Part shown: piece after piece, positions 1 through 41,349 of the stretch
How positions within the stretch are numbered: position 1 is the first letter of the stretch
Layout: each line of letters begins with the position of its first letter
Virus record (IMG/VR): IMGVR_UViG_3300028414_000019
Coordinates: 1-41,349 of that record
From: a virus
Strand: one strand, 5' to 3'
Length of the DNA: 41,349 bases
Translations under genes and position numbers: made by a program
The notes under the pieces: generated by a model
Databases searched by the model: none
What the model was told of the DNA's origin: nothing
Seen by the model: the letters and a program-made list of their open reading frames with translations, nothing else

Positions 1-1
1 T

Positions 2-1543
2 CGCAGCGGCGGAGGCGGCGGAGGCGGTGGCGGCAAAGGCGGAAAAATATTTGGTGCAGTAGCAGCTGGTGTTGTAGGAGGCGTTGTAGGCGGAGTACTT
101 GGCGGCAACAGTTTAAAAGATAGTTTTAATGATGTATTAGGAGGAATAGCAGGCGGACTTGATAAAAGTCTTGGAGGGTTATTATCAAATTTTAAATCAG
201 GAAACATACAAGGACTTTTTGAAAACATTAGTGGATTTTTAGGAGCGCAAGCACCGCAAAACTTTGAAGCATTCTTGAGTATGATTACAGGCCAGGTATT
301 AACAAAAAGTAGTATCGGAGAAAAGTTATCATCAATAGCACAGGATCCTGCTAGTTTAAATAATCTTGGCTCTGCAAGAATTATTTCAGGAGCAGAAGAA
401 AGCGGAACAGTGCCAATGCCTCAAACAGGGCAAGTTTATGACAAGAGAAATAAAGTTATGACTCGTGCTAAGAATACTGTCAGTAATGATGAAAGAGTTT
501 TCAACTATGGTTCTGGAACATCGATACTAAAAATAATTGAAGATGTAATATTAACAAGCGATTGGGGCAAATCTATAAAAGAAAGAGCGCCTGATGAAAA
601 CGGAATGGTTCCGTGGTTTAGAATAGATGCAGAAAGTTACCTAAAACCAAATGCACAACAAGAAAATGTGTTTGGAGAAGATGCAAAAGTAAATCATTAC
701 AAAGTTGTAGAGTATAAAGTACATAGTAGTCACTTTCAAAACGCTGGAGCAGCAGGTGTAGACTACAACAGCCTAAGACAAAATGCAAAAAAAGAGTACA
801 ATTACATTTACAGTGGAGAAAATACTGATATTGTTAGGTTTGATATAAGCTTCAAAGCAGCATTTTTTCAGTTTATACAACCCGATAGTGGACAACTAAG
901 TATTGATGCAAAAACTGGAGGAACACAGTTTAATCTTACTCAGACAAAGCCTTCTCAGTTAGGATTAAATATTCAACCTTCGGGAGCAAATAGCTCAACT
1001 GGGTTAGCTACACAAGGATTTGTAAACTCTAGTAGCACCCAAGGTGGCGGCGGAGCTGGTATTGATAATAGTAAAATAAGATGGGCACGTAAATTTCACG
1101 ATCAAATACTAGGAAACGGTAGTGTTGACTTAGTTGAAGTTAAACTTGAAATATTTGGAGATCCTTATTTTATAGTTGACAGTGGTATGGGTAACTGGAC
1201 CGACGAAGCTGGCGATTTAAACACTACTGCTGGAGGACAAGTTGATTATCAACGTAGTGAAGTTGATGTTATATTAAACTTTAGAACTCCAATAGATTAC
1301 AATCCAGATACTGGAGGAATGATTTATCCAGAAGATACAGTTCCTGTATCTCAGTTTAATGGATTATATAGAGTAACTGCTATTGAAAACAAAATTCAAC
1401 GAAATATGTTTACACAAGAGCTTACACTACTAAGAAGACGAGGACAACCCGAAGATACAAATACATCAGGAACTTCAGATCAAGCAAATAAAGTAAAAGA
1501 TGCTAATAGAGCAAGTCAAGTAAACACAGGATTTAATAGTTAA
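2..1543 (+). CDS. Baseplate hub-region structural protein, 5'-truncated
   Basis: The reading frame is open to the left edge, so the gene starts outside the window; an internal ATG at 275 is not taken as the start because coding sequence continues upstream of it. The visible N-terminal part has a run of nine glycines, then a hydrophobic glycine-zipper segment (GVVGGVVGGVLGG), then a soluble part. The C-terminal third has a patterned segment (GDPYFIVDSGMGNW, then FRTPIDY, then QELTLLRRRGQ) that looks like a beta-rich baseplate or tail-tip domain. It abuts the gp5-like spike gene with no gap, so the two are probably translated together and the protein likely sits in the hub or tube-baseplate junction. 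I do not recognise a T4 counterpart; it is not obviously gp48, gp54 or gp27. Being coding is very likely; the role rests on position. Confidence 0.8.
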   Translation, partial: RSGGGGGGGGGKGGKIFGAVAAGVVGGVVGGVLGGNSLKDSFNDVLGGIAGGLDKSLGGLLSNFKSGNIQGLFENISGFLGAQAPQNFEAFLSMITGQVLTKSSIGEKLSSIAQDPASLNNLGSARIISGAEESGTVPMPQTGQVYDKRNKVMTRAKNTVSNDERVFNYGSGTSILKIIEDVILTSDWGKSIKERAPDENGMVPWFRIDAESYLKPNAQQENVFGEDAKVNHYKVVEYKVHSSHFQNAGAAGVDYNSLRQNAKKEYNYIYSGENTDIVRFDISFKAAFFQFIQPDSGQLSIDAKTGGTQFNLTQTKPSQLGLNIQPSGANSSTGLATQGFVNSSSTQGGGGAGIDNSKIRWARKFHDQILGNGSVDLVEVKLEIFGDPYFIVDSGMGNWTDEAGDLNTTAGGQVDYQRSEVDVILNFRTPIDYNPDTGGMIYPEDTVPVSQFNGLYRVTAIENKIQRNMFTQELTLLRRRGQPEDTNTSGTSDQANKVKDANRASQVNTGFNS

Positions 1544-3043
1544 ATGCAAAACAACGGACCAATAAAAGCAGAACAAACAAGATCAGTTGATAGTGGTCAA
1601 AATGATTCAACACCAGGCACTTATTTGGCTAGAGTTATCAAACATGCTGATCCTTTATATCTTGGAGCATTAGAAGTTGAGCTTCTAAAAATAAGCGAAG
1701 CAGGCACAGCAGGCGAAACATTAGGACAAACTTCAATAGTCTACTATGCAAGTCCATTTTATGGAGTTACAGGAGCGCAGCATTTAGGAAAAAACGACAC
1801 ATATTCAAACACACAAAAAAGTTATGGGTTTTGGGCTATTCCTCCAGATCCTGGAACATTGGTGTTGTGTACATTTGTTGAAGGAAGTAGAGATTTTGGG
1901 TATTGGTTTGGATGTGTACCTGAAAGAGGTATGACATTTATGTTACCTGGTGGACAACCTAGTACTGAACAAACTAGCGGCCCAGTTCCAACAGAACTAA
2001 AAGGTAAAAAACTACCAGCTGGAGAATATAATAAAAAAATAACAAAAATACAAACTAATAATCCTGTAAAATACAAAAGACCTATCAACGAAGATTTTAT
2101 TGCGTCTCTAAAAGAGCAAGGATTAGTTGAAGATGATATCAGAGGAATAACAACTAGTAGTGCGCAACGTGAATTTCCAAGTGCAGTGGTTGGATTAAGT
2201 AGTCCAGGCCCTGTCGACAAGCGTGGAGGTTCACCGCAAGGAAGAATAGGTATAAAAGAAAGCCAAGCAACAGTACATGTAAGTCGCTTAGGCAGTAGTA
2301 GCTTTGTCATTGATGACGGCGATGATAAACTTATAAGAGAAGGTTCGCCTGAAGATACTCCCTACAAATACCTAAACAAAGAATCTAGTGAAGCCGGCGG
2401 CGATGTGACTAGACCTGCAAACGAAATGATACGCTTTAGAACACGCACTGGTGCGCAAATAATGATTAACACCAGCGAAGATCTAATATATATTAATAAT
2501 AGCAGAGGAACCGCTTGGATAGAAATGACAAGCAACGGCAAACTTGATGTTTATGCTAAAGATAGTATTAGTTTTCACACTGAAACAGATTTTAACTTTG
2601 TTGCTGATAGAGATATTAACTTTGAAGCTGGTAGAAACATTAATATGATTGTAAATGGAAGTATACATCAAAGTGCTGCTGGAAATATGGAAATAAAAGT
2701 TGGTGCCAATGGAAATATCTCAGCCGGCGCAGAAATGAACATCAAAAGTGGCGGCGCATTTAAAAACACTGCCGGAGGAAACTTTTCTATCGGAGCAGCA
2801 AATACAACAATCTCTGGAGGCGATATCAATCTTAATGGGCCAGCAGCAGAAGCAGCCGCAGATGCAGTTAAAGCAAAGTTTCCGCAACGTGTTCCGCAAC
2901 ACGAGCCTTGGAATGGACACGAAAACTGGAACCCAATAGAAACAGCACCTGATAAAACTGAAGCAGTTGATACAGAAAGTCAAGACGTGCATATGGACGA
3001 ACGCCCTGTTCATACAGATCGAACTCTAATGAACGACTTATAA
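1544..3043 (+). CDS. 5: gp5-like baseplate central spike protein, no lysozyme domain
   Basis: This 499-residue protein matches the plan of the T4 gp5/VgrG spike. Residues about 22-135 form an OB-fold-like region (YLARVIKHADPLYLGALEVE, later GFWAIPPDPGTLVLCTF and FGYWFGCVPE). Residues about 295-430 are a run of short beta repeats rich in N, I and G (DINFEAGRNINMIVNGS, GNMEIKVGANGNISAG), as expected for the triple beta-helix needle. T4 gp5 has 575 residues with a lysozyme domain between these parts; here the middle is only about 160 residues and shows no lysozyme-like motif. The C-terminus is acidic and His-rich and could cap the spike. The ATG directly follows the stop of the upstream gene. 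The family call is strong; absence of muralytic activity is inferred. Confidence 0.88.
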   Translation: MQNNGPIKAEQTRSVDSGQNDSTPGTYLARVIKHADPLYLGALEVELLKISEAGTAGETLGQTSIVYYASPFYGVTGAQHLGKNDTYSNTQKSYGFWAIPPDPGTLVLCTFVEGSRDFGYWFGCVPERGMTFMLPGGQPSTEQTSGPVPTELKGKKLPAGEYNKKITKIQTNNPVKYKRPINEDFIASLKEQGLVEDDIRGITTSSAQREFPSAVVGLSSPGPVDKRGGSPQGRIGIKESQATVHVSRLGSSSFVIDDGDDKLIREGSPEDTPYKYLNKESSEAGGDVTRPANEMIRFRTRTGAQIMINTSEDLIYINNSRGTAWIEMTSNGKLDVYAKDSISFHTETDFNFVADRDINFEAGRNINMIVNGSIHQSAAGNMEIKVGANGNISAGAEMNIKSGGAFKNTAGGNFSIGAANTTISGGDINLNGPAAEAAADAVKAKFPQRVPQHEPWNGHENWNPIETAPDKTEAVDTESQDVHMDERPVHTDRTLMNDL

Positions 3044-3046
3044 ATA
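3039..3046 (+). promoter_or_regulatory. T4-type late promoter, TATAAATA
   Basis: The sequence is an exact match to the T4 late -10 core TATAAATA. It contains the TAA stop of the spike gene. By the T4 rule transcription would start near 3052, giving a leader of about 11 nt made up almost entirely of the Shine-Dalgarno sequence TAGGAGGG (3051-3058) before the ATG at 3063. Confidence 0.8.
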
Positions 3047-3062
3047 CTACTAGGAGGGCATT

Positions 3063-4322
3063 ATGGTAGCATTTGCAATAAACAACTCGCAGTTAGTTGA
3101 TCCTATTATTAGGGAATCAATATCTCGAGGAGTACAAGGAATAAATCAGGCAATTGCTAACGCACCTTTGCCTACAGTAGCACTTGTTGGCGGTATAGCT
3201 GGCGGTATAGCCGAGGGCAATCTCGAAGGAGCACTACAAGGCGCCGCAGGCGCAGTATTTGGAACATTAGCAGGAAAACTAGCAGGAAACTCAGCAGCAT
3301 TTGTTGAAAATTTAGGATTTGTTAGTCCTACTATTCTTGCAGCCGGAAACACTCCTGAAATTGCTGCACAACGCACTGGAAATAATGCAGCCGGAGAAGA
3401 AGTAGTAGTCGATACGTATGCAGGCGGCACAAACGCAGCTAATCCAGCAGAAGTTAGAACTGAAATACAAGATACAACTACTAATGCAGTTGAATATATA
3501 GCAGATAGTTTCTTACAAGGTGTTCAAGGCGGATTAAGTAGTATAGCAGGATCTTTCCTTGGTGGGTTATTAGGAAAACTTCCTGGTGTAATGGGAGATT
3601 TGCTATCAAGTACAGGATTGTCTGGTGCATTAGGAAGTGCATTAGGTGCTATTGATGGCGCTATTGGAAATGCACTTGGAGCAGTATCGGGTGCATTAGG
3701 AGATATGGCAGGAAAACTAGCCAGCGGATTAGGAGCAGCTATTTCTGGTATTCCAGGTGTAGGTCCTGTGTTTGATCAGTTCAGTAGAGGAATAGGAGAC
3801 TTTACAAAAAACCTTTCAGGAGCAGTAAACGGATTACCAACTGGCTTACAAGATATATTGTCCGGCGCTGCTGCAAACGTAGGAGCAAACTTGGTTGGAA
3901 AAATATTTAACAAACCAAATATTACTAGCAAAGCAGGTAAACAAATAGCTAAAGATATTATATTCAAAGAAAATCCAGTAGGACAACTTAATAATATGGC
4001 AAGTTTAGCCAAACAAATAGATAAAAAAACATTTAAAACAACAAATGATCCTGCATTTGCAAATATGGCAACTGCTTGTAAGCGTTGTGCTAAAAAGTTT
4101 AGAACTAAACTTGTTAAAAAGAACAACGGGTTTGGAGTAAGTGTTGAAGAAAAAGCAAAAGAAAATACAATACTAGGCATTGTAGTAGACGGACAAGTAT
4201 TTAAAATAGGATCATATGACTTTGATAGAATAGTAGAGTTGAATCCTAGTAACAGGTCAACCGAACTATTAAAATTACCCGCCGAAAGTCAAGCCGCATT
4301 TAACTATATGACAGTAGGATAA
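3063..4322 (+). CDS. Gly/Ala-rich virion protein between spike and gp25, function unknown
   Basis: The protein has 419 residues. Residues about 30-80 and 150-240 are rich in Gly, Ala, Leu and Ile in a small-residue pattern (ALVGGIAGGIAEG, LGSALGAIDGAIGNALG), resembling glycine-zipper or membrane-active helices. The last 90 residues are different: a basic stretch with a Cys pair (C339-x-x-C342 in CKRCAKKFRTKL), then a compact alpha/beta tail. A strong Shine-Dalgarno sequence (AGGAGGG) and an exact late promoter precede it, so late expression and a virion role are likely. T4 has the small PAAR tip gp5.4 in the hub, but I see no PAAR signature here. Possible roles are a spike partner, a membrane-penetrating factor or an internal tail protein; none is shown by the sequence. 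Confidence 0.8.
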   Translation: MVAFAINNSQLVDPIIRESISRGVQGINQAIANAPLPTVALVGGIAGGIAEGNLEGALQGAAGAVFGTLAGKLAGNSAAFVENLGFVSPTILAAGNTPEIAAQRTGNNAAGEEVVVDTYAGGTNAANPAEVRTEIQDTTTNAVEYIADSFLQGVQGGLSSIAGSFLGGLLGKLPGVMGDLLSSTGLSGALGSALGAIDGAIGNALGAVSGALGDMAGKLASGLGAAISGIPGVGPVFDQFSRGIGDFTKNLSGAVNGLPTGLQDILSGAAANVGANLVGKIFNKPNITSKAGKQIAKDIIFKENPVGQLNNMASLAKQIDKKTFKTTNDPAFANMATACKRCAKKFRTKLVKKNNGFGVSVEEKAKENTILGIVVDGQVFKIGSYDFDRIVELNPSNRSTELLKLPAESQAAFNYMTVG

Positions 4323-4325
4323 ATA
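4318..4325 (+). promoter_or_regulatory. Late promoter-like GATAAATA at gp25 start
   Basis: GATAAATA matches 7 of 8 positions of the T4 late core and overlaps the TAA stop of the preceding gene. It lies only 4 nt before the gp25 ATG, so a transcript started here would be leaderless or begin inside the codon. It may serve downstream genes or be a coincidence of the recurring stop-codon context. An AGGA (4316-4319) could act as the ribosome site on readthrough transcripts. Confidence 0.5.
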
Positions 4326-4329
4326 CGTT

Positions 4330-4767
4330 ATGGCCACAAATGAAAAACCTTTATACAAAAATGTAACAGTATCAAATGACATTGATAACCCTCCTGTAGT
4401 TTCTAAACAATACAGAGGAGTTAGCACAGTAGCTAATCCTAAAGGATTTAACTTATACGATATTAGTATAATCAAACAAGATATTATAAATCATTTTCAT
4501 ATTCGTCAAGGCGAAAAACTTGAAAATCCAGAGTTTGGAACTATCATATGGGATATATTATTTGAACCATTTACTGATGACCTAAAACAGCTTATCATTG
4601 AAGACGTAACAGAGATAGTCAACTTTGACCCACGAGTTAATGTTGACAGTGTAATCGTTGATAGTTACGAAAGTGGCATACAGATTGATTGTTCTCTAAC
4701 TTATATTCCTTATAGCATCAGCGAAAGTATGCGTATAAAGTTTGATCAAGACAACGGATTAATTTAA
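4330..4767 (+). CDS. 25: gp25-like baseplate wedge subunit
   Basis: The 145-residue protein has the GPW/gp25 family signature: an N-terminal arm, then ISIIKQDIINHF, then the core RQGEKLENPEFGTIIWDILF at residues 59-78, followed by two helices and a beta strand (FDPRVNVDSVIV). T4 gp25 has 132 residues, so the size fits. In T4-like phages gp25 joins the gp6 ring to the sheath and starts sheath assembly with gp53 and gp6. The gene lies right before gp6. The start is the only in-frame ATG that keeps the conserved region. Confidence in the family is high. Confidence 0.93.
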   Translation: MATNEKPLYKNVTVSNDIDNPPVVSKQYRGVSTVANPKGFNLYDISIIKQDIINHFHIRQGEKLENPEFGTIIWDILFEPFTDDLKQLIIEDVTEIVNFDPRVNVDSVIVDSYESGIQIDCSLTYIPYSISESMRIKFDQDNGLI

Positions 4768-4788
4768 AGTACGCAGTTTTTTACTTCA

Positions 4789-4796
4789 GGTAAATA
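4789..4796 (+). promoter_or_regulatory. Late promoter-like GGTAAATA upstream of gp6
   Basis: GGTAAATA in the 52-nt gap before gp6 differs from TATAAATA at two positions but has the TAAATA core and the spacing seen at the other late sites. The predicted start near 4802 leaves an 18-nt leader with GTGAGGAA (4806-4813) as ribosome site before ATG 4820. Confidence 0.45.
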
Positions 4797-4819
4797 TACT
4801 ATAAAGTGAGGAACAGCGA

Positions 4820-7800
4820 ATGTCAACGACCGATAGGCAAAATAGACTTCTACTAGCAGAAGACTGGAAAACAATATATCAAAGTTTTAGATACGCAGAT
4901 TTCCAAAGTTACGACTTTGATAATCTTCGCAGAACTATGATTACATATATTCGTGAAAACTATCCTGAAGACTTTAACGACTACATAGAGTCCAGTGAGT
5001 ATCTTGCACTTATCGACCTTATTGCATTTTTAGGCCAAAACCTTGCTTTCCGTACAGACTTAAATGCTAGAGAAAATTTTATTGAAACTGCTGATCGTAG
5101 AGAGAGTATTCTCCGTTTAGCAAGACTTATTAGTTATAATGCAAATAGAAATATTCCAGCAAACGGGTTACTAAAAATAGAAAGTGTTAGTACCACCGAA
5201 GATGTTATTGATGCCAACAACAACAATCTATCTAATCAAACTATTATATGGAACGATCCTACTAACTCTGATTGGTATGAACAGTTTATTAAGATTATGA
5301 ATGCTTCGTTGCCAGCAAACTCTACATTTGGCCGTCCTATTAAAAAAGCCATTGTAAATGGTGTAGCAACTGAACAATATCGATTCAGCGCAAGTAATAC
5401 AGGATTGCCTATATACAGTTTTACAAAAAATATAGACGATGCATCTCGCAAGTTTGAAATTGTTAGTACTGGTATTAATACAGATAATACAACAATATAC
5501 GAAGAAGAACCATTTCCTGGAAATAAACTAGGATTTTTATATAGAGATAACGGACAAGGTGCAGGAAGTTCAAACAGTGGATTTTTTATGCACTTTAGAC
5601 AAGGTAGTTTACAAGAAAATACATTTTCTGTAATGAATCCTGTTCCAAATACAACTGTAAATATTGACAGCGATAACATCAACAACAGTGATGTTTGGCT
5701 TTACAAGTTAGACAGCAACGGAAATGAAGAATCACTATGGCAAAAAGTTGAAAACACAGAAGGTAATAATATTGTGTATAACAGTGTTACTAAAGGTGTT
5801 CGTGACTTGTATAGTGTTCTAAGTCGTGTAAGCGATCGAATAAGTCTTGTGTTTAGTGACGGAACTTTTGGAACATTACCAAAGGGTGATTTTAAAGTTT
5901 ATTATAGAACATCAGCAAATGAACAGTTTAATATAAATCCAGCTGATATGACAGGAATACAAATACAAGTTCCTTATATTAGTAAAAATAACTCAGCAGA
6001 AACACTTAATATTGTGCTAGAATTACAATCAGTTGTTTCAAATGCTGACGAATCAGAATCGAATGAAAGCATTCAAACAAATGCACCTAGTACATATTAC
6101 ACACAAAATCGTTTGATTACAGGCGAAGATTACAATATTGGTCCTCTAGGAGTAAGTCAGCAGATTATTAAAACAAAAAGTATTAATAGAACAAGTAGCG
6201 GTATTAGTAGATACTATGATTTGCGTGATGCAACTGGCAAATACAGCAACACATTAATGTTTGGAGATGACGGAAGTATTTTTACAGAAGATTTAAAAAA
6301 TAAATTTACTTTTAACTTTGTTTCAAAAACAGATATTGAGGCAGTTATTAATAATCAAGTTTTAGAAATAATAAAAAACACACAAACTAAAAACTTTTAT
6401 TACAAAAACTTTAGTAGAAATGCAAGTATTGCTGATTTAAACTATACATGGAATGCTACAACAAACGAAACAAATCAAAGTAGTGGAATATTTCAAGATC
6501 AGTTTTCTGTACCAGTTGCAGTATCGAGTTTTACAGCTACAACAATGAAGTTTGCTGCTGCTGGAAGTTTAGTTAAGTTTACGCCTCCAACTGGATATCA
6601 TTATGATAAAGATAACAATCTAGTGTTGGGCGAAGTATCTACACTAGGTGACAAAGAATATATATGGACTAAAATTATAAGTGTATATGAAAACGGAACA
6701 ATAGGTGATATCAATAGTACATTAGGTCCTATTATACTCAACGACGAAGTGCCTTCGACTAGCAAACTTTCAGAAATCATTCCGGTATTAAATAATATCA
6801 TTGTAAATGATACATTATCACAAATGGTTGATCAAGTATTTGCATTCAAAACATTTGGACTACGATATGATGTTGAAACAACTAACTGGAAGGTTATTAC
6901 AAACAGTAATCTTGATACAACTAGTGAGTTTGATACAGGAAAAACTGGAGATGCTACAGGCACAAATCAAGATGCTAGTTGGCTTTTCTTGTTTGAAACA
7001 GACGGAGAAAAATACACAGTAACTAGTCGTGCTGTAAGATATGTATTTGAAAGTGATAAACAAATACGTTTTTACTTTGACGGCAATGATCGTATATATG
7101 ATAGTAAAGTTGGTAAAATTATTACTGATAGTATTAGCGTTTTAAGTAATAATAATAAACCTGATATACTAACGCCGTTTAATCAAGACTGGAAATGGCA
7201 AGTTGTTAAAGAGTATCGTAGTGTTGATGGGTATATAGATAGTAAAAAACTAGAAGTAGGATTTACCGACAGTGATGCAGATGGCGTGATTGACGATCCA
7301 GATTTATTTACAAATATTGTTGCACCTAATTACTTGCCAGATACAAAATATATATTTTCTAAAAAGTTTGAAAAAAATGATGTAGAAACTTACGAATACG
7401 TTAACGCCGCAGCTGAATATATTGTAGTAAAACAAACTGAAGCAGCAATTGGCGCATATAGTTCTTATGATGCAAAAACAATATTTTATATTAGTAGCAC
7501 TAATGTATTTAAAAAGTTTAATTCATTACAAACAGGATTAGAACTATGCATTGATTACAAAGCATATAAAGGTAGAGACAATATTAGATTTGATTACAAA
7601 CATGCTGCTGCTGAAAATCGACGTATTGATCCAAGTAGTAGTAATATTGTTGACTTATATATTTTAACAAAATCATATGATGTTGAATATAGAAGATATC
7701 TTAGGGGCGATATTACAACAAAACCTTTACCACCTAGCAGCGACTCGTTGTTTTTAGATTTTGGTAAAGATATTAAAAAGATTAAATCAATCAGTGATGA

Positions 7801-8284
7801 AGTAATATATCATCCTGTAAAATATAAATCTTTATTTGGTTCAGAAAGCGATACCGATGTGCAAGCAACATTTAAAATAGTAAAAAATACAAATCGTGTT
7901 GTAAACGATAATGATATAAAATCAAGAGTTGTAGATAGTATTAATGAATTTTTTGCTTTAGAAAACTGGGACTTTGGAGAAACGTTTTATTTTAGTGAAC
8001 TAGCAGCATATATTATGAAGCAAGTTGCGCCCGATATAAGTAGTATTGTTCTAGTACCAAAAAGCGAAACACAGTCGTTTGGTAGTATGTATGAACTAAA
8101 AAGCGAAAATGACGAAATATTGATTAGTAGTGCAAGTGTTAGTGATATTGAAGTTATTGATAGTATTACTGCATCAAGACTTAAAGCAACTGCAAATGTT
8201 ATTACAAGTAACGAAGTTTTAAATACAGGTGTTCAAAGTGCAACAACTTCGACAACTACCATTACTGAAGGAAATGATTACTAA
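4820..8284 (+). CDS. 6: gp6-like baseplate wedge subunit, long form
   Basis: The N-terminus carries a highly typical gp6 block: SFRYADFQSYDFDNLRRTMI, NDYIESSEYLALIDLIAFLG, FRTDLNARENFIETADRRES, then LARLISYNANRNIPANG (residues about 20-120). The C-terminal part (about 1030-1120) has the NRVVNDNDIKSRVVDSINEF and FSELAAYIMKQVAPDI segments expected of the baseplate J/gp6 core. gp6 dimers form the continuous ring of the inner baseplate that holds the wedges together. T4 gp6 has 660 residues; this one has 1154, with about 500 residues of beta-rich sequence between the conserved ends. The stop overlaps the next ATG by one nucleotide (TAATG), so translation is coupled to the giant wedge protein. Confidence 0.92.
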   Translation: MSTTDRQNRLLLAEDWKTIYQSFRYADFQSYDFDNLRRTMITYIRENYPEDFNDYIESSEYLALIDLIAFLGQNLAFRTDLNARENFIETADRRESILRLARLISYNANRNIPANGLLKIESVSTTEDVIDANNNNLSNQTIIWNDPTNSDWYEQFIKIMNASLPANSTFGRPIKKAIVNGVATEQYRFSASNTGLPIYSFTKNIDDASRKFEIVSTGINTDNTTIYEEEPFPGNKLGFLYRDNGQGAGSSNSGFFMHFRQGSLQENTFSVMNPVPNTTVNIDSDNINNSDVWLYKLDSNGNEESLWQKVENTEGNNIVYNSVTKGVRDLYSVLSRVSDRISLVFSDGTFGTLPKGDFKVYYRTSANEQFNINPADMTGIQIQVPYISKNNSAETLNIVLELQSVVSNADESESNESIQTNAPSTYYTQNRLITGEDYNIGPLGVSQQIIKTKSINRTSSGISRYYDLRDATGKYSNTLMFGDDGSIFTEDLKNKFTFNFVSKTDIEAVINNQVLEIIKNTQTKNFYYKNFSRNASIADLNYTWNATTNETNQSSGIFQDQFSVPVAVSSFTATTMKFAAAGSLVKFTPPTGYHYDKDNNLVLGEVSTLGDKEYIWTKIISVYENGTIGDINSTLGPIILNDEVPSTSKLSEIIPVLNNIIVNDTLSQMVDQVFAFKTFGLRYDVETTNWKVITNSNLDTTSEFDTGKTGDATGTNQDASWLFLFETDGEKYTVTSRAVRYVFESDKQIRFYFDGNDRIYDSKVGKIITDSISVLSNNNKPDILTPFNQDWKWQVVKEYRSVDGYIDSKKLEVGFTDSDADGVIDDPDLFTNIVAPNYLPDTKYIFSKKFEKNDVETYEYVNAAAEYIVVKQTEAAIGAYSSYDAKTIFYISSTNVFKKFNSLQTGLELCIDYKAYKGRDNIRFDYKHAAAENRRIDPSSSNIVDLYILTKSYDVEYRRYLRGDITTKPLPPSSDSLFLDFGKDIKKIKSISDEVIYHPVKYKSLFGSESDTDVQATFKIVKNTNRVVNDNDIKSRVVDSINEFFALENWDFGETFYFSELAAYIMKQVAPDISSIVLVPKSETQSFGSMYELKSENDEILISSASVSDIEVIDSITASRLKATANVITSNEVLNTGVQSATTSTTTITEGNDY

Positions 8285-11200
8285 TGGCATACAATGACGA
8301 TCAAAACGAATACCCTGTACCAGGAAGTTCGAACTCAAAAAGAACTTCTGCTTCATTACTTCCGAGATATTTTAGAACTAATCCAAATAAAAAGTTTTTA
8401 GGTAGTACAGTTGATCAGTTAACTAATCCAGGTGTTGTTGAAAAGATTAATGGGTTTGTTGGAAGTAGAGTTGCCAAAGCAGTTACTACTAAAGATAGTT
8501 ATATTAGTGACATCAATTCTAATAGAGAAAACTATCAGTTAGAACCTTTTGCTATTGTGCAGGACAATCTTGGAAATGTAGAGTTTGATGCCGACTATGT
8601 TGATATATTAGGACAAATAAGTGCCTTTGGTGGTTCTATTAAAAACCAAGATAAACTTTTTGCCCAAGAGTTTTATGCTTGGAACCCACATATTGATTTT
8701 GATAAGTTTACTAACTTTAGAGAATACTATTGGTTACCAAATGGTCCACAAGAAGTTCCTATAAGAGGACAAGGCAGAGAAGTAGTCAGCACTTTTACTA
8801 TTGAAACTGTAGTTGATGATGATAATACAGCTTATGTATTTTCTCCTGATGGAGTAACACGTAATAAAAGCATAAGATTGTTTAGAGGACAAACATACAG
8901 ATTTGAAGTTAATGTTCCTGGACACCCTATTAGTTTTGCAACAAGCAGACAGAAAAAAGTTGAGTATTCACCTGATAGTACATTAGTTAGCACGTTGTAT
9001 CGAGAAGGTATTGTACTAACACATGAAAACGTAGACGACACATTAGTAAATCCACAAGATTACTTAGAAGATGGATTTATTGAAAATGGCGTCATTGAAT
9101 TTACAGTACCGGGTGACGCTCCTGAAAATCTGTATTATGTTAGTCAAAACGACATTGACAACAGTGGTGCATTTAATGTTTTTGACATAGAAGAAAACAG
9201 CGACATAAATGTAGGCGACGAAATAGTAGGCAAGAAAACATACACAACTATTGATGGTTGGAATATGTCAAATGGTATGAAAGTATATTTTCAAGGCAAT
9301 GTAACGCCAGCAACATATGCACAAGGTCTATACTATGTCGAAGGTGTAGGCAAATCTATTAAACTAGTTCCAGTTAGCGACCTTGAAGTTCCGGCTATAT
9401 TTACACAGGATACACAAGTACCTTTTGATGTAAACGGATTTGACCGTGTTCCTTGGAGTAATGCTAGAAGTTACGCAGGAACTAAAGATTATATTTGTAT
9501 AAACAGAAGAGACACTAGTAGAAATGCATGGGCCAGATACAATCGTTGGTTCCACAAATCGGTTATTGAAAAAAGTGCAAATATTAACAATCAGGCAATT
9601 GAGTTAGATCAAACAGCAAGAGCTAAACGTCCTATCATCGAGTTTGAACCAAATTTACGTTTGTGGAATCACGGTAATGAAGCTAAACTTAATGTTGATT
9701 TAGTTGATACATTTACAAAAGATGTATTCAGTACAATAGAAGGTTCTGTAGGATATAACATTGATGGAATAGATTTAGTTGAAGGAATGCGTATACTGTT
9801 TACAGCAGATACTGACAGTTTAGTAAAAGATAAAATATTTAAAGTTAAGTTTATTACTCATACTAATACTACTCAAATAAGTTTAGTTGAAACAGACGAT
9901 ACTGATCCTATTCTAGATCAAACTGTACTAGTCAAAGACGGAGTTAAAAATGCTGGAAAAATGTATTGGTATAATGCAACAGGATGGCAACCGGCTCAAG
10001 ATAAAACAGGATTAAATCAAGCACCAAAGTTTGATTTGTTTGACAGTAGTGGAAATAGCCTCGGAGATAATACAGTTTATGATAGTACAGATTTTGCTGG
10101 TAATAGACTTTTTACTTATAGAGTAGGAGAAGGTGCTAACGATACAGAACTTGGATTTCCGCTTACATACAAAAACTTTGTAAATATCGGCGATATTGTT
10201 TTTGATTTTTCTTTACTTGCAGAAGATTACAAGTATAAAGTCAATAGTATTTTTAAAACTATAAGTAGTGATGTTTTCTTCTTACAAGAATATAATAATC
10301 AAGTTATATCATACACTAATGCTTGGAAAAAAGCAAACATAAAAAGTAGTCAATATGTTATACAAAAATACACTGGCGAAGAATACACAAATAGATTTCC
10401 GATTAATGTCTATAACAATAGTGCAGACCTAACAGACTTAGAAATAAAAGTATATGTCAATAATAGTTATAAATCTGATTATCAAACAGTCAACGAAAAT
10501 AAAACAACTAAGGTTATACTTCCTGACGATATTGGATTTACTGATATTGTTGTTATTAAAACTAAAAGCTCAGCAGACAAAAACAATAATGGATATTATG
10601 AGATTCCACACAACTTTGAAAGAAATCCGTCTAATAAAAATATTACAGATTTTACATTAGGCGAAGTAAATGATCATGTTGAAGGACTAGTTTCAGAAGT
10701 TGCAACATTTGCAGGTATTCAACCTGGCATAAACAATCTACGAGATTTAGGACCAGTTGCCGAATATGGCCGAAAGTTTGTTCAGCACAGTGGCCCGTTA
10801 AACTTGTCACTTTATCATCTAGTTAATAAAAGTTCAAATGTTGTTGCAGCTATTAGATATGCACTAAATGAATATACTAAGTTTAAAAGACAGTTTGTAC
10901 AGACAGCAACCGAAACTTCATTTAACGGAACAGTAAAAGAATATGTTGATTTTATCTTTAATGAAATCAATAATACAAAGACTACTAGTACTCCTTTTTA
11001 TAGTACAGATATGGCAGCTACAGGCGGCAGTAAAAAGATTGAATACGAAATACTCGATAGTAGATTAACAGTTTATTCACTATCAACAGTATTTGATAAA
11101 TCTGCCATTAGTAATAAAGCCTTGTACATATATCTAAATGATCAACAACTTGTGTTTAACAAAGATTATACATTTACAGGAACTGGATTTGTAGATATTT

Positions 11201-14200
11201 CAGCAACACTAACTGATGGCGATATATTAACTATACACGAATATGATAATACTGAAGGTAGTTTTATTCCACCAACGCCTACAAAAATAGGAATGTTCCC
11301 GGCATATGTTCCTGAACTATTTGTTGACTCTAGCTATCAAACTCCGCAAACTGTTATTAGAGGCCATGACGGCAGCATTACACTTGCTTATAACGATTAT
11401 AGAGACGATTTGATTTTAGAAATGGAAAAGCGTATTTTTAATAATCTAAAAGTTGATTATAATCCAGATATATTTGACATAAATGATATTGTAGGTGGCG
11501 CAGATAGAAATACAAAAATATCATCACAAGAAATTAATAATATTATTATCAAAGATTTTATTGACTGGACTGATGTTGCAAAGATTTCTGATTATACTAA
11601 AAATAACTTTATAGTACAAGGAGATAGTTTTACTTATAACTATACAGGAAGTACAAATGACCGCAATGAAGCAGTACCAGGATTTTGGCGCGGCATTTAT
11701 AGACAGGCATTTGATACTGATCGCCCGCATACACATCCTTGGGAAATGTTAGGATACGGAATACAACCAGCATGGTGGGAAAACGTTTATGGCCCAGCCC
11801 CTTACACAAGCAATAACTTAATACTTTGGACCGACCTGCAAAACGGCGTGATTAGAGAACCTGGTAAAACAATACTAAGAAATAAAAAATATATTAGACA
11901 TAACTTACTAAAGCATATTCCAGTCAATGAAAATGGCCAACTAATATCACCTTTAGAAAGCGGATACGTAAGCAACTTCAGTTATGCACCACAAAGTCAA
12001 AATCTATTTGAGTTTGGCGACGAAGCACCAACTGAAACAGCGTGGAGAAGAAGCAGTGGTTATCCGTTCAGCTTGATGATTGCTGCATTGATCGTTAGAC
12101 CTGCACATACAATGGGTGTTGGATTTGACAGAAGTAGAACACAGCGTGACATTGCTGGAAACTTAATCTATACTGCTACAAACAAAAGAATAAACACAAC
12201 GGATTTAATATTTCCTAAAATAGAAAATGCTGTAAGTGCAGGATTTTTAAACTATATTAGTGAATATATTAATGCAGATTCTTTGTATCCGTATACCACA
12301 TACACTAATAATCTAAAACTTTTAGATAATAAAATAGGATTTAAACTTGCTGGGTTTGCCGAAAAGAACAAACTAAAACTAGTATTAGATAGTAAAACTC
12401 CGTTGAATAAAGGAAACATATTTGTTCCGGATGAAAACTATAACATTGTTTTGAGAACTTCTAGTCCCCAAATAGTAGCAACTTATAGTGGTGTGATTAT
12501 TGAAAGAACACAAAGTGGATATCGTATAAATGGATATGATAAAGATACTCCGTATTTTAAATATAATATACCAAGAGAAAGTGCAAATGATCCTTTTGTA
12601 AATGTCGGCGGTATAAGTGAAGCATATATAACGTGGACTGAAAATAAGTTTTTAGTTGCCGGTAAACTTGTAGAATATAACGATAGATATTATAGAGTAA
12701 ATGCAAATCATACTACAACAACTGACTTTGATTTAAGTTTATATACACCGCTACCGAGCTTACCTGAAAACGGTGGCCGCGGCGCCTATTTTAGAAAGTC
12801 TTTTACAAATGAAATATCAACACTTGACTACGGAACAATATTAAACGATGAACAGCAAGTAGTTAACTTTTTATTAGGATATCAAAAATATTTAAAAGAC
12901 ATTGGATTTAAGTTTGAATATTTTAACAAAACAACCGAAACAGTTGAAAACTGGCAACTAGCATCTAAAGAGTTTCTATTTTGGATAACACAAAACTGGG
13001 CAAATACTAGTACGATAACTTTATCACCTTTAGCTAATCAGATTGAATTTGAAAAAGAGTTTTATGTAGTTGACAATGTACATAATAATCTTTATGGATT
13101 TGCAGTGTTAAATGAAAATGGAAATGTAGTTAGTAAAAATCGTTCTAGTATATATAGAGATAATAGCAACAAATTTAGTTTAACATCAAATGAAGAAGGC
13201 ATCTATCTTATTAAACTACCGCTGATACAAAAAGAACATCTTGTATTGATCGATAATACAACAGTATTTAATGATACAATATATGTTCCTGAAACTGGAT
13301 ATAGACAAGAGCGTTTAAAAGTTGTAGGTTATAGAACTGATGAATGGAATGGTAGTTTAAATATTCCTGGATTTATATACGATGATGCTAAGGTTACTGA
13401 ATGGACTAGTTACAAAGATTATAAAACTGCCGAACTAGTAAAATACAAAGAATTTTACTATGCAGCTAGGTTTACACACAGCGGCACACAGGAGTTTGTC
13501 AACGGAAACTGGAGTAGACTAGATAGTAAACCTACAAGTGAACTAAAACCAAACTGGGATTACAGGGCAAATCAGTTTGCAGATTTTTACGACTTAGATA
13601 CTGACAACTTTGATAGCGAACAACAAAGATTAGCACAGCATCTTATTGGGTATCAAAAACGTGAATATCTTGCTAATATTATACAAGACGATGTTAGTCA
13701 GTATAAGTTTTATCAAGGATTTATACAAGACAAAGGTACATCAAACGCTATTACAAAACTGTTTGATAAACTTGGATCAGCAAACACTGATAGTGTAGAG
13801 CTATACGAAGAATGGGCAATACGTGTTGGTAGATACGGCGCAACTACAAGTTATGACGAAGTTGAATTTAAACTAGACGAAAGCCAGTTTAGAATTGAAC
13901 CACAACTTATAGAGTTTGTTGAAACTGTAGATTCAATACGTACAGACTTGGTTTATCAATATCCAAGAAAAGACGTTTATCTTTCACCAGATGATTATGC
14001 ACATACATCGTTGCCGTTAACAACAAATAGTACAGAATATACTAAAACTGCTGGTTATGTTAAACTAGATCAAGTGAACTTTTTAACAACTACAAAAAAC
14101 GATATGTTGGTTTTAGATATTGATAGTGTTGATATTGGTAGTTATATATGGGTACCAAAAGATGCACAATCGTGGAATGTTTACAAGCATATTGTATCGC

Positions 14201-17200
14201 CTATATCTATTGAATCTATTGAAAAGACAACATTAGGATTTAAAGCAAACTTTAGTAAGCCTATTACGTTTGTAGAAGGCGATATTGTTGGATTCAATAA
14301 TATTAATAATGAAGTTAATGGCTTTTGGATTGTACAAAATATTGGATATACAGATATTGAGATACAACTAGATAATCCAATAACTGAAGATTTTATTGAC
14401 CTAGCAGATAGCACTCTTGGAATAGTATCAGAACTATCATCACGTAGAGTATCAACTCCTGCAGATATAAACAATATTACTAAACTTTATGATTTAGACG
14501 ATGATGATAGAGTGTGGGTTGACAATACTGGAAACGGAACATTTGGAGTATACGACAGCAGTATTATACGTAGTTTTAAACAAAGTATTACAGCACCTGA
14601 AATAGACAATAGGGAGTTTGGATCAGCTGTATCTGTTAGCAACAATAATACTACATTGGCAGTTGGAACACCTGATAAAGATGATGGCAAAGTTTATGTA
14701 TATACTCGTGGCAGCGAAGCCAGTGAATTTAAATTAAAACAGACATTAGAACCATTGTCTAATCATCATGATGGTGGTGCGTTTGGTACAAGTGTTGAAA
14801 TAACAGACAATGGTCAGTATTTGTATGTTGGCGCACCAACTGCTGCTAATGTTAAAACACGTTATAGAGGTATATTTACTGAAGGAGAAAGTTATCTAGC
14901 AGGCGATTATGTAAGTCAACGTGGAGCAATATGGAGAGCACTAGTTAATGTTACAGCAGAAAGTTCTACTATTAATCTACTAAGTCAAGATTGGGAAATA
15001 TCAGAACTAATAGTTACAGACACATCTGGAACAAGTCTTGGATATGCAAACCAAGGCGTGGTTTACATTTATAAAAGACTAATAGATCAGTCTTTTGATT
15101 TAGTAGACATTATTCTAAGTCCAGATCCAACAGAAAACGAACAGTTTGGTATTGCAATTAAATCAGCTTCTCCAAGTGATTTCCAACATAATACTGTTAT
15201 TAGAAGTCTTAGAGACAACGGCCGTGTTTACTTTGTTAACAACAAAGGGCAAGATGCTGTAACATCTTATGCATATTCAAGAGACACAAACTACAAAGGT
15301 GAATGGGAAAGTATTGCAAAATATATTCCTAATAATATTGTCTACTATGAAGGCGAACTTCGTCAAGCTAATACAACAGTACTTGCAGGTAATCCTTTTG
15401 ATAACAGTCAATGGGACGTACTTGATACATATGTTGATTATTTAGGTTATGTTCCTGATTCTTCAGAAGAAACAGCGCCAGCTCTTAACGATAGTAGTGA
15501 TTTTTTAAATGCATTGGGCATCGGCACAACTTATGATATTAGTAAAAATGGCGAAGTATTGGCACTTGGTGGTATACAAAACGGCGGCGAATATCGTATT
15601 GCAATCTATAGAAAAACAAACGGCAGATTTGTGTTTGACGAAAACATCAACCCTGCAACCGAAAACGAAGCGTTTGGAACTACATTAAGTTTAAATGACG
15701 ATGGTTCTAAAATAGCAATAGGCGCACAGCTATCAAATATCAATGGTATTTACAATGGTGCAGTATATGTATACAAACTTACAAACGAAGCATATGTTCA
15801 AGATCAAATATTGCTTGCACCCAACGGAGAAAAGACTGAAAGATTTGGCACAAATGTAAGTTTTAACTCTAATAAACTTGCTGTAACAAGTCGCAACGGC
15901 GATACCGCAGCATATGTAACATTTGATCAAGAACTTACAGAGTTTGATAATAAAGCAACAAATATATTTGATAAAATCAAAGATAATGGACAAGTTTATG
16001 TATACGAAACATTAAACAACAAGTTAGTATATGCTGAAAAACTTTATTCACAAGTAGACATATCTGATTCTTCTAATATATTAAGTGTATTAAATAGAAA
16101 TCATTTGTATGTTATTTCGATTGGAACTACTGTTGATGATAAAACAGGACTGATTCAAGATCATAGAACTGATTTAAATGCTACTGCTTGGAATATTAAT
16201 AGTCAAGGCGATAGTTATGTTGATATTGATAAAATCAAAGGTGTGTGGCTATATGATACAAACACAAATGATTTAATCACATATCTTGATTACATAGATC
16301 CAATAGCAGGCCGTATTGCCGGACCGGCAGAACAAGAACTTAGTTATAAAACTTATTATGATCCAGCAGTTTACAATGTTGGTACTAGAGATACCGGTGT
16401 ATCAGATCTTTGGGGGAAACAACAGGTTGGAAAACTATGGTGGAATCTCGATGCTATAAAGTGGTATAATCCATATCAAGGAAGTATACAATATAAATCA
16501 AATACATGGAATCAGATTATTCCTGGATTTAGTGTAGATGTATACGAATGGGTTGAGAGTGACTTGTTACCAAGCGAATGGGATCAAATAGCTGATACTA
16601 CCGAAGGCTTAGCCAGCAGCATAAGTGGAACATCATTATACAGTGATGATTCTTATGTAAGAGCAAGAGTATATGATAGTGTAGCAAATGTATTTGCACC
16701 AAAATATTATTTCTGGGTTAAGAATAAAAATACACTGCCTACTACATATGGCAGGAAGATTAGTTCGTTTGATGTTGCAAACTTAATAGCAGATCCAGCA
16801 GGACAAGGTTATAGACATGTTACATTACTCGATGGCAAAAAGTTTGCATTACATAATATAAAAAATCTAGTAAAAGACAAAGATACTATTTTGCATGTTG
16901 ATTACTATGTTCAAGACAATGCAGAAAATAGAAATATTCACAGCGAGTATGCATTAGTTGTTGAAGGATTAGCATCTAGCAAGCCAAACAATGACATTGT
17001 CGACAAGTGGGTTGATAGTTTAGCAGGCTACGACAGAAACGGAAGAGTTCTGCCTGATTTAAATATTAGTGTTGCTCAAAGATACGGTATTTTAAATAAT
17101 CCAAATCAAACTATTTTTGTTAATAGACAAGAAGCATTAAAACAAGTTGTTGAAAGAGTAAACGGAGTATTGTCTCAATATACAATAGTTGATGATTTTG

Positions 17201-20200
17201 ATATTTCTCCATTATTCCAAACAGAAACTCCTCCAAGTAAGTTTAGCAATGAGTGGGATACTCAAATTGACAGTGAAAGTTTGTTGAGATTTGTAGGTAC
17301 TGCAAAAATCAAACAAGCAACTCTTACGCCTATTATTGTTGATGGAACTATTACAGGTGCAACTATTACGCAATCTGGTAGAGGATATGTTGATAGTAAC
17401 TATACAACAGGCAAACGTCATGGTCCTACTGTAACTGTAGAAGGACAAGGTTCCGGCGCAGAGTTAAAAACTTACATCAACAATCTTGGTCAAGTTATTG
17501 AAGTTGAAGTAGTTGATGGTGGCAAAAACTATTTAAATGATACTACGCTTATTGTGCGTCCATTTAGTGTCCTTGTAACAACTGACTCCGAAGTAGGCGG
17601 CCTATGGGCAGTGTACAACTGGATGTCTTCTACACAGGAATGGTTTAGAAACTATATTCAAAGCTATGATGTTAACAAGTATTGGAGATATGTTGATTGG
17701 TATTCAACTGGATATAACGAAGTTACATCTATTGATTTTGTGATTGACGGAAGTTATGCACTTGAAGCATTAGACGATAAACTAGGAAATACTGTTAAGA
17801 TTGAAAATATTGGCAGCGGCGGCTGGATATTATTAGAAAAGATTGACAATCAAGTTGAAGTAGACTATACTATTAACTATAAAGTAGTAGGTAGACAAAA
17901 TGGTACAATAGAGTTTAGCAATACACTATATCAAAACGATGCAGTTGGATTTGATAATATAATCTATGATATATCGTTATATGATAGCGAACCAACAGAC
18001 GAAATAAAAATAATACTATATGCACTAAGAGATAACTTATTTGTTGATCAGCTAGAAGTAGAATGGAACAAACTATTCTTTAGTAGCATTAGATATGCAA
18101 TGAGCGAACAAGTTGATTTAGATTGGATATTTAAATCAAGTTTTGTAGTTGCAAAACACAATGTCGGAGAGCTTACACAAAAAGTAACATATCAAAACGA
18201 CAATCTTCCAAACTATCAAGATTACATAGAAGAAGTAAAACCGTATAGTACTAAGATTAGAGAATATATTAGTTCTTATGGTAGAACAGAACCAACACAA
18301 ACTAGTGTTACTGATTTTGATTTACCACCTCGTTATGATGCAGAGCGTGGACAGATTATTAGCGAAACTATTAAGTTTTTCAACAATGGCATTACTGGTA
18401 TAAATGATACTACAACTACATATCCACAAAAGCATTGGTTAGATAATGTTGGATTTGAAATAACAGAGTTTGTGGTTTACACCGGCGGCAGCGGATATAC
18501 TGACACTGCAAATGTAACAGTAAGCGGAGGCGGCGGCCCAACACTAGAAGGGCTTGCTTATATCGGCGGCGGTTCTATACAATATATAGAAGTTAATACT
18601 ACAGGCGCAAAATACTTTACAACACCAACTGTAACAATAAACGGAAGTTTAACAGAGGATGGTGTTGATGCAGTTGTTTATGCACAAATAGGAAACAGTG
18701 TAATCAGATCAACTCATATGTTAATGAAGTTTGATAGAGTTGTTGGTGCATATTACTTTACTACATTAGATGAAACAGAAACTTTTGTTGGCAACGGTGG
18801 TTTAACTGATTTTAGTTTAAAATGGCCATTGAGTACAAACAGTGCTGATATATCAATAACTGTAGCTGGCGAACCGCAGTTACTTAGTGATTTTGTATCA
18901 TCAAATGTTATTGATACAACCAAAACCTTTGATAGATTTCGTGGTAAAATAACATTTGCAAATGCACCTGCAAATAATGCTCAGATTGTTATAAACTATA
19001 AAAAATCATCTAGTTTATTAACAGCCGAAGATAGAATAAACTTCTTCTATAAGCCTACTACAAATATGCCAGGAAAAGAACTAAGTCAGCTAATGGACGG
19101 TGTTGATTACGGCGGCGTACAAATGGATAGTATCGGCTTTGGAGAAAATACCGGATTTGATGCAAACGGGTTTGGTATTGATTTTGATACATTTGACACT
19201 AACTACGAAGACGAGATTATTACACTAGATGGTAGTACTCAAATAATAACACTGAGTAGTGTTTTAGACTCAGGTGTAACATACAACGTGTATCTTAACA
19301 ATGTAAGAATAGATGATCCTGCATATGACGGAGTTAGTGTAACAGCTAATCCAAATGCAAAAATGGTATCACCACAAGGCGACAATATTACAAATACTAT
19401 ATTCTTAGATAGTGATGTTATAGAAACCAAAGACGGCGATATTGTGATCATTAGAAAATCTACTAGTGATGGTAGTTTTACTCCAGAGTCAACAGCATTT
19501 GATGTAAGTTTGCAAGGTGGAAACTTTGAATATACAACTGCAACTGGAATAGATTCTGGAGATATAGTTGTTGATGGCGACGGATTTGTTACAGAAACAA
19601 ACAGTAAAGGACCAGAAGAACAAGTTCCGGGACAAGTACTAGATACAGTTGATATTCAAGTGTACAATAGAAGTTCAGACGGACAAGGTGTTATTAGTGT
19701 TAGAAACTATATCACAGATGGCACAACTATCGAATGGGAGTTTGATAGTTTTCCACAATCAAATACTACACTGATTGTAAAAGTTGACAGCGATATTATT
19801 GATAACAACGATCTAAATGTTGATTATGAAAACAAAGTTATAAGTTTAAATGATAGTACAGCACTAGATGCAGGAAAAAATCTTTCTATACTATCAATCG
19901 GAACTAACGGAGTTGATTTACTTGATAGTGATAATATTGTTTCTACTGGTGACACTTTTATATACGATTTGCCAATCACATGGAAAACTGGATTAAGTTC
20001 TTTTGTAACAATCAATGGTGTATTACAAAATGATACAACTGACTACGGGCTTACAGAATCAGATAACAATACAGCACAGCTGGAGTTTCCGATTAAAATA
20101 ACTGCCGGCAAAATTATTGGATATACAATATATGATGGTAATGTAAACCAATACAGTCAGATGGTAATCGACAATACCTTTGCAACAGATGGCCAAAATA

Positions 20201-21906
20201 AAGTTCATAGATTTACAAATGATGTTGCATTGCCTATTATTAATAAGCCTCTTGCACATAATATTTTAGTCAAGCGTGGAGATGGTAGATTCTTAAATGC
20301 AGGCTATAGAAAAAAATATACAATAGATAGTAATAGATCATATGATATTGATAGATGGCAGTTTGAAGATACAACAGCCGTTAGAAATACAGATGTTATA
20401 CTTTATATTAATGGTTCTATTGTTAATGTTCTTGATTACTATTATGATACTGCAAACGGTAGAGTAGAACTTCTTAACAACAATGTTGGACTTATTGGAG
20501 ATACATTAGAAATCTTTATTATTAGAGATGCAGAATATTACTTTATAAACACAACAGTAGAAATACAAAATGGCACAGCAGTTAATGATCCAGTAGTTGG
20601 GCAAGATATAAGTTTTGAATTGGCTGATGATAGTACTACAGTTATTGCTTGTGTTGAAAAGTTTAGTAGATCAGGTTCAACACTATTAATAGAACTACAA
20701 GGATATATTAGAGAATTATTCCAACTAAAAAGTATTGACGACACACCGGAGATTGTAGCAAGTTGGGAAAATGATAGTACAAAAGCAGTTATTGGAGATA
20801 TTACTCTTATAGAAACAGATATTTTATCATTAACTGAAGCACCAGCTGATTGGGAAACTATAGACATCTATGTATTCAGTAATCACGATATAAACGGATT
20901 TGAAAGAAATACATATGATATTGTTTGGAATACAAATCAAGCACCTGCTGGAACACAGTTTTATATTGATAAAAACTTATTAAGCAGAGGATTTATCAAA
21001 CTTGAAAAACCTGCATTAAGTGCAAACTTTGTTTGGGTATTTAAAAATGGAATATTGCTTTCGCCACAAAACGATTATTCACTTGATGCTAGTGGAACAG
21101 GCGTTCAGCTTTACAGTAAAGTTACATCAAATGACAAAGTTGAAGTATTGCAGTTTACAGGATTAACAAGTAATCCTAAGTTTGGATATCGTATTTTCAA
21201 AGATATGTTAAATAGATTCCACTTCAAGCGTTTAAATAAAGACAACGAATACGAGTTGCAACAACCATTAAACTATTATGATTCTAATATTCAACTAGTT
21301 GACAGTACAGGTATTCAAGAACCTAACAAGGCATTGGGTGTACCGGGTGTTGTTTGGATAGACAAAGAGCGTATTGAATATTTTAGTGTTGATGGCAACC
21401 TTCTTAGACAGATAAGAAGAGGTACTTTAGGCACAGGCATTAAAGAACAATATTCAACAGCAACAAAAGTACAAGGCCAGGGTATAGAAGAAAATATTCC
21501 TTACAAAGACGAAACATCTAAAACTATGTTTGTTGGCGATGCTAGTACCAAGGAGTTTATACTTGATTTTGTTCCAACTAGTATTAACGAGATTGATGTA
21601 TTTTTAGCTGGAGCTAGATTGCGTAAAGATAACATTATAACATTTGACAAAACAGTAGATCAAGATTCACCTGAGGCAGATGTAACAATAGATCCTGAAT
21701 ATACTATTGAAAATATATCAACAGAAAGCGGCACAGTAACCGTGCTAACACTTGCAGATTATATTGACCCTCCTGCAGACGGAACATTTATTGAAGTTGT
21801 TCGTCGAACAGGAAGAATATGGAATGATACAGGAAAAACTCTAGCAGATAGTGAAAATCAAATAGCTAGATTTATAACAGACAAAACAATATCGCTACCA
21901 CGATAA
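8284..21906 (+). CDS. Giant baseplate wedge or fibre protein, in the gp7 position
   Basis: A single uninterrupted 4540-codon frame directly follows gp6, the place of gene 7 in T4; T4 gp7 has only 1032 residues, so homology is positional. The N-terminus (LLPRYFRTNPNKKFLGSTVD, then a Trp/Tyr-rich FREYYWLPNGPQ segment) looks like an attachment domain. A Trp/Pro/His block at about 1145-1185 (HPWEMLGYGIQPAWWENVYG) suggests another compact module. Residues about 2098-2569 contain repeated FG-GAP-like units. Short aromatic segments near 1450, 1706, 2193 and 2335 resemble CBM5/12-type carbohydrate-binding modules. Gly-rich G-x-GY repeats lie near 3020-3080 and 3395-3450. The C-terminus ends RIWNDTGKTL...TISLPR. 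It probably spans the wedge and reaches outward as an adhesin. It is certainly coding; the molecular role is inferred. Confidence 0.85.
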   Translation: MAYNDDQNEYPVPGSSNSKRTSASLLPRYFRTNPNKKFLGSTVDQLTNPGVVEKINGFVGSRVAKAVTTKDSYISDINSNRENYQLEPFAIVQDNLGNVEFDADYVDILGQISAFGGSIKNQDKLFAQEFYAWNPHIDFDKFTNFREYYWLPNGPQEVPIRGQGREVVSTFTIETVVDDDNTAYVFSPDGVTRNKSIRLFRGQTYRFEVNVPGHPISFATSRQKKVEYSPDSTLVSTLYREGIVLTHENVDDTLVNPQDYLEDGFIENGVIEFTVPGDAPENLYYVSQNDIDNSGAFNVFDIEENSDINVGDEIVGKKTYTTIDGWNMSNGMKVYFQGNVTPATYAQGLYYVEGVGKSIKLVPVSDLEVPAIFTQDTQVPFDVNGFDRVPWSNARSYAGTKDYICINRRDTSRNAWARYNRWFHKSVIEKSANINNQAIELDQTARAKRPIIEFEPNLRLWNHGNEAKLNVDLVDTFTKDVFSTIEGSVGYNIDGIDLVEGMRILFTADTDSLVKDKIFKVKFITHTNTTQISLVETDDTDPILDQTVLVKDGVKNAGKMYWYNATGWQPAQDKTGLNQAPKFDLFDSSGNSLGDNTVYDSTDFAGNRLFTYRVGEGANDTELGFPLTYKNFVNIGDIVFDFSLLAEDYKYKVNSIFKTISSDVFFLQEYNNQVISYTNAWKKANIKSSQYVIQKYTGEEYTNRFPINVYNNSADLTDLEIKVYVNNSYKSDYQTVNENKTTKVILPDDIGFTDIVVIKTKSSADKNNNGYYEIPHNFERNPSNKNITDFTLGEVNDHVEGLVSEVATFAGIQPGINNLRDLGPVAEYGRKFVQHSGPLNLSLYHLVNKSSNVVAAIRYALNEYTKFKRQFVQTATETSFNGTVKEYVDFIFNEINNTKTTSTPFYSTDMAATGGSKKIEYEILDSRLTVYSLSTVFDKSAISNKALYIYLNDQQLVFNKDYTFTGTGFVDISATLTDGDILTIHEYDNTEGSFIPPTPTKIGMFPAYVPELFVDSSYQTPQTVIRGHDGSITLAYNDYRDDLILEMEKRIFNNLKVDYNPDIFDINDIVGGADRNTKISSQEINNIIIKDFIDWTDVAKISDYTKNNFIVQGDSFTYNYTGSTNDRNEAVPGFWRGIYRQAFDTDRPHTHPWEMLGYGIQPAWWENVYGPAPYTSNNLILWTDLQNGVIREPGKTILRNKKYIRHNLLKHIPVNENGQLISPLESGYVSNFSYAPQSQNLFEFGDEAPTETAWRRSSGYPFSLMIAALIVRPAHTMGVGFDRSRTQRDIAGNLIYTATNKRINTTDLIFPKIENAVSAGFLNYISEYINADSLYPYTTYTNNLKLLDNKIGFKLAGFAEKNKLKLVLDSKTPLNKGNIFVPDENYNIVLRTSSPQIVATYSGVIIERTQSGYRINGYDKDTPYFKYNIPRESANDPFVNVGGISEAYITWTENKFLVAGKLVEYNDRYYRVNANHTTTTDFDLSLYTPLPSLPENGGRGAYFRKSFTNEISTLDYGTILNDEQQVVNFLLGYQKYLKDIGFKFEYFNKTTETVENWQLASKEFLFWITQNWANTSTITLSPLANQIEFEKEFYVVDNVHNNLYGFAVLNENGNVVSKNRSSIYRDNSNKFSLTSNEEGIYLIKLPLIQKEHLVLIDNTTVFNDTIYVPETGYRQERLKVVGYRTDEWNGSLNIPGFIYDDAKVTEWTSYKDYKTAELVKYKEFYYAARFTHSGTQEFVNGNWSRLDSKPTSELKPNWDYRANQFADFYDLDTDNFDSEQQRLAQHLIGYQKREYLANIIQDDVSQYKFYQGFIQDKGTSNAITKLFDKLGSANTDSVELYEEWAIRVGRYGATTSYDEVEFKLDESQFRIEPQLIEFVETVDSIRTDLVYQYPRKDVYLSPDDYAHTSLPLTTNSTEYTKTAGYVKLDQVNFLTTTKNDMLVLDIDSVDIGSYIWVPKDAQSWNVYKHIVSPISIESIEKTTLGFKANFSKPITFVEGDIVGFNNINNEVNGFWIVQNIGYTDIEIQLDNPITEDFIDLADSTLGIVSELSSRRVSTPADINNITKLYDLDDDDRVWVDNTGNGTFGVYDSSIIRSFKQSITAPEIDNREFGSAVSVSNNNTTLAVGTPDKDDGKVYVYTRGSEASEFKLKQTLEPLSNHHDGGAFGTSVEITDNGQYLYVGAPTAANVKTRYRGIFTEGESYLAGDYVSQRGAIWRALVNVTAESSTINLLSQDWEISELIVTDTSGTSLGYANQGVVYIYKRLIDQSFDLVDIILSPDPTENEQFGIAIKSASPSDFQHNTVIRSLRDNGRVYFVNNKGQDAVTSYAYSRDTNYKGEWESIAKYIPNNIVYYEGELRQANTTVLAGNPFDNSQWDVLDTYVDYLGYVPDSSEETAPALNDSSDFLNALGIGTTYDISKNGEVLALGGIQNGGEYRIAIYRKTNGRFVFDENINPATENEAFGTTLSLNDDGSKIAIGAQLSNINGIYNGAVYVYKLTNEAYVQDQILLAPNGEKTERFGTNVSFNSNKLAVTSRNGDTAAYVTFDQELTEFDNKATNIFDKIKDNGQVYVYETLNNKLVYAEKLYSQVDISDSSNILSVLNRNHLYVISIGTTVDDKTGLIQDHRTDLNATAWNINSQGDSYVDIDKIKGVWLYDTNTNDLITYLDYIDPIAGRIAGPAEQELSYKTYYDPAVYNVGTRDTGVSDLWGKQQVGKLWWNLDAIKWYNPYQGSIQYKSNTWNQIIPGFSVDVYEWVESDLLPSEWDQIADTTEGLASSISGTSLYSDDSYVRARVYDSVANVFAPKYYFWVKNKNTLPTTYGRKISSFDVANLIADPAGQGYRHVTLLDGKKFALHNIKNLVKDKDTILHVDYYVQDNAENRNIHSEYALVVEGLASSKPNNDIVDKWVDSLAGYDRNGRVLPDLNISVAQRYGILNNPNQTIFVNRQEALKQVVERVNGVLSQYTIVDDFDISPLFQTETPPSKFSNEWDTQIDSESLLRFVGTAKIKQATLTPIIVDGTITGATITQSGRGYVDSNYTTGKRHGPTVTVEGQGSGAELKTYINNLGQVIEVEVVDGGKNYLNDTTLIVRPFSVLVTTDSEVGGLWAVYNWMSSTQEWFRNYIQSYDVNKYWRYVDWYSTGYNEVTSIDFVIDGSYALEALDDKLGNTVKIENIGSGGWILLEKIDNQVEVDYTINYKVVGRQNGTIEFSNTLYQNDAVGFDNIIYDISLYDSEPTDEIKIILYALRDNLFVDQLEVEWNKLFFSSIRYAMSEQVDLDWIFKSSFVVAKHNVGELTQKVTYQNDNLPNYQDYIEEVKPYSTKIREYISSYGRTEPTQTSVTDFDLPPRYDAERGQIISETIKFFNNGITGINDTTTTYPQKHWLDNVGFEITEFVVYTGGSGYTDTANVTVSGGGGPTLEGLAYIGGGSIQYIEVNTTGAKYFTTPTVTINGSLTEDGVDAVVYAQIGNSVIRSTHMLMKFDRVVGAYYFTTLDETETFVGNGGLTDFSLKWPLSTNSADISITVAGEPQLLSDFVSSNVIDTTKTFDRFRGKITFANAPANNAQIVINYKKSSSLLTAEDRINFFYKPTTNMPGKELSQLMDGVDYGGVQMDSIGFGENTGFDANGFGIDFDTFDTNYEDEIITLDGSTQIITLSSVLDSGVTYNVYLNNVRIDDPAYDGVSVTANPNAKMVSPQGDNITNTIFLDSDVIETKDGDIVIIRKSTSDGSFTPESTAFDVSLQGGNFEYTTATGIDSGDIVVDGDGFVTETNSKGPEEQVPGQVLDTVDIQVYNRSSDGQGVISVRNYITDGTTIEWEFDSFPQSNTTLIVKVDSDIIDNNDLNVDYENKVISLNDSTALDAGKNLSILSIGTNGVDLLDSDNIVSTGDTFIYDLPITWKTGLSSFVTINGVLQNDTTDYGLTESDNNTAQLEFPIKITAGKIIGYTIYDGNVNQYSQMVIDNTFATDGQNKVHRFTNDVALPIINKPLAHNILVKRGDGRFLNAGYRKKYTIDSNRSYDIDRWQFEDTTAVRNTDVILYINGSIVNVLDYYYDTANGRVELLNNNVGLIGDTLEIFIIRDAEYYFINTTVEIQNGTAVNDPVVGQDISFELADDSTTVIACVEKFSRSGSTLLIELQGYIRELFQLKSIDDTPEIVASWENDSTKAVIGDITLIETDILSLTEAPADWETIDIYVFSNHDINGFERNTYDIVWNTNQAPAGTQFYIDKNLLSRGFIKLEKPALSANFVWVFKNGILLSPQNDYSLDASGTGVQLYSKVTSNDKVEVLQFTGLTSNPKFGYRIFKDMLNRFHFKRLNKDNEYELQQPLNYYDSNIQLVDSTGIQEPNKALGVPGVVWIDKERIEYFSVDGNLLRQIRRGTLGTGIKEQYSTATKVQGQGIEENIPYKDETSKTMFVGDASTKEFILDFVPTSINEIDVFLAGARLRKDNIITFDKTVDQDSPEADVTIDPEYTIENISTESGTVTVLTLADYIDPPADGTFIEVVRRTGRIWNDTGKTLADSENQIARFITDKTISLPR
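14575..15990 (+). other. FG-GAP-like beta-propeller region in the giant protein
   Basis: Within the 4540-residue protein, residues about 2098-2569 repeat a pattern of FG-x-[SA/T]-[VL]-S-x-[ND]-G-x-x-[LI]-A-[VI]-G followed by G-x-V-Y-[VI]-Y. Examples are REFGSAVSVSNNNTTLAVG with GKVYVYTRG, GAFGTSVEITDNGQYLYVG with QGVVYIYKR, and EAFGTTLSLNDDGSKIAIGA with GAVYVYKLT, then RFGTNVSFNSNKLAVTS. This is the integrin-alpha or FG-GAP blade pattern. The number of blades cannot be fixed by eye because two aromatic modules are inserted between them. Confidence 0.7.
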
Positions 21907-21909
21907 ATA
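21902..21909 (+). promoter_or_regulatory. Late promoter-like GATAAATA
   Basis: GATAAATA contains the TAA stop of the giant gene. The predicted start near 21915 gives an 18-nt leader with TGGAA (21926-21930) before ATG 21933. It would drive the small structural gene and the two fibre genes behind it. Confidence 0.7.
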
Positions 21910-21932
21910 CAGTATAGAAACGGAATGGAAAC

Positions 21933-22535
21933 ATGATTAACGAACAAAGCGGTGTACACCTCGAAGGACACATAAAAATACACAATCCAGAAAGTGGGCA
22001 TGTATTTGTTAACAAGCGCAATGCTATTCATTATGAAAATATGAGTATTAGTCTTGCTGAAAGTCTTGGCAATGCTGGATCAGGCTACATATATCAAATG
22101 GGGTTTGGCAACGGCGGAACAACTGTTGATCCAACTGGTATTATTACATACTTAACACCAAACAGCACAGGTACAAATGCAAGTTTGTACAATCAAACAT
22201 ATGCAAAAGTGGTAGACGATCGCAGTGTAAACAATGTTGACCCTCAAAGAAATAAGATTGAAACACGTCACGTTACTGGTACAAACTATACAGATATTGT
22301 TGTAAGTTGTTTGTTAGATTATGGAGAACCAGAAGGACAAGATGCATTTGATACTGCTGCTAATACAGAACAACAGTTTGTATTTGACGAGCTAGGGCTA
22401 GTCGGATATTCATCTAGCGGAACAGGAAGACTTCTTACACATGTTATTTTCCATCCAGTACAAAAATCACTCAATAGGTTAATACAAATTGATTATACTG
22501 TAAGAGTACAAAGTCTTTCGGGAGGTAATACTTAA
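21933..22535 (+). CDS. Small virion structural protein, function unknown
   Basis: The 200-residue protein begins INEQSGVHLEGHIKIHNPES and contains a Gly/Asn-rich middle (YIYQMGFGNGGTTVD) and a beta-rich end (LLTHVIFHPVQKSLNRLIQI). It lies between the giant wedge protein and the fibre genes behind a late promoter, so a baseplate or fibre-attachment role is likely. By position it could replace T4 gp8, gp9 or gp10, but T4 gp8 has 334 residues and I see no sequence match. Its stop overlaps the next ATG by one nucleotide, which couples the two. Confidence 0.8.
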   Translation: MINEQSGVHLEGHIKIHNPESGHVFVNKRNAIHYENMSISLAESLGNAGSGYIYQMGFGNGGTTVDPTGIITYLTPNSTGTNASLYNQTYAKVVDDRSVNNVDPQRNKIETRHVTGTNYTDIVVSCLLDYGEPEGQDAFDTAANTEQQFVFDELGLVGYSSSGTGRLLTHVIFHPVQKSLNRLIQIDYTVRVQSLSGGNT

Positions 22536-24520
22536 TGGCATATGAGATTCCATTCACTGATCAATCCAATAAGGGTATTATAACTGTTGAAGATAATGCA
22601 ATCAATACCGAAACTAGTTTAAAACTTCCAGGCAGATTATTATCAGATTACGGAGTTGCTGTTAATGAAAACTTTTTAAAACTATTAGAAAACTTTTCAA
22701 ACGCTAACCCGCCATTAAATCCTGTTGAAGGACAACTTTGGTATGATACTACAGACAGCATAGATCAGTTAAAAATATATGATGGTACAAACTGGGTTGC
22801 AGCCGGCGGCCTAAAAAAGAACGCATCAGAACCTGATAGCACAAACAGTGTTAAAGGAGATCTTTGGGTTAATACATCAACTAGTCAGTTATATTTGTAT
22901 ACAGGCAGCGGCTGGTTATTAATAGGACCAGATTTTAGTAACGGAAATACTACTGGAGCAAAATCAGTTGAGTTAATAGATACCGGTGATGTTACCCGAA
23001 CGGTAGTTGTAGTATACATTGAAAATATACCAGTTACTATTACAAGTAGAGTTGAGTTTTCACCTAAAACAGCATTTGCTGGATTTAATAGCACAACACC
23101 AATAAAAGTTGGAACAAACTTTAGTCAAGCATTGACTACAGCAAAATTTAATGGTACTGCAACAACAGCAGAAAACTTGTTAGTAAGTGGCGGAGTTATT
23201 CCAAGTTCTGCATTTATGCGTAATAATATTGTTAATCAGTTAGCTGAAAAACTACAAATCAAAACAAATGACGGATTAGAAGTTGGCGTTTCGAAAACAC
23301 TAAGTGTATTAGTTGAAGGCAACAATAGCATTATTGAAAATGCTGTACCAGGCGCACCAATAGATTTAAGAGTCAACAACAACGGAATATTTTCAATACC
23401 GATTAGAGTTAAAGGAAACACTAATGTAGGTATTAACAACTTATCTCCAACTGAAAGTTTAGATGTAGTTGGAAATCAAAAACTTGCTGGTAACTTAACT
23501 GTAACCGGAACAACAGGACTGACAGGCAATACTAGTGTAACTGGAAATTTAACCGTAACAGGAAACTTTGATGTTGACGGCAGTTTAACTACAACAAGTA
23601 TAATGCCTGACACAGCAAATGTTTATTCTATTGGATCGTCAGTACTGCCATATGATACACTTCATGCTAATCGTATAACAGGCAGTCTAACAGGTAACGT
23701 AACAGGTAATGTTAGTGGAACAGCAGGTAGTACAGCCAAACTTAATAGTGTAACTACATTTTCATTAGCAGGCGATGTTAGTGCAACAAGTTTTACATTT
23801 GACGGACAAACAGGCGGCTCTTCAAAAACGTTTACATCAACTATACAATCAACTGCTATTTCTGACAGGGCAGCAGCATCTAGTGTAAACAGAACAACCG
23901 ACGAAGTGTTGTTGAATCAAGGCGGAACATTAGTTAAAGCAACACCTGATCAACTGATTGGATCTATTGATACTATGCCAGTAGGCACAGTGATAATGTT
24001 TGGAGGCCTAGTTGCACCCGATGGGTGGTTTATTTTAGATGGCGCTGAAAAATCATTAACAACATATGGTAACTTAGCAACAGTATTAGGATATCTTGCA
24101 GCAGATCCAACAACATGGTATCACGGAACTCCAAGCGATCCAAATACATTATTTAAGATTCCGGATATGCGAGGAAGATCGCCTGCAGGACTTGGTAGAG
24201 TATTAGCATCTAATAATAGAATTACAGACGGAACAGTAGGTGTTATGGGCGGCATAGGAGGTAGCGAGGATGTTACCTTAGCAGCAGCCAACTTGCCGGA
24301 ACACGAACACGATTTACGAAGCAGTACAGGAGAGCAGTTTTATGCTACTACAACAGCTACAGCAACCGCATCTGAAGTTGTACCCAATGACGGTGATTCG
24401 TCTGGAACTGGATCTCGTCTACAAACATCAGGAGGTGTAGTAGATATAGCAAACGATGCAGTAGATATAACAAATCCGTATGTTGCACTTAACTTTATTA
24501 TCTATCACGGAGTATCATAA
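22535..24520 (+). CDS. Short tail fibre-like protein with tail collar domain
   Basis: The protein has 661 residues in three parts. Residues 1-210 are an attachment module shared with the next two genes (NENFLKLLENFSN, then VEGQLWYDTT). Residues about 300-400 are a TG-rich beta-helical shaft (LTVTGTTGLTGNTSVTGNLT). Residues 481-661 are a phage tail collar domain: PVGTVIMFGGLVAPDGWFIL, then FKIPDMRGRSPAGLGR from about 540, then LPEHEHDL with His 590 and His 592. In T4 the collar-type receptor domain is in the short tail fibre gp12, where an HxH motif binds metal. The protein is therefore a likely host-binding fibre, with a possible metal site at the His pair. It shares TAATG coupling with the gene before and directly abuts the gene after. 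Confidence 0.87.
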   Translation: MAYEIPFTDQSNKGIITVEDNAINTETSLKLPGRLLSDYGVAVNENFLKLLENFSNANPPLNPVEGQLWYDTTDSIDQLKIYDGTNWVAAGGLKKNASEPDSTNSVKGDLWVNTSTSQLYLYTGSGWLLIGPDFSNGNTTGAKSVELIDTGDVTRTVVVVYIENIPVTITSRVEFSPKTAFAGFNSTTPIKVGTNFSQALTTAKFNGTATTAENLLVSGGVIPSSAFMRNNIVNQLAEKLQIKTNDGLEVGVSKTLSVLVEGNNSIIENAVPGAPIDLRVNNNGIFSIPIRVKGNTNVGINNLSPTESLDVVGNQKLAGNLTVTGTTGLTGNTSVTGNLTVTGNFDVDGSLTTTSIMPDTANVYSIGSSVLPYDTLHANRITGSLTGNVTGNVSGTAGSTAKLNSVTTFSLAGDVSATSFTFDGQTGGSSKTFTSTIQSTAISDRAAASSVNRTTDEVLLNQGGTLVKATPDQLIGSIDTMPVGTVIMFGGLVAPDGWFILDGAEKSLTTYGNLATVLGYLAADPTTWYHGTPSDPNTLFKIPDMRGRSPAGLGRVLASNNRITDGTVGVMGGIGGSEDVTLAAANLPEHEHDLRSSTGEQFYATTTATATASEVVPNDGDSSGTGSRLQTSGGVVDIANDAVDITNPYVALNFIIYHGVS

Positions 24521-26443
24521 ATGGCCTATAAACTAAACAAAACAGACGGATCGCTACTAGTAGAACTAGTTGATGGTAGGTTAGATATATCCAGTGCTGA
24601 TATTGCACTAATAGGAAAAAACTATCAAGGGTTTGGTGAAAGTATAAATGAAAACTTTATTAAAATGTTGGAAAACTTTAGTAATAGTACAGCACCAGTT
24701 AAACCGCTCAAAGGCCAACTTTGGTATGATACTTCTACAGGTAGATTAAAAATATACGATGGTATAACATTTAGAAGTACAGATAGTACAATATATGCTA
24801 GTTCTCAACCGTCAGAACTAATACCAGGAGATATATGGATAGACGGATCTAAAGATCAGTTGTTGTTTTGGAACGGAGTTGAAGCAGTATTAGTAGGACC
24901 ATCATATACTAAAAATCAGCTTAGGTCAGGCGATGAAATAGAAACTATCAAAGATACTACAGGACAAAATAGAGTAGTTATTAAAAAATATTTAAACGGT
25001 AGTCTATATGCTGTACTTTCAAAAGAGACTACAACATTTACACCATTTCCGGCTATCACAGGATTTACAGATTTAAAACAAGGTGTTAACATAAACACAG
25101 CATTTGTTGATTTTGAATGGCTTGGAAAAGCATCAAGTGCTGGAAAGATTGTTGACGAGCTTGGAAATGTTTTTGATCAAAATAGTTTCTTAAGTGCTGT
25201 AGTTGACGATGTTACAACAGGTCGACTAGCAATAGCAAATGACAACGGATTAAGTGTTGGACTTGATACAGATCTTACAATAAAAGTAAGTGGCCAAACA
25301 ACGTTATGGCAAAACAATATTCAAGATGCTGATTTAAAAATAGATCTTAAAGACGTGTCTGGACAATACACTGCTATGCATTTTGATGCAGATACTAAGA
25401 AGATTGGTGTTTTTAAAGAAAATCCTGCATACACATTAGATGTTACTGGTGATTTACGTGTTACTGGAGATTTATTGATCGAAGGTGACGCTACAAGTTT
25501 AGATGTTGCTACATTAAGAGTTGAAGACCATCAGATTGAACTTGCAATTAAAGACGATAGTACATTAGCAACAGATAGTGAAGCAGACGACGGCGGTATT
25601 GTTATAAGAGTTGAAGGCGACGATAAACGGTGGACTTGGTTAAATTCAACCAACAGTTGGACTAGTAGTCATATTATCGATATTGAAAACGAGTTAAATT
25701 ATTATGCTATTAACAGCACAAATGTTTTGTCTTTAGATACATTAGGGTCAACAGTTGTAAACAGTAGCCTAACAGGAATCGGACAACTTAATACATTAGT
25801 AGTAGGAAACAACCTGCAAAGTGATACAATGACATTTACTGAAGATCGTATCACAACAACTAATAATCTAGAGTTTGCATCAACTGGTAGTATAAACTTA
25901 ATAAACAAAGTAAAAATAACAAATGTAGAAACTCCAGTAAGTCCACGTCGAAAAGCCGACAACGTATTATTAACAGAAGGTGCGGATCAAGATGTAATAG
26001 TTAAAAGATATGTTGATGACGAAATACAATCAGCAACTATTGTTATGGGAGTTGATGTTACTGGACTTGGTACTACATATGCAACAGGAACATATGGTGA
26101 TACTTTGGCTGACGATGGATTGCTTACTAATATTGCTGTATTATTAACAGAACTATATCCAATACCAGTAGCGCCCTTTGACACACAAGGCAAAACAGCA
26201 AAAATACATGCTTACTATTATACAGGCTCGTCAGATCCGATTGATGTTAACACCGGCGTTGTAAAATCGTTAACAGCAGTTGACAGTGCTGGTACACAAA
26301 ACGTTAATGTTATAGGCGATTTTACAATCAACTCTCCTACAGCAACAGTTAATCTAACAGCAACTAGACTAATAATAACTATGAAGATAAACAGCGGATT
26401 ATGGGATGTCAATGGCAGCACAATAGCAGCATCGGCACTTTAA
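24521..26443 (+). CDS. Tail fibre-like protein, second paralogue
   Basis: This 640-residue protein repeats the N-terminal module of its neighbours (NENFIKMLENFSNSTAP, then LKGQLWYDTST, and a Trp/Gly segment near residue 110). The middle has YTLDVTGDLRVTGDLLIEGD and a LRVEDHQIELAIKDDS block, typical of fibre shaft-to-knob transitions in marine T4-like phages. The C-terminus from about 490 (KRYVDDEIQSA onward) is unique and beta-rich, without a collar domain. Start and previous stop are adjacent (TAAATG), so the gene relies on the upstream transcript. It is probably an additional baseplate fibre or adhesin; the target is unknown. Confidence 0.85.
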   Translation: MAYKLNKTDGSLLVELVDGRLDISSADIALIGKNYQGFGESINENFIKMLENFSNSTAPVKPLKGQLWYDTSTGRLKIYDGITFRSTDSTIYASSQPSELIPGDIWIDGSKDQLLFWNGVEAVLVGPSYTKNQLRSGDEIETIKDTTGQNRVVIKKYLNGSLYAVLSKETTTFTPFPAITGFTDLKQGVNINTAFVDFEWLGKASSAGKIVDELGNVFDQNSFLSAVVDDVTTGRLAIANDNGLSVGLDTDLTIKVSGQTTLWQNNIQDADLKIDLKDVSGQYTAMHFDADTKKIGVFKENPAYTLDVTGDLRVTGDLLIEGDATSLDVATLRVEDHQIELAIKDDSTLATDSEADDGGIVIRVEGDDKRWTWLNSTNSWTSSHIIDIENELNYYAINSTNVLSLDTLGSTVVNSSLTGIGQLNTLVVGNNLQSDTMTFTEDRITTTNNLEFASTGSINLINKVKITNVETPVSPRRKADNVLLTEGADQDVIVKRYVDDEIQSATIVMGVDVTGLGTTYATGTYGDTLADDGLLTNIAVLLTELYPIPVAPFDTQGKTAKIHAYYYTGSSDPIDVNTGVVKSLTAVDSAGTQNVNVIGDFTINSPTATVNLTATRLIITMKINSGLWDVNGSTIAASAL

Positions 26444-26444
26444 C

Positions 26445-26452
26445 GATAAATA
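26445..26452 (+). promoter_or_regulatory. Late promoter-like GATAAATA
   Basis: GATAAATA lies just after the stop of the second fibre gene. The predicted start near 26458 gives a leader of about 25 nt with a good Shine-Dalgarno sequence (GAGGAG, 26472-26477) before ATG 26483. Confidence 0.7.
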
Positions 26453-26482
26453 ACATAAGAGCACTAAGCACGAGGAGCAACA

Positions 26483-28018
26483 ATGGCCTATATTGTAAAT
26501 AGATATAACGGTACACAGATAACAGTCGTTGAAGACGGCACAATAGATCAAACAACTGATCTAAAACTTATTGGTAAAAACTATAGTGGTTTTGGCGAAG
26601 CACAGAACGAAAATTTAGTTCATTTACTAGAAAACTTTAGAGGAACTACTGCTCCTGCTAAAGCTATAGATGGCCAGGTATGGTATGACGCAGGAACTAC
26701 TAAACTAAAGTTTTATACTGGTAGTGCGTGGAAAACAGCAGGCGGCACAGAAGTTTCAAGTTCAGAACCAGCAGGACTAGATGAAGGCGACTTATGGTGG
26801 AGCAGTACAAGTAATCAACTGTACGGTAAAACAGCAGCAGGTGAATTTATCTTAGTAGGTCCTCAAAGTGCAGGCAGCGGAACAACACAGATGCTTAGTG
26901 TTAATGTTACAGATAACTCAGTTCCGTCAGTTGAAAAAACTATTATTGTTGCTCTAATAAATGATGTTAGTGTGTATGTAATTTCTGGAGAAGAATTTAC
27001 ATTAAATGGCGTACAAGCAGCTGGTGTTCCTTCGTTAACCGGATTTAGTTTAATCAAAAAAGGTATTACTTTAGTTAATAGTACTACAGGAATCACACAA
27101 AATGAGCTAGACCAGCCGGTTACCGGTGCTAACAATGAACCAATTATTTGGGGATCTGCAAATGATGCATTACGTTTAGGCGGCTTTTTAGCTAGTGATT
27201 ATTTAAAAACAACTGATTCATTAGCATTGGGCGATGCTGGATTTACAGTTGGTAACAGTAACGATTTAAAAATAGACGTAAATGATGGCACAGTTCCAAG
27301 ACTTGTAAATCAAAATAACGCAAGTAACAAGATATTGTTTGCATTAACTGCACCAGCAGCAGGATCAGCTGTAGGCATTGTTTCGATAAGAAACGCATCA
27401 GTTGATAAAGGAATTTATCCAGAAACAACAAACCTGTATAACATTGGTAGCGCAACCGAAAAGTTTAATACAATGTATGCTACTACATTTAACGGATCGG
27501 CAACAAGTGCCAATGCACTTGATGTAGGTGGTACTGCCCGCAGCGCATCTACTACAGCAGGAGTAAACACTATTGCAGCAAGAGATAGTAGTGGAAACTT
27601 AACTGCAACAGTATTCAATGGTACAGCAACTAAAGCACGTTATGCTGACCTTGCAGAAAAATATACAACAGAAGAAACACATCCAGTTGGAACAGTAATG
27701 GCAGTATCGAGTGCTAAGTTTACAGAATCACAAGATATTAGTGCCGAAACAAGACCTGCAAAATCTAGCGATTTTGCAATAGGTGTTATCAGTGAAAATC
27801 CAGCTTACTTAATGAATTCAGAAATCGACGGACAAGCTATTGCACTAAAGGGCCGTGTACCAGTAAGATGCACAGGCATAGTTCAAAAAGGAATGGCATT
27901 GTATGCATGGGAAGACGGAGTTGCTTCTCAAACTGCTACTAAAGCATTAGTTGGTATTGCATTAGAATCAAGCGACGATCCTTCAGAAAAGTTGGTTGAG
28001 TGCGTTTTAAAAGTGTAA
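26483..28018 (+). CDS. Tail fibre-like protein, third paralogue, with a distinct C-terminal domain
   Basis: The protein has 511 residues. The first 210 or so match the attachment module of the two genes before it (NENLVHLLENFRGTTAP, IDGQVWYDAGT). Residues about 310-385 carry the YNIGSATEKFNTMYATTFNG pattern common in fibre shafts. Residues 386-511 start RYADLAEKYTTEETHPVG and continue with AIGVISENPAYLMNS and ALKGRVPVRC. This C-terminal pattern is known from marine phage fibres and resembles peptidase G2 or intramolecular-chaperone-type fibre ends, but no catalytic residue can be assigned by eye. It has its own late promoter. It is a likely virion fibre. Confidence 0.85.
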   Translation: MAYIVNRYNGTQITVVEDGTIDQTTDLKLIGKNYSGFGEAQNENLVHLLENFRGTTAPAKAIDGQVWYDAGTTKLKFYTGSAWKTAGGTEVSSSEPAGLDEGDLWWSSTSNQLYGKTAAGEFILVGPQSAGSGTTQMLSVNVTDNSVPSVEKTIIVALINDVSVYVISGEEFTLNGVQAAGVPSLTGFSLIKKGITLVNSTTGITQNELDQPVTGANNEPIIWGSANDALRLGGFLASDYLKTTDSLALGDAGFTVGNSNDLKIDVNDGTVPRLVNQNNASNKILFALTAPAAGSAVGIVSIRNASVDKGIYPETTNLYNIGSATEKFNTMYATTFNGSATSANALDVGGTARSASTTAGVNTIAARDSSGNLTATVFNGTATKARYADLAEKYTTEETHPVGTVMAVSSAKFTESQDISAETRPAKSSDFAIGVISENPAYLMNSEIDGQAIALKGRVPVRCTGIVQKGMALYAWEDGVASQTATKALVGIALESSDDPSEKLVECVLKV

Positions 28019-28021
28019 ATA
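28014..28021 (+). promoter_or_regulatory. Late promoter-like TGTAAATA
   Basis: TGTAAATA differs from TATAAATA at one position and contains the TAA stop of the third fibre gene. The predicted start near 28027 leaves an 11-nt leader with AAGGAAAAG before ATG 28038, the same arrangement as at 3039. Confidence 0.6.
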
Positions 28022-28037
28022 CTAAAAAGGAAAAGTT

Positions 28038-28955
28038 ATGGCAGTCGGCGACATTATCTCACAATCAAGATACAACGAACTACAAGGAAAAATTTCAGCA
28101 TTATTAGGAGTTGGGTCTGGTGATAAAGGATACAACAATACTGTATCGAGTAATCCAGTTGCCGAAGGAAACGAAGTATTAGTTTCTGACATGAACACAT
28201 TGTTTGCCGACTTTGAAAAAGTATATGTACACATTAATAATACTGCACCAGTTACTATTAATACAGTTGCTACTTCTAATGAAATAGAAGATGCTTTATA
28301 TAATGCATATGAAATATTAATAGTTGAACTAGAAGACGATAGATTTATTCTAAATGGCAATCAAGCTGACATAGAATCAGGCGGAGTTAATAGTGTAAGA
28401 GATGGAGCTACATCGCCTTGGGGAGGAACATCCCAGCCTCAATCAGTTAATCATACTGTACAGATATCTTTTTCTTCGATTGCAGCTCGCAGATGTTTCT
28501 TTAACGCTGGTGGCGAAATTAGATTTGATTCGTCAATCAATATTGATAATGTTCCAGCTGACACTAACCTACAAAAAAATCAAGACTGGTATGATATTAT
28601 ATTTAATGCAGGCCAAATAAAATTTGGAAGAACAGTAACTACTAATACAAAACCATCAGGAACTTCTTATGCTATTGGCAATGAGGATTTAACAACTTCA
28701 TACCAAACTATATATAGAAAAACAGGTAGCATTGCGGGCGGATATTCAGATAACGAATATTATATTGAAGCAAAGTTAGAATCAAATAACACTGATATTA
28801 CTTTTAATATTGTATTTAATGATTTAGATGTTGGCACCGGAGGAGCAGATGAATATGTTGCAGGAGTTCTTACTAGTGCAGTTTCGCATATTAGAGCATC
28901 GGGCTCTTATGTAAGTTCACCAGCCCCGTCGTATGCAAAAACAAGCGATTTATGA
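28038..28955 (+). CDS. Virion-associated Gly-rich protein, paralogue A
   Basis: The 305-residue protein has an N-terminal helical part (SQSRYNELQGKISALLG, VSDMNTLFADFEKVYVHINN) and a beta-rich part with CFFNAGGEIRFDSS, then IIFNAGQIKFGRTV, then a DVGTGGADE turn. The next gene repeats these landmarks in the same order, so the two are paralogues. I know such AGGEIRF proteins from marine T4-like phages as virion-type proteins without a defined role. A TGTAAATA late site and a good ribosome site support late expression. A fibre or decoration role is inferred from context. Confidence 0.8.
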   Translation: MAVGDIISQSRYNELQGKISALLGVGSGDKGYNNTVSSNPVAEGNEVLVSDMNTLFADFEKVYVHINNTAPVTINTVATSNEIEDALYNAYEILIVELEDDRFILNGNQADIESGGVNSVRDGATSPWGGTSQPQSVNHTVQISFSSIAARRCFFNAGGEIRFDSSINIDNVPADTNLQKNQDWYDIIFNAGQIKFGRTVTTNTKPSGTSYAIGNEDLTTSYQTIYRKTGSIAGGYSDNEYYIEAKLESNNTDITFNIVFNDLDVGTGGADEYVAGVLTSAVSHIRASGSYVSSPAPSYAKTSDL

Positions 28956-28984
28956 TTGACATACAATGTATAGTATGTTACATT
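28956..28984 (+). promoter_or_regulatory. Possible sigma70-type promoter with an inverted repeat
   Basis: TTGACA (28956-28961) is followed after 17 nt by TACATT (28979-28984), preceded by TGT as an extended -10; a TATAAA at 28984 is an alternative. The spacer holds ACATAC and GTATGT as perfect 6-bp arms around an 8-nt loop (28959-28978), a possible operator or hairpin. The following gene has AAGGAA before ATG 29003. Confidence 0.5.
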
Positions 28985-29002
28985 ATAAAAAAGGAACCAT
29001 AG

Positions 29003-30112
29003 ATGCCATCAATATCTGCTCTTAACTATAATAATATTAGAGAATCAATAGCTGGAAGAGTAGGCAATCAATCTGTTTGGACTGAATATGGGTCATTGAC
29101 AACTCCACTAACAAGTACAAGCGGATATGGTAGAAGTTTTAGTAGTAATACAGTAGTTGGCGGAAATACACCAGGTGTAAGTGATACAGTAACTGAGCAA
29201 CAATACTTTGATTTATGGTTGGATATACAAGCGGCACATGTTCATCAAACCGGCACATTAGCAACTGATATTGATCCTACTGACTTTGAACAAGGAGTTG
29301 ATCAAATTGTTGAACAACATATTACCGACCTAACTACTACAGCAAATACTATTCTAGCATTTAATCATACATCTACAGATTTTCCAACTAGTAGTTTTGA
29401 TGGTCCAAATCCGTTAGAAACAACAGGCGGAGCAAGTACAACTAGTTCTCGTACTACAAGTTTTGGTGGATCGGCCGACGCAGTTAAAGTTATATCGCAC
29501 GAAGTTACAGTTGATTTTGGATCTCATCAAGCATTTTTATATTTCTTAGCATCTGGAGGAGAAATACGTTTTGCATCAAACGCAAGTGGAGGAACCACAG
29601 GCACTCAGTATACAAAAGATTGGGACTGGGCACAAGTGTTAAATGATGCTGGACAAATACGGTTTGGTAGAGTAAATCAAAATACCTGGCGTTGCGATTC
29701 AGTAACAGGCACAGGAACAGGTTATAGTAATGCAAGTATTACAACTGGTTCTCCAACTACAAAGATTTTTGAAAAACAAGGTGGCGGCAGAGCCGGAGGT
29801 AATCCAGGAGATGTACCTGTAGCACAGATTTATGATGATAACTTTTTTAGGATTTATGCAAGTACTAATACTGCATTTAATACAGCAACACAACTAAAGT
29901 TTAAAATAGAACTAGACGATGGCGATTCTGGAACAGGCGGCCAGGCAGAACCAGGCGGACCAGCAGGGCAGCTAGTAGACGAAAGTGTTACAGCAACAAT
30001 CAACAGTACAGTATACACTTATACTCCGAGTAGTGATTTTGTTTGGGATAGTACTACTTACAATGCTATCTCATTACCTACTCCAACCGGAACAAAAGAT
30101 TCCGATTTTTAA
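29003..30112 (+). CDS. Virion-associated Gly-rich protein, paralogue B
   Basis: The 369-residue protein is the longer paralogue of the gene before it. Shared landmarks are an N-terminal region with ISALNYNNIRESIAGRVG, a helix with YFDLWLDIQAAHVHQ, then FLASGGEIRFASN, VLNDAGQIRFGRV and a DGDSGTGGQAE turn. It differs by a Gly/Ser/Thr-rich middle (about 120-155) and a longer C-terminal tail. Unlike its paralogue it lies behind a sigma70-like promoter rather than a clear late promoter, so its timing may differ. Function is unknown. Confidence 0.8.
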   Translation: MPSISALNYNNIRESIAGRVGNQSVWTEYGSLTTPLTSTSGYGRSFSSNTVVGGNTPGVSDTVTEQQYFDLWLDIQAAHVHQTGTLATDIDPTDFEQGVDQIVEQHITDLTTTANTILAFNHTSTDFPTSSFDGPNPLETTGGASTTSSRTTSFGGSADAVKVISHEVTVDFGSHQAFLYFLASGGEIRFASNASGGTTGTQYTKDWDWAQVLNDAGQIRFGRVNQNTWRCDSVTGTGTGYSNASITTGSPTTKIFEKQGGGRAGGNPGDVPVAQIYDDNFFRIYASTNTAFNTATQLKFKIELDDGDSGTGGQAEPGGPAGQLVDESVTATINSTVYTYTPSSDFVWDSTTYNAISLPTPTGTKDSDF

Positions 30113-30113
30113 C

Positions 30114-30142
30114 TTGACAATGTAGTCTAAAGCATATATACT
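30114..30142 (+). promoter_or_regulatory. Strong sigma70-type promoter of the glycosyltransferase operon
   Basis: A consensus TTGACA (30114-30119) and TATACT (30137-30142) are separated by exactly 17 nt. The expected transcript starts near 30149 and carries AGGAGA (30155-30160), 5 nt before ATG 30166. This contrasts with the TATAAATA-type sites of the structural genes and suggests early or middle expression by host-type sigma factor. Confidence 0.82.
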
Positions 30143-30165
30143 ACTATTACAAGTAGGAGATATTT

Positions 30166-30513
30166 ATGGACGAACGCTTAGAAAAAGCATTAGATTTTAG
30201 CAATTACATGATTACTTTAAATAATCAAAAACGTTTGTTAAAAGAACAGTACCACGATAATCTTGTTTATTATTTTAATGGTGGTCAGTTTTCTGTAACA
30301 AAAGATCTTATAAGTTTTTGTCAAAGTTTATTGGCACTACATCAAACTGAAACTATATTAGTTGATGATAGTGGTATACCTATTGAAATAGAAGTATTAC
30401 AAGATTTTGCCAATGAACTCGTAAATGTGTATTGGCAATCAACAAACAAATACTTAACTGAATATAATAAGTTAAAAACAAATAGAACAGTTGAAAGTAT
30501 TATGGATTTATGA
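30166..30513 (+). CDS. Small conserved protein, function unknown
   Basis: The 115-residue protein is mostly helical by composition: LEKALDFSNYMITLNNQKRL, then YYFNGGQFSVTKDLISFCQ, a short acidic strand (ILVDDSGIPIEIE) and a C-terminal helix ending RTVESIMDL. I know close relatives as hypothetical proteins in marine T4-like phages, but no function. It is the first gene behind a consensus sigma70-type promoter and overlaps the next gene by 4 nt (ATGA), so it is probably co-produced with the glycosyltransferases. Possible roles are a structural or assembly adaptor; this is not shown. Confidence 0.78.
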   Translation: MDERLEKALDFSNYMITLNNQKRLLKEQYHDNLVYYFNGGQFSVTKDLISFCQSLLALHQTETILVDDSGIPIEIEVLQDFANELVNVYWQSTNKYLTEYNKLKTNRTVESIMDL

Positions 30514-31331
30514 CAAAGGGTGTATTGTTATTCGCAAGTAATAATAAATCAGTTGATTATGTAAAGCAAGCTATTTTCCTTGCTAAACGCATACGCAAGT
30601 ATATGGACTTGCCCACTTCGATTGTTACAGATATAGATATCGAATCTGATGTATTTGATTATGTTATTCACTCCGATGACATGACTAAAAATAGTACTAG
30701 TAAACGATATGCCGATGGCGATTTTAGTGATAAAACATTAAAGTTTAATAATAAAAACAGAGCATCTGCATATGAGTTAACTCCTTACGATTCTACTATT
30801 GTAATGGATACTGATTATATCATTAGCAATGATTTACTAAACAACTGCTTTGTACAGCAAAAAGATCTTTTGCTATACAAGGATGCTACTCATGTTGGAA
30901 TGCATAGAATAGTACCCGAGTTTGAAAAAGTAAGTGATACTAGTGTAGATTTTTATTGGGCTACTGTAATCTTTTTTAGAAAAACAGATGAAAACAAAAT
31001 GTTCTTTGATTTGATCAAGCACATTGAAGAAAACTATATACACTATCGTAATATGTATCAGTTTAAAACAAGTGTATATAGAAACGATTTTGCTTTTAGT
31101 ATTGCAGTACATATTATGAATGGATATCAAACAGGAAACTTTGTTGGAAGTTTGCCAGGAACAAAGTTTTATGCAACAGACAAAGACGTAGCTGTTGGGA
31201 TTAAAGACGATGAAATAAAAATACTAGTACAAAAAAATAAAAGACTTGGAGAATACACTGCTGTAAATCTCAAAGGTAGTAACTGTCATGTGATGAACAA
31301 GTTTAGTTTGGAGAGAATTATTGACCAATAA
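30510..31331 (+). CDS. GT-A-like glycosyltransferase 1
   Basis: The 273-residue protein has the shape of a nucleotide-sugar transferase: an N-terminal Rossmann-like start (KGVLLFASNNKSVDYVKQAI), then a strand leading to the DxD motif at residues 100-102 (STIVMDTDYII) that would bind the metal and nucleotide diphosphate. The C-terminus ends with GSNCHVMNKFSLERIIDQ, where the His could help bind metal. The next gene has the same plan, so they are paralogues. The start overlaps the stop of the preceding gene (ATGA). Sugar donor and acceptor cannot be told. Targets could be virion proteins, host surface glycans or nucleobases. Confidence 0.75.
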   Translation: MTKGVLLFASNNKSVDYVKQAIFLAKRIRKYMDLPTSIVTDIDIESDVFDYVIHSDDMTKNSTSKRYADGDFSDKTLKFNNKNRASAYELTPYDSTIVMDTDYIISNDLLNNCFVQQKDLLLYKDATHVGMHRIVPEFEKVSDTSVDFYWATVIFFRKTDENKMFFDLIKHIEENYIHYRNMYQFKTSVYRNDFAFSIAVHIMNGYQTGNFVGSLPGTKFYATDKDVAVGIKDDEIKILVQKNKRLGEYTAVNLKGSNCHVMNKFSLERIIDQ

Positions 31332-32163
31332 CTTTACAATGCTGGCACAAAACAGTGGTTTTGATTATGTTAGACAAGCATGTTTAGCAGCAATGAGTAT
31401 TCATGCTACAAACAAAGATGTTAGTATTTGTCTTATCACTAATGAAAGTGTGCCTACAAAATACAAACATTTGTTTGATCATATCGTTGAAATACCGTGG
31501 GGAGATCATGCCAAGGATGAAGATTGGAAAATCAGCAATCGTTGGAAAATATATCATGCTATTCCGTATAACGAAACTGCGGTGATAGATACAGATATGT
31601 TAATACTTGAAGACATTAGTAGTTGGTTTGATTTCTTAAGAAACTATGATTTATTTTACACTAGCAATGTGTATACATACCGTGGAGAACTAGTAGATGA
31701 CAACTATTATCGTAAAGCGTTCAAAAAATACAATCTTCCAAACTTGTATAGTGGCCTCCATTGGTTTAAGAAATCTGACTTAGCACATGAATTTTATACT
31801 TGGCTTGAAATGATAACAAACAACTGGGAACAGTTTTATAAATCAGCTAGTTCTGGAAAAAAGTTTGCATTGCGTCCAAGCATGGATGTTAGCGCAGCAG
31901 TTGCTTGTAAAATAATGGACATTGAACATTTGATTACAAACAATAAAGTTAAGAATCCTACATTTACACATATGAAACCAAAGATTCAAGGTTGGGACAT
32001 TAACTTTGCATATCGTTGGCAAGATAGAGTTGGTGTTTATTTTGACAGTGATATGAGGCTAAAAATAGGAAATCATCAGCAATCGGGCATTTTTCATTAC
32101 ACTGAAAAAGATTTCTTAAATAATAGTTTAATGAAAAAATATGAAAAATGTTTAGGAATATAA
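31321..32163 (+). CDS. GT-A-like glycosyltransferase 2 (TTG start)
   Basis: The 280-residue protein parallels the gene before it. It opens NNFTMLAQNSGFDYVRQACL and has the DxD motif at residues 90-92 (TAVIDTDMLI) after a conserved SNRWKIYHAIPY segment. Later landmarks are a LPNLYSGLHWFKK segment and a C-terminal GIFHYTEKDF. The TTG start is chosen because GGAGAG (31310-31315) lies 5 nt before it and is too far (23 nt) from the first ATG at 31339; the start overlaps the previous stop by 11 nt. It is a likely glycosyltransferase of unknown substrate working with its neighbour. Confidence 0.75.
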   Translation: MTNNFTMLAQNSGFDYVRQACLAAMSIHATNKDVSICLITNESVPTKYKHLFDHIVEIPWGDHAKDEDWKISNRWKIYHAIPYNETAVIDTDMLILEDISSWFDFLRNYDLFYTSNVYTYRGELVDDNYYRKAFKKYNLPNLYSGLHWFKKSDLAHEFYTWLEMITNNWEQFYKSASSGKKFALRPSMDVSAAVACKIMDIEHLITNNKVKNPTFTHMKPKIQGWDINFAYRWQDRVGVYFDSDMRLKIGNHQQSGIFHYTEKDFLNNSLMKKYEKCLGI

Positions 32164-32164
32164 T

Positions 32165-32707
32165 ATGAAACGATTTGTATGTTTTGATGACGATGGAAAT
32201 ATTTATAAAATCTCAAAAGAATCTGATGACAGATTTAAGTTTCTTGAGTGCGACTTTGAAGATGTTAAGAAGTTTATAGAAGGACATTGGAGTTTATTAG
32301 ACTACAAGGTTGAATATGATTTTATAGATAAAAAATATTATATTAAAAACCAGACACAAGTCGACGAGGACAAGCTGATGTGGTGTTTTCTATATCAGAT
32401 TCCTAGAACTGTACCTAATAACAAACAAATAGTATTAACTAAAGATAATGTAAAACATGTTTGGAAAATATCTGCTGATCCTGGTTTTATAGAAGATTTA
32501 AATGATAAAAAAGTTACAATCGATCTTTCAAACTACTACTTTAGTATAACAAAAAAAGATGACCCAAATGTATTGTATCGATTAATACGTTTTAATAACG
32601 GAGATGAAGTAGCGTTTGAAAATGATTTTGAGTTTGACAACGAAGAAGTTTCAGTATATACTATGCGTAGGTTTGATACTTATCATTATGAGGAAATAAA
32701 TGGCTAA
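32165..32707 (+). CDS. Conserved protein of unknown function
   Basis: The 180-residue protein has an acidic, aromatic, beta-rich composition: RFVCFDDDGNIYKISKE at the start, FIEGHWSLLDYKVEYDF near residue 40-55, and LYRLIRFNNGDEVAF near 140. No signal peptide, membrane segment or catalytic motif is visible. AGGAA lies 6 nt before the ATG, and the 3' end overlaps the third glycosyltransferase by 8 nt, so it belongs to the operon. I recall similar proteins as hypotheticals in marine phages. It may be a small structural or accessory protein. Confidence 0.75.
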   Translation: MKRFVCFDDDGNIYKISKESDDRFKFLECDFEDVKKFIEGHWSLLDYKVEYDFIDKKYYIKNQTQVDEDKLMWCFLYQIPRTVPNNKQIVLTKDNVKHVWKISADPGFIEDLNDKKVTIDLSNYYFSITKKDDPNVLYRLIRFNNGDEVAFENDFEFDNEEVSVYTMRRFDTYHYEEING

Positions 32708-33623
32708 CACATTTAGAGTTATTGATTGCGATATTATATATTTGTCATACGACGAGCCTAATGCAGAACAAAACTATGCAGACTTGTGTAAGAAAGTTCC
32801 GTGGGCAGAGCGTGTGCATGGTGTAAAAGGCAGTGATAGCGCACACAAAGCAGCCGCTAACAAATCAACTACTGATAGGTTTATTACAATAGACGGCGAC
32901 AATATTATTGATGAAAAGTTTTTGTCGCAAACAATGGACTTTGATGAAAATACAGATTTGACTAATAAAGTTATTAGTTGGACTGCACTTAATAGTATCA
33001 ATAATCTTACATACGGAAATGGCGGCATTAAGTGCTGGCCCAAACAACATGTATTAAACATGCGTACACACGAAAATGCACCCAACGATAATCCACATGC
33101 ACAAGTAGATTTCTGTTGGGATACACAGTACATACAAATGAATGGTACATACAGTACTATTATGAATAATGCTACACCGCATCAAGCATGGCGTGCTGGA
33201 TTTAGAGAAGGTGTTAAAATGGCACTGGATCAAGGCATGCGTGTTAGTGTAGAGGACTTTCATAAAAATCACTGGAAGAACTTGCACCGTTTGTACATCT
33301 GGCTAATGATTGGTGCAGATGTTGAGAACGGCCGTTGGGCTATCTACGGCGCACGAGAAGGATTGTACAAGACAATGTGTACAGACTGGGACTTTGTAAA
33401 TGTACGTGATTTTGATTGGCTCAATGAGTATTGGGATAGCAAAGATATGGATGAAGACCATATGGAAATAGAAACTGTTGGACTTGGGTATTCACTGATA
33501 GACGAACTTGAGTTGCCTATTGCTGCTGAACCACTTGATGGAAATCAAAGTCTATTTTTTAAAACAGTATACAAAAATCCGGCACGTGATAACAGCAAAC
33601 AATTCTTAGATAGAGAACAATAA
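32700..33623 (+). CDS. Glycosyltransferase-like protein 3 (DGD type)
   Basis: The 307-residue protein has CDIIYLSYDEPNAEQNYADL at the N-terminus, RVHGVKGSDSAHKAA at about 38-52, a DGD motif at residues 65-67 (RFITIDGDNII) and a GNGGIKCWPK segment near 115. The same order of motifs forms the C-terminal domain of the protein at 38395, so both belong to one marine-phage glycosyltransferase-like family with a GT-A metal site. The C-terminal half is rich in Trp and His and ends with a short tail after YKNPARDN. GAGGAAA precedes the ATG; the stop overlaps the radical SAM start by 1 nt. Substrate unknown. Confidence 0.75.
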   Translation: MANTFRVIDCDIIYLSYDEPNAEQNYADLCKKVPWAERVHGVKGSDSAHKAAANKSTTDRFITIDGDNIIDEKFLSQTMDFDENTDLTNKVISWTALNSINNLTYGNGGIKCWPKQHVLNMRTHENAPNDNPHAQVDFCWDTQYIQMNGTYSTIMNNATPHQAWRAGFREGVKMALDQGMRVSVEDFHKNHWKNLHRLYIWLMIGADVENGRWAIYGAREGLYKTMCTDWDFVNVRDFDWLNEYWDSKDMDEDHMEIETVGLGYSLIDELELPIAAEPLDGNQSLFFKTVYKNPARDNSKQFLDREQ

Positions 33624-34996
33624 TGGAACGCAGCGAAAGCGAAGAAATCAAGCGTATCGATAAGATTACGCAGGAAATATCTCCTACGTTTTGCTTTGCC
33701 AAGTGGTATCATGCAAACATCTATTTTCAGACAGGTGAAACACATAGTTGTTATCATCCTGCTCCTCACAAGATTGACGCAGCACCGCTATTAGAGAATC
33801 CTAGTGCTATACACAATACAGCACAAAAGAAAGCAGAACGTGCTGCTATGATGAAAGGTGAACAACCTAGTGGATGCAACTATTGCTGGAAGATTGAAGC
33901 AATGGGCAAAGACTATGTTAGTGATAGAAAACAACGCAACCAAACTATCTTTTTCAAAGAACGCTTGAAAGCTGTCAAAGAAGGCGGTGCTGAGTTTGAT
34001 GTTAATCCAGAATACTTGGAAGTTTCGTTTGGTAATGAGTGCAACTTCCGTTGTGGATATTGTCATCCAAAAGCCAGCAGTAGATATCATCAAGAGATCA
34101 AGCAACACGGTCCTTATACAAACGTAAAGAATCACAGATGCGATATTGACTGGTTTGAAATATTTGAAGAACAAAGCAATCCGTATTTAGATGCATTTTG
34201 GAAATGGTGGCCAGAGCTTAGTAAGGACTTGCATATTTTGCGTATTACAGGCGGTGAGCCTACAATACAACAAAGCACATACAAGTTGTTTGATATGCTG
34301 GATGCAGATCCTAAACCAGAGTTAGAACTAAACTGCAACAGCAACTTAGGTGGCAAGCCAAAGCAGTTGGAAAAGTTTACAAACCGTGTGAATGACTTGT
34401 TGACAAACAACAAGATTAGACGTTTTAAAATGTTTACAAGTATTGACACTTGGGGCAAACGTGCAGAGTATATTCGTGATGGGTTAGACATTGAAGTGTT
34501 TGAACGCAACTTAGATTACTTTATGCGCAACTGTGAAGCACCAATGGTTATTATGATTACATTTAATATTTTCAGTGTCACTACATTCCGCACATTGCTT
34601 GAAAAGATTCTTGAATGGCGTAAAAAATACAATGATGTAGAAACGCACAGATGGCAACGACTAGGGTTTGATACTCCGCATCTCAAAGAACCTCTACAGT
34701 ATGATATCAATATCCTGCCTAAAAACTACATGAGTTATATGCACGACCATTTGCAGTTTATCAAAGAGAACACAGATGATAATCGCAAGGATGCATTTAG
34801 CACTATCGAGTATGAAAAGTTTCGTCGTGTAGTTGATTACATGGAATCTACAGAATATCCACTAGATAAAGTTATTCAAGGACGTAGAGACTTCCACAAC
34901 TTCTTTGAAGAACAAGGGCGTAGACGTAATGTCGATCACGAACAAGTGTTTCCAGAGATGTCAGACTTTTTTGAACTTTGTAAGAAATACGTCTAG
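33623..34996 (+). CDS. Radical SAM enzyme with an additional N-terminal Cys cluster
   Basis: The 457-residue protein has the radical SAM CX3CX2C motif at Cys140, Cys144 and Cys147 (EVSFGNECNFRCGYCHPK) and the later ITGGEPT motif at 208-214 that helps bind S-adenosylmethionine. Unusually, further cysteines come before this core: Cys24, Cys43, Cys85 and Cys88 (HSCYHPAP and GCNYCWKIE), which look like a twitch or SPASM-type auxiliary Fe-S site placed at the N-terminus. Such enzymes make carbon-centred radicals for peptide or sugar modification. It is translationally coupled (TAATG) to glycosyltransferase 3. The 3' end overlaps the convergent minus-strand gene by 36 nt. The substrate is unknown. 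Confidence 0.9.
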   Translation: MERSESEEIKRIDKITQEISPTFCFAKWYHANIYFQTGETHSCYHPAPHKIDAAPLLENPSAIHNTAQKKAERAAMMKGEQPSGCNYCWKIEAMGKDYVSDRKQRNQTIFFKERLKAVKEGGAEFDVNPEYLEVSFGNECNFRCGYCHPKASSRYHQEIKQHGPYTNVKNHRCDIDWFEIFEEQSNPYLDAFWKWWPELSKDLHILRITGGEPTIQQSTYKLFDMLDADPKPELELNCNSNLGGKPKQLEKFTNRVNDLLTNNKIRRFKMFTSIDTWGKRAEYIRDGLDIEVFERNLDYFMRNCEAPMVIMITFNIFSVTTFRTLLEKILEWRKKYNDVETHRWQRLGFDTPHLKEPLQYDINILPKNYMSYMHDHLQFIKENTDDNRKDAFSTIEYEKFRRVVDYMESTEYPLDKVIQGRRDFHNFFEEQGRRRNVDHEQVFPEMSDFFELCKKYV

Positions 34997-35575
34997 TGCT
35001 TGTTTAGTTTCAGGCCACATATTTTCTTCTAGTTTTTTCATATAAAAATCAACGTCAACTTTCCAAAATGTTTGAAATGTTCCTTTGTACTCTAACTCTA
35101 TAGGATCTTTTAAATATCCTTGGTTGTGCATAATCTTTGACCATATGCGATGTACTTTACTTTGACTTCCAGTTTCTAATGTATTTGTACTAATATATTG
35201 AGGATTTTCTAATCCAACATAGTGCATACACACAGGCGTAAGCATTTGACTAGTCCAATGATTCATAGGAGAGTGTCGATAGTTGTGTACAGCATGGGCA
35301 CGTTCCCCGTCAACTATATCATTTAATACACATGTTCTAGCACTTATTCTATGTGCATTTTTTCCTAGTATGCCTAACTGTTGCAAACTATGGCTCACAC
35401 TAGTGCCTACAATATTATCTCCATAGTATAATAAAAATAAGTTTGCATTTTCGTGTTTGTTAATATAATCTATTAACACAGTTTTATTATGATTGTTATA
35501 AAACCCTTTAGCAGCAGCACCTTTATAAAAATCTGTTAGATCTTGTGTACCATTATACATTTCTAGTTTATACAA
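34961..35575 (-). CDS. Possible GNAT-like acyltransferase
   Basis: The 204-residue protein starts MYKLEMYNGTQDLTDFYKGA and has strand NLFLLYYGDNIVGTSVSHSL at about 45-64, then a RISARTCVLND segment and later SKVHRIWSKIM, which fit the beta-strand and helix order of GNAT N-acyltransferases. The usual acetyl-CoA pyrophosphate loop (Q/RxxGxG/A) is not clear, so the call is tentative. It is the last gene of the minus-strand operon; its start overlaps the adenylating enzyme by 8 nt, suggesting it uses the acyl group that enzyme activates. The 3' end lies inside the end of the convergent radical SAM gene. Confidence 0.6.
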   Translation of the reverse strand: MYKLEMYNGTQDLTDFYKGAAAKGFYNNHNKTVLIDYINKHENANLFLLYYGDNIVGTSVSHSLQQLGILGKNAHRISARTCVLNDIVDGERAHAVHNYRHSPMNHWTSQMLTPVCMHYVGLENPQYISTNTLETGSQSKVHRIWSKIMHNQGYLKDPIELEYKGTFQTFWKVDVDFYMKKLEENMWPETKQALDVFLTKFKKV

Positions 35576-36629
35576 ATGTTTGCGTCCTTATAATCTTTTT
35601 TAGATTATTATCTACTTCTATTTTATCTACTGCCCGAAGTCTAAATCTTGGAATATATCGATGTTGTTCTACAAAATTTGCCATATCTTTTATATTGCCT
35701 GTATAATATAATATACACTGATTTTTAATTTGTTGGCATAATGCAAGTTCTGCACCAGCTGCAACGGCCGCTTTTTCTATTTGTTCAGGGTATACTCTGA
35801 TAGTATTTTGTTTAAACATATTGTGTTTGCGTCCGTTAATTGTAAATCTATTTCTGTCACCGTTAACACAGTCACCACTAATCCATATGTTAGATTGACT
35901 ACTCCATTTGCAAGCAATCTGCCCGTTTATAATATCAACTTCTGCACCCGGAGTAATACTATCTATAGTATATGTATTTTCTTCTTCGCTGTACAACACC
36001 ATAGGAGGTACTTCAGTACTACCGTATACATTGTATACTTTTCCTGGATTATGCTCACGTAGCTCGTCCAGCATACCTGTTGGTGTAAAATCACTTCCTG
36101 TAATAACAGTTTCTAAACTACTATAATCTAGTGTCTTCCATCTATCGTGTTTGTGTAATACTTTCCAAACATTGGGTAATAATAATGTATGTGTCGGACG
36201 TATTTCGTGTACACGATTTACATAGTCAATGCCTTTGAATGTTTCGATGTATAGTTCGCAATCTAGTTTTAATGCAAGGTATACACTTAGCACACTAAAC
36301 GCAATACCGCGAGGAGAATAGTAACTGAGTATTTTACTATTTTTATCTAACCCTAGTGTTTTAATATTTGCATCTACAACTTGTTCTATGGTTTCTTTGG
36401 TATGTCCAATGTCCTGCGGAAATCCAGTTGTACCGCTAGTACTTAGATTAAGAAACTGATCACCTCTATAGCCATAGCTATATCCATTTTGCCAATACCA
36501 GTTGTGTAATAGTTTAAGAACGTTCTGTTCCCAGTCTGGGTTGTTACTGTAACAATTCACAGGATTACTTAGTGTGTAATCGCTTATCCATTGTTCGGAT
36601 ATTTGTTCACCGTCTATAAAAATTTTCAT
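35568..36629 (-). CDS. Compact AMP-forming ligase (ANL superfamily)
   Basis: The 353-residue protein has the main motifs of adenylate-forming enzymes in order: the phosphate loop STSGTTGFPQ at 63-72, an aromatic-loop YGSTEVPP at 202-209, the ribose-binding ISGD at 250-253, the hinge NGRKHNMFKQNTIRVYPEQI at 265-284, and a C-terminal Lys segment NNLKKIIRT at 341-349. These would activate a carboxylate as acyl-AMP with ATP. At 353 residues it is well below the usual 500 or so; the region before the phosphate loop is only 60 residues. No carrier-protein gene is seen, so the acyl acceptor may be CoA or the product of the next gene. Start follows the DUF6356-like stop directly. Confidence 0.88.
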   Translation of the reverse strand: MKIFIDGEQISEQWISDYTLSNPVNCYSNNPDWEQNVLKLLHNWYWQNGYSYGYRGDQFLNLSTSGTTGFPQDIGHTKETIEQVVDANIKTLGLDKNSKILSYYSPRGIAFSVLSVYLALKLDCELYIETFKGIDYVNRVHEIRPTHTLLLPNVWKVLHKHDRWKTLDYSSLETVITGSDFTPTGMLDELREHNPGKVYNVYGSTEVPPMVLYSEEENTYTIDSITPGAEVDIINGQIACKWSSQSNIWISGDCVNGDRNRFTINGRKHNMFKQNTIRVYPEQIEKAAVAAGAELALCQQIKNQCILYYTGNIKDMANFVEQHRYIPRFRLRAVDKIEVDNNLKKIIRTQTFV

Positions 36630-36848
36630 TTATTTCTCGTTGATACAAGCAGGAAAGTTTTTTTCAGTACCGTCGGTGATTTTTTTAGCAATCTTGTAAG
36701 GTGTAAATCCAAACATAAAAGGAAAAAATGCGTGTAATATGCCCATTATAAAAATACCAAGTCCCAAAAAACTATAACATATTGCTATAAAACAATGTGT
36801 AAAATAGTTAGTATTTGCTTTTTTTAAATGTTTCCAATCAAATAACAT
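36630..36848 (-). CDS. DUF6356-like small membrane protein
   Basis: The 72-residue protein resembles the DUF6356 pattern: an N-terminal FDWKHLKKAN segment with a following NYFTHCFIA, a hydrophobic helix (residues about 20-42), then LHAFFPFMFGFTP and a short basic tail. One or two membrane helices are expected, so it would sit in the host inner membrane. The family is known from bacteria and has no defined function; some members were labelled as capsule biosynthesis proteins. AAAGGAGAG (36855-36863) lies 6 nt from the ATG, and the AMP-ligase gene follows without a gap. It may anchor the pathway at the membrane; this is inference. Confidence 0.75.
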   Translation of the reverse strand: MLFDWKHLKKANTNYFTHCFIAICYSFLGLGIFIMGILHAFFPFMFGFTPYKIAKKITDGTEKNFPACINEK

Positions 36849-36885
36849 ACTTTACTCTCCTTTGAAGACTTTTTAATATGTTATC

Positions 36886-36914
36886 ATTATAGCATATTTT
36901 TTAGTGTAAGTCAA
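36886..36914 (-). promoter_or_regulatory. Strong sigma70-type promoter of the minus-strand enzyme operon
   Basis: On the minus strand TTGACT (36914-36909) and a perfect TATAAT (36891-36886) are 17 nt apart, with TGC forming an extended -10. The -35 box overlaps the last codons of the upstream fibre gene. Transcription would start near 36880, giving a leader of about 30 nt with AAAGGAGAG. The operon thus has its own promoter and may also be read from the late fibre transcript. Confidence 0.85.
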
Positions 36915-38316
36915 CCCATGTTGTTCCGGTATATCCTTGGAACTTGTTATTACTAGTGTTAAACAATATCATACCTGCTTCTGCTGTCATACTATCTCTG
37001 TCAGCAAATGTAGTACCTCTAGCTTTAAATACTGGAACTTCTAATACGCCCTTGTTGTTGAACTCTAGTCTATTTTCTGTATTTGTAACATGTGTATTAG
37101 ACGCTGAACTTAGTTGTATACCAAAACTTGACGGCATAGTATTTCCAGTTGCAGCCGGTGTCCCGTCAACTTTAAATCCAAAAAGCCCACCACGTTTGTA
37201 TTCAGTACCGTTGTATCCCCAGCTTTCGATACTTAATAGTTCGTCATTGTTTAATAATGATGTTTTAGAATTGCCTTCGCCTCTGTGTGCAAGAGAGTCA
37301 ATCGAGTCAGTTTGTATACTTAAACTATCAGCAATAATATTTACTTCGTCATTTTCATTACCAATGTTTACCTTATCATTTACACCACTAATAAGTGTTC
37401 CATTGCTTGAACCTGATACAATATTAATAAATCCATCTTCGCCTTGTGTGTCATATGCAACTGCTCCAACAAGTCTTCCCATAAAATCAGCTTTGTAAGT
37501 TGGCGAGCTTTCCAAGGACAATCTCATTACCGGTGTGCCATCGTAATGATTTAAGTTGGCTCTTACTTCTGTGTCAGCTCTAGTTGCTCCAATATTAACT
37601 ATAGGACCTCTTGCAACTGCATCATCTTCAGGATAAACAGGATGAGCAAGTCCACCGTAAAACTCCCATTGATCGTATCCACCAGTATTGTTGTGTCCAG
37701 TTAGTCGTGTAGCAATATCATCGCCTGGCTGTATAGCAAGTAACTCTCCAGTAAGATTTCCTGTAACATTGCCTGTTACGTCTCCAGTTACTCCGCCTAT
37801 TACTTCACCAGTATGTGTACCTGTAGTATCACCGAAAAAATCTCCGTAGCTAGTACCATTAAAGTCACCGTTAAATGTACCGTATATTACACTATCGGCA
37901 GTTATACTTCCTGTAAGCTCACCGTAAAACGATCCAGTAATACTGTCGGCATTAATAGATCTTGCTCCAGTATTAACAATAGCTTCGCCATTGCTATCTA
38001 CAATGTTTCCGACAACATCAGCAATAACCAATCCAGTATCACCATCAAATGCTAACCCCTCGTTGTCGTCGTATACACTACCAGTAACACTACCAGTTAG
38101 ATTGCCTGTGGAAGATAAAATAGTATTACCTTCTGTATCTTCAATGGTTCCAATCAAAGAACCATACAAGTTTCCAGTTTCAACATCAACTAATATAATA
38201 CCGTCAACATCAACAACACTGGCTTTAATCTGTCCCTGCCAGCTATCAACAATAACTGTTTCGTCTGCTGTAATAATATCTAGTCGGTATGCTTCACCTG
38301 GTATAAAATCGGTCAT
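36901..38316 (-). CDS. Tail fibre-like protein on the opposite strand
   Basis: The 471-residue protein starts at ATG 38316, preceded by GAAGAGGAA; a GTG 11 codons upstream is possible but lies on the late promoter. The N-terminal 220 residues are repeats of short G/T/D-rich beta strands (GTFNGDFNGTSYGDFFG, GDVTGNVTGNLTGELL), typical of phage fibre shafts. The middle is beta-rich, and the end (AEAGMILFNTSNNKFQGYTG, then TWVDLH) is a common C-terminal signature of phage adhesins. A GATAAATA late site lies 24 nt upstream, so it is probably a late virion protein even though it is encoded against the other structural genes. The receptor is unknown. Confidence 0.85.
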   Translation of the reverse strand: MTDFIPGEAYRLDIITADETVIVDSWQGQIKASVVDVDGIILVDVETGNLYGSLIGTIEDTEGNTILSSTGNLTGSVTGSVYDDNEGLAFDGDTGLVIADVVGNIVDSNGEAIVNTGARSINADSITGSFYGELTGSITADSVIYGTFNGDFNGTSYGDFFGDTTGTHTGEVIGGVTGDVTGNVTGNLTGELLAIQPGDDIATRLTGHNNTGGYDQWEFYGGLAHPVYPEDDAVARGPIVNIGATRADTEVRANLNHYDGTPVMRLSLESSPTYKADFMGRLVGAVAYDTQGEDGFINIVSGSSNGTLISGVNDKVNIGNENDEVNIIADSLSIQTDSIDSLAHRGEGNSKTSLLNNDELLSIESWGYNGTEYKRGGLFGFKVDGTPAATGNTMPSSFGIQLSSASNTHVTNTENRLEFNNKGVLEVPVFKARGTTFADRDSMTAEAGMILFNTSNNKFQGYTGTTWVDLH

Positions 38317-38339
38317 TTTTGTTGGTTCCTCTTCTCTAG

Positions 38340-38347
38340 TATTTATC
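38340..38347 (-). promoter_or_regulatory. Late promoter-like GATAAATA, minus strand
   Basis: On the minus strand GATAAATACT has the same core and following bases as the plus-strand late sites. The predicted start near 38334 gives an 18-nt leader with GAGGAA before ATG 38316. It is divergent from the sigma70-type promoter at 38359. Confidence 0.7.
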
Positions 38348-38358
38348 ACATTCTGTTC

Positions 38359-38387
38359 TTGACTTGTTGATTAAAATATGTTATAAC
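38359..38387 (+). promoter_or_regulatory. sigma70-type promoter placed for a leaderless transcript
   Basis: TTGACT (38359-38364), a 17-nt spacer and TATAAC (38382-38387) with TGT extended -10. It closely resembles the minus-strand promoter at 36886 (shared AAATATG[C/T]TATAA). Transcription would start near 38394-38395, which is the A of the ATG itself, and no Shine-Dalgarno sequence is present. Confidence 0.78.
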
Positions 38388-38394
38388 TAGTTAT

Positions 38395-39351
38395 ATGTAT
38401 GATATAATCTTTATTGGCGAAAAAAACAAACAGTGGAACTCTGCAAAACAAAGATTTCCCCTTTTAAAAAATGCAGATACTCTTGAAGATGCAAAGCGTA
38501 TTTGTATTACAAAAATGTTCTGGGTAGTGTGGCCTGACATTGTAATAAACAATGATTTTAACTTTGATTACGAACCAGATGCATGGAGCACTGATTATGT
38601 TCATGTATTTAAAAATAATGAGTTTTATGATGGTGTTTCGCTAATACCTAAAAATGCAACAATATCAGACAGAGAGTTGCAGCATAGATTTTTTGTTAAC
38701 AAAAAAGAAGTAGATATACAAGCAAGTGTGCCTGCTCCGTATGATATATTCAACATTGATACATATAAAGAATACTTAAACGCATTAGAAACTAGCACAA
38801 CTGATATGTTTTGGATGAGTACTGCTAATATTAGTATTGATACAGAGTTTGTTGACACGTTCTACATATCACATCACGAACAGATTGATAGAAAACAAAA
38901 CCATGCATTTATACATCAAGTAGACGGCGAAGATTTGTACAATGGTTTATTTTTATGCAGCAAACACGTTCCGTTAAGTAAACGAGAAGTAGAATATAGA
39001 TTTCCTGTAAATCGAAAAGAACACGATATAGTTACAAGTGTTGCTGGTAAGTACAATATATTTAATGTTGTTGATACATATGAAGAATATATAAACGCAT
39101 TAGAAACTAGTACAACTGAAATGTTTTATATTATTCCCCCAACGGTAACAGTTTGTAAAGATTTTATGTTTGATGATTATTTTGAACATTCTAATAGTTT
39201 TGATAGACGTATTAATCATGTATTTCTAAATGGCAAGTTTCATGATGGTATTATACTTTGCAGTAAATATGCTAAAATCAGTAAACGTGAATGGCACTTT
39301 AAATTTATTGCTAACAAAAAAGAAGTAGATATACAAGCAAGTACACCTAAC
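38395..39351 (+). repeat. Three tandem protein-level repeats of a degenerate glycosyltransferase core
   Basis: Units at about 38395-38736, 38737-39048 and 39049-39351 encode the repeats described for the gene. Shared landmarks are TKMFWVVWPDI, TDMFWMSTANI and TEMFYIIPPTV, which line up with TPMLYIVDGDA of the intact domain, and the closing KKEVDIQAS or RKEHDIVTS. The repeats are diverged at DNA level, so they are old duplications. Confidence 0.75.
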
Positions 39352-40041
39352 CCTTACGATATTGTTTTTATTAGTTATCAAGAACCAAATGCAGATGAAA
39401 ACTTTGAAAATCTAAAAACTAGATTTCCAGATAGAGTAATACATAGAGTACATGGTGTCAAAGGAATACATCAGGCACATATCGAAGCAGCAAAGGTATG
39501 CAATACACCTATGCTTTATATAGTTGATGGCGATGCTGTAGTTGTTGACGATTTTAACTTTGATTGGCAAGTTCCAGCTTGGCAATATAATCATGTGCAT
39601 GTATGGCGTAGTAAAAATCCAGTAAACGGATTAGTTTATGGGTATGGCGGTATTAAGTTATTTCCAAGACACGAAACACTTAACATGGATATTAGTAAGC
39701 CTGATATGACCACAAGTATTAGTGATAAGTTTGTAGCTATGCCAAGTGTTTCAAATATTACAGCATTTAACACTGATGCGTTTAATGCGTGGAAAAGTGC
39801 ATTTAGAGAATGTGCAAAACTATCGAGTAAGATTATTGATAGACAAAAAAGTCAAGAAACTAATGAACGTTTGAGGACTTGGTGTATGCATATGATACCC
39901 GATACTCCGTTTGGAAAGGATGCACTGCAAGGAGCCAAAGCAGGCACAGCTTACGGCACTCGCAACAAAGGTGATAGCCAAGCATTAAAAGCTATCAATG
40001 ATTTTGATTGGTTAAAGGAAAAGTTTGATGGAAATATATAA
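38395..40041 (+). CDS. Glycosyltransferase-like protein with three degenerate N-terminal copies
   Basis: The 548-residue protein has a C-terminal domain (about 320-548) like glycosyltransferase 3: YDIVFISYQEPNADENF, HRVHGVKGIHQAHIEAA, DGD at 378-380 (MLYIVDGDAVVVDDFNFDW) and GYGGIKLFPR. Before it come three repeats of about 100-115 residues (1-114, 115-218, 219-319), each with an [A/S]TT-type helix, an MFW or MFY strand, an acidic [DN]F[NM]FD-like segment and an end such as FFVNKKEVDIQAS. They align with the GT core but lack the DGD. The start is supported because MYDIIFIGE matches the repeat start, although there is no ribosome site. The protein may bind several copies of a sugar or protein partner. 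Confidence 0.8.
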   Translation: MYDIIFIGEKNKQWNSAKQRFPLLKNADTLEDAKRICITKMFWVVWPDIVINNDFNFDYEPDAWSTDYVHVFKNNEFYDGVSLIPKNATISDRELQHRFFVNKKEVDIQASVPAPYDIFNIDTYKEYLNALETSTTDMFWMSTANISIDTEFVDTFYISHHEQIDRKQNHAFIHQVDGEDLYNGLFLCSKHVPLSKREVEYRFPVNRKEHDIVTSVAGKYNIFNVVDTYEEYINALETSTTEMFYIIPPTVTVCKDFMFDDYFEHSNSFDRRINHVFLNGKFHDGIILCSKYAKISKREWHFKFIANKKEVDIQASTPNPYDIVFISYQEPNADENFENLKTRFPDRVIHRVHGVKGIHQAHIEAAKVCNTPMLYIVDGDAVVVDDFNFDWQVPAWQYNHVHVWRSKNPVNGLVYGYGGIKLFPRHETLNMDISKPDMTTSISDKFVAMPSVSNITAFNTDAFNAWKSAFRECAKLSSKIIDRQKSQETNERLRTWCMHMIPDTPFGKDALQGAKAGTAYGTRNKGDSQALKAINDFDWLKEKFDGNI

Positions 40042-41068
40042 ACTTTTAGACAGATTTGAAATACTAAATCCGCAAGATGAATATTTTGAAAACTTACGCC
40101 GTGTATACATTGATAATGATATAAGTGCTATATTAGAGTTTACATCAGATGAAGATTTGCGTAGTGCTATTTTAACAAAAAACATTCATAGTATTTTTCG
40201 TTGTATAGATAACAAACGTATAATTGGTGAAGCTGAAGACTTACGCAAGGCAGTCTTAGAAAAAAACTTACATAGTTTATTTAGATTACTGCCAGGAAAC
40301 GATGATTTAAGAAAAGCAGTCGTCGACGACAACATGCATAGTATTTTTAGATTAGTAGGCAACGAAGATTTAAGAAAAGCTACGATGGATGACAATATAT
40401 GGAGTATACTTAGACTCTTAAAAGATAGAGATAGTACACATTTTGTTGATGCATTTAAAAACTTTGAGACTAACAATGTTCAAATAGACGAAGATTGTTT
40501 TAGTAGAGGACAGCTACAAAGTAAACTTTGGCTAGTAGATGAGCTTAAAAAATGTAATGTTGAACTAGGTAAAGTATTTTTATGTGCAGGGTGGTATGCT
40601 ACTCTTGCTACTATGTTATTTGAAAGTGATATAAAAATAGATTTTATTCGGAGTTTTGATGTAGATCCAGATGTTTGGAAAATAGCCGAAATATTTAACA
40701 AACCTTGGGTTACTGATAACTGGAAATTTAAAGCCAGCACTGAAGACATACACGAAATAAGATTTGACGAACATATATACGATGTAAACAAAACAGACGG
40801 TACAACTCAGAGATTGTGGACAGTACCAGATACTGTTATTAACACAAGTTGCGAACATATAAATAACTTTGATAGTTGGTATGACAGCATAACATACGGA
40901 AGTTTAGTAATAATGCAAAGTAATAACTATTTTGAAATCAACGAACATGTTAACTGTCATGAAACACTTGAAAGTTTTACAAAACAAGTATATCTCGGCG
41001 AAGAGCTGTACAGTGGCGAACTAGAACTAGAAAAATACAAAAGGTTTATGCGAATTGGATATAAGTGA
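40028..41068 (+). CDS. SAM-dependent methyltransferase-like protein with N-terminal repeats
   Basis: The 346-residue protein starts at ATG 40028, 7 nt after AAAGGAA; a TTG one codon upstream is less well placed. Residues 22-135 are five short repeats. Residues about 157-300 look like a class I methyltransferase: SRGQLQSKLWLVDELKK, then a motif I-like KVFLCAGWYATLATMLF at 182-198, then a motif II-like SFDVDPDVWKIAE at 209-221, where the Asp would contact the ribose of S-adenosylmethionine. Motif I lacks the usual GxGxG, as in other phage members with a GGWY-type loop. It overlaps the glycosyltransferase by 14 nt. A role in methylating a glycan or related product is inferred from the neighbours. 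Confidence 0.72.
   Translation: MEIYKLLDRFEILNPQDEYFENLRRVYIDNDISAILEFTSDEDLRSAILTKNIHSIFRCIDNKRIIGEAEDLRKAVLEKNLHSLFRLLPGNDDLRKAVVDDNMHSIFRLVGNEDLRKATMDDNIWSILRLLKDRDSTHFVDAFKNFETNNVQIDEDCFSRGQLQSKLWLVDELKKCNVELGKVFLCAGWYATLATMLFESDIKIDFIRSFDVDPDVWKIAEIFNKPWVTDNWKFKASTEDIHEIRFDEHIYDVNKTDGTTQRLWTVPDTVINTSCEHINNFDSWYDSITYGSLVIMQSNNYFEINEHVNCHETLESFTKQVYLGEELYSGELELEKYKRFMRIGYK
40091..40432 (+). repeat. Five tandem 21-28-residue repeats (DLRKA...N-HS-FR)
   Basis: Units at protein residues 22-42, 43-70, 71-92, 93-113 and 114-135 share D-L-R-x-A-x-x-x-[DK]-[ND]-[ILM]-[HW]-S-[IL]-[FL]-R. The first is the most diverged. They form short helix pairs by pattern and could be a protein-binding solenoid in front of the methyltransferase domain. 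Confidence 0.8.
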
Positions 41069-41279
41069 TTTAAGTGTACGTGAGCTACAAAAAGAAAGTG
41101 CAAGAGCTCTAAGTACAATACAAGCAACTAACAATAATATTTGGCAGTTTAATAAGAAAGCACATCACAACAGTCAAAACTGGTACAAGGCTGTTATTGA
41201 ATGGTATGTTGAACAGTATGGCGACCTACCCAGTAAGGTTGGTCCTGGTAAAGATGTAAAGTTGATAATGGATGTATAA
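41055..41279 (+). CDS. Small helical protein of unknown function (TTG start)
   Basis: The 74-residue protein is helical by composition, with SVRELQKESARALSTIQATN followed by an aromatic IWQFNKKAHHNSQNWYKAVI segment and a GPGKDVKLIMDV end. No ATG or GTG start is available in frame, so the TTG is chosen; AAAAGG (41039-41044) lies 10 nt upstream. It overlaps the methyltransferase stop by 14 nt and the next gene by 8 nt, which supports its being a real operon member. I do not recognise it. It may be an accessory subunit or substrate of the radical SAM enzyme that follows; this is not shown. Confidence 0.6.
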   Translation: MDISDLSVRELQKESARALSTIQATNNNIWQFNKKAHHNSQNWYKAVIEWYVEQYGDLPSKVGPGKDVKLIMDV

Positions 41280-41349
41280 GTACGAAAATATAAAAACAAT
41301 ACATTTAGAAAACACACAAAACTGTCAAGCCAGTTGCCCTATGTGTGAT
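41272..41349 (+). CDS. Radical SAM protein 2, 3'-truncated
   Basis: The last 78 nt encode 26 residues from an ATG that overlaps the previous stop: MYKYENIKTIHLENTQNC and then QASCPMCD. This is a radical SAM N-terminus with CX3CX2C at Cys18, Cys22 and Cys25, which would hold the 4Fe-4S cluster. The motif lies early, as in SPASM or twitch-type enzymes that modify peptides or sugars. The gene runs past the right edge, so its length and auxiliary domains are unknown. The gene overlap and the operon context support it even though it is short. Confidence 0.8.
   Translation, partial: MYKYENIKTIHLENTQNCQASCPMCD

Follow-up and report, generated by a model that had tools for sequence, protein, structure and literature searches.

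In the window, by which we mean the whole analysed stretch of 41,349 bases (IMG/VR virus record IMGVR_UViG_3300028414_000019), three minus-strand genes (Table 1) form an operon that we read, with a probability of slightly more than one half, as the simplest version of a modular phage cassette for a small N-acylated (amide) molecule. What we observe for this cassette is its gene order, its folds and motifs, its intact catalytic residues, a conserved promoter, selection and recurrent linkage. That the phages make a small amide molecule is probable, since an acid-activating ligase is combined with a fold of the N-acyl amino acid synthase type and since a halogenase occurs in the relatives. The tight packing described by the first-pass annotation is borne out by reading frames, strands and junctions, the DUF6356 gene and LIG353 being 0 nt apart and LIG353 and ACT204 overlapping by 8 nt, and ACT204 furthermore overlaps the 3' end of the convergent rSAM457 by 36 nt (34961-34996). 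The operon is more than a chance arrangement of reading frames, because it combines Pfam matches, a conserved promoter and purifying selection, the latter being indicated by dN/dS values of 0.03-0.10 in close comparisons, more distant pairs being near saturation.

Table 1. Positions of the operon, its promoter and the genes bordering it in the window.
Feature	Position	Strand	Basis
DUF6356 small membrane protein, 72 aa	36630-36848	-	Pfam PF19883, 2.2e-8
LIG353, compact ANL (AMP-forming) ligase, 353 aa	35568-36629	-	Pfam AMP-binding, ANL motifs, fold matches
ACT204, GNAT-fold FeeM-like putative N-acyltransferase, 204 aa, TTG start	34961-35575	-	AF2, Foldseek, weak Pfam FeeM
Extended -10 sigma-70-type promoter	36886-36914	-	kept in 34/38 relatives
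TF482, tail-fibre-like gene, upstream border of the slot	36901-38349	-	same-strand neighbour, most tail-slot loci
rSAM457, convergent radical SAM gene bordering the slot on its other side	33623-34996	+	Pfam/PHROG, conserved border

The window carries T4-like baseplate genes, among them a baseplate wedge subunit (phrog_10646, E 1.7e-293), directly after which a single reading frame of 4540 aa is found (8284-21906). Of the two genes bordering the operon, TF482 has weak PHROG matches, which are of unknown function, and rSAM457 matches PHROG 14086 (E 1.5e-10) and Pfam Radical_SAM (E 3.9e-5, below the cut-off); its weak viperin-like PADLOC match (1.3e-5) is probably that of a generic radical SAM protein. 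Further out, the genes at 38395-40041 and 32700-33623 encode two proteins that share a domain with about 30% identity, the larger of which, of 548 aa, weakly matches glycosyltransferase family 2 and is apparently built from repeats whose number differs among relatives.

The near-perfect promoter noted in the first-pass annotation reads TTGACT-17-TATAAT with a TG ahead of the -10 element, giving 11 of 12 matches and an extended -10, and its -35 element lies within the final codons (Val-Asp-Leu) of TF482. The region is not enriched in promoter-like sites in general (18 found, 16.6 expected). Of 38 relatives, 34 have a matching promoter where the tail-fibre gene ends, ahead of DUF6356, the ligase, a p218 gene or ACT; one relative has the near match TTGACA-17-TATTAT (L217), two have the site 10 nt beyond the stop codon instead (L179 and L283), and it is absent from L118, where the next gene has the opposite orientation. 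Since the matching site is kept in so many relatives and ahead of such varied cargo, the comparison suggests a promoter that is part of the slot itself and is maintained by selection.

LIG353 matches the Pfam AMP-binding family (PF00501) with an E-value of 1.2e-17 and 64.3 bits against a cut-off of 29.9. The match covers profile positions 170-378 of 384, so that most of the usual N-terminal part is absent and the enzyme is compact; the full-length N-terminal domain of the ANL superfamily is not found in LIG353, yet compact members such as 4gs5 are known, and we therefore regard it as a variant of the superfamily rather than as excluded from it. The core motifs TSGTTG, YGxxE and SxD are intact, with T64-G69, Y202, G203, E206, S251 and D253 invariant in 15 of 15 aligned ligases, and the assignment as a compact AMP-ligase with ANL motifs thus stands. 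The active-site lysine, which had been singled out for checking, is present as K345 of an NL(K/R)KI-type motif and is likewise invariant in all 15, its position being assigned by motif and not by superposition. The predicted model has a mean pLDDT of 79.8 and is weak beyond residue 340, that is in the C-terminus carrying the lysine. LIG353 as an acyl-adenylating ANL ligase is a supported prediction. In predicted fold it comes closest to enzymes that activate acids and form amides, with matches to MenE, to McbA, which is an amide bond synthetase, to THR1 and adenylation proteins, and to the 350-aa 4gs5, and its sequence-profile matches include the coronafacate ligase Cfl, fatty acid CoA ligases and 4-coumarate CoA ligases. 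The presence of McbA and Cfl among the best of these, together with the fact that ACT often occurs without the ligase, could be taken to mean that the ligase alone forms the amide bond in the manner of McbA and that ACT attaches another acyl group independently or serves a different pathway. MenE, adenylation domains and CoA ligases however match equally well, and ligase and ACT are paired in two separate ligase clades, and we consider it very unlikely that the ligase acts alone.

The Pfam scan of ACT204 itself gave no match. An AF2 model, built on an alignment of 24 relatives with 45-85% identity to ACT204, has a mean pLDDT of 90.6, and Foldseek returned 26 PDB matches at E <= 0.001, those listed being GNAT-fold acetyltransferases or FeeM. 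The GNAT matches start at 1.3e-5 and FeeM (2g0b_A) follows at 2.1e-4, with query TM-scores of 0.51-0.52 that are among the best, although several CoA-using GNATs equal FeeM by E-value; next in the list is the CoA-dependent AHL synthase RpaI (1.8e-3). When the 24 family members were scanned singly, Pfam FeeM (PF21926) was the only GNAT-type family seen, matching 10 of them below the cut-off (best E 0.0047; 13.1 and 12.4 bits for the two members with bits given, against 27). The [QR]xxGx[GA] loop that binds the acyl-CoA pyrophosphate is found in 0 of the 24 aligned members, and LuxI and FeeM-type enzymes likewise diverge at this loop. The GNAT fold of ACT204 is accordingly well supported by the model, and a FeeM-like function is a reasoned, putative assignment. 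The suggestion that the 204-residue protein is a possible acyltransferase is thereby strengthened, since neither profile nor structure comparison points to an unrelated fold. An apparent relationship to TAL effectors was an artefact of summed repeat matches and was rejected.

The third protein is, as proposed, a DUF6356-like small membrane protein, with 34.5 bits against a curated Pfam cut-off of 24.4. Its gene adjoins the ligase gene in several ligase clades and also in other settings (L152, L256-258 and L260), and it is frequently absent from related cassettes, yet it tracks the ligase.

What the pathway acts on, in which order its steps run, which carrier holds the acyl group, what happens at the membrane and how the phage benefits are matters of inference. 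LIG353 would consume ATP in converting a carboxylic acid to acyl-AMP, and the acyl group would then probably pass to a host thiol, either CoA or the host acyl carrier protein, or directly to ACT. A host thiol is invoked because no phage carrier was found: in agreement with the earlier remark that no carrier protein is visible, a search of 11 related phage records, for which the control worked, gave no PP-binding domain. ACT204 would transfer the acyl group onto a small-molecule amine, most likely an amino acid; no finding points to a sugar, which had been named as an alternative acceptor. DUF6356 may anchor ligase or product at the inner membrane, and in related phages a flavin halogenase, a TauD-like oxygenase or a desaturase would tailor the product by adding a halogen, oxygen or a double bond.

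Recurrence of the genes was followed through IMG/VR relatives, which gave 74 non-redundant arrangements. In the tail slot the ligase is accompanied by ACT in each of the 32 arrangements whose contig is long enough to be informative (L029 and L030, which end within the ligase, were left out), and in every one of these the two are adjacent or have only a halogenase between them. DUF6356 lies immediately upstream of the ligase in 11 of the 32, and a flavin halogenase is present in seven, in five cases between ligase and ACT, overlapping briefly at both its junctions in L012, and in two after ACT and ligase. Elsewhere the slot holds a p218 gene, a TauD-like oxygenase and ACT, the oxygenase taking the place of the ligase (n=4), ACT next to a fatty acid desaturase gene of opposite orientation (L118), or ACT without ligase, halogenase, oxygenase or desaturase (n=9, with a p226 gene ahead of ACT in two). 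Altogether, ACT lacks a recognised ligase in 15 of the 74 arrangements, one of which lies at the edge of its contig, and the ligase can therefore not be the only donor route of ACT. Of the proposed three-gene order, the co-occurrence of ligase and ACT thus holds, but the fixed trio does not, since DUF6356 is often missing and ACT also occurs without the ligase. A tail-fibre-like gene adjoins on the same strand in most tail-slot loci. The spot between this gene and the radical SAM gene is a recurrent, swappable cargo slot in many uncultured T4-like phages and not an oddity of this phage, and the first-pass view that such a set is unusual inside a tail fibre region must be corrected. In one group (L099-L110 and L117) ACT without ligase lies 3' of the radical SAM gene, whose strand it shares and which it briefly overlaps, and the tail-fibre-like gene is convergent, so that the contents of the slot have been inverted or exchanged. 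Some contigs carry additional genes: in L155 (8241-12565) ACT, ligase and halogenase are followed by two unassigned genes, a weakly QueC-like gene and then radical-SAM-like genes, and L011 (897-4086) has several more genes resembling radical SAM.

The slot of the window itself contains no halogenase. The halogenase of the relatives belongs to the flavin tryptophan halogenases (Pfam PF04820, E 3.5e-71) and, in an alignment with RebH, has the catalytic Lys and Glu in place. Outside the slot the ligase is found without a recognised ACT in 25 arrangements, 19 of which include a halogenase. In L264, L270, L280 and L281 the order is a clamp-loader gene, the halogenase, the ligase, a protein of about 195 aa, in some a desaturase (a Pfam match to fatty acid desaturase), and a last gene; we take the first to be T4 gp44-like and the last glutaredoxin-like, both names having been read from the sequences by eye. 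The protein of about 195 aa (6875-7468 in L280) appears co-linear with ACT by eye, the hhalign E-value of 0.32 not being significant.

The two genomic homes bear on a further explanation, namely that the operon modifies macromolecules, the ligase activating an acid that ACT attaches to lysines or N-termini, either of the adjacent tail-fibre protein or of some host protein. The conserved position next to the tail-fibre gene and near glycosyltransferase-like genes would fit such a role, as would the protein acetyltransferases among the GNAT fold matches. Ligase-halogenase cassettes are however also found among replication genes, away from the tail genes, ACT runs with the radical SAM gene and not with the fibre gene in one group, and a tryptophan-type halogenase and a desaturase fit a small molecule better, all of which makes macromolecule modification unlikely.

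In the ligase tree (midpoint root, the placement of row L203 being unsure) the 329-aa-type ligases of the tail slot nest within a halogenase-ligase clade, and the ligase type of the window groups with ligases lacking ACT. Since both deep ligase clades contain members with and without ACT, the tree indicates that the pairing of ligase and ACT probably arose at least twice. The ACT tree does not match that of the ligase, which is what recombination of modules would produce. Such a mismatch, a slot that swaps its cargo and a promoter that precedes different cargo types would also suit genes that have nothing to do with each other, that is, unlinked cargo with separate roles in host metabolism, sharing a promoter by chance in a recombination slot. 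We nonetheless hold this to be decidedly unlikely, as the same ligase, acyltransferase, halogenase and DUF6356 families are repeatedly paired in different genomic places, and we retain the reading of a cassette for a small amide molecule. Among isolated phages no relative of ACT, DUF6356 or the 195-aa protein was found, and the ligase had only remote matches, in unannotated gut phage contigs. A cellular origin was considered and rejected, the scan of GTDB contigs having given no confirmed or close relative of ACT or LIG, though distant relatives may escape this short-pattern scan. A role in defence was likewise rejected, PADLOC giving no match for the three proteins or the halogenase.

A more far-reaching proposal, which we put forward tentatively and regard as somewhat doubtful, is that lytic T4-like phages possess an exchangeable modular pathway in which a LuxI/FeeM-like synthase makes N-acyl amino acids that are halogenated, oxidised or desaturated and that serve as an intercellular signal of infected cells or as a membrane-active compound against hosts or competitors. 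If the exchangeable ligase-acyltransferase-halogenase cassette is indeed widespread, T4-like phages would make metabolites of their own during infection.

Each of the enzyme classes is already known, and it is their combination in T4-like phages together with the modular exchange for which we found no description in the literature, searched mostly outside subscription journals. With the FeeM-type N-acyl amino acid synthases (PF21926; 2g0b) ACT204 shares the GNAT fold, a similar length, the lack of a canonical CoA pyrophosphate loop and a weak but repeated profile match, but it differs in its identity of about 10%, its score below the Pfam cut-off, its phage-borne gene and the lack of an acyl carrier gene in the phage records searched. 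The bacterial NasY clusters for stieleriacines and thalassotalic acids, in which an N-acyl amino acid synthase is packed with modifying enzymes (PMC12479983), resemble the cassettes in their short-spaced or overlapping genes, whereas the partners of NasY are ThiF and nitroreductase on bacterial chromosomes and those in the phages are an ANL ligase, a halogenase, an oxygenase or a desaturase. Biosynthetic gene clusters borne by phages likewise bring small-molecule biosynthesis into phages; they are described as rare, most of them being bacteriocin clusters in temperate phages, and an antiSMASH survey gave none in 153 cyanophages (PMC10452541). Compact ANL ligases, MenE-like or such as the Dyadobacter protein 4gs5 (350 aa), have the AMP-forming fold of LIG353, and 4gs5 is of the same length. 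To our knowledge no natural substrate has been established for phage halogenases of the tryptophan type found in the relatives, and the cassette offers such enzymes a pathway partner and hence a testable substrate. VirX1 (6qgm) and other tryptophan-type halogenases of cyanophages belong to the same flavin halogenase family as that of the window's relatives, which shares about 25-28% identity with the annotated cyanophage enzymes and is here tied to a ligase and an acyltransferase.
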